A DNA stretch of 64,000 bases, from the NCBI RefSeq assembly GCF_900100265.1, contig NZ_LT629696.1:2356001-2420000 (forward strand), given 5' to 3'. The notes under the pieces are model-generated. The model had not been told where the DNA came from. It worked only from the letters and a program-made list of their open reading frames with translations, and ran no database searches. Position numbers and translations under genes: made by a program. This DNA comes from Leifsonia sp. 466MF (GTDB taxonomy: Bacteria > Actinomycetota > Actinomycetes > Actinomycetales > Microbacteriaceae). This document shows positions 1 to 64,000 of the stretch, piece by piece; the stretch's first letter is position 1; each line of letters starts with the position of its first letter.

Positions 1-1
1 G

Positions 2-2020
2 GAATGGTCCGCTCCGGCCGAGTACGACTCGATCATGCTGATGTCGAAAGGCGGAAACGGCGGGGTGACCATGCCCGCGTACTACAACGACACCACGACC
101 AGGGGAGCCGGATTCGAGTACTTCACGATCCGCCCGCGAACCGGGGCCCCCACGGTCGTCGCTCCGACGAACGACATCGAGCAGAGCACGAACTACGCCC
201 TGCACGAACTCGGGCATCAGATGAGCTACAGCCGGAAGGGTTTCCCCTATCCCGACCTGCACAACGCGTCGGCGTATGGATACACCGTCGACCCGAGGAA
301 CGAGTGGGCCGCTTTCTACCTCGACTACCTCAGCGGCAACGTGAACGCGAACGGCATCCCGATGGGAGCCTTTCCGAAGATGTGGTCGGTGAGCCCGCGG
401 TTCCTGCACCGGCCCGCGATGGCCACCGTCCATTTCCAGGACGAGGGAGGCCGGCCGATCGCTCCCGAAGTCGACACCTTCGGCGCGGGAGGCGACCCGC
501 TGGCCGTCACGGCCCCGGTGATCGACGGCTATCGGAGCGTCACCCCGAAGGCGACGAAGGCCGCGCCGGAGGCGACCTTCACCACCGGGACGACCACAGA
601 CATCACGCTGGTCTACTCCCCCGGCCCCACGAAGGTCGCCTTCGTGGGCGGCGAGACCTTCGACCTGACCCAGAGCAGGACCCTGAATCCCGGGACCACC
701 ATCTGGAGCCCGTTCACCTACCGCGCTGCCGCCCCCGTCACGGGCTTCACCTACACCGACCAGATCGTCGGCATCGACGGCGCGCGCCGCGTCGACAGCC
801 TCCCCGGTGCGCCACTGCGCTGGGACACCTCGGGAACCGCGGTGGTCACCGATGGCGGAAACACCTACACGGCGACGAAGAAGTCCAGCACGCTGGTCGA
901 GGTGGCCGTCCAGCTGGGGACCCCCAACACGACATTCGTGGTCCGGAACCTCGGCTATGCCAGCTCCGCCTCAGCGGGTCGTGTGCACCAGAGATTCGAT
1001 CTGCTCGACATCACCCCCCAGCTCACCGGTGTCAAGGAGGAGGTGACGACCGAACCGCACGGGCACGTGCAGCTCACCTGGGGCGACTACACCCTCGCGG
1101 CGACCTTCTCCGGGGGCGAGACGACGGACATCAACCGCGTCGACCGGCGAGCGCCCGGCGAGCAGTTCTTCGCCCGCTACGGATACCGCACCGCCTTCCC
1201 GGTCACCGCCTTCACCTACCTGGACCGGCTCGCCGAGGTGGACGGCGTCCGTCGCATCGACCTGTTCGACGGCCAGCCGGTCACCTGGACCGCGAGCGGC
1301 ACGGCGACCGTGAACTGGCTGGGGAACGCCGTCACGCTGACGAGGAAGAGCGACACCCTGGTCGAGGTCCAGATGACGCTCAAAGCACCATCCACCACCC
1401 TCGTCGTGCCTGGGATGGGCTACACCAACAGCGCGGCGACGGGTCGGGCCAAGCGCAGCGTCGAGTTCGTCGACGTGACGTCCGAGCTGACGGGCCGGAA
1501 GGATGCGCAGCCCCGGGCGCCGAAGGGCAACAACACCGTGACCTGGGGCGACCACAGGACGACGGTCGCCTTCTCCGGAGGCCAGACCGTCGACCTGTTC
1601 CAGAACACGACCGTCGCCCCCGGCAAGATCTACTGGAACGGCTATACCTATCGCGCGGCGGTCCCGGTCATCGCCTTCACGTACACGGACCGCATCGTCT
1701 CGATCAGCGGAGCGCGACGCTGCGACAGCCTTCGCGGCGTCGCACTGAACTGGGATGCCGCCGGCATCGCCACGGTCACGAAGGACGGCAACACCTATAC
1801 CGCTGTGCGGAAGTCCGACACGCTCGTCGAGATCTCGGTCCGACTGGGAACCCCGAGCACCACGTTCACCCTCCAGGACGTCGGATACGGCAACGTCGCG
1901 CCCGTCGGCCACGTGGAGCAGACGTACGACCTGCTCGACGTCACGCCAGAGCTGACCGGAGTGAAGGAGGCCATGACCTCTGAGCCGCATGGGCACGTGA
2001 CCCTCACCTGGACGGGCTGA
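2..2020 (+). CDS. HExxH-containing surface/secreted protein with MucBP-like domain and three long repeats (5' partial)
   Basis: The frame is open to the left edge of the window, so the N-terminus and any signal peptide are missing. Numbering from the first ATG (35), HELGH is at residues 57-61 and a downstream Glu at about 90 (NEWAAF) gives the zinc-ligand layout of gluzincin peptidases such as the anthrax lethal-factor-like fold. Residues about 130-198 look like a MucBP-type domain (VHFQDEGGRPIAP then PVIDGYR). Three repeats of about 155 residues start near 199, 353 and 509. Each carries SGGxTxDL, FTYxDR, SDTLVE and a final GY. No LPXTG sorting motif is present at the end. An extracellular protease or adhesin is inferred; the substrate is unknown. 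Confidence 0.6.
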   Translation, partial: EWSAPAEYDSIMLMSKGGNGGVTMPAYYNDTTTRGAGFEYFTIRPRTGAPTVVAPTNDIEQSTNYALHELGHQMSYSRKGFPYPDLHNASAYGYTVDPRNEWAAFYLDYLSGNVNANGIPMGAFPKMWSVSPRFLHRPAMATVHFQDEGGRPIAPEVDTFGAGGDPLAVTAPVIDGYRSVTPKATKAAPEATFTTGTTTDITLVYSPGPTKVAFVGGETFDLTQSRTLNPGTTIWSPFTYRAAAPVTGFTYTDQIVGIDGARRVDSLPGAPLRWDTSGTAVVTDGGNTYTATKKSSTLVEVAVQLGTPNTTFVVRNLGYASSASAGRVHQRFDLLDITPQLTGVKEEVTTEPHGHVQLTWGDYTLAATFSGGETTDINRVDRRAPGEQFFARYGYRTAFPVTAFTYLDRLAEVDGVRRIDLFDGQPVTWTASGTATVNWLGNAVTLTRKSDTLVEVQMTLKAPSTTLVVPGMGYTNSAATGRAKRSVEFVDVTSELTGRKDAQPRAPKGNNTVTWGDHRTTVAFSGGQTVDLFQNTTVAPGKIYWNGYTYRAAVPVIAFTYTDRIVSISGARRCDSLRGVALNWDAAGIATVTKDGNTYTAVRKSDTLVEISVRLGTPSTTFTLQDVGYGNVAPVGHVEQTYDLLDVTPELTGVKEAMTSEPHGHVTLTWTG

Positions 2021-2046
2021 CGCTCGGCCAGAAGGATGGGCCGCCG

Positions 2047-2379
2047 TTACTGGTGGAAGAACGGGATGATCAGGTACAGCCCGTACACGACGGCCAGCGC
2101 GCAACCGGTGAAGCACGCATAGGCGCCGGTCAGCGCCAGCCTCTTCTGCCCTGTGCTCAGCGGGTTCTTGCGCTGCGCCTTCTCGGCCTTGCGCTGCAGC
2201 TTCGCCGCACGCTCGGGAGTCAGCACGGTGATGGCGTCGGTGAACTCCACCGGCTCGACGAACAGCGCACGGCCGGCCGCGGCCAGAAGGCGCGTCCCGA
2301 GCGCGTAGAGGGCCACGACGACGCACGAGCCGACCAGCGCTGCACCGAAGACGACGAGGAAGGACGCCCAGTCGATCAT
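2047..2379 (-). CDS. small membrane protein coupled to the phosphate transporter
   Basis: 110 residues with two hydrophobic segments, one near residues 5-35 and one near 84-107, separated by a charged linker containing LTPERAAKLQRKAEKAQRK. Its ATG overlaps the stop of the upstream phosphate transporter gene in an ATGA, so the two are translated together. The function is not known. Co-translation suggests an accessory role in phosphate uptake or an unrelated passenger of the operon. Confidence 0.75.
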   Translation of the reverse strand: MIDWASFLVVFGAALVGSCVVVALYALGTRLLAAAGRALFVEPVEFTDAITVLTPERAAKLQRKAEKAQRKNPLSTGQKRLALTGAYACFTGCALAVVYGLYLIIPFFHQ

Positions 2380-3590
2380 GCGGACTCCCTCCTGCGCCGC
2401 TCCTTCTTGAGCGGCTTGACCTTGTCGATCTTGACGACCTTGCCGGACGCCGCGACCTCGCTCTTGCCCTGCACGGGCAGCGGCTTGACGGCGTTCTCAC
2501 TGCTGACGCGGTTGCGACGCGCACGCCAGAAGATGTAGACGACGACGGCGGTGCCGACCACGGTGTCGATGACGACGCCGATCGGTCCGAGGTTGGCGAG
2601 CAGGCCGGCGACGGCACCGACGATGGCGGCGGATGGAAGCGTCAGCAGCCAGCCGATGGCGATCCGGCCCGCCGTGCCCCACCGCACGGACGACCCGCGC
2701 CGGCCGAGACCGGAGCCGATCACCGATCCCGAGGCGACCTGCGTGGTCGAGAGGGCGAAGCCGAGGTGGCTGGACGCGAGGATGGTGGCCGCCGTGCTCG
2801 TCTCCGCAGCGAATCCCTGCGCCGGCTTCACCTCGGTGAGGCCGCGGCCGAGGGTGCGGATGATGCGCCAGCCGCCCGAGTACGTGCCGATCGCGATGGC
2901 GAGCGCACACGCGATGACGACCCAGACCTCCGGCCCGGAACCGGCCTCCTGGAAGCCCGCGGAGATGAGCGTCAGGGTGATGACGCCCATGGTCTTCTGG
3001 GCGTCGTTGGTGCCGTGGGACAGCGCGACGAGCGAGGACGAGAAGATCTGCCCGTATCGGAAGCCGCCGCGGCCGTCCGGGCGCCCGTCGTAGCGCCGCG
3101 TGATCCAGTACGCGAGCTTGGTCGCACTCCACGCGACGACACCGGCGGTGAACGGCGCGATGATCGCCGGAAGGATGACCTTGTCCAGCACGACGACGAA
3201 GTCGACCGATTGGAGTCCGGCGCCGACGATCGCGGCCCCGATGAGGCCACCGAACAGCGCATGACTGGACGACGACGGCAGGCCGTACAGCCAGGTGATC
3301 ATGTTCCAGACGATCGCCCCGACGAGTCCGGCGAAGATGAGCACCGGCGTGATCTGCACGCCGCCCTCACCCTCCTTGATGATGCCGCCGGAGATGGTCT
3401 TGGCGACTTCCGTGGAGAGGAACGCTCCGATGAGGTTGAGCACGGCGGCGAGGGCCACGGCGACCTTCGGCCGCATGGCGCCCGTCGCGATGGGGGTCGC
3501 CATCGCGTTGGCCGTGTCGTGGAAGCCGTTCGTGAAGTCGAAGAAGAGCGCCAGCGCGATGACCAGCACGACGATGAGGGTGAGGTCCAC
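2376..3590 (-). CDS. pit: PiT-family inorganic phosphate transporter
   Basis: 404-residue polytopic membrane protein of the PiT family, which imports phosphate (usually as a metal-phosphate complex) with H+ or Na+. The N-terminal PiT signature FDFTNGFHDTANAMATP begins near residue 17. The second, inverted half carries SHGTNDAQKTMGVI. Full length for the family. The start is GTG at 3590, preceded by a purine-rich AGAAAG. A PhoP-box-like direct repeat lies 41-62 bp upstream (3631-3652), suggesting phosphate-responsive control as known for pitH2 in Streptomyces. The last gene of the pair is a small membrane protein. Confidence 0.93.
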   Translation of the reverse strand: MDLTLIVVLVIALALFFDFTNGFHDTANAMATPIATGAMRPKVAVALAAVLNLIGAFLSTEVAKTISGGIIKEGEGGVQITPVLIFAGLVGAIVWNMITWLYGLPSSSSHALFGGLIGAAIVGAGLQSVDFVVVLDKVILPAIIAPFTAGVVAWSATKLAYWITRRYDGRPDGRGGFRYGQIFSSSLVALSHGTNDAQKTMGVITLTLISAGFQEAGSGPEVWVVIACALAIAIGTYSGGWRIIRTLGRGLTEVKPAQGFAAETSTAATILASSHLGFALSTTQVASGSVIGSGLGRRGSSVRWGTAGRIAIGWLLTLPSAAIVGAVAGLLANLGPIGVVIDTVVGTAVVVYIFWRARRNRVSSENAVKPLPVQGKSEVAASGKVVKIDKVKPLKKERRRRESA

Positions 3591-3734
3591 CGTTCTCTTT
3601 CTCGTGTGGGATGCCTCCCCCGACGCAAACGTTCATCGGAGGTTCATGCAAGGGACCTGGCGCGTTACGACACCGTGACGATACTCACACGACGCCTCAG
3701 TCAGGTCAAACCCGCTGCGACCCCGTTCGCGGGG
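3591..3734. promoter_or_regulatory. PiT upstream region with PHO-box-like direct repeat and helicase terminator hairpin
   Basis: Two 11-bp direct repeats with GTTCATCGGAG at 3631-3641 and GTTCATGCAAG at 3642-3652 fit the PhoP-box architecture of actinobacteria. On the minus strand a promoter-like TTGACC-N17-GAGTAT lies further upstream, so the box would fall just after that start site; which promoter is used is unclear. At 3721-3734 CCCCG/CGGGG forms a 5-bp hairpin with a 4-nt loop, immediately after the helicase stop codon; it may be a weak terminator. Confidence 0.45.
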
Positions 3735-6338
3735 CTAGAACCGGCCGACCCCCGTGACCCGGATGACCGCGACGCCCTCGCGTGCGGAGTCCTCGAGGAG
3801 GACGTCCGCGGTGATGCCCCAGTCGTGGTCGCCCTCGGGGTCGGCGATGATCTGGCGCACCCGCCAGATCCCCTCGGCTCCGTCGGGCTTCTCGTCCACC
3901 AGGATCATCTGCGCCGAGCGCGCGGAGGCGTCGGTGAGGATCTCGTCGTGCTCGGCGTAGTAGCCCTCCAGAGCCGCATCCCATTGCGCCTCCGTGAAGG
4001 GCGCGGCACCCCCGGCGAGCGCGGCCGCTTCGGCCTCCAGCGCGCCGAGGTCCTGGACGCGGTCGAGGGCGGCGAGCTGGATGCGGCGGAACAGCTCGTT
4101 GCGTACCAGCACGAAGAAGGCGCGCCGGTTGGTGGTGACATTCCGTGGCGCGGGAGGGGCGAGCTCGGTGGACTCGGCGGCGTGCTTGGCCGCATCCGGG
4201 TGCACCAGTTCCTCCCACTCGTCGAGGAGGCTGGAGTCGACCTGGCGCACGAGCTCGCCCAGCCACTCGATGATGTCGCGCAGGTCCTCCGTGCGCGCCT
4301 CCAGCGGGACCGTCTGGTTGAGCGCGCGGTAGGCGTCGGAGAGGTAGCGGAGCACCACGCCCTCCGACCTCGCCAGCTTGTAGAACGCGATGAACTCGCC
4401 GAACGTCATCGCCCGCTCGTAGAGGTCGCGGACGACCGACTTCGGGCTGAGCGCGAAGTCGGCGACCCACGGCTGGCTGGACGCGTAGGTGGCGAACGCC
4501 TCGTGAAGCAGCACGTCGTGGGGCTTGGGATGCGTCACCTCCTCGAGCGCCTCCATGCGCTCCTCGTACTCCACGCCGTCGGCCTTCATCGCCGCGACGG
4601 CCTCGCCGCGCGCCTGGAACTGCTGGGCGGAGAGCACCGGACGCGGATCGTCGAGCGTCGCCTCCACGACCGAGACGATGTCGAGCGCGTACGACGGCGA
4701 CTCCCGGTCGAACAGTTCGAAGGCGGCGAGCGCGAACGGCGACAGCGGCTGGTTGAGGGCGAAGTTGGGCTGCAGGTCCACGGTCAGCCGGATCTCGACG
4801 CCGTCGCCGGTCCTGACCGCCTCGACGACGCCGGCGGTGAGCAGCGAGCGGTACAGCTCGATCGCACGCCGGGCGAGGGCGAGCTGGCGCTTCCACGGCT
4901 CGTGGTTGTCGAACACGAGCGCGTGCACGTGCCCGTACACGTCGCCGCCGCGGCCGATCACGTTGATGAGCATGGCGCTGGTGATCTGCATGGAGGAGGT
5001 GAGCGTCTCCGGCTCCGCCTCGATCAGACGCCGGAACGACGGCTCGCCCCAGGAGACGAAGCCCTCCGGTGCCTTCTTGCGGACGATCTTGCGGCGCTTC
5101 TTCGGGTCGTCCCCGGCCTTCTCCAGCGCCTTCAGGTTCTCGGACTCGTGCTCGGGCGCCTGGGCGACGACGGTGCCGGCGGTGTCGTATCCCGCGCGGC
5201 CCGCGCGCCCGGCGATCTGGTGGAACTCTCGGGCGTTCAGCTGCCGCATCCGCGTGCCGTCGAACTTCGTGAGCGCCGTGAGGAGCACGGTGCGGATGGG
5301 CACGTTGATGCCGACACCGAGGGTGTCCGTGCCGCAGATCACGCGCAGCATCCCGCGCTGGGCGAGCTGCTCGACGAGCCGACGGTACTTGGGCAGCATC
5401 CCCGCGTGGTGCACGCCGATGCCCTGCCGCAGCAGACGGGACAGCGTCTTGCCGAAACTCGTCGTGAAGCGGAACCCCCCGATCAGCTCGGCGATCGCAT
5501 CCCGCTGCTCCCGGGTGGCGATCTTCGCGCTGGAGAGCGACTGCGCCCGCTCGAGCGCGGCCAGCTGCGAGAAGTGCACGACGTAGACCGGAGCCTGACC
5601 GGTGCTCAGCAGGTCTTCGATCGTCTCGTGGACGGGCGTGACCTCGTAGTAGTAGTGCAGAGGAACGGGCCGCTCGACACCCGTCACGGTCGCGGTGGTC
5701 CGCCCGGTGCGGCGCTCCAGGTCCTCCGCGAGCGCGGTCACATCACCGAGGGTCGCCGACATCAGCACGAACTGGGTGTGCGGGAGGGTCAGCAGCGGAA
5801 CCTGCCACGCCCAGCCGCGGTCGGGGTCGGAGTAGAAGTGGAACTCGTCCATGACGACTTGGCCCACGGGCGTCTCGTCGCCGTGGCGGAGGGCCAGGTT
5901 CGCCAGGATCTCCGCCGTCGCGCACATGATCGGCGCATCCGGGTTCACCGCCGAGTCGCCGGTCGTCATGCCGACGTTCTCGGCACCGAAGATGTCGGCG
6001 AGCGCGAAGAACTTCTCCGAGACCAGCGCCTTGATCGGCGCGGTGTAATACGTGCGCTCCCCGCGGGCGAGCGCCGCGAAGTGGGCGCCGACCGCCACCA
6101 GCGACTTGCCCGTGCCTGTGGGTGTGCTCAGGATGAGATTGGCGCCGCCGACGACCTCGATCACCGACTCGTCCTGGGCCGGGTACAGCCGGATGCCGCC
6201 CTCCTCCACCCAGGCGACGAAGGTGTCGTACACGGCGTCCTCGGTGACGGAGCCGGGGCTGGCCCAGCCGGGGATGTCCTCGAGGCGGAGTCGCCGGGGG
6301 CTCTGGGGTGCGGCGGAGGACGGCGAGGCATCGGACAT
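3735..6338 (-). CDS. Ski2-like DExH-box RNA helicase with DUF3516-type C-terminus
   Basis: 867 residues if it starts at the ATG at 6338, which follows a GGGAGG sequence; upstream codons in the same frame are low-complexity and antisense to the next gene. Motif I TPTGTGKS is at 72-79, motif II DEFH at 164-167 and motif III SAT at 194-196. The second RecA lobe has CGTDTLGVGINVPIRTV and HQIAGRAGRAGYD. The C-terminal half matches the actinobacterial DUF3516 arrangement found after Ski2/Mtr4-like helicase cores. The family unwinds structured RNA with ATP. Its substrate here is unknown. It is a single-gene unit divergent from the molybdenum island. Confidence 0.9.
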   Translation of the reverse strand: MSDASPSSAAPQSPRRLRLEDIPGWASPGSVTEDAVYDTFVAWVEEGGIRLYPAQDESVIEVVGGANLILSTPTGTGKSLVAVGAHFAALARGERTYYTAPIKALVSEKFFALADIFGAENVGMTTGDSAVNPDAPIMCATAEILANLALRHGDETPVGQVVMDEFHFYSDPDRGWAWQVPLLTLPHTQFVLMSATLGDVTALAEDLERRTGRTTATVTGVERPVPLHYYYEVTPVHETIEDLLSTGQAPVYVVHFSQLAALERAQSLSSAKIATREQRDAIAELIGGFRFTTSFGKTLSRLLRQGIGVHHAGMLPKYRRLVEQLAQRGMLRVICGTDTLGVGINVPIRTVLLTALTKFDGTRMRQLNAREFHQIAGRAGRAGYDTAGTVVAQAPEHESENLKALEKAGDDPKKRRKIVRKKAPEGFVSWGEPSFRRLIEAEPETLTSSMQITSAMLINVIGRGGDVYGHVHALVFDNHEPWKRQLALARRAIELYRSLLTAGVVEAVRTGDGVEIRLTVDLQPNFALNQPLSPFALAAFELFDRESPSYALDIVSVVEATLDDPRPVLSAQQFQARGEAVAAMKADGVEYEERMEALEEVTHPKPHDVLLHEAFATYASSQPWVADFALSPKSVVRDLYERAMTFGEFIAFYKLARSEGVVLRYLSDAYRALNQTVPLEARTEDLRDIIEWLGELVRQVDSSLLDEWEELVHPDAAKHAAESTELAPPAPRNVTTNRRAFFVLVRNELFRRIQLAALDRVQDLGALEAEAAALAGGAAPFTEAQWDAALEGYYAEHDEILTDASARSAQMILVDEKPDGAEGIWRVRQIIADPEGDHDWGITADVLLEDSAREGVAVIRVTGVGRF

Positions 6339-6370
6339 GATGCCCCCAGCCTCCCACGTCGCGGCGGCCA

Positions 6371-6408
6371 CTCGTGGCGCGCGCTCGACGTGCTCGTGGC
6401 GCGCGCTC
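6371..6408. repeat. 16-bp direct repeat upstream of the molybdoenzyme gene
   Basis: CTCGTGGCGCGCGCTC occurs at 6371-6386 and again at 6393-6408, a 22-bp period (about two helical turns). The second copy covers the -35 area of the promoter at 6421. Confidence 0.5.
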
Positions 6409-6420
6409 AGGCGGTGGTCA

Positions 6421-6426
6421 TAGGTT
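6421..6426 (+). promoter_or_regulatory. -10 hexamer of a leaderless promoter (molybdoenzyme gene)
   Basis: TAGGTT ends 6 nt before the ATG at 6433 and no ribosome-binding site is present, the geometry of a leaderless transcript. Confidence 0.5.
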
Positions 6427-6432
6427 TGCCCC

Positions 6433-7959
6433 ATGTCCGACTTCTGGCGGCCGGCCGGGGCCGGCGTCGCGAGCGTTGTCGCGGGCGTCGGCGTCGCCGA
6501 GCTGGTGAGTGCGTTCGTCGTGCAGAACGGCAGCCCGATCCTCACCGTCGGCGCGCTGCTCATCGACCTCGCGCCGCCGTGGCTGAAGGAGGCCGTCATC
6601 GGCCTGTTCGGCACCGGCGACAAGGCGTTCCTCATCGTGTCACTGGCCGTCGTCGTCGTGGTCGGCGCAGGGATCGCGGGCTGGCTGGAGCGGGTCCGGC
6701 CGCCGCTCGGACGCATCCTCATCGGACTCGGCGGAGCGGTCGGCGTGCTGGCCGCGGTCACCCGCTCGGGGAACAGCATCGTGGACGCGCTGCCGTCGGT
6801 GCTCGCGGCCGGGGTCGCCATCCTGCTTCTCGGCTGGCTCATGCGGATGCTGCGCGACACCGAGCCGACCCGGGTCGCGCCGAGCGGCCGGGTCTCCCGC
6901 CGCCGGTTCGTCGGCTCGACCGCCGCGACCGCAGCCGGAGGGGCGCTCGCCCTGATCGTCGGCCAGGTGGTGGCCGGCGGCTTCCGGGCGGCCTCCGCCA
7001 CCCGCGCGGCGATCCGGCTGCCCAAACCGGCGGAGACGGCCCCGCCCATCCCGGCCGGAGCCTCGTTCGACATCCCGGGGCTGTCGCCGATCGTCACGCC
7101 GAACGCCGACTTCTACCGCATCGACACAGCGCTGCAGATCCCGGGGATCGACCCGAACGACTGGAGACTCCGCATCACCGGCATGGTCGAGAACGAGGTC
7201 GAGCTGACCTTCGCCCAGCTGCTGGCGCTGCCGCTGGAGGAGTCCACCACGACGCTCACCTGCGTCTCCAACGAGGTCGGCGGAGACCTGATCGGCAACG
7301 CGACCTGGCTCGGCTACCCGATCCGTCACCTGCTCGCGCGCGCCAAGCCGTCCGCCGACGCCGACATGGTGCTGTCGACCAGCCAGGACGGGTGGACGGC
7401 GAGCACCCCGATCGAGACGCTGACCGATGAGCGCAACGCCATCCTCGCCGTCGGGATGAACGGCCAGCCGCTGCCGCTCGAGCACGGCTATCCCGTGCGG
7501 ATGGTCGTGCCGGGCCTCTACGGCTACGTGTCGGCCACCAAGTGGGTGGTGTCGATGGAGGTCACGCGCTTCGACCAGCACACCTCGTATTGGACCGACC
7601 GCGGCTGGTCGGAGCGCGGGCCGGTGAAGCTGTCGTCCCGGATCGACGTCCCCGCCGCCGGCCGGCAGGTGAAGGCCGGGACCGTCGCGGTGGCCGGGGT
7701 GGCCTGGTCGCAGCACGTCGGCGTCAGCGCGGTGCAGGTGAAGGTGGATGACGGGCCCTGGCAGCAGGCGACCCTCGCGGACGCCATCTCGGCCGACACC
7801 TGGCGGCAGTGGCGGTTCGCCTGGGAGGCGACGCCGGGCGCCCACACCCTCCGGGTCCGCGCGACGGACGCGAAGGGGAAGGTGCAGACGGCCGCGGTGC
7901 AGGACGTCGTGCCCGACGGCGCGACCGGCCTGCACTCGGTGCGGGTCACGGTGGTGTGA
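6433..7959 (+). CDS. membrane-anchored sulfite-oxidase-family molybdopterin oxidoreductase
   Basis: 508 residues. Residues 1-140 contain about four hydrophobic segments. A twin-arginine-like SRRRFVG (155-161) with a hydrophobic stretch to about 182 follows. The catalytic domain begins near 215 (FYRIDTALQIP). Cys277 in TLTCVSNEVGG is the expected molybdenum ligand of the sulfite oxidase family, and a C-terminal Mo-co dimerisation domain (from about 395) follows. The catalytic part should face outside, bound to the membrane. The substrate cannot be read from sequence; sulfite, a sulfoxide or another oxyanion is possible. It opens the cofactor synthesis operon, directly before the moeB-like gene, so enzyme and cofactor genes are probably co-expressed. 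Confidence 0.88.
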   Translation: MSDFWRPAGAGVASVVAGVGVAELVSAFVVQNGSPILTVGALLIDLAPPWLKEAVIGLFGTGDKAFLIVSLAVVVVVGAGIAGWLERVRPPLGRILIGLGGAVGVLAAVTRSGNSIVDALPSVLAAGVAILLLGWLMRMLRDTEPTRVAPSGRVSRRRFVGSTAATAAGGALALIVGQVVAGGFRAASATRAAIRLPKPAETAPPIPAGASFDIPGLSPIVTPNADFYRIDTALQIPGIDPNDWRLRITGMVENEVELTFAQLLALPLEESTTTLTCVSNEVGGDLIGNATWLGYPIRHLLARAKPSADADMVLSTSQDGWTASTPIETLTDERNAILAVGMNGQPLPLEHGYPVRMVVPGLYGYVSATKWVVSMEVTRFDQHTSYWTDRGWSERGPVKLSSRIDVPAAGRQVKAGTVAVAGVAWSQHVGVSAVQVKVDDGPWQQATLADAISADTWRQWRFAWEATPGAHTLRVRATDAKGKVQTAAVQDVVPDGATGLHSVRVTVV

Positions 7960-7971
7960 TTGGCTGAGCGT

Positions 7972-9102
7972 ATGGCCCTCCCGCCTCTGGTCGAACCCGG
8001 TCCCGAACTGTCCGTCGAGCGGACGGCCCGCTACGCCCGCACCACGCAGCTGCCCGGCTTCGGGCCCGTCTCGCAGCGCCGGCTGCGGGCGGCCCGGGTG
8101 CTCGTCGTCGGGGCCGGCGGCCTCGGCTCGGCGGTGCTCCCGCTGCTCGCGTCGGCCGGGGTCGGAACGATCGGGATCGTCGACGACGACCGGGTGGAGC
8201 CGAGCAACCTGCCGCGGCAGGCCATCCACACGCCCGCCGCTGTCGGGCGTGCCAAAGTGGAGTCCGCCGCGGACGCCGTGCGGGCGCTGGACGACGAGGT
8301 GGAGCTGCGCCTGTACGCCGAGCGGCTGACGTCGCAGAACGCGCCGGGCATCCTCGCCGGATTCGACCTCGTGCTCGACGGCAGCGACAACTTCCCGACC
8401 CGGTATCTGGTGGATGACGCGGCGACGCTCGCGGGCATCCCCGTCGTGTGGGGAGCCGTGCACCAGACGGGCGGCCAGGCGGGGCTCAGCTGGGCCGCGC
8501 ACGGGCCGACCTACCGCGACCTGTTCCCGGTGCCGCCCGCGCCCGGCACAGTGGCGAGCTGCGCCGAGGCGGGCGCGCTGCCGTCGGTGTGCGGCGTGAT
8601 CGGCGGGCTGATGGTCAGCGAGGCGATCAAGCTGGTGGCCGGGACGGGCGATCCGCTGCTCGGCCGGGTCGTCATCCACGACGGCCTGCGCGGGACGTTC
8701 CGCGAGCTGGCCTACGAGCGCGATCCGGAGGCGGCGCCTGTCACGGAGCTGATCGACTACGACCTGTTCTGCGGTGTGACCGACACGATGTCGCCCGCCG
8801 AGCTGCACGCCCGGCTCGTGGCGGGTGAGCCGCACACGCTGCTGGATGTGCGGGAGCCGTGGGAGGCCGACATCGTCGAGCTGCCCGACTCGCTGCTGGT
8901 GCCGCTCGGCGTCGTGGAGCGGGACGCGGCGGGAGTGGCCGAGCGGCTGTCCGACGCGCCGCTCGTGATCGTCTGCCACCACGGCATCCGAGCAGAGACC
9001 GCGCGCCGCTTGCTCGCCGACGCGGGCAGGCCCGGCCTGGTGCTCGCCGGCGGCCTCGACGCCTGGGCCCGAGACATCGACCCCGGAATGCCGCGCTACT
9101 GA
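7972..9102 (+). CDS. moeB: MoeB/ThiF-like adenylyltransferase with C-terminal rhodanese domain
   Basis: 376 residues from the ATG at 7972; a TTG at 7960, immediately after the previous stop, is an alternative. GAGGLGS (47-53) binds ATP, PSNLPRQ holds the conserved Arg, and GSDNFPTRY follows, as in E1-like enzymes that adenylate the C-terminal glycine of MoaD or ThiS. CAEAGALPSVCGVIGG is the crossover/zinc region. The C-terminal rhodanese domain has the active loop CHHGIRA with Cys335, which can pass persulfide sulfur. Activation and sulfuration of the MoaD encoded at 15097 is the likely job. An isolated palindrome separates it from moeA. Confidence 0.9.
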   Translation: MALPPLVEPGPELSVERTARYARTTQLPGFGPVSQRRLRAARVLVVGAGGLGSAVLPLLASAGVGTIGIVDDDRVEPSNLPRQAIHTPAAVGRAKVESAADAVRALDDEVELRLYAERLTSQNAPGILAGFDLVLDGSDNFPTRYLVDDAATLAGIPVVWGAVHQTGGQAGLSWAAHGPTYRDLFPVPPAPGTVASCAEAGALPSVCGVIGGLMVSEAIKLVAGTGDPLLGRVVIHDGLRGTFRELAYERDPEAAPVTELIDYDLFCGVTDTMSPAELHARLVAGEPHTLLDVREPWEADIVELPDSLLVPLGVVERDAAGVAERLSDAPLVIVCHHGIRAETARRLLADAGRPGLVLAGGLDAWARDIDPGMPRY

Positions 9103-9109
9103 CGCCGCG

Positions 9110-9162
9110 ATTCGTGCCGAATGTGCGGAATGAGCGCTCGTAAACGCACATTCGGCACGAAT
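9110..9162. repeat. intergenic palindrome, family C copy 1
   Basis: Perfect 18-bp inverted arms: ATTCGTGCCGAATGTGCG at 9110-9127 and its reverse complement at 9145-9162, with a 17-nt spacer. Total 53 bp. It starts 7 bp after the moeB-like stop. A second copy is at 55436-55488. Confidence 0.9.
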
Positions 9163-9203
9163 GTGCGGCGCGAAGCAGCACGCCGCGGGACGGACGGACG
9201 CGG

Positions 9204-9209
9204 GATACT
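9204..9209 (+). promoter_or_regulatory. possible -10 hexamer for moeA
   Basis: GATACT ends 6 nt before the ATG at 9216 without a ribosome-binding site; it would allow a leaderless moeA transcript independent of the upstream genes. Confidence 0.35.
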
Positions 9210-9215
9210 GAACGC

Positions 9216-10445
9216 ATGACACGCGATCCCTCCGCGAACCCGCGCAGCGTCGAAGACCACGCCGGCATCATCGCGCGGATGCTCGCACCGCTCTCCGAGG
9301 AGCCCGATGCCGAGACGGTCCCGCTCGAGGCGGCGCTCGGCCGGGTGACCGCCGACGAGGTGCGGTCGGAGGTCGACCTCCCGCTGTTCCGCAACTCGCA
9401 GATGGACGGCTACGCGGTGCGCGCGGCCGACATCCGGTCGGTGCCCGTCGCGCTCGAGGTGTCGGGCGACATCCCGGCCGGGCACACCAGCCCCATGACG
9501 TTGATCGCCGGCACCGCGCTGCGCATCATGACCGGCGCACCCGTGCCGTCCGGCGCGGACACGATCGTGCCCGTGGAGGACACCGAACTCGTGCTCGGCC
9601 GCGACGACGACCTGGCCGGCGCGATCGTCGAGATCCGCCGGTCGCGCCGCGCCGGCGAGTACGTGCGCGAGCGCGGGAGCGACGTGCACCGGGGGGATGC
9701 GCTCCTCCCGGCAGGCACCCGGCTCGGCCCCCGGCACCTCGCCGCCCTCGCGGCCGCGGGCATCGCGAGCGTCCGTGTGCGGGCGCGCCTCCGCGTGGCC
9801 GTGCTCACGACCGGGACGGAGCTCGTCGGCTCCGGCACTCCGGTCTTCGGACAGGTCTACGACGCCAACGGCATCGCCCTCGCGGCGCTCGTCGAGGAGG
9901 CGGGCGCGACCGTGTCGGTGCGCGCGAGCAGCGACGACGACCCGGCGGCGTTCGAACGCATCCTGGACGACGCGTTGCACCGCAGCGACCTCGTCATCAC
10001 CTCCGGCGGTATCTCCCGCGGGGCCTACGAGGTCGTCCGCGAGGTGCTGCTCCCCCACGGCGCCGACGTGACGACCGTGGCGATGCAGCCCGGCGGCCCG
10101 CAGGCGACCGCCGTGGTGGGAGGCGTCCCGGTGTTCGCCTTCCCGGGCAACCCGGTCAGCACGCAGGTGTCGTTCGTCGTGTTCCTCCGCGACCCGTTGC
10201 GCGCGGCGGCCGGTCTTCCGGCCGTGCCCCCGGTCGAGGCCGCGCTGAGCGAAGGCCTGCGGTCCGTCCCCGGGAAGCGCCAGTTCCTCCGCGGCAGCCT
10301 CGACGACTCGGGTGCCGTGTCTCCCGTCTCCGGCCCGTCGTCGCACCTCGTCGCCGGGATGGCCCGCGCCGACGTCCTGATCGACGTGCCCGCCGAGGCG
10401 GAGGCGCTCGACGCCGGCGCGGCCGTGACAGTCTGGACACTATGA
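9216..10445 (+). CDS. moeA: molybdopterin molybdotransferase MoeA
   Basis: 409 residues, family length. It inserts molybdate into adenylated molybdopterin to make molybdenum cofactor. The N-terminal part has SQMDGYAVRAADI and the GTALRIMTGAPVPSGADTIV segment typical of MoeA domain III/I. The central MoCF-binding domain shows VLTTGTELV, VYDANG and TSGGISRGAYE, then FPGNPVS. The stop overlaps the start of the next gene in an ATGA at 10442-10445, so moeA and moaC-mog are translationally coupled. Confidence 0.95.
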   Translation: MTRDPSANPRSVEDHAGIIARMLAPLSEEPDAETVPLEAALGRVTADEVRSEVDLPLFRNSQMDGYAVRAADIRSVPVALEVSGDIPAGHTSPMTLIAGTALRIMTGAPVPSGADTIVPVEDTELVLGRDDDLAGAIVEIRRSRRAGEYVRERGSDVHRGDALLPAGTRLGPRHLAALAAAGIASVRVRARLRVAVLTTGTELVGSGTPVFGQVYDANGIALAALVEEAGATVSVRASSDDDPAAFERILDDALHRSDLVITSGGISRGAYEVVREVLLPHGADVTTVAMQPGGPQATAVVGGVPVFAFPGNPVSTQVSFVVFLRDPLRAAAGLPAVPPVEAALSEGLRSVPGKRQFLRGSLDDSGAVSPVSGPSSHLVAGMARADVLIDVPAEAEALDAGAAVTVWTL

Positions 10446-11434
10446 CGCAGCTCACCCACCTCGATTCCGACGGCCGCGCCCGCATGGTCGACGTCGGCGG
10501 CAAGCCCGAGACGGACCGCGAGGCTGTCGCGCGCGGCCGGTTCGTGACCACCCCCGAGGTGATCCGCCTCGTCGCCGCCGACGACCTGCCCAAAGCGGAT
10601 GTGCTGGCCACCGCGCGCATCGCGGGCATCGGCGGGGCGAAGCGCACGAGCGAGCTCATCCCGCTGTGCCATCCGCTGCCGCTGAACAGCGTGCGCGTCG
10701 ACTTCGAGCTCGACCCCGAGGCGGGCGCGATCGACATCGAGGTGGTCGCGCGGACGCACGGTCGCACGGGTGTCGAGATGGAGGCGCTCACAGCTGTCGC
10801 GGTGGCCGGCCTCACCCTGCACGACATGGTCAAGGCGGTGGATCCGGCCGCCAGCCTCACCGACATCCGCCTGGTCGCCAAGAGCGGCGGAAAGCGCGGC
10901 GAGTGGCACCGCGATGGCGAGGAGGTGGAGGCGCCGGCTGAGTCCGCATCCACGGAGCCGGCCGTCGCCGTGCCCGCGATCGTCCTCGTGGCCTCCACCC
11001 GGGCCGCGGCCGGCGTCTACGAGGACACCACCGGTCCGGTGATCGCCGACTGGCTGGCAGAGCGACGGCTCCCGGCCGACGTGCGAGTCGTCGCCGACGC
11101 CGAGGTGGATGCGGCCCTGCGCCAGGCGGTCGCCGAGCGTCCCCGCGTGCTCATCACGACGGGCGGAACTGGCGTCTCGCCCACCGACCGGACACCGGAA
11201 GCCACTGCGGCTCTGCTCGACCGGCAGCTTCCAGGCGTCGCCGAGGCCCTGCGTACGCGCGGCGCAGCGGCGACCCCGCTCGCCGCCCTCAGCCGCGGGG
11301 TGGTCGGTGTGGCGGGGTCGACGCTCGTGGTCAACCTGCCCGGCTCGCGCGGCGCCGTCGCCGACGGACTCGCGGTGCTGGACGACCTGCTCCCGCACCT
11401 GCTCGACCAGCTGCGGGGAGGAGGCCACGCATGA
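10442..11434 (+). CDS. moaCB: MoaC-MogA/MoaB fusion (cPMP synthase plus molybdopterin adenylyltransferase)
   Basis: 330 residues in two domains. Residues 1-155 are MoaC, which with MoaA turns GTP into cyclic pyranopterin: MVDVGGKPET, LIPLCHPLPL and GRTGVEMEALTAV are diagnostic. Residues about 178-330 are a MogA/MoaB domain (LVASTRAAAGVYED, LITTGGTGVSPTDRTPEAT, LPGSRGAV), which adenylates molybdopterin before MoeA acts. An Ala/Pro/Glu-rich linker joins them. Such fusions are known in actinobacteria. Coupled by ATGA overlaps to moeA before and moaE after. Confidence 0.93.
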   Translation: MTQLTHLDSDGRARMVDVGGKPETDREAVARGRFVTTPEVIRLVAADDLPKADVLATARIAGIGGAKRTSELIPLCHPLPLNSVRVDFELDPEAGAIDIEVVARTHGRTGVEMEALTAVAVAGLTLHDMVKAVDPAASLTDIRLVAKSGGKRGEWHRDGEEVEAPAESASTEPAVAVPAIVLVASTRAAAGVYEDTTGPVIADWLAERRLPADVRVVADAEVDAALRQAVAERPRVLITTGGTGVSPTDRTPEATAALLDRQLPGVAEALRTRGAAATPLAALSRGVVGVAGSTLVVNLPGSRGAVADGLAVLDDLLPHLLDQLRGGGHA

Positions 11435-11844
11435 GCGACATCCTGGCCACCGTCACGGACGACCCGCTGGAGCCGTCTACCGTCGACGAGTTCGTGTGGC
11501 GCACCGATGCCGGGGCCGTCGTGTCCTTCCAGGGGATCGTGCGCGACCACGACGGCGGCAAGGGCGTCGTGTCGCTCGACTACCGCGCGCATCCCGAGGC
11601 GGAGACGTTCCTCCGGGAGTGCTGCGAGGAGGTCGCACGGACGACCGGGCTGCGGGTGGCCGCGCAGCACCGCGTCGGCTCGCTCACCATCGGCGATCTC
11701 GCCCTGATCGCCGCGGTCGCCGCGCCGCACCGTGCCGAGGCCTTCGCCGCCTGCGCCGAGCTGGTCGAGATCATCAAGGCGCGGGTGCCGATCTGGAAGC
11801 GGCAGCACTTCACCGACGGCGACTCGGAGTGGGTCGGGTTGTAG
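11431..11844 (+). CDS. moaE: molybdopterin synthase large subunit MoaE
   Basis: 137 residues, normal for MoaE. It transfers sulfur from the thiocarboxylated MoaD to cyclic pyranopterin. Visible signatures are GAVVSFQGIVRDHDGGKGVVSLDY near residues 29-52, then AQHRVGSLTIGD and the Lys-rich active-site end VPIWKRQHFTDG. The start overlaps the previous stop (ATGA). Its partner MoaD is encoded separately on the other strand at 15097, an unusual separation within an otherwise compact island. Confidence 0.95.
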   Translation: MSDILATVTDDPLEPSTVDEFVWRTDAGAVVSFQGIVRDHDGGKGVVSLDYRAHPEAETFLRECCEEVARTTGLRVAAQHRVGSLTIGDLALIAAVAAPHRAEAFAACAELVEIIKARVPIWKRQHFTDGDSEWVGL

Positions 11845-11867
11845 CTCGATTTCCGCATCTGCGGCCG

Positions 11868-11873
11868 TAGGAT
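11868..11873 (+). promoter_or_regulatory. -10 hexamer of a leaderless promoter (mop/HTH gene)
   Basis: TAGGAT ends 7 nt before the ATG at 11881. It argues for that start rather than the in-frame ATG at 11872, which lies inside the hexamer. Confidence 0.45.
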
Positions 11874-11880
11874 GGCATCC

Positions 11881-12285
11881 ATGCCGCAGATTCGGATCAA
11901 GGACGCCGCCCTCTACCTCGGTGTGAGCGACGACACCGTGCGCCGCTGGATCGACGGCGGTGTGCTCGGGAGCGCTCGCGACGAGGCCGGCCGCACCGTC
12001 GTCGACGGACTGGAGCTCGCTCAGCTGGCCAAGCAGAACGCGGTGCTGCCCGGCGACCCGTCCGGCGTCGCGGGCTCGGCGCGCAACCGATTCGTCGGGC
12101 TCGTGACCGACATCGTCATGGATCGGGTGATGGCCCAGGTCGAACTGCAGTGCGGCCCGCATCGCGTGGTGTCGCTCATCAGCAGCGAGGCCGTGCGCGA
12201 GCTCGGCCTCGAACTCGGATCGGTCGCGGTCGCCGTCATCAAGGCGACCAACGTCATCGTCGAGGCTCCGGCGGTGGCCCGATGA
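11881..12285 (+). CDS. Mop-domain molybdate-binding protein with MerR/excisionase-type helix-turn-helix
   Basis: 134 residues. Residues 1-55 form a helix-turn-helix (IKDAALYLGVSDDTVRRWIDGG), and residues about 65-130 a Mop/TOBE domain (ARNRFVGLVTDIVMDRVMAQVEL then SSEAVRELGLELGSVAVAVIKATNVIV) that binds molybdate oxyanion. It overlaps modA by ATGA. Known actinobacterial relatives pair a short DNA-binding head with one Mop unit, so this is probably the molybdate sensor that adjusts modABC expression. That regulatory role is inferred from domain and position. Confidence 0.85.
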   Translation: MPQIRIKDAALYLGVSDDTVRRWIDGGVLGSARDEAGRTVVDGLELAQLAKQNAVLPGDPSGVAGSARNRFVGLVTDIVMDRVMAQVELQCGPHRVVSLISSEAVRELGLELGSVAVAVIKATNVIVEAPAVAR

Positions 12286-13094
12286 AGGCGCGCCCTCGTC
12301 GGTTCGCCCGGCTGGCGAGCGCAGGCGTCTCAGCCATCGCAGTCGTCGCTCTGGCTCTGTCCGGATGCAGCAGCCCGGCCGCATCCACGCCGTCGGCTCC
12401 GCGCTCCTCGGACGGCGTGACCGGCACGATCACGGTGTTCGCCGCTGCGTCGCTCACGAAGACGTTCACCGAGCTCGGCACGCGGTTCGAAGCCGCGCAC
12501 CCCGGCGCGAAGGTCACGTTCTCGTTCGCCGGCTCCTCCGATCTGGTCTTGCAGCTGACCGCCGGCGCCCCGGCGGACGTGTTCGCGTCGGCCGATGAGG
12601 CGAACATGACGAAGGCGGTGGATGCGAAGGTCACCAGCGGCTCGCCCGTGGACTTCGCGACGAACGTGCTCGCCATCGCGGTGCCGCCCGGCAACCCGGC
12701 GCACGTGACGGGCTTCGCCGACCTGGCCTCCCCCTCCGTCAAGACGGTCGTGTGTGCGCCGCAGGTGCCGTGCGGTGCCGCCACCGCGAAAGTGGAGAAG
12801 TCGGCCGGCGTCACCCTGACGCCGGTGAGCCAGGAGTCGTCGGTGACCGACGTCCTCGGCAAAGTGACGTCTGGCGAGGCGGACGCGGGGATCGTCTACG
12901 CCACCGACGTGAAGGGTGCCGGCTCGGCGGTCGAATCCGTTCCGTTCCCGGAGGCGGCGAAGACCGTCAACGTCTACCCGATCTCCGTCGTGGCCCAGGC
13001 GCCGAACGCCGCGGGCGCGAGGGCGTTCGTCGCGTACGTGACCGGGGCCGCGGGGCGCGCTGTGCTCGCCGCCGCCGGGTTCGGGGCACCGTGA
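12282..13094 (+). CDS. modA: molybdate ABC transporter substrate-binding lipoprotein ModA
   Basis: 270 residues starting at the ATG that overlaps the previous stop. A lipoprotein signal ends in LALSGC with Cys29 as the lipidated residue. The mature part has [30 protein letters not shown] and [11 protein letters not shown], the oxyanion-binding pattern of ModA, and [10 protein letters not shown] near the end. It captures molybdate outside the cell and hands it to ModB. First gene of modABC. Confidence 0.95.
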
Positions 13095-13110
13095 CCGGCA
13101 CGGGTCGGCG

Positions 13111-13926
13111 ATGAGCATCCGGCTGGGGGTTCCGCGCTGGATCGTGGTGGTCGCCGCCGTCGGCGGCCTGTTCATCGTGCTCCCGCTGATCGCGATGGCG
13201 GCCCGCGTCGACTGGCCGGACTTCATCCCCCTCATCACCTCGCCGTCGTCGGTGGATGCGCTCCTCCTCAGCCTGCGCACGTCGCTGCTGGCCACCGCCG
13301 CCTGCTTGGTGCTCGGCGTGCCGATGGCGATCGTGCTCGCCCGCGTGCCCTTCACAGGGAGCCGGGTCGTGCGGGCGGTCGTGCTGCTGCCGCTCGTGCT
13401 GCCGCCGGTCGTGGGCGGCCTCGCGCTGCTCGCCCTCTACGGCCGCCGTGGGCTGCTCGGCGGTGCGCTCGAAGTGGCCTTCTCGACGCCCGCCGTGGTG
13501 ATCGCGCAGACGTTCGTCGCCCTCCCCTTCCTGGTGCTCAGCCTGGAGGGCGCACTGCGCTCTGCCGGGGAGCGCTACGAGGCGGTGGCGGCGACGCTCG
13601 GCGCCCGGCCATCCACCGTGCTGTTCCGCGTGACGCTGCCGCTGGTGCTTCCGGCGATCGTCTCCGGGTCGATCCTGTCGTTCGCCCGGGCGCTCGGCGA
13701 ATTCGGCGCGACCCTGACGTTCGCGGGCAGTCTGCAGGGCGTCACCCGGACGCTGCCGCTGGAGATCTACCTGCAGCGGGAGACCGATCCCGATGCCGCT
13801 GTCGCGCTGTCGCTGGTGCTGGTGGCCGTCGCCATCGCCGTGGTCGCGGTGGCCCACGGCGCGGGCGAGGGTCTCCGTCCGCGCCGGGCGAGCGCCGATG
13901 CCGACGTTCGCGCGAGGGCGGCGTGA
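13111..13926 (+). CDS. modB: molybdate ABC transporter permease ModB
   Basis: 271 residues with about five or six transmembrane segments. The EAA loop reads [22 protein letters not shown] and the final helix region [19 protein letters not shown] is typical of ModB. It forms the membrane channel of the molybdate importer. Its end overlaps modC by GTGA. The C-terminal tail after residue 250 is Arg/Ala-rich. Confidence 0.95.
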
Positions 13927-14963
13927 GCCTCCACCTGGCGGCGTCGCTCGCCGCGCGGGACGTCGCGGTCGAGCTCACCGTCGCCGACGGCGAGACGCTC
14001 GCTCTGCTCGGGCCGAACGGCGCGGGCAAGTCGACGGTGCTCGGGATGCTGGCCGGGCTCGTCCGACCCGACGAGGGCCGCGCGACGCTCGGCGACCATA
14101 CCCTGTTCGACCTCCCCGGCGCGTGGCGGCCGCCGCATCAGCGGGGCGTCGCGCTGCTGGCGCAGGACGCGCTGCTGTTCCCGCATCTCAGCGTCCGCGA
14201 CAACGTGGCCTTCGGGCCCCGGTCGTCGGGTGCCGGCCGTGCCGACGCCCGCGAGCGGGCCGACGAATGGATGCGCCGGACCGCGACGGCGGAGTTCGCC
14301 GACCGGCGCCCCGCCGAGCTGTCCGGTGGGCAGGCGCAGCGGGTCGCGGTCGCGCGGGCGCTGGCCGCCGAGCCGCGACTGCTGCTCCTCGACGAGCCGC
14401 TGTCTGCGCTGGATGTCGCTGTCGCTGCAGAGCTGCGAGGCACGCTCGCCGGGGTGCTGGCGGGGCGCACGACGGTCCTCGTCACGCACGACGCGCTGGA
14501 CGCGTACCTCCTCGCCGACCGAGTAGCGGTCATGCACGAGGGTCGCGTGGTCGAGCAGGGGCCGATGCGGCAGGTACTCGAACGGCCACGGAATCCCTTC
14601 ACCGCGGAGCTGTCGGGGCTGACGCTGGTCGCCGGGGCGCGGACGGCCGACGGGCTCGTCACCGGCGACGGGATGAGGCTGCGCGGCACCGCGGTCGAGC
14701 GCGTGGAGGTGGGCGCTCGGGCGCTGGCGGCGGTACGTCCGTCCGCGGTGCGCGTGCTGCCCGACGGTGATGGGAGCGACCGGCCCGAGCGCATCCACGC
14801 GACGGTGACCGGTCTGGAGCCGCAGGCCGACCTCGTCCGCGTGCGCACCGACCGCCTCGACGCACTGGTGCCGCCCGCCGACGTGGCCGACCTCCGCCTC
14901 CGTGTCGGCGACCGCGTCACCCTCGACGTTCCGCCCGCCGCCGCAACCGTCTACCCCGCCTGA
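13923..14963 (+). CDS. modC: molybdate ABC transporter ATPase ModC
   Basis: 346 residues from a GTG overlapping the modB stop. Walker [10 protein letters not shown] is near residue 31, the signature [15 protein letters not shown] near 135, Walker [13 protein letters not shown] near 155, and the switch His in VLVTHD. Residues about 230-346 carry a TOBE/Mop-like regulatory region, as in other ModC proteins. It drives molybdate import. Last gene of the plus-strand run; a family A palindrome follows. Confidence 0.94.
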
Positions 14964-14981
14964 CCCCCTCGGGCCTCCGCC

Positions 14982-15051
14982 CACCGTCGAGTCCGCAAAC
15001 TTTGCACGCTGAGAGGGCGGATTCTGTGCAGAGTTTGCGGACTCGACGGTG
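14982..15051. repeat. intergenic palindrome, family A copy 1
   Basis: Inverted arms of 26 bp at 14982-15007 and 15026-15051, 25 of 26 positions complementary, with an 18-nt spacer; total 70 bp. The arm core is GAGTCCGCAAACTTTGCAC. It lies between convergent modC and moaD, so it could act as a two-way terminator. Confidence 0.9.
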
Positions 15052-15096
15052 CGCGGACAGGCTCACGCGACACGGACGGGAAGGGACGGGACGGGG

Positions 15097-15342
15097 TCAG
15101 CCGCCGGCGAAGGGCGGCAGCACGTCGACAGTGGCCGTCAGCTCGCGGGAGGGGTCGCGCGAGACGACGCCGCCGACGAGGAACGAACCGGAGCGCACCA
15201 CGCGCTCCATCGGCTCACCGTAACGCGCGACGAGCTCGGCCTGCAGACCTCCGACGGTCGCGTCCGCGACCTCCACGCGCTCCTCGGGCAACCCCGCAGC
15301 CTCCTCCGCCGCGGCGAAGTACCGCACCAGCACCTCAGCCAC
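15097..15342 (-). CDS. moaD: molybdopterin synthase small subunit MoaD
   Basis: 81 residues, ubiquitin-like. It starts [17 protein letters not shown] and ends in LPPFAGG; the C-terminal Gly-Gly is the tail that is adenylated and thiocarboxylated by MoeB. The GTG start at 15342 overlaps the end of moaA by 8 bases, so the two are translationally linked. It supplies sulfur to MoaE. Confidence 0.92.
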
Positions 15343-16426
15343 CGATCGCCCCCATGCTCCGCACCGGCGGGGCGAACCCGGCCGCGTCCATCCCGTGACC
15401 GGCCTGCTTTCCCCACATGGCCGCGCGCCACCACCGGGCGATCTCGGCGTCGTCCGCGCCGCCGCGGAGCAGCCCGCGGAGGTCGGTCTCGTCGTCTCCG
15501 AAGAGGCACGAGCGCACAGTGCCCTCGGCGGTGATGCGGGTGCGGTCGCAGGCCGAGCAGAACGAGCGGGTGACCGACGCGATGATCCCGACCGTGGCGG
15601 GGAGCCCATCCACCGTCCAGCCGTCGACCAGCCACTCCTCCGCCGGGGCGTGCGGGTCGTCGCGACCCGCCTCGATGAGGGTGAAGCGCTCGCCCAGCAC
15701 CGAGAGCAACTCCTCGGCCGACACCATGTTCTCGCGCAGCCACGACCGGTCGGCGTCGAGCGGCATCTGCTCGATGAACCGCAGCCGGCAGCCGTTCTCC
15801 AGCGCCCACGCGAGGAGGTCGGGGGCGTCGTCGAGGGTGTCGCGCATCATGACCGCGTTGAGCTTCAGCGGGGTGAGGCCGGCGGCGTGCGCCGCGTGGA
15901 TTCCGGCGAGCACGGCGGGCAGGCGGTCGCGCCGGGTGAGCCGGGCGAAGTGCTCCCGGTCGACCGTGTCGAGCGAGACGTTGACGCGGGTGAGGCCGGC
16001 GTCTACGAGCGAGCGGATGCGGTGGTCGAGTCCGATGCCGTTGGTCGTGATCGACAGGTCCACCCCGGGAGCCACCGCCGCCGAACGGCCGATGATCTCG
16101 GCGAGATCGGCGCGCATCAAGGGCTCGCCGCCGGTGAACCGCACCTCGCGCACGCCCAGGTCGCGGACGCCGATGCCGACGAGCCGCGCGATCTCCGTCG
16201 CACTCAGGAGGTCGTCGCGCGGGATCGCCGGCAGACCCTCCGCGGGCATGCAGTACGTGCAGCGCAACGAGCACTTCTCGGTCACCGACACGCGCAGGTC
16301 ACGGGCGACGCGCCCGAACCGGTCGACGAGACCGGGATGCTCGGGCCGACCCACTGTGCTGGGGGCCGACGGCGGCGCGGCCTGGCGCTGCGCACTCAGC
16401 GGGAGCCCCAGGTTGACGGCGGTCAT
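15335..16426 (-). CDS. moaA: GTP 3',8-cyclase MoaA (radical SAM)
   Basis: 363 residues. The radical-SAM cluster motif CSLRCTYC gives Cys52, Cys56 and Cys59, and the second Fe-S cluster is held by Cys290, Cys293 and Cys307 ([18 protein letters not shown]). [11 protein letters not shown] is the SAM-binding GGEP segment. The protein ends in Gly-Gly, as active MoaA does. It begins molybdenum cofactor synthesis together with MoaC. The start is supported by TAGGGT at 16433-16438 on the minus strand, 6 nt before the ATG. Confidence 0.96.
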
Positions 16427-16432
16427 GTCATC

Positions 16433-16438
16433 ACCCTA
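16433..16438 (-). promoter_or_regulatory. -10 hexamer of a leaderless moaA promoter
   Basis: On the minus strand TAGGGT is followed by 6 nt and the moaA ATG; no ribosome-binding site is visible. Confidence 0.5.
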
Positions 16439-16493
16439 GACCGCTCTCCCGACAACACCGAGTCCGTCGTAGACCCGGTGGCATGCGCGGCAA

Positions 16494-16499
16494 TAAGCT
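16494..16499 (+). promoter_or_regulatory. -10 hexamer of a leaderless promoter (sulfite-oxidase-like gene)
   Basis: TAAGCT ends 6 nt before the ATG at 16506. It is divergent from the moaA promoter 55 bp away, so the two could share a regulator. Confidence 0.5.
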
Positions 16500-16505
16500 T
16501 CCCCC

Positions 16506-17099
16506 ATGGGAATCATCTCCTCCGGCTTTTCGGGCCGTCGCAGGGCCGACGACCCCCGCCTGCCGCCGGGTCAGTATCTGACCGAGGGCTTCCCGGTGCT
16601 GTCGGCCGGGCCGACGCCCCGCATCGCCAAAGACGACTGGGCGTTCACCATCACCACCGAGAAGGGCGACGTCCACCGCTGGAGCTGGGATGAGTTCCTC
16701 GCGCTCCCGCAGGAGGACGTGAGCGCCGACATCCACTGCGTCACCAGCTGGTCGAAGCTCGGGACGTCGTGGCGCGGTGTGGCGCTGGACACTCTGTTCC
16801 AGGATGTCGACACCAGCTTCGAGTACACGATGGCGCACAGCTACGGCGGCTACACGACCAACGTCCCGCTCGCCGACCTGCTCGGCGGCAAGGCGTGGGT
16901 CGCGCACAGCTTCGACGGCAAGGACCTCGAGCCCGAGCACGGCGGTCCCGCCCGGCTCCTCGTGCCTCACCTGTACTTCTGGAAGAGCGCCAAGTGGGTC
17001 AACGGGCTGCAGATGCTCCCGCAGGACCAGCCGGGCTTCTGGGAGCAGAACGGCTACAACATGTATGGCGACCCCTGGAAGGAACAGCGCTACTGGTGA
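16506..17099 (+). CDS. short sulfite-oxidase-like molybdoprotein (cytosolic)
   Basis: 197 residues, a single molybdopterin-binding domain without the dimerisation domain of classical sulfite oxidase. Cys78 in DIHCVTSWSK is the expected metal ligand; YGGYTTNVPL and HGGPARLLVPHLYFWKSAKW are family features of YuiH/MsrP-like proteins. No signal peptide or membrane segment is visible, so it should act in the cytosol. It overlaps the following flavin reductase gene (GTGA), its likely electron partner. The substrate is unknown; sulfoxide reduction is one possibility. Confidence 0.88.
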   Translation: MGIISSGFSGRRRADDPRLPPGQYLTEGFPVLSAGPTPRIAKDDWAFTITTEKGDVHRWSWDEFLALPQEDVSADIHCVTSWSKLGTSWRGVALDTLFQDVDTSFEYTMAHSYGGYTTNVPLADLLGGKAWVAHSFDGKDLEPEHGGPARLLVPHLYFWKSAKWVNGLQMLPQDQPGFWEQNGYNMYGDPWKEQRYW

Positions 17100-17863
17100 G
17101 CAGCGTATGGCGGGTGGCCGACGTCGTCGCCACGCGGATGGAGACCCCGACGGCCCGCACCATCCGGCTGCGCATCCCCGGATTGCACGGCCACCTCGCG
17201 GGGCAGCACGTCGACATCCGATTGACGGCGCCCGACGGCTACCAGGCGGTCCGGTCGTACTCGATCGCCTCCGGCGGCGGACGGGGAGCCATCGAACCGC
17301 ATGACCTCCCCGTCGACGAGCTGGAACTGACGGTGGAGGAGCTCGCCGACGGCGAAGTCTCCCCCTACCTCGTCCGCGACCTCGCCGACGGCGACCAGCT
17401 GGAGGTGCGCGGGCCGGTTGGCGGCTGGTTCGTCTGGCGCGACGGCGACACGACGCCGGTGCAGCTGATCGCCGGCGGTTCGGGCGTCGTCCCGCTCATG
17501 TCGATGGCGCGGGCGCACGCCGCCGCCGCGAGTCCTGCACCGTTCCGGATGCTGTACTCGCTGCGCTCCCCCGCCTCCGGGTACTACTCGGACGAACTCT
17601 CGGCGCTGGCCGCCGACACGGCATCGCCGCTCCAGCTCGACTACGTCTACACGCGGCAGGCTCCGGAGGGCGCACCGGCGCCCGCCCGCCTCACCGCCGA
17701 AGGCCTCATGCGTCGCACCATCCCGGCCTCCGACTCCCCCACCTTCTTCATCTGCGGCTCCACGCCGTTCGTCGAGGCGGTCTCCGGCTGGCTCGTCGAC
17801 GCGGGTCACGAGGCGGCGCGCATCCGCACCGAACGCTACGGCGGCATCGGAGGCACGCCATGA
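17096..17863 (+). CDS. ferredoxin-reductase-type FAD/NAD(P) oxidoreductase
   Basis: 255 residues from a GTG overlapping the previous stop. The FAD domain carries RSYSIAS, the RxYS motif that holds FAD. The nucleotide domain begins at LIAGGSGVVPLMSM and ends with FFICGSTPFVEA. There is no added [2Fe-2S] domain. It should pass NAD(P)H electrons to the molybdoprotein encoded just before it or to a carrier. It also overlaps the next small gene (ATGA), making a three-gene unit. Confidence 0.9.
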   Translation: MSSVWRVADVVATRMETPTARTIRLRIPGLHGHLAGQHVDIRLTAPDGYQAVRSYSIASGGGRGAIEPHDLPVDELELTVEELADGEVSPYLVRDLADGDQLEVRGPVGGWFVWRDGDTTPVQLIAGGSGVVPLMSMARAHAAAASPAPFRMLYSLRSPASGYYSDELSALAADTASPLQLDYVYTRQAPEGAPAPARLTAEGLMRRTIPASDSPTFFICGSTPFVEAVSGWLVDAGHEAARIRTERYGGIGGTP

Positions 17864-18126
17864 CGGATCAGGACTTCCTCGACGGGAACGCCGCGGCCGG
17901 GATGCTGTCTGAGGTCTTCGCGGCCGACGTCACCACCGCGGTCGGCTGTTGCGGCAACTGCGGCGACGAATCGGTCGTCGCGCGCGGTCGCGTCTACCTG
18001 GACGAGCACGGCCTCGTCGTGCGCTGCTCGGTCTGCGGCGATGTGCTGGCGGTCGCATCGGAGCGGGCCGGCCGCCTCTGTCTCGACCTGCGCGGCCTCG
18101 CCTGGCTGGAGTTCGCGGTCGAGTAG
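17860..18126 (+). CDS. DUF6510-type zinc-ribbon protein
   Basis: 88 residues. Cys31/Cys34 (CGNC) and Cys56/Cys59 (CSVC) form a zinc ribbon; Cys30 precedes the first pair. The end is LDLRGLAWLEF. The gene regularly accompanies the sulfite-oxidase-like/flavin-reductase pair in actinobacteria (recalled, not searched). Translationally coupled by ATGA. Its role in the unit is unknown; a redox or assembly partner is possible. Confidence 0.75.
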   Translation: MTDQDFLDGNAAAGMLSEVFAADVTTAVGCCGNCGDESVVARGRVYLDEHGLVVRCSVCGDVLAVASERAGRLCLDLRGLAWLEFAVE

Positions 18127-18128
18127 CC

Positions 18129-18192
18129 GCGCTCAGGACACGTTGCGCTCAGGACACGTGGCGCCCAGGACACATGGCGCTCAGGACACGTG
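18129..18192. repeat. four tandem 16-bp repeats overlapping a gene end
   Basis: Units at 18129-18144, 18145-18160, 18161-18176 and 18177-18192. Units 2 and 4 read GCGCTCAGGACACGTG. Unit 1 differs at its last base, and unit 3 at two bases. The permease stop codon on the minus strand (18181-18183) lies inside unit 4, so the repeat encodes the last residues His-Val-Ser of that protein. Confidence 0.9.
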
Positions 18193-20172
18193 CACGGCCG
18201 GGCGCCGCTTGACGTCTTTCTCGGCCTCCCGCAGCACCTCGCGCGTGACGGGGGCGACCTCTCCGACGCCGGTGATCAGGTAGCGGAACATGTTGGAGAT
18301 CGGGTTGCCCTCCGTCCACTCGAAGTAGATCGCCGGAACCACCCCCGTGATGTCGCGCATCTCCAGCAGCACGGCCGCGATGGTGTTCGGCACGTTGCCG
18401 CTCCGCACCTGCAGCACCCGGTAGCCGTGCTTGACGACGCCCTGCACCTCCAGGTCCTCCTCGAAGTCGGAGGAGTCCGACGGCAGCACCTCGAGGAAGA
18501 TCGTGCGCGACCGCTGCGGGATGTGGCTGAACTTCCGCTCGTCCTTGTTCTTCTGCGCGTACTCCTTGTCCGTGTCGACGTCGGGCTCGTGCGAGATGAT
18601 CCGGATCTCGCCCTCCTCCGCGTCTTCGAGGATGAAGTCGAGGGCCGTCACATCGAACGTGACGGAGGTGGCGCGCAGCTGGAACGACCGGCCGATGCGC
18701 GACACGATCGACACGATCAGGATGGCGAGGATGAACAGGGTCGCGATCCGGAGGCCGTCCGGTCGCTCGATGATGTTGTCCACCGTCGTGTAGACGAAGA
18801 TCGCCGTGATGATGCCGAACGCGGCCATGCGCTTCCGCTGCCGCTTGCGCCGCGCCGACAGGGTCACCGCGAGGGAGGCGGACGTGATGAGCACCAGCAC
18901 GCCGGTCGCGTAGGCGCCGCCCTGCGCATCCACGCTCGCCTCGAAGATCAGCGTGATGAGGAACGCGATGGCGGTGAACACGAGCACCAGCGGGCGCACC
19001 GCGCGCGCCCACTGCGGCGCCATCCCGTATCGGGGCAGGTAGCGCGGCACCAGGTTGAGCAGGCCGGCCATCGCGGAGGCACCCGCGAACCAGAGGATGA
19101 GGATGGTCGAGATGTCGTAGACCGTGCCGAAGCCGTTGCCCAGGTACTCGTGCGCGAGGTACGCCAGCGCACGGCCGTTGGCCTGCCCGCCGGGCTGGAA
19201 CTCGCGCTGCGGGATGAGCAGCGTCGTGGTGAAGCTCGACGTGATCAGGAAGACGCTCATGATGATCGCCGCCGTGGTGAGCAGCCGCCCCGCGCCACGG
19301 ATGCGGCCCTTCGGGTAGGCGGGATCGTCGTCCGGCCGTCCCTTGATCTGCGGCATCACGGCGACGCCGGTCTCGAAGCCGGAGAGGCCGAGCGCGAGCT
19401 TCGGGAACACGAGCAGCGCGACCCCGACGATGACGAGCGGGTTGCCGTTCTGTTGGAACAGCGCCTCCGACCAGTCGGTGACGGCGGTCGGATGAGCGAA
19501 CACCTGGACGATGGAGACACCGACCACGACGACGTTGAGCGCGAGGTACACGGCGACCAGCACCACCGCGATGCCGATCGCCTCCTTGAATCCCCTGAGG
19601 AACACGGCGCCCAGCAGCGCGAGCAGGAACAGCGTGATCAGCACGTTGTTGCCGTGGAACCAGTCCGGCGCGTACGGGTTCTCGATCGCGTGTGCCGAGG
19701 CGTCCGCCGCCGACAGCGTGATCGTGATCATGAAGTCAGTCGCCGCGAAGCCCAGCAGCACCAGCACCAGCAGCTTGCCCGCCCACCACGGCAGCAGACG
19801 CTCCAGCATGGCGATGGAGCCGGAGCCCTTGAAGCTCTCCCGCGCCACCCGACGGTAGACCGGCAGCGCGCCGAGCAGGGTGAGGGCGACGAGCACCAGC
19901 GTCGCGAACGGCGAGATGAGCCCGGCGGCGAGCGCCGCGATGGCGGGCTGGTAGCCGAGGGTGGAGAAGTAGTCGACACCGGTGAGGCACATGACCTGCC
20001 ACCACGGGTGGGTGCGTTCCGGGTTGCGGCCGTGCGGTCCCTGCTGGGTGCCGCGCTCATCCACCAGTCCGGTGAGCAGCCAGTGCCGGAGCGCGCCGCC
20101 CTTCGCCCGTTTCGGGGTGGGCCGCGCCTGACCGGGCACGGGGGAAAGCTGCTGGTCGGGAGTGCTCGACAT
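18181..20172 (-). CDS. APC-superfamily amino acid/polyamine-type permease with long cytosolic C-terminus
   Basis: 663 residues if it starts at 20172, preceded by GGAAGG; ATGs at 20178 and 20190 are alternatives. About twelve transmembrane helices lie between residues 65 and 505; [20 protein letters not shown] is the first-helix signature. The remaining 150 residues are soluble and contain an acidic [13 protein letters not shown] segment and [18 protein letters not shown]. The family imports amino acids or related cations by proton exchange; the substrate is not readable. The final residues are encoded in the tandem repeat. Confidence 0.85.
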
Positions 20173-20212
20173 CGGCATCCTTCCGCTCATGCCTTCGTCG
20201 TCAGCGTAGCGC

Positions 20213-21715
20213 TCACCAGGCCGAGGCACGGTAGTCCTTGAGGAAGACGCCGTGCAGGTCCTCTCCGGCCTCTCCGCGGACGATCGGGTCGTAGACGCGG
20301 GCGGCGCCGTCGACCAGGTCGAGCGGGGCGTGGAAGCCCTCCTCCGCGAGCCGCACCTTCGTGTGGTGCGGGCGCTCGTCGGTGATCCATCCCGTGTCGA
20401 CGCTCGTCATGAGGATGCCGTCGGTCTCGAACATCTCGCCGGCGCTCGTGCGCGTGAGCATGTTCAGCGCCGCCTTCGACATGTTCGTGTGCGGGTGACC
20501 CGGACCCTTGTAGCGGCGGCCGAAAACACCCTCCATCGCCGACACGTTGACGATGTACGACCGCCCGGCGGCGGCGAGGGAGGGACGCAGCCGGTCGATC
20601 AGGATGAAGGGAGCGGTCTGGTTGCACAGCTGCACCTCGAGCAGTTCCAGTGCGTCGATCGCTCCGATGTTCTGCGTCCAGCTGTTCACGTGCGCCACGT
20701 CGGGGACGAGCCCGCCCGCGTCGATGGCCGTGCCGTCGGCGTGCTTCTCGAGCGACGACGAACCGGCGGCCATCGCGACCGCCGCCAGGTCGTCCGCTGT
20801 GAGCGCGGCCGCACCGGCGACCTCGGCGATCGTGCCGCGGACGTCAGCCGCCGACAGCAGCGGGTGCGCCGCGACCGAGCGCTCCAGGGCGAGGGGATGC
20901 GGATCCGCGGTGTGCCCGAACGTCTCGAGCTCCGGCAGCGGACCGTCGGGCAACGGCTGCGTCTCCGCCTCGGCCAGCAGGGAGTACGCCCCGGGCGAGC
21001 GACGCACGGTCTGCGCCGCGTTGTTGATCAGGATGTCGAGGGGTCCGCGCTCGGCGACCGAGTCGGCCAGCGCGATGACCTGCGCCGGGTCGCGGAGGTC
21101 GATGCCGACGACCCGGAGCCGGTCGATCCAGCGCCCGGCGTCGGGCAGCTGCGAGAACCGGCGCACCGCATCCCGCGGGAACCGGGTGGTGATGGTGAGG
21201 TGGGCGCCGTCGCGGAGCAGCCGCAGGGCGATGTGCATGCCGATCTTGGCCCGGCCGCCGGTGAGCAGCGCGCGCTTGCCGGTCAGGTCGGTGGTCGCGT
21301 TGCGCTTCGCGTGGCTGAAGGCGGCGCACGACGGGCACAGCTGGTGGTAGAACCAGTCGACCTGCGTGTAGTCCTGCTTGCAGATGTAGCAGGCGCGCGG
21401 GGTGATGAGGGTTCCGGCGGTGTGGGATGCGGTCGTGCCGGAGGTCAACTCGCGCCCGCGCGTCTCGTCGTCGATGCGGTCGGGAGCACCGGTGGCGGTC
21501 GCGGCGATGACGGCGCGGTCGGCCGCCTGCACCTGCTCGCGGAGCTGCCGCTTCCTGGCCTGCTTCGACGCCTTGAACATGTGCGCGGTCGCCCGGCGGA
21601 CGGTCACGTAGTCGGGATGCTCCTGGTCCAGCTCGTGCAGCTGTCCGAGGACGCGGAGGGTGACGGCGAGTTCGTCGGGGTCGAGGCCGGAGGACGCCGG
21701 GGTTTCGGGAGGCAC
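20213..21715 (-). CDS. short-chain dehydrogenase/reductase with N-terminal zinc ribbon and atypical active site
   Basis: 500 residues, twice the usual SDR length. Residues 1-105 are helical and charged. Cys109/Cys112 and Cys127/Cys130 form a zinc ribbon. The Rossmann domain starts at TGGRAKIG (152-159), NNAA is at 231-234, and Ser392 is in place. The catalytic Tyr of YxxxK is replaced by Thr: the motif reads T410-N-M-S-K414. An insert of about 110 residues separates NNAA from the active site. The GTG start follows TAGAAT by 6 nt (leaderless). The reaction is unknown. Confidence 0.85.
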
Positions 21716-21721
21716 CGGAGA

Positions 21722-21727
21722 ATTCTA
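21722..21727 (-). promoter_or_regulatory. -10 hexamer of a leaderless SDR promoter
   Basis: TAGAAT on the minus strand, 6 nt before the GTG at 21715. Confidence 0.5.
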
Positions 21728-21744
21728 CGTGGCACCATGAGCAC

Positions 21745-22170
21745 ATGGATGCGCACGCGTTGTTCGAAGCGACCGGCACGGCGTTCGAGTTCGCCGGTGT
21801 CGCCGCGATGGCGATCGGCCTGGTGGTCGCGATCGGGCTGTCGCTGGTCGCCTGGCGGCGTCAGCGCAGCGGCGCTGCGGCGTTCCGGACGCTGCGGGAG
21901 AGCTTCGGCGGCGTCATCCTGCTGGGTCTCGAGATCCTCGTCGCAGCCGACCTGGTGAAGACCGTGACATCGACGCCGTCGCTGACGGATGCGGTGGTGC
22001 TCGGGATCATCGTGCTGATCCGCACCATCCTCAGCTTCTCGCTGCAGGTCGAGATCGATGGTGTCGCGCCGTGGCGGCGCGCGCTGGTCACCGGGCCGGA
22101 GACGATCGCGCGTGCCGCCCGCTCGGCGAACCGCACACCGGACGGCACCCCGGAGCCGCGCGGGGCCTGA
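21745..22170 (+). CDS. DUF1622 membrane protein
   Basis: 141 residues with about three transmembrane segments (near 15-38, 52-72 and 84-104). The middle SFGGVILLGLEILVAADLVKTV is the DUF1622 core. The C-terminus is polar. The function of the family is unknown. It is divergent from the zinc-ribbon SDR with 29 bp between start codons. Confidence 0.85.
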   Translation: MDAHALFEATGTAFEFAGVAAMAIGLVVAIGLSLVAWRRQRSGAAAFRTLRESFGGVILLGLEILVAADLVKTVTSTPSLTDAVVLGIIVLIRTILSFSLQVEIDGVAPWRRALVTGPETIARAARSANRTPDGTPEPRGA

Positions 22171-22185
22171 CGGTCGCCGCTCCGC

Positions 22186-22578
22186 CTACTCCTCTTCGGC
22201 CGCGCGCCGGGCCGCCCGCTCGGCGTCGCGCTGCTTGACCCGCGCGTTCTCGGCGCGAACGGCCGCCTGCGTCGCCCGCTCGTCGACCAGCCACTGCGGC
22301 GGATCGGCCAGCAGGTCCTTGATCTGGGCGGTGGTCAGGGCCTCGGTCACCCCGCCGCGGGCGAGGCCCGAGTTCGAGACGCCGAGCTTGCGTGCCACCA
22401 CGTCGCGGGGATGCGGACCCTCGGCGCGCAGGGTCTGCAGCCACTCCGGCGGCTCGGCGTTCAGCGCATCCAGCTCGGTCCGGCTGATCTCGCGGTCGCG
22501 GAAGTCGTCGGGCGCCGCCGGCAGGTAGATGCCGAGCTTCTTGGCCGCTGTGGCCGGTTTCATGGTCTGCGCCTTCAT
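22186..22578 (-). CDS. DUF5997 protein with helix-turn-helix-like segment
   Basis: 130 residues starting MKAQTMKPATAAKKLGIYLP. The middle part RDVVARKLGVSNSGLARGGV looks like a helix-turn-helix, and the C-terminus is a charged Arg/Glu/Ala helix. GGAG and a TAGCCT hexamer (7 nt before the ATG) both support this start. It is divergent from a LysR-type effector-binding domain that lacks its own DNA-binding head, and the two are 33 bp apart. They may act together; that is inference. Confidence 0.75.
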   Translation of the reverse strand: MKAQTMKPATAAKKLGIYLPAAPDDFRDREISRTELDALNAEPPEWLQTLRAEGPHPRDVVARKLGVSNSGLARGGVTEALTTAQIKDLLADPPQWLVDERATQAAVRAENARVKQRDAERAARRAAEEE

Positions 22579-22585
22579 GTGCTCC

Positions 22586-22605
22586 AGGCTACCGTTCGCT
22601 ACCCT
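22586..22605. promoter_or_regulatory. divergent leaderless promoters for the DUF5997 and LysR-like genes
   Basis: TAGCCT on the minus strand (22586-22591) lies 7 nt before the DUF5997 ATG, and TACCCT on the plus strand (22600-22605) lies 6 nt before the GTG at 22612. The two -10 boxes are 8 bp apart, so the promoters overlap. Confidence 0.45.
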
Positions 22606-22611
22606 CGTCAG

Positions 22612-23259
22612 GTGTCCTCCCGCTTCGCGATCGCCTTCCCGCTCGGTGTCACCGTCGGCAAGTGGACGCGCGCGTTCGAGCAGCGCCACCCCGATGTGGA
22701 GCTGGTGGTGCGGCCGAGCGACGATCCGCTCGGCGTGCTCGCGGCCGGAGAAGCGGACATGGTGTTCGCCCGCGACGCCGAGTCGGACGACGACCGCCAC
22801 CTCATCCCCCTGTACGCGGAGGAGGTGGTCGTCGTCGTGCACCACGAGCACCTGCTCACCCTCGAGGAGCACCTTCACCTCGCCGACCTCGACGGCGAGC
22901 CCCGGGTGACCGGCGAGCCGTCGGAGGCGTTCATGCGCAGTGTCGCCGCCGGCGACGGCATCGCGCTGCTCCCCGCATCGGTCGCGAAGGCCCTCCGCCG
23001 GAAGGACGTGGTGGCCCTCCCCCTCGAAGACGGCCCGCAGAGCCGCATCGGCCTGACCTGGCCGCGCGAGGGGCAGCATCCAATGGTCGACGACTTCATC
23101 GGCATCGTGCGGGGGCGCACGGCGCACAGCTCGCGCAACCCGGAGGTCGCCGCGCGCGAGGCGGCGGACGGCCGCAAGGCGAGCGGCCGCGCGCCCGGCG
23201 GCCGCCCCTCCTCCGCCAAGCGCACGCCGCCCTCCCGCAAGCGCCCCCGCCGCCGCTGA
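22612..23259 (+). CDS. stand-alone LysR-type substrate-binding domain protein
   Basis: 215 residues from GTG. The sequence begins directly with the effector-binding fold (FAIAFPLGVTVGKWTRAFEQRHPDVEL, then LVVRPSDDPLGVLAAGEADMVFAR and VAAGDGIALLPASVA). The N-terminal winged helix of LysR regulators is absent. The last 50 residues are a basic Arg/Lys/Pro tail (KRTPPSRKRPRRR), possibly nucleic-acid binding. The upstream sequence does not encode a missing head in any frame I could see. Divergent from the DUF5997 gene. Confidence 0.8.
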   Translation: MSSRFAIAFPLGVTVGKWTRAFEQRHPDVELVVRPSDDPLGVLAAGEADMVFARDAESDDDRHLIPLYAEEVVVVVHHEHLLTLEEHLHLADLDGEPRVTGEPSEAFMRSVAAGDGIALLPASVAKALRRKDVVALPLEDGPQSRIGLTWPREGQHPMVDDFIGIVRGRTAHSSRNPEVAAREAADGRKASGRAPGGRPSSAKRTPPSRKRPRRR

Positions 23260-23291
23260 CCCGCCCCGCGCTCGCCCACCTGCGTCCAGGG

Positions 23292-23336
23292 GTCGCAACA
23301 CGCCGTTATCCGCCCCGCATAACGGCGCGTCGCGCC
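23292..23336. repeat. imperfect intergenic palindrome (family D, single copy)
   Basis: Arms of 18 bp at 23292-23309 and 23319-23336 match at 15 positions; the inner 9 bp (CGCCGTTAT) are perfect. It lies between two same-strand genes and shares a TTATC...ATAA centre with palindrome C copy 2. Confidence 0.6.
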
Positions 23337-23376
23337 CCACGGATGCCTCGCCCGGCGGGAGGGGCATGATGGGGGG

Positions 23377-24675
23377 ATGAGCTCCAGCGCCGGGCGCGAC
23401 GCCCAGTCCGAGATCTACCGCGACGGTGTCGCCGGCCGTCGCCCGCGCATCCCCGTGGGATACGCCCAGCTCGAGCGGGCGGCGCAGCGACGGCTGAGTC
23501 GCGCGGCGTTCGCGTACATCGCCGGCTCCGCCGGCCTGGAGCGCACGGCGGACGCCAACACGGAGGCGTTCCGGCGGCGGCGCATCGTCCCGCGCGTCCT
23601 GCGCGACGTGTCGGCGCGCGACCTCTCCGTCGAACTGTTCGGCGTCCGGCGGGCGACCCCGCTGCTGCTCGCCCCGATCGGCGTGCTGGAGCTCGCCCGG
23701 CGCGGAGGGGATGCGGCCGCGGCCCGCGCCGCCGCCGCCCTCGGCGTGCCGGCCGTGCTCTCGAACCAGGCGTCGCAGCCGATGGAGGAGGTCGTCGGCG
23801 CCATGGCGGACGTGGCGCCCGCCGCATCCCGCTGGTTCCAGCTGTACTGGAGTTCGTCGCGCGACCTGGTGGCTAGCCTCGTCGAGCGGGCGGAGCGCTC
23901 GGGATGCGAAGCGATCGTGGTCACGCTGGACACTCATGTGCTGGGCTGGCGGCCGCGCGACCTCGCCCTCGGCTACCTTCCGTTCAGCCGGGGTCTGGGG
24001 ATCGCGCAGTACACCTCCGATCCGGTGTTCCAGCAGCTGGTGCGCGAGCGGGCGGCCGTCGCGTCCGGGCCGCGCCCGACGCCGACCCCGGCTGCGGTCG
24101 CGGCCTTCGCCAGCATCCTGCGCCACCATCCCGGGCCGCTGCGCGAGAAGCTGCGGTCGGGAGAGCCGCTCGCCGCGGTCGAGACGTTCCTCGACGTGTT
24201 CGCCGACCCGTCGCTGACCTGGGACGACCTGGCGTTCCTCCGCGAGCGCACCCGGCTGCCGATCGTGCTGAAGGGCGTGCTGCATCCCGACGACGCGCGC
24301 CGTGCCCTCGACGCCGGGGTGGATGCCATCCAGGTCTCGAACCACGGCGGCCGCCAGATCGACGGCGAAGTGGCGGCGCTCGACGCTCTTCCCGCTGTCG
24401 TGGCGGCGGTCGACGGACGGGTGCCGGTGATCTTCGACAGCGGCATCCGCGGCGGTGCGGATGCGGTGATCGCCCTCGCGCTCGGCGCCCGGGCCGTCGC
24501 GACCGGCCGGCCGTACGCCTACGCCCTCGCCGTCGCGGGCGAGGCGGGCGTGCGGGAGCTGCTGCGCAACACGATCGCCGAGCTCGACATCACCCTCGGT
24601 CTCGCGGGCGTCCGCAGCGTCGCCGAGCTGGATGCGGGCATCCTGTCTCCTTACGCTGCGGCGGTCGCTCACTAG
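23377..24675 (+). CDS. FMN-dependent alpha-hydroxyacid oxidase (lactate 2-monooxygenase-like)
   Basis: 432 residues. The TIM-barrel FMN domain shows LLLAPIGVLELARRGGD, FQLYWSSSRDLVASLV, VTLDTHVLGWRPRDL, LPIVLKGVLHPDDA, the catalytic SNHGGRQIDG with its His, and VIFDSGIRGGADAVIALALGA for phosphate binding. The N-terminal part and the inserted loop (about 195-250) resemble lactate 2-monooxygenase more than glycolate oxidase. The likely substrate is a 2-hydroxy acid such as lactate. The start at 23377 follows CATGAT by 6 nt. Confidence 0.87.
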   Translation: MSSSAGRDAQSEIYRDGVAGRRPRIPVGYAQLERAAQRRLSRAAFAYIAGSAGLERTADANTEAFRRRRIVPRVLRDVSARDLSVELFGVRRATPLLLAPIGVLELARRGGDAAAARAAAALGVPAVLSNQASQPMEEVVGAMADVAPAASRWFQLYWSSSRDLVASLVERAERSGCEAIVVTLDTHVLGWRPRDLALGYLPFSRGLGIAQYTSDPVFQQLVRERAAVASGPRPTPTPAAVAAFASILRHHPGPLREKLRSGEPLAAVETFLDVFADPSLTWDDLAFLRERTRLPIVLKGVLHPDDARRALDAGVDAIQVSNHGGRQIDGEVAALDALPAVVAAVDGRVPVIFDSGIRGGADAVIALALGARAVATGRPYAYALAVAGEAGVRELLRNTIAELDITLGLAGVRSVAELDAGILSPYAAAVAH

Positions 24676-24711
24676 GCTGGAAGATCGGTACCGGCCGAAG
24701 GGAGCCTGCTG

Positions 24712-25188
24712 ATGTCCGAATCCACCGCGGCGCCTGTAAGCATCCGGGCCTCCGTCGGGGTAGCCGAGTACCCGGCTCTCGTGGCGATCTGGCGACGAGC
24801 CGTGGATGCGACGCACGACTTCCTCTCGGCGACCGACCGCGACGGGATCGAGGCACGGCTGGCATCCGACTACTTCCCCGCCGTCACGCTGTCGGTCGCC
24901 GACCGGGACGGCCGTCCCGTCGGCTTCTCTGGTGTGCTCGACGGCACCCTGGAGATGCTCTTCGTGGATGCGGCCGAGCGCGGCGGCGGGATCGGCACGG
25001 CGCTTCTCGATCACGCGATCCGCGACCACGGCGTCGTCCGCGTCGACGTCAACGAGCAGAACGCGTCAGCCGCCGGTTTCTACCGCTCCCGCGGCTTCGC
25101 GGTCGTCGGTCGGAGCGCGACCGACGAGGCCGGTCGTCCGTATCCGCTGCTCCACCTCGAGCTCGCACCGGCGAACCGGCCCCGCTAG
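24712..25188 (+). CDS. GNAT-family N-acetyltransferase
   Basis: 158 residues. The acetyl-CoA site is MLFVDAAERGGGIGTALLDHAI, the G-x-G/A motif of the family, followed by VNEQNASAAGFYRSRGFAVVGRS. The start is preceded by GGGAG at proper spacing. The acceptor substrate is unknown. It is convergent with the next gene, their stop codons overlapping by 3 bases. Confidence 0.88.
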   Translation: MSESTAAPVSIRASVGVAEYPALVAIWRRAVDATHDFLSATDRDGIEARLASDYFPAVTLSVADRDGRPVGFSGVLDGTLEMLFVDAAERGGGIGTALLDHAIRDHGVVRVDVNEQNASAAGFYRSRGFAVVGRSATDEAGRPYPLLHLELAPANRPR

Positions 25189-25592
25189 GAGACCGACGCC
25201 CCGATCAGCGACAGCAGCGCCTGCGCATAGGCGGTGGCGGCGTCGTCGTGCTCGAAGTACCGCTCCTCCCCCTCGATCAGCACGGTCACCCGGTAGCCGT
25301 CGGGCGTGCGCGCCAGGTGGCGGAAGGTGCCGCCGAGCAGTTCGCGCAGCTGGTCCTCGCGCGGGATCCACAGGGCGTCCTCGACGGCGAGCGAGTCGAG
25401 CGCCCACTCGGTCGTGCCGTTGAAGCCGAGGATGGTCCCGGTGTCGAAGTGGTGCGGCTCGATCGTCATCTCGCTGACGGTGAAGCGCTCCCCCTCCATG
25501 CCCGGTCGGTCGATGGCGAACGTGTCGCCCGACGCCGGCTGCCAGCGCAGCCCCGCCGTGCGAAGCTGCCGGGCGATGTCCTCTGCGATCAT
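25185..25592 (-). CDS. conserved hypothetical protein
   Basis: 135 residues, soluble. It begins MIAEDIARQLRTAGLRWQPASGD and contains FAIDRPGMEGERFTVSEM and ALWIPREDQLRELLGG. No catalytic motif is recognised. A strong AAGGAG precedes the ATG. It follows the quinone-reductase-like gene with 16 bp between, so they likely share a transcript. Proteins of this kind occur across Microbacteriaceae (recalled). No function is assigned. Confidence 0.7.
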   Translation of the reverse strand: MIAEDIARQLRTAGLRWQPASGDTFAIDRPGMEGERFTVSEMTIEPHHFDTGTILGFNGTTEWALDSLAVEDALWIPREDQLRELLGGTFRHLARTPDGYRVTVLIEGEERYFEHDDAATAYAQALLSLIGASVS

Positions 25593-25608
25593 GGATGCTC
25601 CTTTGCGG

Positions 25609-26532
25609 TCAGTCGGTGACGATGACGATCTTGCCGCGCACGTGGCCGCCCTCGAGCCGCGCGTACGCCTCCACCGTGCGTTCGATGGGGTAGATCGAGT
25701 CGATCGGCAGCACCAGCTCGTTCTCGGCGAGCAGGTCGGCGAGCTCGGCGAGGTCGTCGTTGGTCGCGGCGTGCCCGCCGACGTTCTGCGCTCCCCGCGC
25801 CTCCGGCCCGAAGACCGCGATGGAGTTGACGCGTTCGATCGGCACACCGAGTTCCAGCGCCGCCTCGATCGTCTCCGGGCCGTGGTTGTCGAGCACCGCG
25901 GTCACACGGTCGTCGTCGAGGACGTCGCGCACGCGCTCGGCGAGACCGTCGCCGTAGGTCACCGGGATGACGCCGAGCGACTCGAGGAACTCGTGGTTCT
26001 CCTCGCTCGCCGTGCCGATCACCGTCGCCCCCGCGCGGACGACCAGCTGGGCGGCGAGCACGCCGACCCCGCCCGCTGCAGCGCTCACCAGCACCGTGTC
26101 GCGCTCGCGGATGCCCAGAGCGCGCACCGTGGCGAACGCCGTCCGGCCGACGACGCCGAGCGAACCAGCCGCCTCGAACGTCAGCGGATCGGGTTTCGCG
26201 ATCACCTGCCCGTCCTCCGGCACCACCACGAAGTCGGCGATGGAGGAGAACGGCGCCGTGCCGAGCACGGCCTGACCGAGCTCGAACCGCGTCACGCCGT
26301 CGCCGATCTCCTCGACGAACCCGGCGAAGTCCTGTCCGATCCCGCTCGGCAGCGTCACTCCCATGTGCGCGGCGGCCCGCTCGTCGCGGTACGCCTTCAC
26401 ATCCATCGGATTGAGCCCGGCCGCCATCACGCGGACCAGCACCTGGCCGGGACCCGGCCACGGTCTCTCCCGCTCCACCACGTGCAGGTAGTCGCGGGAG
26501 CCGAACTCATCGAACTGGACGAAACGCGGCAC
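25609..26532 (-). CDS. zinc-independent MDR-type NADP-dependent oxidoreductase
   Basis: 307 residues from GTG 26532, preceded by GGAAGGAG. The N-terminal GroES-like part has VMAAGLNPMDVKAYRD and SGIGQDFAGFVEEIG. The nucleotide-binding domain has VSAAAGGVGVLAAQLVVRAGA. The zinc-binding cysteines of alcohol dehydrogenases are absent, so it is a quinone-oxidoreductase-like member. The substrate is unknown. Confidence 0.88.
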   Translation of the reverse strand: MPRFVQFDEFGSRDYLHVVERERPWPGPGQVLVRVMAAGLNPMDVKAYRDERAAAHMGVTLPSGIGQDFAGFVEEIGDGVTRFELGQAVLGTAPFSSIADFVVVPEDGQVIAKPDPLTFEAAGSLGVVGRTAFATVRALGIRERDTVLVSAAAGGVGVLAAQLVVRAGATVIGTASEENHEFLESLGVIPVTYGDGLAERVRDVLDDDRVTAVLDNHGPETIEAALELGVPIERVNSIAVFGPEARGAQNVGGHAATNDDLAELADLLAENELVLPIDSIYPIERTVEAYARLEGGHVRGKIVIVTD

Positions 26533-26619
26533 GGACGGGCTCCTTCCCTCTGGTAGCACGGAGCCTAGCCCCGACACCCCCGGAACAGCAGGGAGAGAGC
26601 CCACAGGTGCAGCGAGCGC

Positions 26620-27648
26620 TCAGCCGAAGAGGAGCGCGGCCTCCTCGTAGCGCGCGGGCGGCACGGTCTTCAGACCGCCGGTCGCGTCGGCGATCGAGAC
26701 GTTGACGACGTCGGTGCCGCGCAGCGACACCATGGAGCCCCAGCGACCCTCGTACACCGCATCCACCGCCGCCATGCCGAGGCGGGTGGCGAGGACGCGG
26801 TCGTACGCGCTCGGGACGCCGCCGCGCTGCATGTGGCCGAGCACGGTCGCCCGCGACTCGATGCCGGTGCGCTCCTCGATCATCGGGGCGAGCATCTCGC
26901 CGATGCCGCCGAGACGCGGCCGGTTGAACGCGTCCAGTCCCTTGTGCGAGTGCGCCTCCTCCATCGTGTCGAGGTGGAAGCCCTCCGACACGACGATGAC
27001 GGGCGCACGGCCGCGGTCGCGGACCGACTCGACCCACTCGCAGATCTGCTCGATCGACTGCGGCTGCTCCGGGATGAGGATGGCGTGGGCGCCGCCCGCC
27101 ATGCCCGAATGCAGGGCGATCCAGCCGACGTGACGGCCCATGACCTCGACGACCATGCAGCGCTGGTGCGACTCGGCGGTGGTGCGGAGGCGGTCGATCG
27201 CCTCGGTGGCGATCTCGACGGCCGTGTCGAAGCCGAACGAGTAGTCGGTGGCGGCCAGGTCGTTGTCGATGGTCTTCGGGACGCCGACGATCTTGAGCCC
27301 GGCGTCGGTGAGACGGCGTGCGGCCGTCAGGGTGCCCTCTCCGCCGATGGCGATGATCGCGTCGATGCCGTTCTCATCCATCATCCGCTGGATGTTCTCG
27401 GGGCCGCCCTTGTCGCCCTCGAACGGGTTGGTGCGGCTGGAGCCGAGGATGGTGCCGCCCTGGCGGGACAGGCCGCGGACGCTGTGCCGGTCGAGCGGCA
27501 TGATGTCGCCGTCGACCACACCGCGCCAGCCGTAACGGAAGCCGGCGAACTCGGAGCGGTACACGCGGTCGCCCTTCAGGACCGCGCCGCGGATCACCGC
27601 GTTCAGGCCCGGGCAGTCGCCGCCGCTGGTGAGGATGCCGATCTTCAT
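26620..27648 (-). CDS. pfkA: 6-phosphofructokinase
   Basis: 342 residues. It phosphorylates fructose 6-phosphate in glycolysis. GILTSGGDCPGLNAVIRG starts the protein; GGEGTLTAA occupies the nucleotide site, where Gly rather than Asp after the acidic residue fits ATP rather than pyrophosphate use. PKTIDNDL holds the catalytic Asp, followed by EVMGRHVGWIA and SEGFH. GGAG lies before the ATG. A promoter-like TTGTGC-N17-CATGAT is at 27678-27706. Confidence 0.95.
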   Translation of the reverse strand: MKIGILTSGGDCPGLNAVIRGAVLKGDRVYRSEFAGFRYGWRGVVDGDIMPLDRHSVRGLSRQGGTILGSSRTNPFEGDKGGPENIQRMMDENGIDAIIAIGGEGTLTAARRLTDAGLKIVGVPKTIDNDLAATDYSFGFDTAVEIATEAIDRLRTTAESHQRCMVVEVMGRHVGWIALHSGMAGGAHAILIPEQPQSIEQICEWVESVRDRGRAPVIVVSEGFHLDTMEEAHSHKGLDAFNRPRLGGIGEMLAPMIEERTGIESRATVLGHMQRGGVPSAYDRVLATRLGMAAVDAVYEGRWGSMVSLRGTDVVNVSIADATGGLKTVPPARYEEAALLFG

Positions 27649-27677
27649 GCTGCTCCGTTTCTCAAGGCGTTCCCTGA

Positions 27678-27706
27678 ATCATGCCCGGATGCCCCGGCCT
27701 GCACAA
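27678..27706 (-). promoter_or_regulatory. pfkA promoter
   Basis: On the minus strand TTGTGC (27701-27706), a 17-bp spacer and CATGAT (27678-27683) form a sigma-A-type promoter with a short leader containing a GGAG site. Confidence 0.45.
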
Positions 27707-27765
27707 AATCGCACTGGACGCTGAGCGCGGCGGGTGGTAAACGGGCCGGGTAGACCGTTCGGGTG

Positions 27766-28380
27766 TCAGAGGCCGAGGGCGCGCTGCAGCTTGGACGAGC
27801 TGGCCGACGGCCGCGCTCCCGCCGCGAGCAGGTGCTCCTCGATCTCGTCGAGGAGGGCGTTGCGGCGCTGACGGGTGTCGGGGGCCCCGCTCAGGAGCTC
27901 CACCTCCCACTCGCGCCACTCCTGCGTCGCGCCGGTCCGGAGGTTCTCGCTCCGGACATGGTCGTCGGTGAGCTCGGCGACCTCGAAGCCGGCGGCATCC
28001 TGCAGCAGGACGCTGTCGCGCTCGTTCGTGACCCGGGCGATCGGGACGAGCGGCTCGTCGCCGATCAGCTCGCGCAGGTGATGCCGCAGCTCGGCGGGCG
28101 GCTCGTCGCCCTCCGTGAGATCCCAGTGCAGCTCGGTGCGGCCCTCCTCGGCGGGCAGCTTGACGTGCCAGCCGGCGTCGTGGCCGCCACGGCGCACGCG
28201 GACCGCGGTCCTGTGCTGCGCGAGCGCCAGATCGGCCGTGTCGAAATAGGTGGCCACGAGTTCGTGCCGCTCGGGCTCCCCCTGCACCGCGATCGTGCCG
28301 ACGCCGACGAGCTGAGGATGCTGTGCCTCGGCCTCGACGTCGTACTTGCGCTCGATCTCGGTCTGGGAGTGGTGGGGCAT
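27766..28380 (-). CDS. CYTH-domain protein
   Basis: 204 residues. EIERKYDV near residue 8 is the ExExK signature of the CYTH/triphosphate-tunnel fold; YFDTADLAL and RVRRGG(H)DAGWHVKLP follow, with alternating charged strands that line the tunnel. CYTH enzymes act on triphosphates such as thiamine triphosphate or inorganic triphosphate, or make cAMP. No CHAD domain is attached. The particular reaction is not readable. Confidence 0.88.
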   Translation of the reverse strand: MPHHSQTEIERKYDVEAEAQHPQLVGVGTIAVQGEPERHELVATYFDTADLALAQHRTAVRVRRGGHDAGWHVKLPAEEGRTELHWDLTEGDEPPAELRHHLRELIGDEPLVPIARVTNERDSVLLQDAAGFEVAELTDDHVRSENLRTGATQEWREWEVELLSGAPDTRQRRNALLDEIEEHLLAAGARPSASSSKLQRALGL

Positions 28381-28444
28381 ATCCCCTGTCTAGCCCACAA
28401 TTCGTCTGTCGCGAAATTTCAAGCGGGCCGTCCGCCGCAGCCCC

Positions 28445-28450
28445 TACGGT
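28445..28450 (+). promoter_or_regulatory. -10 hexamer of a leaderless promoter
   Basis: TACGGT ends 6 nt before the ATG at 28457, and no ribosome-binding site is present. Confidence 0.45.
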
Positions 28451-28456
28451 CAACGC

Positions 28457-28849
28457 ATGACCTCAGAGACGATCACCGCCCGCTTCGACGTCACCGGCTG
28501 GGAGCCGGCCGACCTGCCGGGCATCGACGGCGACTGGGTGGGCGCCGTCGTCATGCGGAAGACCTACACCGAGGGACTGGTGGGCGAGTCCGTCGCGCAC
28601 TTCGTCTCCTCCGGCACCGAGGAGGGCGGGCGCGGCTACCTCGCCGCCGAGCGGATCACCGGCCGGCTGGAGGACGGGAGGGCAGGCTCGTTCACCGTCC
28701 ACCACGGCGCGCTGCAGCATCCCGGAGACAGCTCGGCCTTCGGGAACATCGTGCCGGGCACGGGGACGGACGACTTCGCCGACTTTCGGGGAGCGGCCAG
28801 GATCGAGCACGACGACCGCGGCGCGTTCTTCGTCTTCGAGCTGGAGTGA
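28457..28849 (+). CDS. DUF3224 protein
   Basis: 130 residues. ITARFDVTGWEP, a central SFTVHHGALQHPGDSSAFG and a final HDDRGAFFVFELE match the DUF3224 beta-barrel family. The His-His and Gly-rich central segment is conserved in the family (recalled). The function is unknown. The start is supported by the leaderless hexamer. Confidence 0.85.
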   Translation: MTSETITARFDVTGWEPADLPGIDGDWVGAVVMRKTYTEGLVGESVAHFVSSGTEEGGRGYLAAERITGRLEDGRAGSFTVHHGALQHPGDSSAFGNIVPGTGTDDFADFRGAARIEHDDRGAFFVFELE

Positions 28850-28880
28850 GACCACCCTTCACGCCCGCAGCAGGCCGCTG

Positions 28881-28886
28881 TACCGT
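28881..28886 (+). promoter_or_regulatory. -10 hexamer upstream of the acidic small protein
   Basis: TACCGT ends 6 nt before the ATG at 28893; a GGGGG run lies in between. Confidence 0.4.
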
Positions 28887-28892
28887 GGGGGC

Positions 28893-29093
28893 ATGAGCGA
28901 CCCCAGAGGACGTGAGTACCGAGACGACGAGGACCTCGACGACTTCCGCGAGGCGCAGGAGACCGACTACGAGCCGGAGCCCGTCATCCATGATCCGGAG
29001 GACGTGCCGGTCGTCGACGACGAGGACGACGAACTGCTCCCCGACGACGACCGCCCGGTGCCGATCGACCCCGACGACGCCGAGATCGCCTAG
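28893..29093 (+). CDS. very acidic small protein
   Basis: 66 residues of which 29 are Asp or Glu (19 Asp, 10 Glu); no Cys, no hydrophobic segment, probably disordered. Pro-Asp and Asp-Asp runs dominate the second half. No homology is recognised. GC-rich codon use matches its neighbours. A family B palindrome starts 7 bp after the stop. Confidence 0.65.
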   Translation: MSDPRGREYRDDEDLDDFREAQETDYEPEPVIHDPEDVPVVDDEDDELLPDDDRPVPIDPDDAEIA

Positions 29094-29099
29094 CCGACA

Positions 29100-29152
29100 G
29101 CTCCTGACTTTTTCGGGCGAATCGGCGTCTGGGACGCGAAAAACTCAGGAGC
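29100..29152. repeat. intergenic palindrome, family B copy 1
   Basis: Arms of 16 bp at 29100-29115 (GCTCCTGACTTTTTCG) and 29137-29152, 15 of 16 complementary; total 53 bp. It lies between convergent genes. The T/A run beside the stem would give a terminator-like hairpin on either strand. Confidence 0.88.
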
Positions 29153-29178
29153 CGGCGGTGTGATCCGGCGGTGTGAGG

Positions 29179-31338
29179 TCAGGCGAGGGCGTCCGTCAGC
29201 AGGTGGATGAGGGCGTCGAGCTGCACGGAGTCGGCCGAGCCGACCTCGACATCGCTGCCGTCGAGGGCGCGCGCGGCGAGTCCCTGCTTGGCGTCGATGA
29301 GCTCGGCGATCTTCGAGTCGATCGTCTGCGCCGCGATGATCCGCCACGCCGTGACCGGCTCCTCCTGACCGATGCGGTGAACGCGGTCGATCGCCTGCGT
29401 CTGCTCCGCCGCCGTCCACGACAGCTCGGCGAGCACGACGTTCGACGCGGCCTGGAGGTTCAGGCCGACGCCCGCCGCCGTGAGCGAGCAGACCGCGACC
29501 GCGACCTCCGGGTCGTTGTTGAACGCGTCGATCTCCTTCTGCCGTGACAGCGCGGACTGGTCGCCGCGGATCGAGATCGTCTTCAGGTCGCGGGCCGCGA
29601 AGGCCTCCTCCGCCGCATCCATCACGTCGATGTGCTTGGCGAAGAACACCACCTTGCCGACCGAGCGGGCGAGCTGGGCCGTGTAGTCCGACGCGAGGCC
29701 GGCCTTCGCCTGGCCGATCCGGCGGACCATCGTGAAGACGTTCTCGCCGGACTTGGCCGACTTCGAGTCCTCCAGTTCGGACTGCGCGACCAGCCGGATG
29801 AGGTGCTTCTTGTGCGCCTCGTCGTCGCCTTCGAAGCCGTCCGGCCGACCGGCGGCCGCCGCGCGCTGGTAGCGCGTGACGAGCCGGGCGGCGAGGTCCT
29901 TCTCCGCCTGGCGGATCGAACGCCCGAGTTCGTCGTCCAGCTCGACCGGCAGGTCCACGACGCGACGGCTCGGCAGGTCGGCCGCGACGTCGAGCTTGCG
30001 CCGGCGCACGATGCCCATGTCGATGACGGCCTCGCGGGCGGCTGCGTAGAAACCGAAGTCGGCGGGGGTCAGCCCGGTCTCCTCCAGGTGCTCCATGAGG
30101 GTGGCGGTCGGCTTGTTGCCGTCGATCCAGCCGAGGAACTGCCAGATCGCCTTGAAGTCGTCGATGTCGTTGATCAGCGGGGTACCGGTCAGGGCGATCA
30201 TCAGCGGGTCGGGCGTGGTCGAGCGGATGGCGTCGGCCAGCCCCAGCACCAGGCGCGAACGCTGCGAGTGCAGGTTCTTGATGAAGTGCGCCTCGTCGAC
30301 GACCATCCCCTTGAAGCCGAGCGTGCTCAGCCAGGAGAGGTGCCGATCCAACACCTCGTAGTTGACGATGACGATGTCCGCGAAGGCGTCGAGGCCCTCG
30401 CCGTCGCCGTGGATGACCGTGGCGCGACGCTGCGGAGTCCAGCGCTCGACCTCGCGCGCCCAGTTCATCTTGACGACGTTGGGCACGACGGCGAGCAGCG
30501 GATACGCCCCGGCGACCGAGGCGGCGAGCACGGACTGCGCCGTCTTGCCGAGACCCGGCTCATCCGCGAGCAGGAAACTGCGGTGGCCGAGGCGCACGCT
30601 CTCGATGAAGCGCGACTGGTGGTGCATCAGCTCGAGTCCCTGCGGGGAGTAGCGGTCGAGCAGCGGGGCGGGCGGCAGCTCCATGCTGGCCGCCTGGCCT
30701 CCTGCGCCGTACTCGAACGACTTGAACAGCGGACCGAGCAGCTCCCACGAGTCGAGCCGGCGGCGCGGCGTCGGCGCGGATGCGCTGAGGCGGGAGAAGT
30801 CGGGCGCGAGGAACGGGTTGGACAGCTGGCGCGCCTTCACCGACGGCGGGACGACCTGCTTCTCCGCCAGCTCCGGCGGGATGACGCTGTCCTGCTTGGT
30901 GACCGGGCGCTCGATCGTGATGATCAGGTCGTCGGGCGAGAGTTCGGTTCCCGACTCCAGGAGCCAGTCACGGCGCATCTTCTGCGCGGTGGCCGTCGAG
31001 GGCGACTCGCTCTCGAGCAGCGAGATCAGGGACGTGTCGCGCGCCGCCGTCTTCGCCAGGATGGTCGCGATGCCGTCGAGGCGCTTGAGCTGCTCCGCAC
31101 GGGCGGCGTCGCTGAGGTCGGGGTCGGACTTCGCCCTGGCGCGCTCCTCGCGCATCAGGAACGCGATCACCTGGAACTTGGTGCGGTTCGTCGGCCCGAG
31201 CTTCTTGCCGTCGGCGGCCTTCGCCTCGACCTCGCGCACCTTACGGGCGAGGACGGGGATGAGTCCGTCGTTGTTGGCGTGCCGGTTCTTCCGCTGCTGC
31301 GGCCTGGTCGGGCTGGTGCGCTGACCGGAACGAGACAT
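29179..31338 (-). CDS. SNF2-family DNA helicase/translocase (SMARCAL1-like)
   Basis: 719 residues starting at ATG 31338, preceded by GGAGG. The N-terminal 240 residues are charged and not recognised. The SNF2 core has LADEPGLGKTAQS (motif I), VVDEAHFIKN (motif II, DEAH), LTGTPLIND (motif III), and in the second lobe AVCSLTAAGVGLNLQAASNVV and QAIDRVHRIGQEEPV. This layout resembles annealing helicases and bacterial RapA/HepA relatives. It probably remodels protein-DNA or branched DNA; the exact role is unknown. A TAAAAT box at 31487-31492 on the minus strand could serve as its promoter. Confidence 0.9.
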   Translation of the reverse strand: MSRSGQRTSPTRPQQRKNRHANNDGLIPVLARKVREVEAKAADGKKLGPTNRTKFQVIAFLMREERARAKSDPDLSDAARAEQLKRLDGIATILAKTAARDTSLISLLESESPSTATAQKMRRDWLLESGTELSPDDLIITIERPVTKQDSVIPPELAEKQVVPPSVKARQLSNPFLAPDFSRLSASAPTPRRRLDSWELLGPLFKSFEYGAGGQAASMELPPAPLLDRYSPQGLELMHHQSRFIESVRLGHRSFLLADEPGLGKTAQSVLAASVAGAYPLLAVVPNVVKMNWAREVERWTPQRRATVIHGDGEGLDAFADIVIVNYEVLDRHLSWLSTLGFKGMVVDEAHFIKNLHSQRSRLVLGLADAIRSTTPDPLMIALTGTPLINDIDDFKAIWQFLGWIDGNKPTATLMEHLEETGLTPADFGFYAAAREAVIDMGIVRRRKLDVAADLPSRRVVDLPVELDDELGRSIRQAEKDLAARLVTRYQRAAAAGRPDGFEGDDEAHKKHLIRLVAQSELEDSKSAKSGENVFTMVRRIGQAKAGLASDYTAQLARSVGKVVFFAKHIDVMDAAEEAFAARDLKTISIRGDQSALSRQKEIDAFNNDPEVAVAVCSLTAAGVGLNLQAASNVVLAELSWTAAEQTQAIDRVHRIGQEEPVTAWRIIAAQTIDSKIAELIDAKQGLAARALDGSDVEVGSADSVQLDALIHLLTDALA

Positions 31339-31508
31339 GGTCCTCCAGGAGAGGCGTCGCGCACTGCCGGAGGGTGCGACGCCGTTTGGGCGTGAGGCCG
31401 GCGGGGCGGGGAGGTCGGGTACCGAGTGGACCGTGTTCGCCGCGAGTGACGCCGGGAGCGCGACGCAGGATGGCCGCGCAACACCCATTTTACCGGATGT
31501 GCGGCCGT
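31339..31508 (-). promoter_or_regulatory. leader of the SNF2 gene
   Basis: 170 bp without a gene. TAAAAT on the minus strand (31487-31492) is an ideal -10 box but the -35 is poor. If used, the mRNA leader is about 140 nt. Nothing else is recognised here. Confidence 0.3.
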
Positions 31509-31856
31509 TCAGCGACGCGTGTCTGCGGGGATCTTGATCGTGACCGCCGCGGCGACGAACACGACGGCTCCCGCGATCGACAGACCCTGCAGTGCGACGC
31601 CGCCGAGCGGCAGCGGCCAGACCGGATTCCAGACCACCGCGAGCGGGATGAGGCCCGCGAACCACCACCACATCCGCGCCTGTCCGGCGAAGACGCAGAG
31701 GATGAGCGCGAGGATGCTGACCGCGTAGCGCACGTACAGGTACCAGTCGCCGCCGATCAGGGCGAGACCGGCGAGGAGCACGATCGCTCCGAGCAGGCCG
31801 GGGACCAGCGCGGCGCGGTTGAAGGCGGGCTGCTGCGGAGTGTGAGGTGCGGGCAT
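31509..31856 (-). CDS. small integral membrane protein
   Basis: 115 residues with about four hydrophobic segments (14-34, 39-60, 62-78, 86-105). It contains YLYVRYAVSILALILCVFAG and PLAVVWNPVWPLPLGG, which resembles the DUF6804 pattern; I am not certain of that family. No function is known. Confidence 0.65.
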   Translation of the reverse strand: MPAPHTPQQPAFNRAALVPGLLGAIVLLAGLALIGGDWYLYVRYAVSILALILCVFAGQARMWWWFAGLIPLAVVWNPVWPLPLGGVALQGLSIAGAVVFVAAAVTIKIPADTRR

Positions 31857-31896
31857 CGGGAGTCCACTCTACGCAGTCCGGATGCCGGAAATGGTG

Positions 31897-31939
31897 CGCC
31901 CGCCCGATGGCGGAGACGTTCTCTCCGGTCGGGCGGGCG
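31897..31939 (-). terminator. stem-loop downstream of the FucU/RbsD-like gene
   Basis: CGCCCGCCCGA (31897-31907) pairs with TCGGGCGGGCG (31929-31939), and an inner GGAGA/TCTCC pair extends the structure. It starts 28 bp after the stop of the gene ending at 31967. There is no long T run. Confidence 0.5.
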
Positions 31940-31966
31940 ACGCTGTGTGGTGCGGGTCGCTGTCGG

Positions 31967-32395
31967 TTACAGCACTCCGCGGCGGAACAGGAATGCGCAG
32001 GGCGGGGCGTCGGATCCGACACGGACCGTGACGCTGGAGTTTCGGGCGAGCTCGAGGAACGGTTCGAGCTCGAGGCGGGTCATCGGGACTCGACGGAGTT
32101 CGGCGTCGGATGCGATCCCGTTCACTGCGAACGCGACGTCGGGTACGTCGTAGGGTTCGTCAGCGAGATCGAGGAACACGATCGGCGATGCGTCGTCCTG
32201 GTCGAGCGGGAACACGGAGAGGATCGCCTCGGCGGCGGCCTCAGTCGTGACGTCGTCACCGAGGTGAACGACGGGCGTTGTTATCTTGTCCTCCGGGTAG
32301 CCGCTGCCGACGAGGGTAAGCGTCGCGCCATCATGCATCGCGTCGAGCGCGCTCAAGAGCGCACCGGACAGCAGCGGGCTGAGGTTCTTCAGCAA
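31967..32395 (-). CDS. RbsD/FucU-family sugar mutarotase-like protein
   Basis: 142 residues. LLKNLSPLLSGALLSALDAM, GATLTLVGSGYP and the end VRVGSDAPPCAFLFRRGVL follow the RbsD/FucU plan; these decamers interconvert anomers of ribose or fucose. The start is TTG at 32395: AGGAAAGG lies 7 nt upstream and no ATG or GTG gives the correct N-terminus. The usual active-site His of this family (in MGHGD) is changed: the sequence reads MHDGAT. No sugar transporter is nearby. Confidence 0.8.
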   Translation of the reverse strand: MLKNLSPLLSGALLSALDAMHDGATLTLVGSGYPEDKITTPVVHLGDDVTTEAAAEAILSVFPLDQDDASPIVFLDLADEPYDVPDVAFAVNGIASDAELRRVPMTRLELEPFLELARNSSVTVRVGSDAPPCAFLFRRGVL

Positions 32396-32471
32396 AGTCG
32401 GGCCTTTCCTGTTAAACGAATATTTCTCAACCCCTACGTGGAGGATAGACCCACCGGTATGTCCACACACG

Positions 32472-32486
32472 CCCCCTATTAGGGGG
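32472..32486. promoter_or_regulatory. G-tract inverted repeat, candidate CsoR/RcnR-type operator 1
   Basis: CCCCCTATTAGGGGG is a perfect 7+1+7 palindrome followed by ATAC, the G/C-tract architecture of operators bound by the CsoR/RcnR family. It lies between the FucU-like gene and the divergent CsoR-like gene. Confidence 0.5.
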
Positions 32487-32545
32487 ATACTTGTCTGTCC
32501 ACCGTGCGCACACGCAGTCGAGATGCTCTGCGCGAACGGGATGGC

Positions 32546-32562
32546 GTACCCCCGCCGGGTAT
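32546..32562. promoter_or_regulatory. candidate CsoR/RcnR-type operator 2
   Basis: GTACCCCCGCCGGGTAT is an imperfect inverted repeat with flanking TAC/GTA, placed where the -35 of the csoR-like gene should be. Autoregulation is plausible. Confidence 0.45.
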
Positions 32563-32576
32563 GAGCCTTCCGGGAC

Positions 32577-32582
32577 TATCCT
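32577..32582 (+). promoter_or_regulatory. -10 hexamer of a leaderless csoR-like promoter
   Basis: TATCCT ends 6 nt before the GTG at 32589. The intervening GAGGGG is too close to the codon to be a ribosome-binding site. Confidence 0.5.
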
Positions 32583-32588
32583 GAGGGG

Positions 32589-32867
32589 GTGATCGCAGAC
32601 ATCAAGAAACGGGCGCTGCACCGCACGCGCATCCTCGAAGGCCAGCTCCGGGGCCTCGAGAAGATGATCGAGAACGAGGACTACTGCATCGACATCATCA
32701 CGCAGTCCCTCGCCATCCAGAAGTCGCTCGGCTCGCTCAACAAGCTGCTGGTCGAGAACCACCTCCGCACGCACGTCTCCGAGATGTTCGAGGAGGGCGG
32801 CAGCGCACGGGACGACGCGATCGTCGAGCTGCTCAAGGTGTACGAGCTCTCCAACAACCGCGGCTAG
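32589..32867 (+). CDS. CsoR/RcnR-family metal-responsive repressor with Cys-His-His ligand set
   Basis: 92 residues, all-helical DUF156 protein: IKKRALHRTRILEGQLRGLEKMIE is the family start. Copper-type CsoR uses Cys-His-Cys; here the ligands read Cys33, His58 and His62 (NHLRTH), so the last Cys is His. Spacing 25 and 4 equals that of Cys35/His60/His64 in nickel/cobalt RcnR, but the N-terminal His of RcnR is absent. No metal exporter is adjacent. Two candidate operators lie upstream. Confidence 0.88.
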   Translation: MIADIKKRALHRTRILEGQLRGLEKMIENEDYCIDIITQSLAIQKSLGSLNKLLVENHLRTHVSEMFEEGGSARDDAIVELLKVYELSNNRG

Positions 32868-32876
32868 GCGTAGCGC

Positions 32877-33413
32877 ATGAGTGACCGCGAAGAGCTCATC
32901 CACATCGTCCGCGGCGACATCACCGACGAGACCGTCGATGCGATCGTCAACGCCGCCAACAGCTCGCTCCTCGGCGGCGGAGGGGTCGACGGCGCCATCC
33001 ACCGCCGCGGCGGGCCCACGATCCTGGAGGCCACGCGCGAGCTCCGCGCGACGACCCTCCCGGACGGCCTGCCCACCGGCCAGGCCGTCGCGACGACCGC
33101 GGGCGACCTCGCGGCGAAATGGGTCATCCACGCGGTCGGGCCGGTCTGGTCGAGCAGCGAGGACCGCACCCCTCTCTTGCAGAACGCCTACCGCTCGTCC
33201 CTCCGCGTCGCCCGCGAGCTCGGTGCCCGCACCGTCGCCTTCCCCGCGATCTCGGCCGGCGTCTACGGCTGGCCGATGGATGACGCTGCGCGCATCGCCA
33301 TCAGTACCGTCCGCGCCGTGCTGTCCTCCGGCGTCGGCTCGGTCGAGCACGTGCGCTTCGTCCTGTTCTCCGACGAGGCGTTCGACGCGTTCCGGGAAGC
33401 GGCCGGCGAGTGA
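32877..33413 (+). CDS. macrodomain O-acetyl-ADP-ribose deacetylase-like protein
   Basis: 178 residues. VRGDITDETVDAIVNAANSSLLGGGGVDGAIHRRGG is the MacroD/YmdB active-site region with the catalytic Asp and Asn, and FPAISAGVYGWP closes the ADP-ribose pocket. The family removes acetyl from O-acetyl-ADP-ribose or ADP-ribose from proteins. It starts 9 bp after the metal sensor gene and overlaps the next gene by GTGA, so these are probably one transcript. Confidence 0.93.
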   Translation: MSDREELIHIVRGDITDETVDAIVNAANSSLLGGGGVDGAIHRRGGPTILEATRELRATTLPDGLPTGQAVATTAGDLAAKWVIHAVGPVWSSSEDRTPLLQNAYRSSLRVARELGARTVAFPAISAGVYGWPMDDAARIAISTVRAVLSSGVGSVEHVRFVLFSDEAFDAFREAAGE

Positions 33414-34735
33414 CGGCGGAGGCGCTCGACCGCTTCCGGGCTCTGCTGCGCATCCCCACCATGTCCCGCAACGCCGTCGAGGAGACCGACTGGGCGGTGT
33501 TCGACGAGTTCGTCGCCACGCTGCCACAGCTCTACCCGGCCATGCACAGCGCCCTGGAGCAGGAGCGGCATGGACACTCGCTGCTCTACCGCTGGCGCGG
33601 CCGGAGCGACGAGGCGCCCACCGTCCTGATGGCGCACTACGACGTGGTTCCCGCGACCGCGGAGGGCTGGACGCATCCGCCCTTCGCCGCCGAACTGACC
33701 GGCTCGGGCGAGCAGCAGGTGCTGTGGGGGCGCGGGGCGATCGACGACAAGGGGGCGCTCGTCGCGATCCTGGAGGCGGTGGAGGCGCTCGTGCAGGACG
33801 GCTTCCAGCCGGCCAACGACGTATACCTGAGCTTCGGACACGACGAGGAGACGGTCGGCTCGGGAGCGCGGGCGATCGTCTCGGTGCTCGCCGGGCGCGG
33901 CATCCGCCCGGCACTCGTCCTCGACGAGGGCGGCGCCGTCGTCGAACGCATCTTCCCGGGCGTGAGCAAGCCCATCGCGGTGATCGGCGTGAGCGAGAAG
34001 GGCATCACCAGCGTGCGGCTCACCGTCGAGCAGAACGGCGGTCACGCGTCCACTCCCCCGAAGACGACCGCGACGGTCCGGCTCGCCCGCGCCATCACCC
34101 GCCTCAACGACCGGCCGTTCCCCGCCCGGCTGACCGAGACGAACCTGCGGATGGTGGAGACGCTGGGCGCGCACGCGACCGGACCCCTGCGCGCCGTCTT
34201 CACGCGTGCCCGCCGGCTGCAGCCCGCGCTGCGCGTCGTATTCGGCCGGCTCAGCGACGAGACGCGCGCGATCGTGCGGACCACCACGGCCGTGACGCAG
34301 CTGCGCGGGAGCCTCGCCGCGAACGCACTGCCGGAGACGGCGGAGGCCGTGGTCAACACCCGGATCGCGGTCGGGTCGTCGGTCGCCGAGACGCTCGATC
34401 ACATCCGCCGGGCGATCCGCGACGACGCCGTCCGCGTGGAGGCGGTCGACGCGAGCGAGCCGTCCCCGGTCTCCCCCGCCGACGGTCCCGAGTGGGACCG
34501 CCTCGCGACCGCGATCGGAGCCGTGCACCCGCACGCCGTGGTGACGCCGTACATCATGCTCGGCGCGAGCGACAGCCGGCACTTCACCGGCATCTGCGAC
34601 GCGGTCTACCGGTTCACCCCGTTCGAGCTGAGCGCCGAGGAGCGGGGCGCGCTGCACGCGCGCGACGAGCGCATCCATGTCGCCACCTGGCGCCGCGGCA
34701 TCGCCGTCTACGCCCACCTCCTCCGCGCCTCCTGA
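33410..34735 (+). CDS. M20-family metallopeptidase/hydrolase
   Basis: 441 residues from a GTG overlapping the previous stop. Metal ligands are visible in MAHYDVVPATAEGWTHPPF (His, and catalytic Asp two residues on), WGRGAIDDKG (bridging Asp) and FGHDEETVGSGA (catalytic Glu and ligand Glu); a lid domain (about 205-330) holds VEQNGGHASTPP. It resembles carboxypeptidase S-like or dipeptidase members with two zinc ions in the cytosol. The substrate is unknown. Confidence 0.9.
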   Translation: MTAEALDRFRALLRIPTMSRNAVEETDWAVFDEFVATLPQLYPAMHSALEQERHGHSLLYRWRGRSDEAPTVLMAHYDVVPATAEGWTHPPFAAELTGSGEQQVLWGRGAIDDKGALVAILEAVEALVQDGFQPANDVYLSFGHDEETVGSGARAIVSVLAGRGIRPALVLDEGGAVVERIFPGVSKPIAVIGVSEKGITSVRLTVEQNGGHASTPPKTTATVRLARAITRLNDRPFPARLTETNLRMVETLGAHATGPLRAVFTRARRLQPALRVVFGRLSDETRAIVRTTTAVTQLRGSLAANALPETAEAVVNTRIAVGSSVAETLDHIRRAIRDDAVRVEAVDASEPSPVSPADGPEWDRLATAIGAVHPHAVVTPYIMLGASDSRHFTGICDAVYRFTPFELSAEERGALHARDERIHVATWRRGIAVYAHLLRAS

Positions 34736-34782
34736 CCCGCCGCCCCCCACCACTCCGCCCTCCGCCCCTCCGTCACTCCGCC

Positions 34783-34852
34783 CTCCGTCGAGTCCGCAAA
34801 TTTTGTACGCCGCGACGGCGCGGCGCGTGCAAAGTTTGCGGACTCGACGGCT
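34783..34852. repeat. intergenic palindrome, family A copy 2
   Basis: Inner arms at 34785-34808 and 34827-34850 (24 bp, 22 complementary) with an 18-nt spacer; equivalent total length 70 bp as in the other A copies. It lies 47 bp after the M20 gene and upstream of the permease promoter. Confidence 0.88.
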
Positions 34853-34884
34853 GGGGCGGAGCGGCGGGAGAGATGAGCCGGAGT

Positions 34885-34928
34885 GTGCGAAGTGCACAGG
34901 GCGGGGGCGAAGTCGTGCGGGGTGCACA
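34885..34928. promoter_or_regulatory. tandem 14-bp sites upstream of the permease-hydantoinase operon
   Basis: GTGCGAAGTGCACA (34885-34898) and GTGCGGGGTGCACA (34915-34928) match at 12 of 14 bases and are exactly 30 bp apart, about three helical turns. Each holds a palindromic GTGCAC. They lie just upstream of a TACGGT -10 box (34953-34958) and are candidate binding sites for the PucR regulator encoded at the end of the operon. Confidence 0.5.
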
Positions 34929-34952
34929 TTCCGTGCGGGTGGGGGCGCTGGC

Positions 34953-34958
34953 TACGGT
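34953..34958 (+). promoter_or_regulatory. -10 box for the permease-hydantoinase operon
   Basis: TACGGT would start transcription near 34965, giving a leader of about 35 nt with AAGGA before the ATG at 35000. The -35 is not well conserved, which fits an activated promoter. Confidence 0.4.
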
Positions 34959-34999
34959 TTCGGGCAACCGTCCCCCTCCACCCGTATGAAGGACACCCA

Positions 35000-36385
35000 A
35001 TGGCACGCACAGCTCATGCCGACGACTTCGCCCTCTCCCGTGTGACCCCCGACGCGCGCAAGCCGTGGTTCGGGATCGCGGTGCAGCGCTTCGGTCAGGT
35101 CTCGGCTCTCTCGCAGTTCCTGCTCGGGGCGACCCTGGGCTACAGCATGACCTTCGGCGAGGCGGCGCTCGCGCTGCTCCTCGGCTCGATCATCCTCGAG
35201 GTGATCATGTGCATCGTCGGCATCATCGGGCAGAAGGAGGGGCTGAACACAGCCCTCCTGGCCCGCTGGACCGGCTTCGGCGAGATCGGCGCCTCCCTCG
35301 TCGGCCTCGCGATCGGCATCAGCCTCATCGGCTGGTTCGGCATCCAGTCCGCCATCTCCGCCCAGTCCCTGAACGTGCTCATGCCCGGCGTTATGCCGGT
35401 GTGGGTGTGGAGCCTGCTGTTCGGCCTGGCCGTCACCGCCATCGTCGCGTACGGCTTCGTCGGGATGCAGTGGCTGGCGAACATCACCGTCCCGCTGTTC
35501 CTCATCCTCGTCGGCTGGTCTATCATCAGCGAGCTCAGCAAGCACTCGCTCGGCGAGCTGATGACGTCGCCCGCGCCCGGTCCGACGATGTCGGTCTGGC
35601 AGGGCACCGGGATCGTCGCGGGCGGCCTCATCGTCGGCGCGATCATCACCGCCGACATGACGCGGTTCAACCGCAGCCGGGCCGACGTCGTCAAGCAGAC
35701 CGTTCTCGGCGTGACCCTGGGCGAGTTCGTCATCGGCCTCGCCGGCGTGCTGCTCGCCCACGCGGCGGCCAGCGGCGACATCGTCGCGATCGTGACCTCG
35801 TCGATCGGCTTCGTCGGCCTGATCATCGTCATCACCGGAACGCTGAAGATCAACGACTGGAACCTGTACTCGTCCACGCTCGGACTGGTCAACTTCATCT
35901 CCACCGCGTTCTCGAAGAACCTGCACCGCGTCACCACGACGATCGTGCTCGGCATCGTCGGCTCGGTGCTCGCCGCCGCGGGCATCCTCGCCCAGTTCAC
36001 CGGCTTCCTCACGATCCTCGGCGTCGCATTCCCGCCGATCGCCGGCATCATGGTCGCCGAGTACTTCTTCGTCCGCCGCTGGCGCGGCGACCTCGACGCC
36101 ACCCGGGCCTCCGGCCGCCTCCCGGAGCACGCCCCGCGGATCGTCCCCGTCACCCTCCTCGTGTGGCTGGTCTCCTCGCTGGTCGGCTACTTCGTGACCT
36201 GGGGCATCCCCGCCATCTGGTCGCTGCTGCTCTCGATCGTGCTCTACACGGTCGCCGGCAAGCTCGGCTGGGTCCGCGGCGTCGGCCGTGCCACCACCAT
36301 CCAGGCTCCGGCCGGTGTGGACGGCGCAACGACGGCACCCGCGGCGGACGCCCCCTCCGGCCCCGAGGCCGTCGCCTCCAACTGA
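35000..36385 (+). CDS. NCS1-family nucleobase/hydantoin-type permease
   Basis: 461 residues, about twelve transmembrane helices. TPDARKPWFGIAVQRFGQVSALSQFLLGATLGY resembles the first helix of CodB-type transporters; IITADMTRFNRSRADVV and LKINDWNLYSSTLGLVNF are core features. NCS1 carriers import cytosine, uracil, allantoin or hydantoins with H+ or Na+; Mhp1, a hydantoin carrier of Microbacterium, is a member. Next to hydantoinase-type genes, a hydantoin-like substrate is likely. First gene of a six-gene operon; AAGGA precedes the ATG. Confidence 0.9.
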   Translation: MARTAHADDFALSRVTPDARKPWFGIAVQRFGQVSALSQFLLGATLGYSMTFGEAALALLLGSIILEVIMCIVGIIGQKEGLNTALLARWTGFGEIGASLVGLAIGISLIGWFGIQSAISAQSLNVLMPGVMPVWVWSLLFGLAVTAIVAYGFVGMQWLANITVPLFLILVGWSIISELSKHSLGELMTSPAPGPTMSVWQGTGIVAGGLIVGAIITADMTRFNRSRADVVKQTVLGVTLGEFVIGLAGVLLAHAAASGDIVAIVTSSIGFVGLIIVITGTLKINDWNLYSSTLGLVNFISTAFSKNLHRVTTTIVLGIVGSVLAAAGILAQFTGFLTILGVAFPPIAGIMVAEYFFVRRWRGDLDATRASGRLPEHAPRIVPVTLLVWLVSSLVGYFVTWGIPAIWSLLLSIVLYTVAGKLGWVRGVGRATTIQAPAGVDGATTAPAADAPSGPEAVASN

Positions 36386-36429
36386 GCCCTGCTCCCGAAC
36401 CGCCCCATCACCACAGAAAGCGACACAAC

Positions 36430-37983
36430 ATGCATATCGGCATCGACGTCGGCGGCACCAACACCGACGCAGTGCTCATGGACGGCCGGACCACCCTGGC
36501 CGGCGTCAAGAACTCGACGAGCCCGGATGTCACCAGCGGCATCGTGAGCGCGATCGAAGCGCTGCGGGCGGCGCGGGACTTCCGGGGCGACGACATCCAG
36601 GCGGTGATGATCGGCACCACGCACTTCATCAACGCGCTCGTCGAGGCGAAGCGGCTCGCGCCCACCGCGGCCCTCCGCCTCGGCCTGCCCGCCACCCGGG
36701 CCCTTCCTCCGCTGGTGGACTGGCCGGAGCCGCTCATCGCCGCGATCGGCGGCCGGAGCTATCTGGCGCACGGCGGCTACGAGTTCGACGGTCGTCCCAT
36801 CTCGCCGATCGACGTCGCCGAGCTCAAGGGCATCGCGGCCGACATGGCGGCCAACGGCGTGCGGTCGGTGGCCATCTCATCCGTCTTCTCGCCCGTGAAC
36901 CACGATGTCGAGACGCAGGCGGCGGCCATCCTCGCGGACGAGCTGGGCGATGGCGTCGCCATCTCGCTGTCGCACGAGATCGGGCGCATCGGGCTGCTCG
37001 AGCGCGAGAACGCCACGATCATCAACGCGGCGCTGCGCGAGCTCGCCTCCGAGATCGTCGACGGCCTCACGTCGGCGGTGCGCGCCCAGGGCATCGACGC
37101 GCCGATCTTCCTGAGCCAGAACGACGGGACGCTGATGGATGAGGACTACGTGCGCCTCTACCCGGTGGCGACCTTCGCCTCCGGTCCGACCAACTCCATG
37201 CGCGGCGCCGCCCTCACCAGCGGCCTCGAGACCTGCGCGGTGGTCGACATCGGCGGAACGACGGCCGACATCGGCCTGCTCGTCAACGGCTTCCCGCGCG
37301 AGACCGCCAACGAGGTCAAGGTGGCCGGCGTCCGCACCAACTTCCGGATGCCGGACGTGCTGTCGATCGGCATCGGCGGCGGGTCCATCGTCGACACCGA
37401 GACGGCGGAGGTCGGGCCCGAGTCGGTCGGCTACCGGCTGACCTCCGAGGCCCTCGTCTTCGGCGGTTCGACCCTGACCGCGACGGACATCGCCGTCGCG
37501 GCCGGCCGCGCCGACATCGGCGACCCCGCGAAGGTCGCCCACCTCGACCCCGCCTTCGTGCAGCGGGTGCTCGACCGCATCGCCGAACGCGTCGCGGAGG
37601 CCGTCGACCGGATGCGCACCTCCCCCGACCCCATCCCCGTCGTCGCGGTGGGCGGCGGCTCGATCCTGCTGCCGGACGAGCTGCCGATCTTCGGAGCCGT
37701 GCATCGCCCCGACAACTACGCCGTCGCCAACGCGATCGGCGCATCCATCGCACAGGTCGGGGGCGAGATCGACAAGGTGTACGCCGTCGAGCCCGGCCGC
37801 CGCGAGGAGGCCATCGCCGCCGTTCGGGCGGAGGCGGTGGACAAGGCGATCGCGGCCGGCGCTTCCCCCACGTCGGTCGCGATCGTCGACTTCGACGAGG
37901 TGCCCATCCCGTACCTGCCCGGCAACGCGACCCGGATCCGGGTCAAGGCCGTCGGCGACCTGGCGATGGAGGTGCGCGTATGA
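36430..37983 (+). CDS. hydantoinase/oxoprolinase-type ATPase (HyuA-like, short form)
   Basis: 517 residues. The N-terminal actin-like domain starts MHIGIDVGGTNTDAVLMDG, and the second domain has ATFASGPTNSMRGAAL, VVDIGGTTADIGLLVNG and SIGIGGGSIVD. These bind ATP in 5-oxoprolinase, acetone carboxylase and N-methylhydantoinase. The protein lacks the C-terminal part of about 170 residues present in full HyuA, and no HyuB gene is present. It overlaps the first DUF917 gene (ATGA), so the two likely act together. The ATP-driven opening of a five-membered ring is inferred. Confidence 0.88.
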   Translation: MHIGIDVGGTNTDAVLMDGRTTLAGVKNSTSPDVTSGIVSAIEALRAARDFRGDDIQAVMIGTTHFINALVEAKRLAPTAALRLGLPATRALPPLVDWPEPLIAAIGGRSYLAHGGYEFDGRPISPIDVAELKGIAADMAANGVRSVAISSVFSPVNHDVETQAAAILADELGDGVAISLSHEIGRIGLLERENATIINAALRELASEIVDGLTSAVRAQGIDAPIFLSQNDGTLMDEDYVRLYPVATFASGPTNSMRGAALTSGLETCAVVDIGGTTADIGLLVNGFPRETANEVKVAGVRTNFRMPDVLSIGIGGGSIVDTETAEVGPESVGYRLTSEALVFGGSTLTATDIAVAAGRADIGDPAKVAHLDPAFVQRVLDRIAERVAEAVDRMRTSPDPIPVVAVGGGSILLPDELPIFGAVHRPDNYAVANAIGASIAQVGGEIDKVYAVEPGRREEAIAAVRAEAVDKAIAAGASPTSVAIVDFDEVPIPYLPGNATRIRVKAVGDLAMEVRV

Positions 37984-39074
37984 GCTGGACGCTGACCGCC
38001 GACCGCATCGCCGAGCTCGCGCGCGGCGCCGCCGTGCTCGGTACGGGAGGAGGCGGAGACCCGTACATCGGGTCGCTGCTGGCCGCGCAGGCGCTCGCCG
38101 AGCACGGACCGGTGACCGTCGTCTCCCTCGATGAGGTGCCCGACGACGCCCTGGTGCTCACCGTCGCGATGATGGGCGCCCCGACCGTCATGGTCGAGAA
38201 GCTGCCCAGCCTCGAGGAGGTGATCGCGCCCGTCCACGCCCTCGGCACCTACCTCGGCCGGCCGGTCACCCACGTGGCGTGCGCCGAGATCGGCGGGGTC
38301 AACTCCACGATCCCGGTGGCCGCGGCCGCTGCGCTCGGGCTGCCGCTGGTGGATGCCGACGGCATGGGCCGCGCGTTCCCCGAACTGCAGATGGTGCTGC
38401 CGACGCTGTACGGCGTCACGGCGTCCCCGCTCGCCTTCGGCGACGAGAAGGGCAACGTCGGCGTGCTGAACACCGCCGACAACCACTGGACCGAGCGGAT
38501 CGCCCGCGTCGCATGCGTCGAGATGGGCTGTTCGATCATGATCTCCGGCTTCCCGATGAGCGGCGCCGTCGCGCGGGAGGCGCTCGTCCCGGGTTCGTTG
38601 ACGCACTGCCTCGCCATCGGCTCCGGGATCACCGCGGCCCGCGCGGCGAAGACCGACGCGGTCGCGGCGACCGTCGAGCTGCTCGGCGGCCGCGAGTTCT
38701 TCTCCGGCAAGGTGGTGGATGTGGAACGCGGCACCACCGCCGGGTTCGCCCGCGGGCGCGCCCGCATCGAGGGCGCGGAGTCGTCGCTCGACCTCGCCTT
38801 CCAGAACGAGCATCTGATCGCGCGGTCCGGCGACGAGGTCTTCGTGACCACTCCCGACCTGACCATCGTGCTCGACGCCGAGAGCGGGGAGCCGATCACC
38901 ACCGAGGGCCTGCGGTACGGCCAGCGGGTGCGGGTGATCGCCGCACCCAGCGACCCGCGCTGGCACAGCGCCGAGGCGCTCGCCATGGTCGGCCCCGGAT
39001 ACTTCGGCTACGACCTGCCGTCGCACCGCTTCGACGGAACCGTCGAGCGCGCCCTCGAGGGGGTGACCGCGTGA
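37980..39074 (+). CDS. DUF917 protein, copy 1
   Basis: 364 residues. GTGGGGDPYIGSLLA near residue 21, EIGGVNSTIPV near 103, VDADGMGRAFPELQM near 122 and SGEPITTEGLRYGQRVRV near 300 define the family. As I recall, Pfam now describes this family as S-methyl-thiohydantoin desulfurase, after one characterised member. It overlaps the HyuA-like gene before it and the second copy after it. It is the shorter of the two closely related copies and probably acts on the same ring or a product of it. Confidence 0.88.
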   Translation: MSWTLTADRIAELARGAAVLGTGGGGDPYIGSLLAAQALAEHGPVTVVSLDEVPDDALVLTVAMMGAPTVMVEKLPSLEEVIAPVHALGTYLGRPVTHVACAEIGGVNSTIPVAAAAALGLPLVDADGMGRAFPELQMVLPTLYGVTASPLAFGDEKGNVGVLNTADNHWTERIARVACVEMGCSIMISGFPMSGAVAREALVPGSLTHCLAIGSGITAARAAKTDAVAATVELLGGREFFSGKVVDVERGTTAGFARGRARIEGAESSLDLAFQNEHLIARSGDEVFVTTPDLTIVLDAESGEPITTEGLRYGQRVRVIAAPSDPRWHSAEALAMVGPGYFGYDLPSHRFDGTVERALEGVTA

Positions 39075-40216
39075 GCTGGACGCTGACGGCGGCCGACCTC
39101 CCGGACCTCGCCCGCGGCGCGACGCTGCTCGGAACGGGCGGCGGCGGCGATCCCTACATCGGTCAGATGCTCGTCGCCCGCGTGCTGAGCGAGAGCGGCC
39201 TCGGCGAGCGCGGCATCACCATCCTCGACCCGGACGACCTCGCGGACGACACGTTCGTCATCCCGACGGCGCAGATGGGCGCTCCGACCGTGATGATCGA
39301 GAAGATCCCGGCGGGTACGGAGCCGACCCTCGCGCTGCGGACGCTGGAGGCGCACCTCGGCCGGTCGGCCGACGCCACCATGCCGATCGAGTGTGGTGGC
39401 ATCAACTCGATGATCCCGCTGATCGTCGCCGCCGAGACCGGACTGCCGGTCGTGGATGCGGACGGCATGGGCCGCGCGTTCCCCGAGCTGTCGATGGAGA
39501 CGTTCGCCGTGTACGGCGTGCACGGGTCTCCTCTGGCGCTCGCCGGAGAGCGGGGCGAGACCGTCATCATCGACACCGGCGACGACGACCGGCAGATGGA
39601 GTGGCTGGCGCGCGGCATCACCATCCGGCTGGGCGGAGTCGGGCACATCGCCGAGTACGCGATGAGCGGCGCCGACGTGAAGCGCACCGCCGTCCCGCGC
39701 ACGCTCTCGATGGCGCTCGCCCTCGGCCGGGCGATCCGGGAGGCACGGGAGCAGCACCGCTCGCCCTTCGAGGCGATCGCGCAGACCCTGTCCACCACGC
39801 TGTACTCGGAGGTGCGGGAGCTGTTCGCCGGCAAGGTGGCGGACGTGGAGCGCCGCACCACAGAGGGCTTCGCCAAGGGCCGGGCCACGATCTCGTCGCT
39901 CGACGGGACGAGCGGCCCGGGCGGTCCCGGTGGTTCCGGCAGCACGCTCGAGATCCGCTTCCAGAACGAGAACCTCACGGCGCACCGCGACGGCGAGCTG
40001 GTCGCGATCGTGCCCGACCTGATCTGCGTCACCGACATCGAGTCGGGAGAGCCGATCACCACCGAGGGTCTGCGCTACGGACAGCGCGTGCGCGTGCTCG
40101 GCATCTCCACCCCGGAGATGATGCGGACTCCCGCGGCGCTCGCCGCCTTCGGCCCGCGCGCGTTCGGGCTGACCGAGGAGTTCATCCCCGTCGAGACGGC
40201 GCAGGCGCTGGTCTGA
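39071..40216 (+). CDS. DUF917 protein, copy 2
   Basis: 381 residues from a GTG overlapping copy 1. It keeps GTGGGGDPYIGQMLV, ECGGINSMIPLIV, VDADGMGRAFPEL and SGEPITTEGLRYGQRVRV, so it should be as active as copy 1. A Gly/Ser/Pro insertion (TSGPGGPGGSGST) lies near residue 280. Two adjacent full copies suggest a hetero-oligomer or two successive reactions. Followed by a 38-bp gap and the third copy. Confidence 0.88.
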   Translation: MSWTLTAADLPDLARGATLLGTGGGGDPYIGQMLVARVLSESGLGERGITILDPDDLADDTFVIPTAQMGAPTVMIEKIPAGTEPTLALRTLEAHLGRSADATMPIECGGINSMIPLIVAAETGLPVVDADGMGRAFPELSMETFAVYGVHGSPLALAGERGETVIIDTGDDDRQMEWLARGITIRLGGVGHIAEYAMSGADVKRTAVPRTLSMALALGRAIREAREQHRSPFEAIAQTLSTTLYSEVRELFAGKVADVERRTTEGFAKGRATISSLDGTSGPGGPGGSGSTLEIRFQNENLTAHRDGELVAIVPDLICVTDIESGEPITTEGLRYGQRVRVLGISTPEMMRTPAALAAFGPRAFGLTEEFIPVETAQALV

Positions 40217-40254
40217 CGCCGTCGCCGCGGCGGTCTCCGCCTACTCTGGAGGGC

Positions 40255-41283
40255 ATGAGAACTCTCGGACAGGAGAGCCTGCCTGCTCTCGCCCGAGGAT
40301 TCTCCCTGCTCGGCTCCGGAGGCGGCGGGGCCACCACGATGCTGGAGCTCATGGTGCAGGACGCCCCGATCTGGCCGATCGCCCTGCGGGGGCCGGAGGA
40401 GTTCGACCCGTCCACCCCGTGCGTCGCGGTGGCGTTCGCCGGGTCGACCTACCTGCTGACCGAGCGCCTCCCCGCCGCAGACGCGTTCGGGCCGCTTCTG
40501 GCCGCCGCCGAGCGCTGGACGGGCGTGCGCGCCCGGGCCGTGTGCGGGCTGGAAGGAGCCGGGATGAACGGGCTCAGCCCGCTCCTCCTGGCCGACCGCC
40601 TGGACCTCGTCGACGCCGACCTGATGGGACGCGCGCTCCCCCGGCTCGATCAGATCTCGCTGCTGGTGGACGCCGTCCCCGGCGTGGTGGCGGTCTGCGA
40701 CACGGGCGGTGGCGTCGTCGTGATCGACACCGCCCGCCCGGCCGACGTCGAGAGCCAGGTGCGCGCCGCCATCGTGCAGGCCGGGGGCGCCGGAGCGGTG
40801 CTGATCGCCGGGTTCACCGTGGACGACCTCACCGAGCACGGCGTGCTCGGCACCCCGACGCGGGCCCTCCGTCTCGGCCGGGGCGGCGCCGACCGGAGCC
40901 TGGCACCGGCCGCACTCGCGGAAGCGCTCGGCGCCCGGCTCCTCGGCACGGGCCGTGTGGCCGGAGTCGAGGCCTCGATCGACGACCCGTACGTGAGCGC
41001 CATCCAGCTCGACGACGACGGCGGCGCGCTCCTTCGGCTGGTGGCGCGGTCGGAGCTGCTGGCCGTCGTGCGCGACGGCGTGACCACCGCCGCGAGCCCC
41101 GAGATCATCGTGGCGCTCGACTCGGTCTCGGGCGACGTCCTCCAGGTCGACGAGATCACCCTCGCCCGCAACGTGATCGTGCTGGCGCTGGAGGCCCCGG
41201 CGTGGTGGACGTCCTCCCCCGACCGCGAACGGCACATCACCCCCGCCGGGTTCGGGCTGCGTGGGCTGGAGGTGCCCGCGTGA
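40255..41283 (+). CDS. DUF917 protein, copy 3 (divergent)
   Basis: 342 residues with GGAGGG before the ATG; a TACTCT hexamer 7 nt upstream may allow its own transcription. The glycine loop is changed to GSGGGGATTML, the central motif to VDADLMGRALPRL, and the SGEPITTEGLRYG segment is replaced by SGDVLQVDEITLARN. It may bind another ligand or act as a non-catalytic partner. It overlaps the PucR gene (GTGA). Confidence 0.82.
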   Translation: MRTLGQESLPALARGFSLLGSGGGGATTMLELMVQDAPIWPIALRGPEEFDPSTPCVAVAFAGSTYLLTERLPAADAFGPLLAAAERWTGVRARAVCGLEGAGMNGLSPLLLADRLDLVDADLMGRALPRLDQISLLVDAVPGVVAVCDTGGGVVVIDTARPADVESQVRAAIVQAGGAGAVLIAGFTVDDLTEHGVLGTPTRALRLGRGGADRSLAPAALAEALGARLLGTGRVAGVEASIDDPYVSAIQLDDDGGALLRLVARSELLAVVRDGVTTAASPEIIVALDSVSGDVLQVDEITLARNVIVLALEAPAWWTSSPDRERHITPAGFGLRGLEVPA

Positions 41284-42794
41284 GCGACGGACTCGACCTC
41301 GCCGCGCTGTTCGCGCATCCCGCGAACGGCGGGCTGCGCGGGATCGCCGGAGCGCATCCCTCGGTCGTCTGGCGGGAGCTCGTCGTCGCGGCCGACGAAT
41401 CGGGGCTGCCGGCCGACGGCGACGGACGGCTCGCGGTGCTCACGGTCGCGCCACCGGCGACGCCCTGGCAGCAGGATGCGCTGGTGCGCCGCGTCCGCGA
41501 CCGCGGCTACCGGGGGCTGGTGCTCCCGGAGGCGGACGGATTCGGCGCCGGCACCCGCTCGCTCGCGGAGCGTCTCGGTCTCGCGCTCCTCGGCGCGACC
41601 GACCCGATGGCGCTCGCGCGTGCGGGGTGGGAGCTCCGCGAGGGCCGGGATGCGCTGACCCTCGGGTACGTGCGCCGCGTCGCGCAGTCGATCGAGTACC
41701 ACGCCGACAACCTCGCGGACCTGCTGCGACACCTCTCCGCCAGCGTCGGCCACGGCGTCGCGCTGATCGACAGCGAAGGCGTGCTGCTGGAGGCCGGGCA
41801 ATCGCTTCCGGCGGTCGTGCACGCCGCGATCGACTTCGGCCCCTGGATCAGCACGGTCGAGCTGCCGGAGGGGTCCGCGGCCTCGGTGCGGGTCGACAGC
41901 CCCAGCCGGGCGGGCCTGCGGCTGGCCGTCTTCGGGCAGGGGCTCGGGGCCGTCCAGCTGAGCGCCCTTGCGGTCGCGGCGGAGGTCGCCATGCCGGCGG
42001 TGGCCGCGCGCATCCTCATCGACGAAGTGGCCGACGTGAACGATGCCGCCGTCGCCTCCGGACTGCTCCGCGACTTCCTCGAGCTGCGCGACAGCCGTGA
42101 CTCCGATCTGGAGCAGCGGATGCTGGAGCGCGGCTGGCGCACGACCGGATACCACCTGGGGTTCCGGCTCGCCGGGCGGTCCCGCGTCGACACACTCCAG
42201 CTGCTGCGGCTGGTGGCGCGGGAGCTGACGGCACTTCCCGTCGACTCGCATGCCGCCACCAGCGGCCGAGGGGTGACGGGCTGGCTCAGCTTCGCCACGC
42301 CTCCCCCGCCGAGCCGCGTCGAGGAGAGCGTGCGGGCGCTGCTGGCGGTGCACACCGCCGCCCGCCGCGTGTTCAACGTCGCGACCGGTGTCGGGACACT
42401 CGAGAGCGGCGCGACCGGCCTCGTCGCGACCATCGACGGAGCGTCGGACGCCGCCCGCATCGCAGCGGGCCGCTCGGCGACCGGCTATTTCGTGCGGATC
42501 GACGCGCTCGGACTGGAGCAGCTGCTGCTGTCGTGGACCGAGAGCGACACGTTCGTGCCGGCCGCCGAATCCCTGCTGGCGCCGCTGATCGCGCGCGGGC
42601 CGGAGCTCGTCGAGACGCTCGCCGCGTATCTGGATCACGAATCGGGCATCGCGGCGACCGCCGAAGCCCTGGGCCTCCACCGCAACACGGTCTCCACCCG
42701 CGTGGCCCGGGCCCAGGAGCTGCTCGGTCTCGACCTGGCCGACCCCGAGACCCGCCTCGCCGTGCACCTCGCGTGCCGTGCGCTGCGCCGCTGA
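41280..42794 (+). CDS. PucR-family transcriptional regulator
   Basis: 504 residues. The C-terminal HTH_30 domain reads YLDHESGIAATAEALGLHRNTVSTRVARAQELLGLDL. The N-terminal 120 residues are the PucR leader (LRGIAGAHPSVVWRELVVAADE, RGYRGLVLPEADGFGAGT), and a GGDEF-like CdaR middle part follows. PucR proteins activate purine, allantoin or related ring catabolism in response to the substrate. Its position as the last, translationally coupled gene makes it the likely local regulator; the tandem 14-bp sites at 34885 are candidate targets. Confidence 0.9.
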   Translation: MSDGLDLAALFAHPANGGLRGIAGAHPSVVWRELVVAADESGLPADGDGRLAVLTVAPPATPWQQDALVRRVRDRGYRGLVLPEADGFGAGTRSLAERLGLALLGATDPMALARAGWELREGRDALTLGYVRRVAQSIEYHADNLADLLRHLSASVGHGVALIDSEGVLLEAGQSLPAVVHAAIDFGPWISTVELPEGSAASVRVDSPSRAGLRLAVFGQGLGAVQLSALAVAAEVAMPAVAARILIDEVADVNDAAVASGLLRDFLELRDSRDSDLEQRMLERGWRTTGYHLGFRLAGRSRVDTLQLLRLVARELTALPVDSHAATSGRGVTGWLSFATPPPPSRVEESVRALLAVHTAARRVFNVATGVGTLESGATGLVATIDGASDAARIAAGRSATGYFVRIDALGLEQLLLSWTESDTFVPAAESLLAPLIARGPELVETLAAYLDHESGIAATAEALGLHRNTVSTRVARAQELLGLDLADPETRLAVHLACRALRR

Positions 42795-42795
42795 T

Positions 42796-42875
42796 CCGCC
42801 CACCGTCGAGTCCGCAAACTTTGCACGCTCACGCGCCGCATCGTGTGCAAAGTTTGCGGACTCGACGGTGGGCGG
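42796..42875. repeat. intergenic palindrome, family A copy 3
   Basis: Perfect inverted arms of 31 bp at 42796-42826 and 42845-42875, with an 18-nt spacer. The core CACCGTCGAGTCCGCAAAC is shared with copies 1 and 2. It begins 2 bp after the PucR stop, between convergent genes. Confidence 0.92.
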
Positions 42876-42897
42876 AGGGGCGGAGAGGCGGGAGGGG

Positions 42898-43491
42898 TTA
42901 GGCGGCGCCGCCGAGGTCGGGCAGGGTGATGGCGCGGCTCGACGGAGGCAGTTCGCGGAGGCGCTCCAGCGCCGGGATGAGCTCGCCGGCCCACACGCGG
43001 TAGCCCTCGGCGTTCAGGTGCAGGCGGTCCTCGGTGTACGCCGGATTCAGCTCGCCGTCCTCCAGCGCCATCGCCGGCCACAGGTCGAGCCAGCCCGCGT
43101 GCACGGTCGGCGCGAACTGCCAGAGGTGCCGGTTGATGTCGCGGATCTGGTCGGCGAACTCGTGCCCCCGCGGCATCACCGATTGCGCAAGGATGCGCGT
43201 CTCCGGCAACTCCTTGCGCAGCGTGACCAGCATCGTCTCGACGTTGCGCACGACGTGCTCCACCGAGCGGCGCCAGGCCAGGTCGTTGGTCCCGATGAGG
43301 AGCGCCACGAGAGCGGTCCGCGTGTCGATCACGTCTCCGAGCCGTGCGAGCACGTCGTCCGTGGTGTCGCCGGCCATCCCGAAGTTGCGGACCGCCTCGC
43401 CCGGAAGCAGCGCATCCCAGTCGCCTCCCTGCGTCAGGCTGTCGCCGACGAGGGCCAGCTCACCGCGTTCCGGTCTCCACTCATCCGTCAT
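42898..43491 (-). CDS. SGNH/GDSL-family hydrolase
   Basis: 197 residues. Block I LALVGDSLTQGG has the catalytic Ser, block II FGMAGDTTDD the Gly, block III LLIGTNDLAWR the Asn, and block V DRLHLNAEGYRVWAG the Asp/His pair. No signal peptide is visible, so it acts inside the cell on an ester or thioester not identifiable here. GGGGA lies before the ATG. Single gene. Confidence 0.92.
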   Translation of the reverse strand: MTDEWRPERGELALVGDSLTQGGDWDALLPGEAVRNFGMAGDTTDDVLARLGDVIDTRTALVALLIGTNDLAWRRSVEHVVRNVETMLVTLRKELPETRILAQSVMPRGHEFADQIRDINRHLWQFAPTVHAGWLDLWPAMALEDGELNPAYTEDRLHLNAEGYRVWAGELIPALERLRELPPSSRAITLPDLGGAA

Positions 43492-43564
43492 ACCGTGTCC
43501 CCGTTCCTCGCCCCCATCCTCCCCCACATCCGCGACAAGGGGAAGGAAAGCGGGCTCGGGCGGG

Positions 43565-44425
43565 CTAGAGCAGCGACTTCGTGTGCCAGACCGTCTTCGT
43601 CTCGGTGAAGAAGGCGATCCGGTCGAGCGAGGGCGCTGCCGCGTCCGGGCCGTTCTCGGGCGTCAGCACGCGCTTGAGGGTGTCGGCCGCCGCGATCTGC
43701 AGGTCCACCCAGTCGAGGTCGCCCGCGCCGACGAGGTCGAGGGCGTTGACGTCGGCGTGCGATGCCAGCCACGGCGCGATCTCGGCCGGCGACCCGGTCA
43801 GGATGTTGACGACTCCGCCCGGCACGTCGCTCGTCGCGAGCACCTCGCTGAGGCTGATCGCCGAGAGCGGGAAGCGCTCGCTCGCGATCACGACGACCGT
43901 GTTGCCGGCGACGAGCGCGGGGGCGACCGCGCTCGTGAACCCGAGAAGGCTGGAGTCCTGCGTTGCGACGATCGCGACGACGCCGGTCGGCTCCGGGACC
44001 GAGATGTTGAAGTACGGGCCGGCGACGGGGTTGGCGTTGCCCGCGACCTGCGCGAACTTGTCGGCCCATCCCGCGTACCAGACCCAGCGGTCGATGGCCT
44101 CGTCGACCTGTGCGGTCGCCGCAGACGTCGACACGCCTTCGGACTTCTGGATCTCGTCGATGAACTGAGCGCGACGCCCCTCCATCAGCTCCGCGATCCG
44201 GTACAGCACCTGGCCGCGGTTGTAGGCGGTGGCGCCGGACCAGCCGGACACGGCCGCGCGCGCGGCGACGACCGCGTCGCGGGCGTCCTTGCGGGACGCC
44301 TTGGCCGCGTTCGCCAGGAACGCGCCCTTCGCGGAGACGACCTCGTAGGTGCGGCCGGACTCGCTGCGCGGGAACTTCCCGCCGATGTACAGCTTGTAGG
44401 TCTTCGGAACAGCCAGGCGGCTCAT
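43565..44425 (-). CDS. half-length aldehyde-dehydrogenase-like protein lacking the catalytic Cys
   Basis: 286 residues against about 480 for the family. The N-terminal cofactor-domain part is present (LYIGGKFPRSESGRTYEV, EPTGVVAIVATQDSSLLGF, APALVAGNTVVVIAS, VNILTG), but the ELGGK Glu and the catalytic Cys segment are missing and the protein ends FFTETKTVWHTKSLL. No remainder of the gene follows in any frame. Coupled by ATGA to the full-length ALDH. Such half proteins recur in deoC operons (recalled), so it may be a structural partner rather than a pseudogene. Confidence 0.85.
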   Translation of the reverse strand: MSRLAVPKTYKLYIGGKFPRSESGRTYEVVSAKGAFLANAAKASRKDARDAVVAARAAVSGWSGATAYNRGQVLYRIAELMEGRRAQFIDEIQKSEGVSTSAATAQVDEAIDRWVWYAGWADKFAQVAGNANPVAGPYFNISVPEPTGVVAIVATQDSSLLGFTSAVAPALVAGNTVVVIASERFPLSAISLSEVLATSDVPGGVVNILTGSPAEIAPWLASHADVNALDLVGAGDLDWVDLQIAAADTLKRVLTPENGPDAAAPSLDRIAFFTETKTVWHTKSLL

Positions 44426-45927
44426 TTGGAGGCTCCCTTGCGGGTCGGGCGGACGGCGGGGATGCGGAGCGGCGACGCGGGCGCCAGCGAGCGGCCGGGC
44501 ACGAGGTACGCGCCCAGACCGTGGCGACCGCCCTCGCGGCCGTAGCCGGACTCCTTGTAGCCGCCGAACGGGCTCGCGGGGTCGAAGCGGTTGAAGGTGT
44601 TGGCCCAGACGACGCCGGCCCGCAGCTTGTCGGCAACGGCCAGGATGCGGCTGCCCTTCTCGGACCAGATACCGGCCGACAGCCCGTACGGCGTGTTGTT
44701 CGCCTTTGCGATCGCCTCGGCCGGTGTGCGGAAGGTCAGCACCGACAGCACAGGGCCGAAGATCTCCTCGCGGGCGATCCGGTGGCTGGTCGACACGTTG
44801 TCGAAGATGGTCGGCGCGAACCAGAAGCCGTTCTCGGGGATCTCGCAGTCCGCCGTCCAGCGCTCCGCACCCTCCGCCTCTCCGATGTCGGACAGTTCGC
44901 GGATGCGCTGCAGCTGCTCGGCCGAGTTGATCGCGCCGATGTCGGTGTTCTTGTCGAGCGGGTCGCCGAGGCGCAGCGTCGACAGGCGGCTCTTCAGCCG
45001 ATCGACGACCTCGTCGTGGATGCTCTCCTGCACCAGCAGGCGGCTTCCGGCACAGCAGACGTGGCCCTGGTTGAAGAAGATGCCGTTGACGATGCCCTCG
45101 ACCGCCTGGTCGATGGGCGCGTCGTCGAAGACGATGTTGGCGGCCTTGCCGCCGAGCTCCAGCGTCAGCTTCTTGGACGTTCCGGCGACCGTGCGGGCGA
45201 TCTCGCGCCCGACGGCGGTGGAGCCGGTGAAGGCGACCTTGTTCACGTCCGGGTGGGCGACCAGGTCGCGCCCGGTCTCCCCCGCGCCGGTGACGATGTT
45301 CACGACACCCGCCGGGAGGTCGGCCTGCTGCACGATCTCGGCGAACAGCAGCGCGGTCAGCGGGGTCGTCTCGGCCGGCTTCAGCACGACCGTGTTGCCC
45401 GCGGCCAGGGCCGGAGCGATCTTCCACGCGAGCATCAGCAGCGGGAAGTTCCACGGGATCACCTGCGCGGCGACCCCGAGCGCGCGGGGCGCGGGGCCGA
45501 GGCCGGCGTGCTCGAGCTTGTCCGCCCATCCCGCGTAATAGAAGAACCACGCGGCGACGAGCGGGACGTCCACATCCCGGCTCTCCTTGATCGGCTTTCC
45601 GTTGTCGAGGCTCTCGGCCACGGCGAGCTCGCGGGCGCGCTCCTGGACGAGCCGGGCGATGCGGAAGAGGTACTTGCCGCGGTCGCTGCCGCTCATCCGC
45701 GACCAGACGCGGTCGTAGGCGCGGCGGGCGGCGGCGACGGCCGCATCCACATCGGAGGAGTCGGCGGTGGCGATGGTCGCCAGGCGCTCCTCCGTCGCGG
45801 GAGAGATGGTCTGGAACGGCGTACCGTGCCCGTCGACGAACTCGCCGTCGATGAACAGGCCGTACTGGTCGCGCAGGTTCAGGATCGACCGCGACTCGGG
45901 AGCCGGTGCGTATTCGAGGAAACTCAT
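44422..45927 (-). CDS. NAD(P)-dependent aldehyde dehydrogenase
   Basis: 501 residues. PWNFPLLMLAWKIAPALAAGNT binds cofactor, FTGSTAVG (233-240) holds the nicotinamide loop, Glu257 in LELGGK is the general base, and Cys291/Cys292 in NQGHVCCAGSR include the nucleophile. GPVLSVLTF and the C-terminal GGYKESGYGREGG are complete. Downstream of deoC it probably oxidises acetaldehyde released by deoxyribose-phosphate aldolase. Only 14 bp separate it from deoC. Confidence 0.93.
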   Translation of the reverse strand: MSFLEYAPAPESRSILNLRDQYGLFIDGEFVDGHGTPFQTISPATEERLATIATADSSDVDAAVAAARRAYDRVWSRMSGSDRGKYLFRIARLVQERARELAVAESLDNGKPIKESRDVDVPLVAAWFFYYAGWADKLEHAGLGPAPRALGVAAQVIPWNFPLLMLAWKIAPALAAGNTVVLKPAETTPLTALLFAEIVQQADLPAGVVNIVTGAGETGRDLVAHPDVNKVAFTGSTAVGREIARTVAGTSKKLTLELGGKAANIVFDDAPIDQAVEGIVNGIFFNQGHVCCAGSRLLVQESIHDEVVDRLKSRLSTLRLGDPLDKNTDIGAINSAEQLQRIRELSDIGEAEGAERWTADCEIPENGFWFAPTIFDNVSTSHRIAREEIFGPVLSVLTFRTPAEAIAKANNTPYGLSAGIWSEKGSRILAVADKLRAGVVWANTFNRFDPASPFGGYKESGYGREGGRHGLGAYLVPGRSLAPASPLRIPAVRPTRKGASK

Positions 45928-45941
45928 GGTCTGGTCAGCTT

Positions 45942-46979
45942 TCAGTCGATCGTCACGTAGTCGGCGCCGGAGTAGTGCCCGGTGGCCAGCTTCTGGCGCT
46001 GCAGGAGCACGTCGTTCAGGAGGCTGGAGGCGCCGAACCGGAACAGGTGCGGCTGCAGCCACCGCTCGCCGACCGTCTCCGCCACGGTCACGAGGTACTT
46101 GATGGCGTCCTTCGACGAGCGGATGCCGCCGGCCGGCTTGACGCCGATCTCCTCGCCGGTGAGCAGGTGCCAGTCGCGCACGACCTCCAGCATCAGCAGG
46201 GTCACCGGAAGCGTCGCGGCGGGCGACACCTTGCCGGTGGACGTCTTGATGAAGTCGCCACCCGCGAGGATGCTCAGCCAGGAGGCGCGGCGCACGTTGT
46301 CGTACGTGTTCAGCTCGCCCGTCTCCAGGATCACCTTGAGGTGGGCGTAGGTGCCGTCCTCGCGGCGGCACGCCTCCTTGACGGCGACGATCTCGTCGAA
46401 GACGAGCCCGTAGCGGCCGGAGAGGAAGGCGCCGCGGTCGATGACCATGTCGATCTCGTCCGCGCCGGCCGCAACGGCGTCCGCGGTGTCGGCGAGCTTG
46501 ACCTTGAGCGAGGCGCGTCCGCTCGGGAAGGCGGTCGCGACGGCGGCGACGTTGACGCCCCCGGTGCCTCCGGCCCGGCGGACGGCGCCGGCGTGCGCGG
46601 CGCCCAGCGCCTCGACGGCGTACGGCACCATGTCGCCGTAGACGCAGACCGCGGCGGGGCGCGGAGTGGACGGGTCGGACGGGTCGGGGGTGAGCGCCTT
46701 GGCCGCGAGCGACCGCACCTTGCCGGGGGTGTCCGCGCCCTCCAGGGTGGTGAGGTCGATCAGCTCGATGACGGTGTCGAGAGCCCACTTCTTGCTGGTG
46801 GTCTTGATGGAGCGCGTGCCGAGGCCGGCCGCGCGCTGCTCCAGGCCCACCGCATCCACTCCGGGGATGCCGTTGAGGTACCGCCGGAGCGATCCCTCCG
46901 TCAGGTCGCCGCCGAGCACCTCGACGGCGCGGGCCGCGGGTGCGAGGGTGCGCACGGGCGGCGTTGTCTCGATGGTCAC
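45942..46979 (-). CDS. deoC: deoxyribose-phosphate aldolase DeoC
   Basis: 345 residues, the longer actinobacterial/mammalian-type form. It cleaves 2-deoxyribose 5-phosphate into acetaldehyde and glyceraldehyde 3-phosphate. TLEGADTPGKVRSLAAKAL, VYGDMVPYAVEAL, EIDMVIDRGAFLSGRY, LKVILETGEL, the Schiff-base Lys in GGDFIKTSTGK and the second Lys in GVKPAGGIRSS are all present. The start is GTG with GGAGG upstream. Operon with the SorC regulator before and two ALDH genes after. Confidence 0.95.
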   Translation of the reverse strand: MTIETTPPVRTLAPAARAVEVLGGDLTEGSLRRYLNGIPGVDAVGLEQRAAGLGTRSIKTTSKKWALDTVIELIDLTTLEGADTPGKVRSLAAKALTPDPSDPSTPRPAAVCVYGDMVPYAVEALGAAHAGAVRRAGGTGGVNVAAVATAFPSGRASLKVKLADTADAVAAGADEIDMVIDRGAFLSGRYGLVFDEIVAVKEACRREDGTYAHLKVILETGELNTYDNVRRASWLSILAGGDFIKTSTGKVSPAATLPVTLLMLEVVRDWHLLTGEEIGVKPAGGIRSSKDAIKYLVTVAETVGERWLQPHLFRFGASSLLNDVLLQRQKLATGHYSGADYVTID

Positions 46980-47008
46980 GTGTTCCTCCAGGTGGTGCAG
47001 CTCGGATG

Positions 47009-47977
47009 CTACGGAGCGGTGGTGCCGGGCGCCGCGCGCCCGAGCAGGTCGTTGGCGGTGGATTCGTCGGTGATGAGCGTGGTGCAGAGTCCGCTCGCGA
47101 CGACGGCGTGGGCGACGCGGTGCTTGGCCTCCCCGGCGATGACGGCGATGGAGGTGCGGGCCGAGCGGAGCTCGTCGAGGCTGAGCCCCAGCGTCCGCGA
47201 GTTGAGCTCCGGGTCGGCCACCTGTCCGTCGTCGGTGATGAAGCGGCCGACGACGTCGCCGACCGCGCCCTTCTCGGCGAGTGCGGCGACATCCTCCACC
47301 GAGAGATAGCCGGAGTCGACATGGACGGAGCTGGTGTCGACGACGCCCGCGCTGAACAGATAGGCGCTGGCGTCGCGGGCGAGTTCGAGGACGCTCTGCA
47401 CCGAGCGGTCGGCCTCGATCGCCCGGCGGGTGGCGGCGTGCTCGAAGATCGCCGGGCTCGGGAGCAGGGTCGCGGTGCCCTGCGCCTTGCGCGCGATCAC
47501 GACGGCCGTGTCGGCGGCGGCGGTGGCCTGGCGGGTGGACGAGACGCTGCCGTTGATCTGGACGGGGTTGACCCCGACGGCCCAGCCCGGCCGCAAGCGT
47601 GCGGCGACGGCGTGGAGCGTGCGGCCCCAGCTCACGCCGAGGGTGCGCGGGACGGGACGGAGCGTGGTCAGGTAGTCGGCGGCGGCCTGCGCCACCCGGC
47701 CCTGCACCTCGGAGTCGGACTCCGCCGCGGGCACGACGACCGCATCCATCAGGCCGTAGAAGCCGCAGAGCTCGCGTTCGAGCGAGAACCGGCGGGCGCT
47801 GGGGTGCACGATCTCGATGCGCACGAAACCGTGCTCACGGGCGGCGACGAGCAGGCGGCCGACCTTCCAGCGCGAGACGTTGAGGGCGACACCGATCTCG
47901 TCCTGCGTCTTGCCGGCCTCGTAGTACAGTTCCGCGGCTTTGACGGCGAGGATCTCGTCCGAATCGTTCAGGGCCAC
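47009..47977 (-). CDS. SorC/DeoR-type sugar-binding transcriptional regulator
   Basis: 322 residues. The N-terminal helix-turn-helix is AAELYYEAGKTQDEIGVALNVSRWKVGRLLVAAREHGFVRI (positions 14-54). The rest is a sugar-phosphate-binding domain of the SorC type (LGVSWGRTLHAVA, then DVVGRFITDDGQ and VIAGEAKHRVAHAVVASG). It precedes deoC on the same strand and probably responds to deoxyribose 5-phosphate or a related sugar phosphate, relieving repression. GTG start with TAAGCT 6 nt upstream. Confidence 0.9.
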   Translation of the reverse strand: MALNDSDEILAVKAAELYYEAGKTQDEIGVALNVSRWKVGRLLVAAREHGFVRIEIVHPSARRFSLERELCGFYGLMDAVVVPAAESDSEVQGRVAQAAADYLTTLRPVPRTLGVSWGRTLHAVAARLRPGWAVGVNPVQINGSVSSTRQATAAADTAVVIARKAQGTATLLPSPAIFEHAATRRAIEADRSVQSVLELARDASAYLFSAGVVDTSSVHVDSGYLSVEDVAALAEKGAVGDVVGRFITDDGQVADPELNSRTLGLSLDELRSARTSIAVIAGEAKHRVAHAVVASGLCTTLITDESTANDLLGRAAPGTTAP

Positions 47978-47983
47978 CCCTCC

Positions 47984-48062
47984 AGCTTAGGAAGGGCGTG
48001 CGCGCCTGAGCAACATGTGTGTGGTGGATGCTCAAATGAGCAGAGGCCGTTTCGTTTATCGT
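47984..48062. promoter_or_regulatory. divergent control region between the SorC and ROK genes
   Basis: Minus-strand -10 TAAGCT (47984-47989) serves the SorC gene; plus-strand -10 TATCGT (48057-48062) serves the ROK gene, each 6 nt from its start codon. Between them TGAGCA (48007-48012), TGCTCA (48029-48034) and TGAGCA (48037-48042) are half-sites of an inverted repeat, a likely SorC operator. Confidence 0.5.
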
Positions 48063-48068
48063 TGGGTC

Positions 48069-49043
48069 GTGCCCACAGACCCCTCGCTGACAGCCGCCAC
48101 CGCCCCCACCCCCTACGTCCTGGCCGTCGACTTCGGCGGAACGAAGGTCGAAGCCGCCCTGGTGGATGCGGAGGGCCGCCTCGTCGAGGGCTCCCGGCAC
48201 CGCCGTCCGACCGGGCGGAACGCCACCGTCCCGGAGCTCGAGGAGTCGGTCGGCGGCGTCGTACGCGCGGCCGCCGCATCCCTCCCCGCCGACGCCGCCA
48301 TCATCGGCGTCGGAATCGGCAGTGCTGGCCCGATCGACCGGCAGCGCGGGCTCGTCTCGCCGCTCAACGTGCCGCACTGGCGCGACTACCCGATGCGCGA
48401 CTTCGTCGCCGGCGTCGCCGCCGAACTCTCCCTCGATGTGCCCGTGACCCTCGAGATGGACGGCGTGGCGATCACCATGGCCGAGCACTGGGTGGGTGCG
48501 GCGCAGGGCGTCGACAACGTCATGGGGATGGTCATCTCGACCGGGATCGGCGGCGGGCTCATCGTGGGCGGCCGCGTGATCACCGGTCCGACCGGCAACG
48601 CCGGCCACATCGGGCACGTCGAGGTCGGCGACATCAAGGGCGAGGACACGTTCGGCAACCCGTACGCGCTGGAGGCCATGGCGTCCGGGCCGCACACCGT
48701 CGCGTGGGCGCGGCAGCAGGGTTTCGAGGGCGCCACCGGCGAGGAGCTGGCGGCGGCGTACGTCGCGGGCGATCTCGTGGCGCGCGAGGCGATCGCCCGC
48801 ACCGGCGAGGCCGTCGGCCGCGCGATCGCGTCGGCGACCGCACTGCTCGACCTGGAGCTCGTCGCGATCGGCGGAGGCTTCTCGCACTCGACGCCGGACC
48901 TCTTCGACCACATGCGCGACGTCATCGAGCACCACTACTTCCCGTTCGTGCGAAAGGTGCGGATCGTCCCGTCCGCCCTCTCCTCCGAGGGTCCGCTCAT
49001 CGGGGCCGCCGCCCTCATCCACCGCGCCGCCCTCCTCCCGTAA
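48069..49043 (+). CDS. ROK-family sugar kinase-like protein without the zinc cysteines
   Basis: 324 residues from GTG 48069. AVDFGGTKVEAALVD (19-33) is the phosphate-1 loop, MDGVAITMAEH holds the catalytic Asp131, and STGIGGGLIVGG follows. The ROK zinc site normally reads GHxxxxxxGxxCxCGxxGCLE; here GHIGHVEV is kept but the Cys segment is GEDTFGNPYALEAMASG, with no Cys. So it is a ROK kinase that does not bind structural zinc in the usual way. The substrate is probably a hexose or a sugar linked to the divergent deoC operon. Confidence 0.87.
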   Translation: MPTDPSLTAATAPTPYVLAVDFGGTKVEAALVDAEGRLVEGSRHRRPTGRNATVPELEESVGGVVRAAAASLPADAAIIGVGIGSAGPIDRQRGLVSPLNVPHWRDYPMRDFVAGVAAELSLDVPVTLEMDGVAITMAEHWVGAAQGVDNVMGMVISTGIGGGLIVGGRVITGPTGNAGHIGHVEVGDIKGEDTFGNPYALEAMASGPHTVAWARQQGFEGATGEELAAAYVAGDLVAREAIARTGEAVGRAIASATALLDLELVAIGGGFSHSTPDLFDHMRDVIEHHYFPFVRKVRIVPSALSSEGPLIGAAALIHRAALLP

Positions 49044-49054
49044 CCCCACCCCCG

Positions 49055-49121
49055 CCAACAGCTCCTGAGTTTTTCCGCCGATTTCAGCCGGATTCGCGGA
49101 AAAACTCAGGAGCTGTTGGCT
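49055..49121. repeat. intergenic palindrome, family B copy 2
   Basis: Perfect 25-bp arms at 49055-49079 and 49097-49121 with a 17-nt spacer. The core from GCTCCTGA to TCAGGAGC is 53 bp, the same as family B copy 1. It lies between convergent genes, 12 bp after the ROK stop. Confidence 0.92.
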
Positions 49122-49133
49122 ACGTGAGGGGGG

Positions 49134-50354
49134 TCAGTCTTCGAGGTACTTGGGGCGGGCGGCGACGGCGCCGGCCGCGGCGGCCGCGAGGGCTGTCGCG
49201 GTCAGCACCACGAGGGCGAGCGTCCAGGAGCCGGTGAGCTGGTGGAGCACGCCGACCGCCAGCGGGCCGAGCGCACCGAGCGTGTAGCCGAGGCCCTGCG
49301 TGAACCCGCTGAGCGCGACAGACCCCGCGTGCGTCCGCGTCCGCATATTGATCAGCACGAGGCACAGCGGGAAGAGCAGCGGCCCGAGCCCGGCCAGCGC
49401 CACCCACAGCCACGTCGCGACGCCGGGCGCGAGGATGAGACCGAGGTACCCGACGACGAAGAACGCGACGCCGGCGTAGATCAGCCAGGCGACGTTCCGC
49501 ATCCGCGCGGCCAGCATCGGAACCAGCAGCCCCGCCGGTATGCCCATCCCGGCATACACCGACAGCAGCGCCCCCGCCTCGATCGGAGTCAGCCCGGCCA
49601 CGTCGTGCAGGATCTCCGGAAGCCAGGCGAACATCGCGTACGCGTTGAGGCTCGACACGGCGAACAGCACGGCCATCGCCCAGGCCAGCGGCGAGTGCCA
49701 GACCCGGCCGGCCATCGCCGGCTGCGCCTTCTCGACCTCCACGTCGGGGTCCGGGTGCGCCGGCCGGTGGGTGATGAGGATGCGCAGCCACGGCAGGATC
49801 GCGAGCGCGCAGACCACGGCCCACATCCCCACGGAGACGTGCCATCCGGCCGCATCCGCCACCGGCACCGCGACGAGCGGCGGCAGCAGCGTCGACACCG
49901 ACATGATGGTCGCGTACAGCGAGGTGACCAGCCCGATCCGGTCGGGGAAGTACCGCTTGACCAGCGGGGGCAGCAGCACGTTCCCGACGCCCATGCCCGC
50001 GAAGGTCACCGCCGACCCGATCGCCAGCACCGCGAACGACGGGGCGGCCGCACGGATGAGGTGGCCGCCCAGCATGACGCCGAGCGCGAGCACGACGACG
50101 GCTTCGAGGCTCAGCCTCCGCGTGAAGGTCGGCGCGACCAGGCCGAACACTGCGAAGCACACCGGCGGCAGCATCCCGAGCAGTCCGACGCCGATGCTCG
50201 ACACGTCGAACTCGGTGCGGATCTCGGCGAAGATCGGCGACAGCGCGGCGACGGCGGTGCGGAGGTTCGCCGCGACCAGCAGGATGCCGAGCAGCGCGAT
50301 CGCGCGCCCGTGCCAGAGCGGCCGCCGGTCGGCGGCCGGGTTCGCGCCCGTCAT
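49134..50354 (-). CDS. MFS transporter of the CynX/NimT type
   Basis: 406 residues, twelve transmembrane helices. The start LLGILLVAANLRTAVAALSPIFAEIR and FAGMGVGNVLLPPLVKRYFPDR fit the cyanate/nitroimidazole transporter family. A cytosolic loop with PAHPDPDVEVEKA separates the halves. The transported compound is unknown. Its ATG overlaps the ribF stop by one base, so it is the last gene of the truB-ribF run. Confidence 0.88.
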   Translation of the reverse strand: MTGANPAADRRPLWHGRAIALLGILLVAANLRTAVAALSPIFAEIRTEFDVSSIGVGLLGMLPPVCFAVFGLVAPTFTRRLSLEAVVVLALGVMLGGHLIRAAAPSFAVLAIGSAVTFAGMGVGNVLLPPLVKRYFPDRIGLVTSLYATIMSVSTLLPPLVAVPVADAAGWHVSVGMWAVVCALAILPWLRILITHRPAHPDPDVEVEKAQPAMAGRVWHSPLAWAMAVLFAVSSLNAYAMFAWLPEILHDVAGLTPIEAGALLSVYAGMGIPAGLLVPMLAARMRNVAWLIYAGVAFFVVGYLGLILAPGVATWLWVALAGLGPLLFPLCLVLINMRTRTHAGSVALSGFTQGLGYTLGALGPLAVGVLHQLTGSWTLALVVLTATALAAAAAGAVAARPKYLED

Positions 50355-51316
50355 CAGGAGCGCTCGTCGGCGTCGGCCGCCGGGACGACGCCGAGGATGC
50401 GCCGCGCCTGCTCCACGTCGTCCGCGATCTGCGCGATGAGCGGCTCGATGCCCGTGTACGCGACCATCCCGCGGATGCGCTCGACGAAGGCGACCTCGAC
50501 CGTGTGGTCGTAGAGGTCGAGCTCGCGGTCGAGCACGTACGCCTCCACCTGCTTCTGGGGGACGCCCTCGAAGGTCGGGTTGTTGCCGACCGAGATCGCG
50601 GCCGGGTACCGCTCGCCCGCGTCGGTCAGCCAGCCGGCGTAGACGCCGTCGGCGGGGATGAGTCCCTCCGACTCCGGCGAGAGGTTAGCGGTCGGGAAGC
50701 CCAGCTCACGCCCGCGTGCCGCACCGTGCACCACGAGCCCGCGCACGGTCGGAGGGGCGCCGAGCAGCTGGGTCGCGTGCGCGACGTCGCCGTCGGCGAG
50801 CAGCTCCCGGATCCAGGTGGATGAGACGCGCCGGCCGTACTCCGGCCGCACGTCGTCGATGAGCTCGACGGTGAAGCCGTACGTCTCGCCGAGCCGGCGC
50901 AGCAGCTCGACGTCACCTGCGCCGCGCGCACCGAACCGGAAATCGCTGCCCACGAGCACCGCCGCGGCATGCAGCCGGTCGACGAGGATGTGGTGCACGA
51001 ACTCCTCGGGCTCGAGCGCGGCGAGCGCACGGTCGAAAGCCACCATGAGGGTCGCGTCGACGCCGGTCGACGCGAGCAGGTCGAGCTTCTGCGCGTTGCT
51101 CACCAGCGACGGCGGGCACTTCGCGGGGGCGAGCACCTCGAGCGGGTTGCGGTCGAAGGTGATGATCGTCGAGACGAGCCCGCGCCCCGCGGCGACGGCG
51201 CGCAACCGGTCGATCACCGCGCGGTGGCCGGTGTGCACCCCGTCGAACTTGCCGATGGTGATGGCGCTAGGCCCCCACCCGTCGGGAACCTCCGAGACGG
51301 AATGGAAGACCTTCAC
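50354..51316 (-). CDS. ribF: bifunctional riboflavin kinase/FMN adenylyltransferase
   Basis: 320 residues. The N-terminal nucleotidyltransferase has ITIGKFDGVHTGHRAVI and RRVSSTWIRELLADGDV; the C-terminal kinase has VVHGAARGRELGFPTANL, IPADGVYAGW and AISVGNNPTFEG. It makes FMN and then FAD from riboflavin. The GTG start overlaps the stop of the upstream membrane protein gene (GTGA). It supplies FAD used by the flavoenzymes encoded elsewhere in the window. Confidence 0.96.
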   Translation of the reverse strand: MKVFHSVSEVPDGWGPSAITIGKFDGVHTGHRAVIDRLRAVAAGRGLVSTIITFDRNPLEVLAPAKCPPSLVSNAQKLDLLASTGVDATLMVAFDRALAALEPEEFVHHILVDRLHAAAVLVGSDFRFGARGAGDVELLRRLGETYGFTVELIDDVRPEYGRRVSSTWIRELLADGDVAHATQLLGAPPTVRGLVVHGAARGRELGFPTANLSPESEGLIPADGVYAGWLTDAGERYPAAISVGNNPTFEGVPQKQVEAYVLDRELDLYDHTVEVAFVERIRGMVAYTGIEPLIAQIADDVEQARRILGVVPAADADERS

Positions 51317-51834
51317 GAGGCGGCCCCCGACTCGGCCCCGGCCGCCGCCTGTGCACCATCCGCAGGAGCATCGACCGGATGGTGCTTCCGCAGCCACAGC
51401 ATCCCGAGCACCGGGAGCACGAGCGGGATGAACAGGTACCCCATCCCGTACACCGACCACACCGTGGCGTCGCGGCCGAACGGGTCGATGTCGTGCAGGC
51501 CGAGCACGGCGGGGGCAAACAGGCTCAGCGTTCCGATGATGAGCACGCCGGCGAGCTCGAAGCTGATGGTCACCCAGGCGACGCGGTACCAGACACGGCC
51601 CGGCGCGATCAGGGCGACGGTCGCGACGATGTACACGACGGCGGCGAGCCCGGAGAGCGTGAACGCGACCGGCGCCTCGTGGAAGCGGTCGATGATCTGG
51701 AAGACGCTGCGGCCGGTCGCCGCCAGCGCCAGGACGCCGTAGACGAAGACGAGCACCCGGCCCACCCCCGTCATCCGCCGCCTCGGGGAGGACGGATCGG
51801 AGTCGGTGCGCGCGGACATGGTGTGGTGGGACAT
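51313..51834 (-). CDS. integral membrane protein upstream of ribF
   Basis: 173 residues with four transmembrane segments (about 23-45, 59-78, 86-108 and 126-146) and a Pro/Ala-rich tail. GDATVWSVYGMGYLFIPLVLPVLGM-like residues end the last helix region; the segment from 118 carries FGRDATVWSVYGMGYL. No function is known. The start follows TAGAAT by 7 nt on the minus strand and overlaps ribF by GTGA. Confidence 0.8.
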   Translation of the reverse strand: MSHHTMSARTDSDPSSPRRRMTGVGRVLVFVYGVLALAATGRSVFQIIDRFHEAPVAFTLSGLAAVVYIVATVALIAPGRVWYRVAWVTISFELAGVLIIGTLSLFAPAVLGLHDIDPFGRDATVWSVYGMGYLFIPLVLPVLGMLWLRKHHPVDAPADGAQAAAGAESGAAS

Positions 51835-51841
51835 CGCTTCG

Positions 51842-51847
51842 ATTCTA
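51842..51847 (-). promoter_or_regulatory. -10 hexamer of a leaderless promoter for the membrane protein-ribF-MFS run
   Basis: TAGAAT on the minus strand ends 7 nt before the ATG at 51834. Confidence 0.45.
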
Positions 51848-51864
51848 TTTGCCCGCGGAGGCGG

Positions 51865-52233
51865 TCACGCGCCCTGCACGAACCAGATCTGGCCCATCCG
51901 GTACACCATGACCGCGATCGCGAGACAGACGCCGCCGAGGATGACGGTGCTCCACCGGTTGCGCTCCACGAGGGCCCAGAATCCGCCCGCCAGGGGCAGG
52001 ATGATCGCCGAGATCAGGTAGATGTAGAACTCGGCGAGGCTGCCGGACGGCGGATTGCCCGCAGCGGGCGCGACGATCGCGATGACCAGCTGCACGAGCA
52101 GCAGCACCTCCACCAGCGCGACAGCGCCCATCGACACGTCGCCCGGCAGGCGCCCGACCAGTCCGAGGACGATGCACAGGATGCCCGCAGCGCACGCGAC
52201 GATCACCTGGAGTGTGACGAACCACTCGATCAT
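51865..52233 (-). CDS. four-helix membrane protein downstream of truB
   Basis: 122 residues, nearly all hydrophobic, with helices near 6-27, 34-56, 68-89 and 96-116. It contains LVGRLPGDVSMGAVALVEVLLLVQLV and ends YRMGQIWFVQGA. It is coupled to truB (ATGA) and lies before the ribF-associated genes; similar proteins lie near truB-ribF in other actinobacteria (recalled). The role is unknown. Confidence 0.8.
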   Translation of the reverse strand: MIEWFVTLQVIVACAAGILCIVLGLVGRLPGDVSMGAVALVEVLLLVQLVIAIVAPAAGNPPSGSLAEFYIYLISAIILPLAGGFWALVERNRWSTVILGGVCLAIAVMVYRMGQIWFVQGA

Positions 52234-53141
52234 GCGGGACCGACCGCTTCGTCCGTCGGGAAGTTCACCAGGGTCCGTGCTTCCTTTCCGCGGAACTCGA
52301 TGAGTCCGATCAGCGCTCCGTTCGGGGCGACGGCCGCGACCGGCACACCGCCGCCATCCTCCCGGTCGGCGACGTGGATGCGACGGCCGTGGGTGAGGTC
52401 GATCGCCTGCTGCTCGGTGAGGTCGAGCCGCTCGAACAGCCGGACGGCCGCATCCACCGCCGGGATCAGCGCGGCCTCCGCGTCGAGCGTAGCGAGGTCG
52501 TGGGCGTCGCGCACATCGTAGGCGCCCACTCGGGTACGCCGCAGCGCGGTCAGGTGACCGCCGACGCCGAGACCGGCGCCGAGGTCGCGGGCGAGCGAGC
52601 GGATGTACGTCCCGGAGGAGCAGACGACCCGCACGTCCAGGTCGATCGCGCCCGCGTCACGGCGGGTGCCGATCAGCTCGAACTCCGCGACGGTGACCGC
52701 GCGCGGCTTCAGCTCCACCGCTTCGCCCGCACGCACCCGGGCGTACGCGCGCTTGCCGTCGACCTTGATCGCGCTGACGGACGAGGGGATCTGCTCGATC
52801 TCGCCGGTCAGCTCGGCCATCCCGGCGGCGATCGCCTCGGCGGTCACCGCGTCGAGCGCGGCCCGCGGCGCCGGCTCCCCCAGCTCGCCCTCGGCATCGT
52901 CGGTCGTCGACGACGCCCCGAGCCGGATGGTCGCGAAGTACTCCTTGTCGGCGCCGACGATGTAGGTCAGCAGGCGCGTGGACGAGTTTATGCCGAGGAT
53001 GAGGAGCCCGGTCGCCATCGGATCCAGCGTCCCGGCATGCCCGACCTTCCGGGTTCCCGCCGCGCGCCGAACGCGCGAGACGACGTCGTGGCTCGTCATG
53101 CCCGCCGGCTTGTCGACGAGGATGAGACCGCTGCCCGTCAT
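52230..53141 (-). CDS. truB: tRNA pseudouridine-55 synthase TruB
   Basis: 303 residues. GLILVDKPAGMTSHDVV starts the fold, the catalytic Asp is in KVGHAGTLDPMATGLLILG, and VSAIKVDGKRAYARVRAG, VVCSSGTYIRSLARDLG and LRRTRVGAYDV are conserved. A C-terminal extension of about 60 residues follows, probably PUA-like. It makes the T-loop pseudouridine of tRNAs. Unusually its ATG overlaps the stop of a TetR regulator gene. Confidence 0.96.
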   Translation of the reverse strand: MTGSGLILVDKPAGMTSHDVVSRVRRAAGTRKVGHAGTLDPMATGLLILGINSSTRLLTYIVGADKEYFATIRLGASSTTDDAEGELGEPAPRAALDAVTAEAIAAGMAELTGEIEQIPSSVSAIKVDGKRAYARVRAGEAVELKPRAVTVAEFELIGTRRDAGAIDLDVRVVCSSGTYIRSLARDLGAGLGVGGHLTALRRTRVGAYDVRDAHDLATLDAEAALIPAVDAAVRLFERLDLTEQQAIDLTHGRRIHVADREDGGGVPVAAVAPNGALIGLIEFRGKEARTLVNFPTDEAVGPA

Positions 53142-53863
53142 GCGCCCTGAGCCTTCGCCGTCGCCACGGGCACGGAGGCGGCGGACGACACGGCGACGCC
53201 TCCGCCGCTCTCGGCCGCGACATCCAGCACCAGCGCCAGCTTGGTCCGGAACGTGCACTCCAGCAGCTCCGTCGCGGCCTCGTCCCGGCCGTACTCGTCG
53301 GGCAGCCGGAGCCCCAGGAGCGTGTTCAGCAGCATCCCCTCGGCGAGGAAGGAGCGCACCTGCTCGGGCGTGAAGCCGGCCTCGTCGCGCAGCAGCCGGT
53401 AGATCGCGAGGAACCCGTCGCGCGCCTTCGCGCCGATGGTCGGGTCCTGCCCCATGCTGAACGCCTGCATCAGCGACAGCAGCAGGCCGCGGTCCTCGAT
53501 CAGGTTCACATACGCGAGGCCCAGGCGACGGCCGATCTCGCCGTGTCCACCGGCGACGGGCGTGCCGTCCGCGACGACGGCGCCAGTCGGTGCAGCGGGC
53601 GAGCCCTCCGCCTTCCACTCCTCCAGCGTGCGGGTGAAGGCGACGAGCAGACGGTCGAGCGACCGCGAGAGCACGCCGACGAACAGGTTCTCCTTGCCGC
53701 CGAACATCCGCACAACGTAGGGCTGGCTGATCCCCGCGGCCTTGGCGATCTGATCCGTCGTCGCGCCGAAGTAGCCGCGCTCTCCGAACACGCGGCTGGC
53801 GGCTTCGAGGATCTGCTCGCGGCGCTCGGCCGACGGGATCCTCTCGCTGATCTTGTCTGTCAC
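53138..53863 (-). CDS. TetR-family repressor
   Basis: 241 residues from GTG. The N-terminal helix-turn-helix is REQILEAASRVFGERGYFGATTDQIAKAAGISQPYVVRMFGGKENLF. The rest is a helical ligand-binding domain with a poorly conserved Ala/Gly-rich tail. It is divergent from an efflux pump gene and should repress it by binding the inverted repeat at 53872-53919. It is also translationally coupled to truB downstream, so truB expression may depend partly on this promoter. Confidence 0.92.
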   Translation of the reverse strand: MTDKISERIPSAERREQILEAASRVFGERGYFGATTDQIAKAAGISQPYVVRMFGGKENLFVGVLSRSLDRLLVAFTRTLEEWKAEGSPAAPTGAVVADGTPVAGGHGEIGRRLGLAYVNLIEDRGLLLSLMQAFSMGQDPTIGAKARDGFLAIYRLLRDEAGFTPEQVRSFLAEGMLLNTLLGLRLPDEYGRDEAATELLECTFRTKLALVLDVAAESGGGVAVSSAASVPVATAKAQGA

Positions 53864-53865
53864 GC

Positions 53866-53919
53866 TTGACAGGTTATCAGCCGATTACTAGTGTCAGCTC
53901 TTGTAATCATCCGATAACC
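53866..53919. promoter_or_regulatory. TetR operator over divergent promoters
   Basis: TTGACA (53866-53871), 17 bp and TAGTGT (53889-53894) form a plus-strand promoter for the efflux gene. GGTTATCAGCCGATTAC (53872-53888) and the reverse-complementary GTAATCATCCGATAACC (53903-53919) agree at 14 of 17 positions; each arm is itself near-palindromic (GTTATC/GATTAC). TAACCT (53871-53876, minus strand) lies 7 nt before the TetR GTG. Binding would block both genes. Confidence 0.65.
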
Positions 53920-53938
53920 ACACTTCCTGGAGGCGTGC

Positions 53939-55426
53939 ATGTCCGCTCCCCTCACCCGCGACGCCGGCGGCACGACCGCCCGGTCGCGGCGCATCCCGAT
54001 CTGGCTGGCGATCGTCGCCGCCTCGCTGCCGATGTTCATGGCCACCCTCGACAACCTCGTCGTCACCAGCGCGCTGCCCGTGATCGCCAAAGACCTCAGC
54101 GCCTCCATCGAAGAGCTCCAGTGGGTGGTCAACGCGTACACCCTCACCTTCGCGACGCTCATGCTGATGGCCGTCGGTCTCGGAGACCGGCTCGGCCGCC
54201 GCTCCGTCTTCCTCGGCGGCATCGCGATCTTCACGCTCGCAAGCGCCGCCGCGGCCCTCTCGACCGAGCCGTGGCAGCTCATCGGCGCCCGTGCGCTCCA
54301 GGGCGCCGGCGCCGCGGCCCTCCTGCCGCTGTCGCTGACCCTGCTCGCCGGTAGCGTCAGCGAGCGTCTGCGTCCCGCCGCCATCGGCATCTGGGGCGGC
54401 ATCTCCGGCCTCGGCGTCGCGCTCGGCCCGCTCATCGGTGGCGCCGTGGTCGAGGGATGGAACTGGCAGGCCATCTTCTGGCTCAACGTCCCGCTCGGCG
54501 TCATCGCCGTCCCGCTGGTGCTCCTCGCCCTGCCGAACAGCTTCGGAGCACGCGTCCGCGCCGATGTCGTCGGCCTGCTGCTCGCCGCCCCCGGTGTGCT
54601 CGGGGTCGTCTGGGCGATCGTCCGCGGCAACGACGCGGGATGGGGCAGCGCCGAAGTCCTGATCCCCCTGATCGCCGGCGCGGTCCTGCTCGTGGCGTTC
54701 GTCTTCTGGGAGTCGCGCACGTCGGCGCCGCTGCTGCCGCTCCGGCTGTTCCGCGACCGCAGCTTCACGGTGGCGAACCTCGTCGGTGTGACGTTCAGCT
54801 TCGGCATCTTCGGGGCGATCTTCATCCTCATCCAGTTCCTCCAGGTCGTGCAGGGCCACACCCCGCTCGAGGCTGGTGTGATGACCATGCCATGGACGCT
54901 CGCCCCGATGGTCGTCGCTCCGCTCACCGGCCTGCTGTCGTCGCGGACTGGGACGCGCCTTCCGGTGGTCGTCGGCCTGACCCTGCTCGCGGTGTCGATG
55001 GGCTGGATCGCTCTGACGCTGTCGGCGACGCTGCCCTACTCCGCGATGTGGCCCCCGTTCCTCCTGGCCGGCATCGGCATGGGCCTCGTCTTCGCCCCCA
55101 GCTCGACGGCCGTCCTCGCCAACATGCGGCCGGCCGACCACGCCAAGGCGTCCGGCACGAACTCCACACTCCGGGAGGTCGGGGTCGCCCTCGGCGTCGC
55201 CGTCCTGACCGCCGTGTTCACCGGCGCGGGCGGGACGCTCACTCCGACCGGATACGTGGATGCGGCGATCCCGGCCGTCTGGGTCGGCGCCGGGGTGCTC
55301 GGCGCCGCGGCCCTGATCTCGCTGGCGCTGCCGGGCCGCCGGGCAGCGGCCCGCGCCGCCGCCGCGCCGGAGTCGGCCGCCTCCGCCCTCGCCGACGCCG
55401 AGCCCATCCCCGTCCTCGCCGACTGA
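53939..55426 (+). CDS. DHA2-type (14-helix) MFS drug efflux transporter
   Basis: 495 residues. IVAASLPMFMATLDNLVVTSALPVIAKDL is the first-helix motif, GDRLGRRSVFLGGIAIF is motif A, RALQGAGAAALLPLSLTL is motif B and GISGLGVALGPLIGGAVV is motif C of drug antiporters. Fourteen helices can be counted. The C-terminal 35 residues are Ala-rich. It probably exports a toxic compound using the proton gradient and is controlled by the adjacent TetR. GGAGG precedes the ATG. Confidence 0.92.
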   Translation: MSAPLTRDAGGTTARSRRIPIWLAIVAASLPMFMATLDNLVVTSALPVIAKDLSASIEELQWVVNAYTLTFATLMLMAVGLGDRLGRRSVFLGGIAIFTLASAAAALSTEPWQLIGARALQGAGAAALLPLSLTLLAGSVSERLRPAAIGIWGGISGLGVALGPLIGGAVVEGWNWQAIFWLNVPLGVIAVPLVLLALPNSFGARVRADVVGLLLAAPGVLGVVWAIVRGNDAGWGSAEVLIPLIAGAVLLVAFVFWESRTSAPLLPLRLFRDRSFTVANLVGVTFSFGIFGAIFILIQFLQVVQGHTPLEAGVMTMPWTLAPMVVAPLTGLLSSRTGTRLPVVVGLTLLAVSMGWIALTLSATLPYSAMWPPFLLAGIGMGLVFAPSSTAVLANMRPADHAKASGTNSTLREVGVALGVAVLTAVFTGAGGTLTPTGYVDAAIPAVWVGAGVLGAAALISLALPGRRAAARAAAAPESAASALADAEPIPVLAD

Positions 55427-55434
55427 CCACCACA

Positions 55435-55489
55435 GATTCGTGCCGAATGTGCGTTATCGCCCTGCGATAACGCACATTCGGCACGAATC
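55435..55489. repeat. intergenic palindrome, family C copy 2
   Basis: Perfect 26-bp arms at 55435-55460 and 55464-55489 with a 3-nt loop (CCT). Counting ATTCG to CGAAT, the unit is 53 bp like copy 1, whose outer 18 bp are identical. It lies 8 bp after the efflux gene stop. Confidence 0.93.
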
Positions 55490-55509
55490 GTCAGGGGGGT
55501 CGCCGCCGT

Positions 55510-55515
55510 TAGGCT
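55510..55515 (+). promoter_or_regulatory. -10 hexamer of a leaderless promoter (ketopantoate-reductase-like gene)
   Basis: TAGGCT ends 7 nt before the GTG at 55523. Confidence 0.45.
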
Positions 55516-55522
55516 GGAGCGC

Positions 55523-56527
55523 GTGCGTATCGGCGTGATCGGAGCAGGAGCCATCGGCGGAACGATCGCGGCGCTCCTCGATCGCGTCGGCCACCTGGTC
55601 GAGGTCACGGCCCGCGGCGAGCAGCTGGCCGCCATCCGCGACGACGGCCTCCGGCTCGACGGCGGCTGGGGCGTCCACACCGCGCGGGTCGCCGCCGCGG
55701 AGACCCTCCAGACCCGCCCGGAGCTGGCCTTCGTCACCACCAAGGCCCAGGATGCGCCCGCCGCGATCCGCGCCAACGCGGCCGCCCTCGACGGCATCAC
55801 CGTCGTGATCGTGCAGAACGGCCTCGCCGGCCTCCGCGAGGCGGAGCAACTGCTGCCCGGATCCGACTGCGTCGGCGCCCTCGCGCTGTACGCCGCGAGC
55901 TACCTCTCCCCCGGCCGCGTCTCGGTCACGACGACCGCGAACACCTACCTCGGCGCCGGGGACGGCCCACCGCCCGCCGCCGCCGTCGAGGCCGCCCGCA
56001 TCCTCGACGCCGCGATGCCCGCCTTCGCGATCGACAACTTCACCGGCGCCCAGTGGACGAAGCTCATGGTCAACCAGATCAACGCCCTCCCGGCCATCAC
56101 CGGGCTGAGTGCGCAGCAGGTGCTCGGCGACCGGCGGTTGCGGCCCATCGTGACCGCGAGCCTCCAGGAGGCCACCCGCGTCGGCTACGCGCGCGGCGTG
56201 CGCTACGGGAGCATCCAGGGCCTCGACGATCGCATCCTCCGCGTGGTCGCGCGGGCTCCGCGCTGGGCCGCCCAGGCCGTCCCCCTGCTGATGAAGCGGA
56301 GGATGGGGTCGACGCCCAACCCGGGCTCGACGCTGCAGAGCATCCGCCGCGGTCAGCTCACCGAGATCGACTACCTGAACGGCGCCGTCGTCGACGAAGC
56401 CCGCACCGCCGGAGTCGATGCGCCGGTCAACGCGGCGATCACCGCGCTCGTGCACGAGGTGGAGCGCACCGTCGCCTTCCTCACGCCCGACCAGGTAGCC
56501 GAACGGATGCGTCCCCTGCTGGCCTGA
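55523..56527 (+). CDS. 2-dehydropantoate 2-reductase-like protein
   Basis: 334 residues from GTG. The N-terminal Rossmann site is VIGAGAIGGTIAALL, VTTKAQDAPAAI and VVIVQNGLAG follow, and the C-terminal helical domain has TGAQWTKLMVNQINALPAITGL with the conserved catalytic Lys and Asn, and GSTLQSIRRGQLTEIDYLNG. Family members reduce ketopantoate in pantothenate synthesis; distant ones act on other 2-oxo compounds. Whether this is the pantothenate enzyme cannot be told without comparison. Confidence 0.88.
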   Translation: MRIGVIGAGAIGGTIAALLDRVGHLVEVTARGEQLAAIRDDGLRLDGGWGVHTARVAAAETLQTRPELAFVTTKAQDAPAAIRANAAALDGITVVIVQNGLAGLREAEQLLPGSDCVGALALYAASYLSPGRVSVTTTANTYLGAGDGPPPAAAVEAARILDAAMPAFAIDNFTGAQWTKLMVNQINALPAITGLSAQQVLGDRRLRPIVTASLQEATRVGYARGVRYGSIQGLDDRILRVVARAPRWAAQAVPLLMKRRMGSTPNPGSTLQSIRRGQLTEIDYLNGAVVDEARTAGVDAPVNAAITALVHEVERTVAFLTPDQVAERMRPLLA

Positions 56528-56536
56528 AAGGCCGCC

Positions 56537-57121
56537 TCAGAGCGCGCGGTCGACCCGCAACGGCAGCTCGGGCTCGGAGTCGTCGACCAGGTGGTCGGCA
56601 TGGGCGAGCGGACGGGCATCGTCGAGGTACACGGTCTCCTGCAGCGCGTTCACGAGCAGGATGGAGGCGTTCCAGGCGTCACGCAGCGTCGGACGCAGGG
56701 CGAACTCCCCGTCGACGACGAGCACCGCATCCTGTCCGGCCGTCAGCCAGCGGGCCTCGACCGGCTGGTCCCGCTCCTCGTCGAAGGCCGCGGTCTGGAA
56801 CCCGGCGCTGCCGCCGAGGCGGAACGGATCGAGCAGCACGCGCCGCAGCGTCACGTAGTCGTAGGAGTCGCGGTAGTAGCTCTCCTCCGTCTCGGGGCCG
56901 AGGCGCGTGCGGTACGACCGCGAGTTGTGGAAGTCCGCCAGCCGCGCCCGGAACGTGTCGGCACCGGACTCCCGGAACACCGCCGCGAGGTCGTCGGCGA
57001 ACGGGCCTCCCACGGTTCCCCCGTCGACCACCACGATCACCCGCCCGACCGGCGAGACCGCACGGATGTCGCCGACCAGCGAACGCAGGAACAGCACCCG
57101 CGGCGTCGGAGGAAGCATCAT
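56537..57121 (-). CDS. uridine-kinase-like protein with degenerate P-loop
   Basis: 194 residues. The overall plan is that of actinobacterial uridine/nucleoside kinase-like NTPases: RVIVVVDGGTVGG then FADDLAAVFRESGAD, RLADFHNSRSYRTRLG, ESYYRDSYDYVTLRRVLLDPFR and DAVLVVDGEFALRP. The Walker A position, normally GxxGxGKT, reads GGTVGGPF with no Lys and two residues fewer, so ATP binding by the usual mode is doubtful. TATGCT on the minus strand is 6 nt before the ATG. The role is unknown. Confidence 0.75.
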   Translation of the reverse strand: MMLPPTPRVLFLRSLVGDIRAVSPVGRVIVVVDGGTVGGPFADDLAAVFRESGADTFRARLADFHNSRSYRTRLGPETEESYYRDSYDYVTLRRVLLDPFRLGGSAGFQTAAFDEERDQPVEARWLTAGQDAVLVVDGEFALRPTLRDAWNASILLVNALQETVYLDDARPLAHADHLVDDSEPELPLRVDRAL

Positions 57122-57127
57122 GCGACG

Positions 57128-57154
57128 AGCATAGGCCGTCGCACCGGTTAGCCT
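57128..57154. promoter_or_regulatory. overlapping divergent leaderless promoters
   Basis: Minus-strand TATGCT (57128-57133) and plus-strand TAGCCT (57149-57154) are each 6 nt from their start codons (57121 and 57161). The -35 of one would cover the -10 of the other. Confidence 0.5.
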
Positions 57155-57160
57155 CGATGC

Positions 57161-58024
57161 ATGCACGACTTCGCCGGGACGGTGGTGGATTGGTACCACG
57201 CCAACCGGCGCGACCTCCCGTGGCGACGCGACGGCTTCACGGCCTGGGGCACCCTCGTCAGCGAGTTCATGCTGCAGCAGACGCCGGTCTCCCGCGTCAT
57301 CCCGCGCCTCGAGGAGTGGTTGACCCGCTGGCCGACCCCGGCCGCCCTCGCCGCTGTGCCGCCCGGCGAGGCGGTGCGCGCCTGGCAGTCGCTCGGCTAC
57401 CCGCGCCGTGCCCTCTGGCTGCACGCGGCCGCCGTCGCGATCACCGAGCAGCACGACGGGGTGGTGCCGGAGGACGTGGATGCGCTGCTCGCGCTCCCCG
57501 GCATCGGCGACTACACCGCACGTGCCGTCGCGGTCTTCGCATACGGCAACCGGCACCCGGTGGTCGACACGAACATCCGCCGCGTCATCGCCCGAGCGAT
57601 CGGCGGGCAGGCGGAGCCCGGCCCGCCCGGCAAGCGCGACCTCGCCGCGATGGAGGCGCTGCTCCCGGAGGATCGGCCGGCCGCCGCGGCGTTCAACGCC
57701 GGGATGATGGAGCTCGGCGCGATCGTCTGCGTCGCCCGATCGCCCCGCTGCGACGAGTGCCCGGTCGCGTCGCGCTGCGCGTGGCGCCAGGCCGGCTACC
57801 CCGCGTACGACGGCCCGAAGAAGGCCGTGCAGAAGCGCTACGAGGGCAGTGACCGGCAGGTGCGCGGACGCATCCTCGCCGAGCTGCGGGCGTCGCACAT
57901 CCCGGTGACCGCTGCCGAGCTCGAGACCGTGTGGCCGGATGCCGCCCAGCGGGACCGTGCGCTGGCCGGGCTGCTCGCCGACGGTCTCGCCGTCACGGCC
58001 GAGGGCGGGTACACGCTGCCGTAA
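57161..58024 (+). CDS. mutY: A/G-specific adenine glycosylase MutY (no NUDIX-like domain)
   Basis: 287 residues. Catalytic Glu35 is in SEFMLQQTP, the helix-hairpin-helix in LLALPGIGDYTARAVAVFA, catalytic Asp136 in VVDTNIRR, and the [4Fe-4S] cluster in Cys190, Cys197, Cys200 and Cys206 (spacing 6, 2, 5). It removes adenine mispaired with 8-oxoguanine. The C-terminal recognition domain of longer MutY proteins is absent; a short winged-helix-like end follows (EGSDRQVRGRILAELRAS). This shorter form is common in actinobacteria. Confidence 0.94.
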   Translation: MHDFAGTVVDWYHANRRDLPWRRDGFTAWGTLVSEFMLQQTPVSRVIPRLEEWLTRWPTPAALAAVPPGEAVRAWQSLGYPRRALWLHAAAVAITEQHDGVVPEDVDALLALPGIGDYTARAVAVFAYGNRHPVVDTNIRRVIARAIGGQAEPGPPGKRDLAAMEALLPEDRPAAAAFNAGMMELGAIVCVARSPRCDECPVASRCAWRQAGYPAYDGPKKAVQKRYEGSDRQVRGRILAELRASHIPVTAAELETVWPDAAQRDRALAGLLADGLAVTAEGGYTLP

Positions 58025-58037
58025 GTCTGGTCGGGCG

Positions 58038-58328
58038 TCAGCTCTCGGAGAAGACGAGCGGGTCCCAGTCCTGGATGCGCACCAGATACACCAGGCCCTC
58101 CGTGACGAACGGGTCGCCCTCCAGGAAGCGCTCCGCCGCCTCCCGACTGCGGAAGATCGCCATCGAGCCCTGGGTGGCCGGGTCGCCGAAGGTGCCGATC
58201 ATCAGCACCTCGCCTCCCGCGGCGAACTCGTCGAGGTAGGCGCGGTGACGGGGGTACGTCTCGACGAGACGCTGGAAGTGCTCCGGAGACGCGTCCGGGT
58301 CGGCATCGTAGAACGTGACGGCGAACAT
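58038..58328 (-). CDS. YciI-family protein
   Basis: 96 residues. MFAVTFYDADPDASPEHFQRLVETYPRHRAYLDEF, GEVLMIGTFGDP and SMAIFRSREAAERFLEGDPFV follow the YCII dimeric alpha/beta-barrel fold with the conserved His and Asp. The catalytic role of the family is mostly unknown. TAGGCT lies 6 nt before the ATG on the minus strand (58335-58340). It sits 32 bp downstream of rbfA on the same strand but has its own promoter. Confidence 0.88.
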   Translation of the reverse strand: MFAVTFYDADPDASPEHFQRLVETYPRHRAYLDEFAAGGEVLMIGTFGDPATQGSMAIFRSREAAERFLEGDPFVTEGLVYLVRIQDWDPLVFSES

Positions 58329-58334
58329 GCCGTC

Positions 58335-58340
58335 AGCCTA
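58335..58340 (-). promoter_or_regulatory. -10 hexamer of a leaderless YciI promoter
   Basis: TAGGCT on the minus strand is followed by 6 nt and the ATG at 58328. Confidence 0.5.
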
Positions 58341-58360
58341 GAGCCGACCCGGCGCGGCGG

Positions 58361-58861
58361 TCAGTGCTTGTCGTCCGCCTCGTCGGCGTCCTCGGTGTCG
58401 TCATCCTCGGCGTCGTCGAAGTCCTCGTCGTCGTCCTCGAACTCGCGGGGCTTGACGTACGGGTCCTCGTCGCCGGCGTAGTTCGCGCCGGCCGCGAGTC
58501 CCGCGACCTCCTCATCCCGCTGACGCGCCTCGCGGAGCAGGTTCTCGATCTGCGCGGCGTTCTCGGGGATCGCGTCGAGCTGGAACTCCAGCGTCGGCGT
58601 GAGCCGGGCGGTGATGTTCTTGCCGACCTCGCTGCGCAGCATGCCGGTGGCGGCCTTGAGTGCGGCAGCGCTGTCGTCGCGCTCCTGCTCGGTGCCGTAC
58701 ACCGTGTAGAACACTGTGGCGTGCTGCAGGTCGCCGGTCACCTGGACGTCCGTGATCGTGACGAAGCCGAGGCGCGGGTCGCGGAGACCGCGATCGAGCC
58801 GCTTCGCGATGATCTCCTTGATCCTGTCCGCGAGTTTCCTCGCGCGTGCCGGATCAGCCAT
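58361..58861 (-). CDS. rbfA: 30S ribosome-binding factor RbfA with long acidic tail
   Basis: 166 residues. ARKLADRIKEIIAKRLDRGLRDPRLGFVTITDVQVTGDLQHATVFYTV is the KH-like core that binds 16S rRNA near helix 1 during 30S maturation. From about residue 130 a tail of mostly Asp and Glu (FEDDDEDFDDAEDDDTEDAD) extends the protein; acidic tails occur in actinobacterial RbfA. AAAGGAG precedes the ATG. It is downstream of infB, separated by a strong hairpin. Confidence 0.95.
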   Translation of the reverse strand: MADPARARKLADRIKEIIAKRLDRGLRDPRLGFVTITDVQVTGDLQHATVFYTVYGTEQERDDSAAALKAATGMLRSEVGKNITARLTPTLEFQLDAIPENAAQIENLLREARQRDEEVAGLAAGANYAGDEDPYVKPREFEDDDEDFDDAEDDDTEDADEADDKH

Positions 58862-58882
58862 GGTTGTGCTCCTTTCAGACAA

Positions 58883-58911
58883 GATGGCCGGTGGCGAAGC
58901 CACCGGCCATC
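58883..58911 (-). terminator. strong hairpin between infB and rbfA
   Basis: A 13-bp perfect stem with a 3-nt loop: GATGGCCGGTGGC at 58883-58895 and its complement at 58899-58911. On the minus strand the loop is TTC, close to a UUCG-type turn. It starts 8 nt after the infB stop and ends just before the rbfA ribosome-binding site. There is no T run, so partial termination or mRNA processing is more likely than full termination. Confidence 0.6.
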
Positions 58912-58918
58912 TCTCGAA

Positions 58919-61693
58919 TCAGACTCGAGGCTTCTCGCGAAGCTCGGTCGTCTCGATCTCGTCGCCGATCTGGATGTCGTTGTACTTCCCGAGACCGATA
59001 CCGGCCTCGAAGTCCGTACGGACCTCGGTGACGTCGTCCTTGAACCGGCGCAGCGACTCGATGGCGAGGTTGTCCCCCACCACGACGCCGTCGCGGATGA
59101 CCCGCGCCTTGGCGTTTCGCGTGATCGTCCCGGAGCGGACGATGACACCGGCGATGTTGCCGAACTTCGAGGAGCGGAACACCTCGCGGATCTCGGCGAC
59201 ACCGGACTGGACCTCTTCGAACTCGGGCTTGAGCATGCCCTTCAGCGAGTTCTCGATGTCCTCGATCGCGTTGTAGATGACCGAGTAGAAGCGCACATCC
59301 ACACCCTCGCGGGCCGCACGCTCGCGCGCCTTCACGTCCGGGCGGACGTTGAAGCCGATCACGATCGCGTTGTCGATGGTCGCCAGGTCGATGTCCGACT
59401 CGGTGATCGCGCCGACGCCGCGGTGCAGGATGCGGAGGGAGACCGAATCGTCGACCTCGATCTTCATGAGCGACTCCTCCAGCGCCTCCACGGCACCGGA
59501 CACGTCGCCCTTGATGATGAGGTTGAGCGCCTCGACCTTGCCCTCCTCCAGGGCCCGGGTGAAGTCCTCGAGCGAGATGCGCTTGCGGGCCTTCGCCAGC
59601 TGCGCGTTGCGCTCCGCGGCCTCACGCTTCTCGGCGATCTGGCGGGCGGTGCGGTCCTCCTCGGTGACGAGGAACACGTCACCGGCGCGCGGGACGCTGG
59701 AGAGACCCTGCACCTGGACCGGACGCGACGGGGCTGCCTCGAAGACGGCCTCGCCGTTCTCGTCGGCCATGGCACGCACGCGGCCGTAGGCGGTGCCCGC
59801 CACGATCGCGTCGCCCACCCGGAGCGTTCCGGACTGGATGAGCACGGTCGCCACGGCGCCGCGGCCTTTGTCGAGCTTCGCCTCGATGGCGACACCGCGG
59901 GCGTCCTTGTTCGGGTTGGCGCGGAGGTCGAGACCGGCGTCGGCGGTCAGCAGGACCGCGTCGAGCAGGTCCTGGATGCCGATGTCGTTGCGCGCGGACA
60001 CGTCCACGAACATGACGTCGCCGCCGTACTCCTCCGCCACCAGGCCGAACTCGGTGAGCTGCTGGCGCACCTTGGCCGGGTTGGCCTCCGGCTTGTCGAT
60101 CTTGTTCACCGCGACCACGATCGGCACGTTCGCCGCCTGAGCGTGGTTCAGCGCCTCGATGGTCTGCGGCATGATGCCGTCGTCCGCCGCGACCACGAGG
60201 ATCGCGATGTCGGTGACCTGCGCACCACGGGCACGCATGGCGGTGAACGCCTCGTGACCCGGGGTGTCGATGAAGGTGATGGCACGCTCGATGCCCTCGT
60301 GCTCCGTCCACACCTGGTACGCACCGATGTGCTGGGTGATGCCGCCGGCCTCGCCCGCGACGACGTTCGCGTTGCGGATGGCGTCGAGGAGGCGCGTCTT
60401 ACCGTGGTCGACGTGACCCATGACGGTGACGACCGGGGGACGGATCTCGAGGTCCTCGTCGGACTCGCCGGCGAGCTCGCCGTCGAGGTCGATGTCGAAG
60501 CCCTCCAGGAGCTCCTTGTCCTCGTCCTCGGGCGAGACGACCTGGATCTTGTAGCCGAGCTCCTCGCCGAGCACCTCGAAGGTGGCCTCATCGAGCGACT
60601 CGGTCGCGGTCGCCATCTCGCCCAGGTGGAAGAGGACGGTGACCAGCGACGCGGGGTTCGCGTCGATCTTGTCGGCGAAGTCCGAGATGGACGAGCCGCG
60701 ACGCAGTCGGATGACGGTGTCGCCGTTGCCGCGGGGAACGGTCACGCCGCCCAGCGACGGGGCCTCCCGCATCTCGAATTCCTGACGCTTCGCGCGCTTC
60801 GACTTGCGGGCCTTGCTCTTGCCGCCACCGCGGCCGAACGCACCGGCCGTGCCGCCGCCCGGTCCACGACCACGACCGCCGCCACCACCGGGGCGCGGGC
60901 CGCCGAAGCCGCCGCCGGGACGCTGGAAGCCGCCGCCTGCGCCTGCTCCCGCACCGCCACCGGTGCCGGGGCGCTGCTGGAAGCCGGGACGACCGCCGCC
61001 GCCCTGACGCGGGCCGGGACGGTTGCCGCCACCCTGACCGGGTGCGCCGATGCGCGGGGCACCGGGACGCGGCGGGGTCGGACGCGGGATGTTGCCGGGC
61101 GAGGGACGCTGTCCCATGCCCTGCGACGACGAGAACGGGTTGTTGCCCGGACGCGGCGTGCGCTGGCCCATGCCCTGGTTCGACGAGTACGGGTTGTTGC
61201 CGGGGCGCGGGGCGCTCGGGCGCGGGATGCCACCGCCGCCGGGGCGGGGTGCGGAGCTCGGCTTGACGGCGTCCGGGGTCGCCGGGGCGCCCGCGGCGGG
61301 CGTGCTCGAAGCAGCCTTCTCCGCCGCCTTCTCAGCGGCCTTCTCGGCGGCGGCCTTCTCGGCCGCGGCCTGACGCTCGGCGACCGACATCGGCGCCTGC
61401 GGCTTGGGCCCGGCATCCGTCTCGGTCGCGGCGGCGGGCGCCTGCGGCGGACGCGGAGCGGCCGGACGCGGCGCCTGGGACGGCGCCTTCGGGGCGGTAG
61501 CGGTCGCCTTCTCGGCGGACGGCTTCGCACCCTCGGCCTCCAGCGCGGCACGCAGCTTGCGTGCTACCGGGGGCTCGATGCTCGAGGACGGTCCCTTGAC
61601 GAACTCGCCCATCTCCTTGAGCTTCGCGAGCGCGACCTTGCTGTCGACGCCGAGCTCGCTCGCGACCTCATGTACGCGTGGTTTTGCAGCCAC
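58919..61693 (-). CDS. infB: translation initiation factor IF-2
   Basis: 924 residues from GTG 61693, preceded by AGGAG. IF2_[32 protein letters not shown] is at the start. Residues about 60-330 are low-complexity Pro/Ala/Gly/Arg with repeated [12 protein letters not shown] and [12 protein letters not shown] units. The GTPase domain has MGHVDHGKT (425-433), DTPGHEAF and [10 protein letters not shown], followed by IF2 domains II-IV. It brings initiator tRNA to the 30S subunit. The extra N-terminal region is typical for actinobacteria. Confidence 0.97.
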
Positions 61694-61796
61694 AATTCTC
61701 CTGTCTGGGCCCACCCCAGACAGGGGCAGGCGTTAATAGCGGACGGATCTCATTTCGAGACACTCATCGGTTGTCACTCATGTGAAGTCAACTTCT

Positions 61797-62048
61797 TCAG
61801 CCTGTTCTAATGAATTGCGACCGGATGGTCGCGGTGTCGAGCGTCCCCTCCACCCGAAGCGCCCGCCCGAAGGCCCGGCGCTTCAGTGCGAGTTCGAGAC
61901 ACTCCTCGACCGGATGCAGCCACGCACCTCGCCCCGGCCGGGTGGCGGACGGGTCCACCACGAGTTCCGAATCCTGGGCGACGATCCTCAGAAGAGAGGA
62001 CCGGGGAGCGCGAGAACGGCATCCGACGCACGTTCTGACGGGTTCCAT
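61797..62048 (-). CDS. ylxR: YlxR-family RNA-binding protein
   Basis: 83 residues. MEPVRTCVGCRSRAPRSSLLRIVA holds CxxC, and the fold ends with RPGRGAWLHP, the GRGA(W/Y) loop that defines YlxR. A GGGAGGAG lies before the ATG. It is placed between nusA and infB as in most bacteria, where it is known to affect RNase P and RNA metabolism. Confidence 0.94.
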   Translation of the reverse strand: MEPVRTCVGCRSRAPRSSLLRIVAQDSELVVDPSATRPGRGAWLHPVEECLELALKRRAFGRALRVEGTLDTATIRSQFIRTG

Positions 62049-62138
62049 CCTACTCCTCCCGACGGCGCGCGCCGAACGGACAGGAACCCGCGTCGTACTC
62101 AACGCCGCGGAATGCCTGGGCATTCCGCTCTGCCGAAC

Positions 62139-63146
62139 TCAATCGCGGTCGAGGATCGAATCGGGCTGGATGTCGATCTTCGCGCCCGTCAGCTTCGCGG
62201 CGAGACGCGCGTTCTGACCCTCCTTGCCGATCGCGAGCGACAGCTGGTAGTCGGGCACGAGCGCGCGGACGGCCTTGAGCGACTCGTCGATGACGAACGC
62301 ACTGGTCACCTTCGCGGGCGACAGCGCACTCGACACGAACGTCGCGAGGTCTGGCGAGTAGTCGACGATGTCGATCTTCTCGTTGTTGAGCTCCGCGGTC
62401 ACCGCGCGGACGCGCTGACCCAGCTCGCCGATGCACGCGCCCTTGGCGTTCACTCCCGGCTCGGTCGCCCGGACCGCCATCTTCGTGCGGTGCCCGGCCT
62501 CGCGGGCGAGCGACACGATCTCGACGACGCCGCTGGCGATCTCCGGGACCTCCAGCGCGAACAGCTTCCGGACGAGCGCCGGGTGCGTGCGCGACACGGT
62601 GATCGACGGACCCTTCGGTCCCTTGGTGACGCTCGTGACGTAGACGCGGATGCGCGAACCGTGCGTGTACTCCTCGCCCGGCACCTGCTCCTCCGGCGGG
62701 AGGATGGCCTCCACCGTTCCCAGGTCGACGTGGATCATGCGCGGGTTCGGGCCCTGCTGGATGACGCCGGCGACGATGTCGCCCTCGCGTCCGCGGAACT
62801 CGCCGAGCACGGCGTCGTCCGCGATGTCGCGCAGCCGCTGGTTGATCACCTGCTTGGCCGCGAAGGCCGCGATGCGGCCGAAGTCGCTCGGGCTGTCCTC
62901 GGCCTCGCCGATGACGTTGCCTTCTTCGTCGCGCTCGGGCACGTAAACCGTGACATGCCCCGTCTTGCGGTCCAGGTGCACCCGTGCGGCCGGCGGCTGG
63001 TCGCTGTGACCGTGGCGGTGATCGGCCTGGTTCGTGTGCTTCAGGTAAGCGGTCAGGATGGCCTGTTCGATGATCTGCACCAGTTCATCGAAGGGGATCT
63101 CCTTCTCGCGCTCCATGAGACGCAAGACGCTGAGGTCGATGTCCAT
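62139..63146 (-). CDS. nusA: transcription termination/antitermination factor NusA
   Basis: 335 residues, the short actinobacterial form without the C-terminal acidic repeats. The N-terminal RNA polymerase-binding part is MDIDLSVLRLMEREKEIPFDELVQIIEQAILTAYLKHTN. An S1 domain (EGDIVAGVIQQGP...), KH1 (SITVSRTHPALVRKLFALEVPEIASG) and KH2 (DYQLSLAIGKEGQNARLAAKLTGAKIDI) follow. GGAGG precedes the ATG. It controls pausing and termination, and heads the nusA-ylxR-infB-rbfA run. Confidence 0.96.
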   Translation of the reverse strand: MDIDLSVLRLMEREKEIPFDELVQIIEQAILTAYLKHTNQADHRHGHSDQPPAARVHLDRKTGHVTVYVPERDEEGNVIGEAEDSPSDFGRIAAFAAKQVINQRLRDIADDAVLGEFRGREGDIVAGVIQQGPNPRMIHVDLGTVEAILPPEEQVPGEEYTHGSRIRVYVTSVTKGPKGPSITVSRTHPALVRKLFALEVPEIASGVVEIVSLAREAGHRTKMAVRATEPGVNAKGACIGELGQRVRAVTAELNNEKIDIVDYSPDLATFVSSALSPAKVTSAFVIDESLKAVRALVPDYQLSLAIGKEGQNARLAAKLTGAKIDIQPDSILDRD

Positions 63147-63208
63147 GCCGGCCTCCTCTATTCAGATCTCGCCGCCGCGTGACGGCGCGGCGGACTCAGT
63201 CCTCTACG

Positions 63209-63253
63209 GTACCCGAGATTCCCGAACGCGTGAACGCCGCGTACCGTTCACGC
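63209..63253. promoter_or_regulatory. nusA promoter region and inverted repeat upstream of the DUF1206 gene
   Basis: On the minus strand TTCACG-N17-TACCGT (the -10 ends at 63209) fits a nusA promoter with a leader of about 55 nt. GCGTGAAC (63228-63235) and GTTCACGC (63246-63253) form an 8-bp inverted repeat ending 1 bp before the DUF1206 ATG. It overlaps that gene's -10 box TACCGT (63242-63247). Confidence 0.45.
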
Positions 63254-63254
63254 C

Positions 63255-64000
63255 ATGACCTCCCCCAGCCGCGTCGCCTCCCGGGTCGAACGCCATCCGC
63301 TCGTGCGCGGCCTCGCCCGGGTCGGCCTCGCCGCCATCGGCATCCTGCACATCCTGATCGGCGTCATCGCGCTGGCCGTCGCGTTCGGGTCGGGCGGGGA
63401 TGCCGACCAGTCGGGTGCCTTGCAGGCGCTCGTCGCCGTGCCGGGCGGCCTCTTCGTGCTGTGGGCCGTGATCGTCGGACTCATCTTCCTGGCGGCCTGG
63501 CAGATCCTGCAGGCGATCACGGCGCACAAGCCTGGCCAGAAGGTGACGGAGGTCGCCAAGTGCGTCGTGTACGCCGCCCTCGCCGGTATCGCGATCTCCA
63601 TCGCGTCCGGCGGCCGGCAGGATGCGTCCACCTCCGAGAAGTCGATGAGCGCGAAGCTTCTCGCGATGCCCGGCGGAGTCTTCCTCCTCGCCGGCATCGG
63701 GATCGCGATCGTGGTCGTCGGCGTCGTCTTCGCCGTGAACGGCCTGACCCACAAGTTCGAGCGCGACCTGCGCCTCCCACCGAACCGCTGGGCGACCGTC
63801 ACGACGACGCTGGGCCGCGTCGGCTACGTCTCCAAGGGGGTCGCCCTGGTGATCGTCGGCGGTCTGGTCGTCTTCGGCGCCTTCACATCCGACCCCGAGA
63901 AGGCGGGCGGACTCGACGGCAGCCTGAAGGCGCTCACCGAGGTCCCGTTCGGCGTCGTCCTCCTCATCCTCATCGCGCTCGGCCTGATCGCGTACGGCGT
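63255..64000 (+). CDS. DUF1206 membrane protein (3' partial)
   Basis: The frame is open from ATG 63255 to the window end, 248 codons. It has six or more hydrophobic segments in repeating pairs; the unit RVGLAAIGILHILIGVIALAVAFG recurs as RVGYVSKGVALVIVGGLVVFGAF, the internal repeat of DUF1206. No function is known. TACCGT 7 nt before the ATG and the absence of a ribosome-binding site suggest leaderless translation. Divergent from nusA. Confidence 0.85.
   Translation, partial: MTSPSRVASRVERHPLVRGLARVGLAAIGILHILIGVIALAVAFGSGGDADQSGALQALVAVPGGLFVLWAVIVGLIFLAAWQILQAITAHKPGQKVTEVAKCVVYAALAGIAISIASGGRQDASTSEKSMSAKLLAMPGGVFLLAGIGIAIVVVGVVFAVNGLTHKFERDLRLPPNRWATVTTTLGRVGYVSKGVALVIVGGLVVFGAFTSDPEKAGGLDGSLKALTEVPFGVVLLILIALGLIAYG

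Follow-up and report, generated by a model that had tools for sequence, protein, structure and literature searches.

A short HyuA-type ATPase paired with DUF917 proteins in an operon of Leifsonia sp. 466MF: a probable HyuB-free route for opening a cyclic amide ring

Proteins of the HyuA type routinely receive the name hydantoinase or oxoprolinase. The described systems closest to the operon analyzed here are N-methylhydantoinase, 5-oxoprolinase, and caprolactamase, which open cyclic amides in an ATP-dependent manner with HyuA-HyuB (or CapAB) subunits; HyuA-type subunits in general are the proposed carbonyl phosphorylators, and ring opening is the step of HyuB. The operon lies in a window of 64,000 nucleotides from Leifsonia sp. 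466MF. Its HyuA has the N-terminal and central ATPase domains and both phosphate motifs in common with these enzymes, and by analogy an ATP-dependent opening of a cyclic amide would be expected of this operon, too. However, this HyuA is 517 aa long rather than about 690, lacks the GxxPGP motif, and is encoded with DUF917 proteins that appear to replace HyuB.

DUF917 was termed experimentally uncharacterised in 2024 in the available text of PMC11055893, which places it near cyclodipeptide-oxidase-like, ring-modifying genes; that text describes no HyuA-DUF917 pairing, and we found no oxidase in the operon. A DUF917 structure, CV_3147 (2o3i), listed as a hypothetical protein without a function, matches at 27% identity over aligned residues. 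Gene lists for L. rhamnosus (in part of PMC7513527) and C. difficile (in part of PMC12915319) have a permease, a DUF917 protein, and a hydantoinase-family protein together and, in those parts, assign them no unit or function. We found no description of HyuA-DUF917 pairing as a system in the available portions of the open-licence PMC literature. By comparison across genomes, we established an exclusive HyuA-DUF917 pairing within our samples, the absence of HyuB, fusions of the two proteins, and conservation of the gene order and of paired upstream sites, and we propose that the operon probably serves the uptake and ATP-driven, HyuB-free opening of a small, hydantoin-like cyclic amide or ureide ring.

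Organization and conservation of the operon

Six genes make up one tight operon at 35000-42794, and the overlaps and short gaps from which the first-pass annotation had proposed a coupled operon were confirmed:

35000..36385, + strand, NCS1-family permease (461 aa; PF02133)
36430..37983, + strand, short HyuA-type (ASKHA) ATPase (517 aa; PF05378 and PF01968; 44-bp gap to the NCS1 gene)
37980..39074, + strand, DUF917 protein D1 (364 aa; PF06032 and PF20906; ATGA overlap with HyuA)
39071..40216, + strand, DUF917 protein D2 (381 aa; PF06032 and PF20906; GTGA overlap with D1)
40255..41283, + strand, DUF917 protein D3 (342 aa; PF06032 and PF20906; 38-bp gap after D2)
41280..42794, + strand, PucR-family regulator (504 aa; PF13556 and PF17853; GTGA overlap with D3)

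The whole cluster was conserved among its relatives. Of the 541 D1 relatives from species genomes, we took the best 80 as a locus set; the order NCS1-HyuA-D1-D2-D3-PucR was complete in 76 of these, and the remaining four (L027, L029, L066, and L073) stop at a contig end. D1 overlapped D2 in 80/80 loci, with gene starts chosen by a script, and PucR overlapped or abutted D3 in 72/77. In L081 to L083, the third DUF917 protein was caught by the D2 query (33 to 34% identical) and scored as D3; that of L083, the only one of the three included in the tree, fell in the D3 clade. Fewer DUF917 genes were found in L119 (a single one) and in L114 and L120 (two each), which means that three copies are not a general requirement and makes any division of roles among D1 to D3 tentative.

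The distribution is patchy: any DUF917 gene was present in 18 of 100 sampled Microbacteriaceae genomes, and the only further genome of the window's genus in this sample had none. An M20 peptidase gene at 33410-34735 was considered as an operon member and rejected, having no match beside the closest loci (L005 to L010). An M20 match (43 to 51%) was found downstream of the operon in 15/80 loci, nearly all of them Microbacterium.

Pairing of the short HyuA with DUF917

The HyuA-like protein had been described as short, and it is, at 517 aa versus 692 to 699 aa in the long HyuA controls. It scored above the Pfam cut-offs for PF05378 and PF01968, the latter match covering profile positions 1 to 210 of 291. 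No match to the HyuA C-terminal domain PF19278 was listed for it at E values up to 5, and one of the two long controls was also without a match, which makes this absence a weak criterion. Both phosphate motifs, P1 (DxGGTxTD) and P2 (DxGGT), were present in 81/81 short HyuA sequences. The adenosine motif GxxPGP, tested as S[AV]GxxPGP, was found in 0/81 and was seen by eye in both long controls; since the canonical PGP motif is missing, ATP must be bound in another manner or may be bound only weakly.

Across the whole 4.14-Mb genome, the operon HyuA is the single PF01968 match, all three PF06032 matches lie within the operon, and HyuB (PF02538) has no match, giving an inventory of one HyuA, three DUF917, and zero HyuB. 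In the 100 Microbacteriaceae genomes (the family sample), short HyuA genes adjoined DUF917 in 15/15 cases and had HyuB within 3 kb in 0/15; long HyuA genes had HyuB within 3 kb in 26/27 and DUF917 in 0/27. A phylum sample, inspected by eye, likewise had HyuB within 3 kb of 0/12 short HyuA genes, so that a HyuB gene accompanying the same ATPase did not appear within that distance in either sample. Three genomes of the phylum sample carry a complete long HyuA-HyuB pair nearby. In two of its genomes (G194 and G205), a long HyuA lies about 1.3 kb from DUF917; both of these long HyuA genes come with a HyuB of their own, and the DUF917 genes are nearer to the short HyuA than to the long one. Short HyuA matches in a genome without DUF917 occurred in G157, G187, and G217 (profile end at 145 to 147) and in G155 (end at 102). 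Of the expectation that permease, ATPase, and DUF917 travel as a set, the ATPase part stood, with 3 of 30 DUF917 genes in the family sample lacking an ATPase, all of them of another subclass, but the permease was not a constant partner, an NCS1 match being found beside 8/15 short HyuA genes in stretches of a few kilobases.

HyuA and DUF917 are also fused into single proteins in fungi, algae, and animals, the fusions occurring in at least two groups. These observations strongly support the proposal that DUF917 occupies the place of HyuB beside short HyuA, as had been suggested from this locus. It is conceivable, though unlikely, that the two proteins are instead separate successive enzymes, a kinase and then a hydrolase, that form no complex. 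Their genes are indeed unfused in the window and its relatives; however, the fusions, the one-to-one genomic partition of short HyuA with DUF917, and the confident packing of HyuA against DUF917 in a predicted structure of a fusion all argue against this.

We found no support for DUF917 being a distant HyuB. Comparison by hhalign gave a probability of 0.6%, the single weak match being a glycine-rich stretch and the HyuB side consisting of only two sequences, and HyuB was absent among the fold matches listed for DUF917, although absence from that list is not disproof. With no HyuB homology in DUF917, HyuB would have been replaced by a protein unrelated to it. A few DUF917 residues overlay the HyuB half of 9h03, an observation that we set aside as evidence.

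Under the proposed mechanism, the permease would import the ring, and the short HyuA would phosphorylate a ring carbonyl with ATP, as its retained phosphate motifs and the caprolactamase precedent suggest. DUF917, with D1 and D2 as the main catalytic pair, would then direct water at the carbon of the C-O-phosphate and open the ring, taking over the HyuB step. Its fold appears to be unrelated to that of HyuB, and its conserved cluster, which in D1 comprises E103, N108, D125, D127, R131, E172, and E277, is acidic instead of His-containing. The HyuA half has matches among carboxylase subunits (5svb, 5m45, and 5l9w), which might suggest a carboxylase or ligase like the acetone and acetophenone carboxylases rather than a ring hydrolase. 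We consider this highly improbable, because the known enzymes have HyuB-type subunits with a metal site, according to the available text of PMC8453981, and such subunits are missing here; moreover, those DUF917 relatives that carry a name are desulfurases.

If ring hydrolysis by HyuA and DUF917 is correct, the rule that short HyuA goes with DUF917 and long HyuA with HyuB would give partners to many genes. It would extend to the fused fungal and animal proteins, whose function would become directly testable, and would set the ATPase-linked DUF917 proteins apart from the true desulfurases bearing the same family name. A broader and more tentative possibility is that ATP-dependent cyclic amide hydrolases have a second architecture, DUF917-HyuA, built independently of the first and present in prokaryotes, fungi, algae, and animals; that all members of the DUF917 family share one hydrolytic chemistry, acting on a ring carbon that bears a good leaving group, either sulfur (ATP-free) or a phosphate added by HyuA; and that D3 is a retooled copy sensing the activated substrate for PucR.

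DUF917 proteins and desulfurases

D1, D2, and D3 each scored above the gathering cut-offs for PF06032 and PF20906, D3 more weakly (97 and 90 bits). D2 is 46% identical to D1 and forms its own clade in the tree. D3 is fast evolving, with a median distance ratio to HyuA of 4.05; it retains the acidic N-domain residues and lacks the C-domain TTEGLRYGQR motif of D1 and D2. Covariation of D3 with PucR was not discriminating (partial correlation, 0.31).

The S-methyl-thiohydantoin and thiohydantoin desulfurases (NF058532 and NF058529) belong to the same two-domain family. The first-pass annotation had linked the locus to thiohydantoin breakdown with release of sulfur, which our results do not support: against these two models, D1 scored 127 and 88 bits, D2 87 and 58, and D3 39 and 28, far below the equivalog cut-offs of 450 and 440. 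D1 to D3 differ further from these desulfurases in being tied to an ATPase, in an operon without urocanase or lyase. We rejected a thiohydantoin substrate because D1 to D3 score so far below the desulfurase level. In the family sample, ATPase-linked DUF917 proteins scored 36 to 131 bits (27/27) with the S-methyl-thiohydantoin desulfurase model and the three ATPase-free ones 238 to 258, so that the desulfurase-like genes are those without an ATPase.

The ergothioneine pathway has five steps. That D1 to D3 free sulfide or methanethiol from an ergothioneine-derived thiohydantoin, with HyuA then opening the hydantoin, is a very slim prospect, even though D1 matches NF058532 at an E value of 7.7e-37 and the permease has Mhp1-like residues. 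Apart from the scores, a desulfurase-like, ATPase-free DUF917 gene in the relative G067 adjoins urocanase and amidohydrolase genes, which the window operon lacks. The top-scoring assignment of this urocanase was thiourocanate hydratase (696 bits, short of the cut-off of 930), and that of the amidohydrolase was hydantoin-5-propionate amidohydrolase (408; cut-off, 600). ATP-free desulfurases may use chemistry similar to that proposed for D1 and D2 on substrates in which sulfur already serves as the leaving group; this would account for the ATPase being missing only from desulfurase-type DUF917.

Permease, neighboring genes, and PucR sites

The permease matched PF02133 at 68.7 bits, above the cut-off, and the structures of CodB (cytosine; 7qoa, E value of 1e-23) and Mhp1 (hydantoin; 2jln, 4e-8), with which it shares the NCS1 family. 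The substrate Trp (W112), K283, and N285 were kept in 79/79 rows with a residue at the position, and Q116 in 78/79. The view that it is a hydantoin-type carrier stood in part: Q116 and N285 correspond to the hydrogen-bonding Gln121 and Asn318 of Mhp1, but the stacking aromatic of TM6 is mostly gone (L210 in 69/79), and Lys/Ile take the place of the CodB sodium-site pair Thr278/Thr279.

A hydantoin-like reading of the permease is compatible with a ring that arises on the side during histidine breakdown, for example imidazolonepropionate or hydantoin-5-propionate, and that HyuA-DUF917 would open. In 9/80 loci, a urocanase gene lies 1.6 to 2.0 kb upstream of NCS1 on the opposite strand, accompanied by a lyase family member in seven and an amidohydrolase family member in eight; one representative each scored above the cut-off as hutH, hutU, and hutI. 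However, all nine loci are from Microbacterium and may thus represent one inherited neighborhood, the remaining 71 loci showed no histidine-utilization genes next to the operon at the sensitivity used, and the urocanase of the window's own genome is about 2 Mb from the operon, making such a substrate rather improbable. Neighboring genes as a general guide to the substrate were rejected, since no neighbor family extended beyond 18/80 loci, as counted with a crude GC3-based ORF caller and with many loci cut.

The regulator carries the C-terminal PucR helix-turn-helix PF13556 (77.4 bits) as well as PF17853. Two palindromes, the second starting 30 bp after the first, lie upstream of NCS1:

34884..34898, unstranded, palindrome TGTGC-N5-GCACA, first candidate PucR operator
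34914..34928, unstranded, second copy of the palindrome with one mismatch

Of 78 sequences, the window included, 65 had a site with at most one mismatch in the 300 bp preceding NCS1, and the other 13 had none. Exact sites numbered 31 in 23.4 kb of upstream DNA versus a single one in 1,543 kb from other parts of these sequences. Within the operon, three control offsets gave no paired sites; upstream, pairs with at most two mismatches per site were found in 51/78 sequences, spaced by 30 in 44, by 31 in 5, and otherwise in 2. The paired palindromes are therefore likely to be the PucR operator, through which PucR would turn the operon on.

Gene order and neighbors of the operon

The six genes named in the first-pass annotation, with junctions ATGA, GTGA, 38 bp, and GTGA, were all found again. 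Pfam assigned them to an NCS1 permease, a HyuA, three two-domain DUF917 (S-Me-THD) proteins (D1, D2, and D3), and a PucR regulator, and in the HyuA it covered the N-terminal profile and only part of the central one. We scanned species genomes for relatives of D1, found 541, and kept the best 80 of these as loci. The complete order NCS1-HyuA-D1-D2-D3-PucR was present in 76 of the 80, the remaining 4 ending at a contig end. Hosts among these best 80 of 541 range from Leifsonia, which supplied the nearest named relatives, and Microbacterium through to Amycolatopsis and Saccharopolyspora. All 80 loci show the D1-D2 overlap, and in 72 of 77 D3 either overlaps PucR or directly adjoins it. D2 and D3 are split by an insert of 1.1 to 2.4 kb in L079, L081, and L082 (Amycolatopsis loci) and L080, and of 0.7 kb in L084. 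The L079 insert starts with a short-chain dehydrogenase gene, and that of L084 with a frame similar by eye. Such genes may provide an accessory redox step in some relatives; an L. rhamnosus gene list holding the operon-type parts also names an SDR (PMC7513527).

Relatives with a short-chain dehydrogenase gene within or next to the operon
L079, 12150-12857: by Pfam
L033, 6135-6932: by Pfam
L084, 12141-12866: by eye

The spread of the operon is patchy: any DUF917 occurs in 18 of 100 Microbacteriaceae genomes, and the one further congeneric genome in this family sample has none. The commonest neighbor family outside the six genes reaches no more than 18 of the 80 loci. The most telling neighbor is a urocanase gene that nine loci, each from Microbacterium, carry upstream on the opposite strand, next to lyase and amidohydrolase genes. 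One representative of each scored above the cut-offs of the hutU, hutH, and hutI models, which identifies these neighbors, at the level of sequence, as ordinary histidine-utilization genes. Because of their presence, we list apart the reading that the operon substrate is tied to histidine breakdown, which we consider improbable.

Nine Microbacterium loci in which histidine-utilization genes run divergently from the operon
L044, L050, L053, L055, L056, L060, L061, L062, and L078, about 2000-7000 in each

In the window, an M20-family peptidase gene (33410-34735) lies just upstream on the same strand; it was not found next to the operon of the nearest relatives.

Partners of short and long HyuA proteins

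By domain content and gene distance, DUF917 takes the place of HyuB beside short HyuA. The window genome, a single 4.14-Mb contig, encodes one HyuA, three DUF917 proteins, all within the operon, and no HyuB. Across the 100 Microbacteriaceae genomes, we classed HyuA proteins as long (PF01968 covered to its end; 27) or short (ending at or before position 211; 15). A same-strand DUF917 gene lies no more than 1.22 kb from each of the 15 short ones, and a 3-kb radius around them contains no HyuB; in G003 and G059 HyuB is 4.5 and 8.4 kb away. Long HyuA has HyuB within 3 kb in 26 of 27 cases, the last at 3.3 kb, and DUF917 within 3 kb in none.

The phylum sample comprised 149 genomes including the window's own, with pairings read by eye among the matches listed. 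Besides its own, there are 12 short HyuA proteins (profile end 170 to 213), each with a DUF917 at a distance of 1.31 kb or less, and 16 DUF917 proteins, each at most 2.4 kb from a short HyuA. Among the matches listed, five of nine genomes with short HyuA-DUF917 have no HyuB match. G106, G194, and G205 carry a long HyuA-HyuB pair in the same neighborhood; its HyuB is separated from the short HyuA by 3.5 to 3.7 kb, and its long HyuA, in two of the three (G194 and G205), is about 1.3 kb away from a DUF917. Exceptions in genomes without DUF917, again among the matches listed, are HyuA matches ending at 145 to 147 (G157, G187, and G217) or 102 (G155) and odd partial matches (G141 and G177). The number of DUF917 genes beside HyuA varies: L119 has one, and L114 and L120 have two each.

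A search with the concatenated window proteins gave 998 matches, 120 of them listed. HyuA and DUF917 domains share one chain in 114 of these 120, and HyuB (PF02538) is in none. The hosts listed are animals, fungi, algae, and amoebae, besides unnamed, probably bacterial metagenome proteins (P0121 and P0129). Two listed proteins, P0132 (checked) and P0134, join an NCS1 permease to HyuA. In a tree of 70 DUF917 sequences, fused domains fall at no fewer than two separate places, and D1, D2, and D3 are three old paralogues, each forming a well-supported clade that extends from Amycolatopsis to the window and includes the corresponding copies of L085 and L086.

The operon probably works by HyuA activation followed by D1/D2 hydrolysis: HyuA would activate a ring carbonyl at the expense of ATP, and D1/D2 would hydrolyze the activated carbon, opening the ring. 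D3 may be an extra subunit or sensor, and PucR would control the unit. We found no description of the HyuA-DUF917 pairing as a system in the open-access literature. Gene lists of L. rhamnosus (PMC7513527) and C. difficile (PMC12915319) hold the parts together, uncommented there; in the latter, a regulator mutant shows a joint rise of consecutively tagged genes for permease, DUF917, and hydantoinase (PMC12915319).

Desulfurase scores of DUF917 proteins

We scored all 30 DUF917 proteins of the family sample on desulfurase models for S-methyl-thiohydantoin (cut-off 450 bits) and thiohydantoin (440 bits), and none reached either cut-off. The 27 HyuA-linked proteins gave 36.5 to 130.7 bits on the former against its cut-off of 450, and we rejected D1-D3 as thiohydantoin desulfurases. 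Two of these 27 (in G012 and G078) are lone by PF01968 search, yet adjoin a divergent HyuA-like frame with 27 to 28% identity to the window HyuA, one passing PF05378 and the other without a Pfam match. In the phylum sample, all 20 DUF917 matches are at or below 127 bits. The three ATPase-free proteins scored 238 to 258 and 255 to 344 bits on the two models, respectively. Two of their genes adjoin an oligopeptide transporter, and the third, in L106 (a locus of genome G067), adjoins a urocanase and an M20 peptidase, with an amidohydrolase beyond a regulator. The urocanase has its best score on the thiourocanate hydratase model and the amidohydrolase on that for hydantoin-5-propionate amidohydrolase, both under cut-off. 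By these scores and neighbors, the link of DUF917 to ergothioneine-type breakdown belongs to the ATPase-free subclass.

Gene set in L106
1627-8951: desulfurase-like ATPase-free DUF917, thiourocanate-hydratase-like urocanase, M20 peptidase, IclR regulator, and hydantoin-5-propionate-amidohydrolase-like gene; in this relative, a candidate cluster for the breakdown of ergothioneine, all genes under equivalog cut-offs

Uptake and upstream palindromes

Permease residues were matched to the hydantoin permease Mhp1 and the cytosine permease CodB by alignment, with positions assigned by hand. W112 corresponds to W117 of Mhp1 and W108 of CodB, and Q116 and N285 to Q121 and N318 of Mhp1. Unlike CodB, the permease has L109 for Q105, L210 for the stacking F204, and K283/I284 for the sodium-site T278/T279. 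Among the 79 alignment rows that have a residue at these positions, all are invariant except Q116 (78) and L210 (69). We infer a hydantoin-like substrate and sodium-independent coupling. Other importers near short HyuA-DUF917 sets are an oligopeptide ABC system (L109) and a different ABC system (L110). In L109 (5403-10923), a short HyuA-DUF917 pair has the full oligopeptide transporter as its neighbor, a hint that this variant may act on peptide-like cyclic substrates; a distinct long HyuA-HyuB pair lies farther along.

TGTGC-N5-GCACA (at most 1 mismatch) occurs upstream of NCS1 in 65 of 78 sequences, a count that is not an independent test, the motif having been chosen from these very sequences and many loci being close relatives. 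In 200 mononucleotide shuffles of the upstream stretches, a mean of 0.75 and a maximum of 6 sequences had a site. Paired sites (at most 2 mismatches each) were found in 51 of 78, 30 bp apart in 44 and 31 bp in 5, and in none at three control offsets. The spacing, and the rarity of the motif in other parts of these loci, carry more weight than the 65 of 78.

TGTGC-N5-GCACA sites in the window
34884
34914

A further repeat is a palindrome of 62 bp whose arms are constant, GTCGAGTCCGCAAA ... TTTGCGGACTCGAC, and whose center varies; two copies bracket the operon.

Copies of the 62-bp palindrome in the window
14986-15047
34787-34848
42805-42866

It was absent from the 80 related loci at up to 2 substitutions per arm. 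Of 13 exact-arm copies in the genome, 12 have a length of exactly 62 bp, and the palindrome is possibly a REP-like or terminator element.
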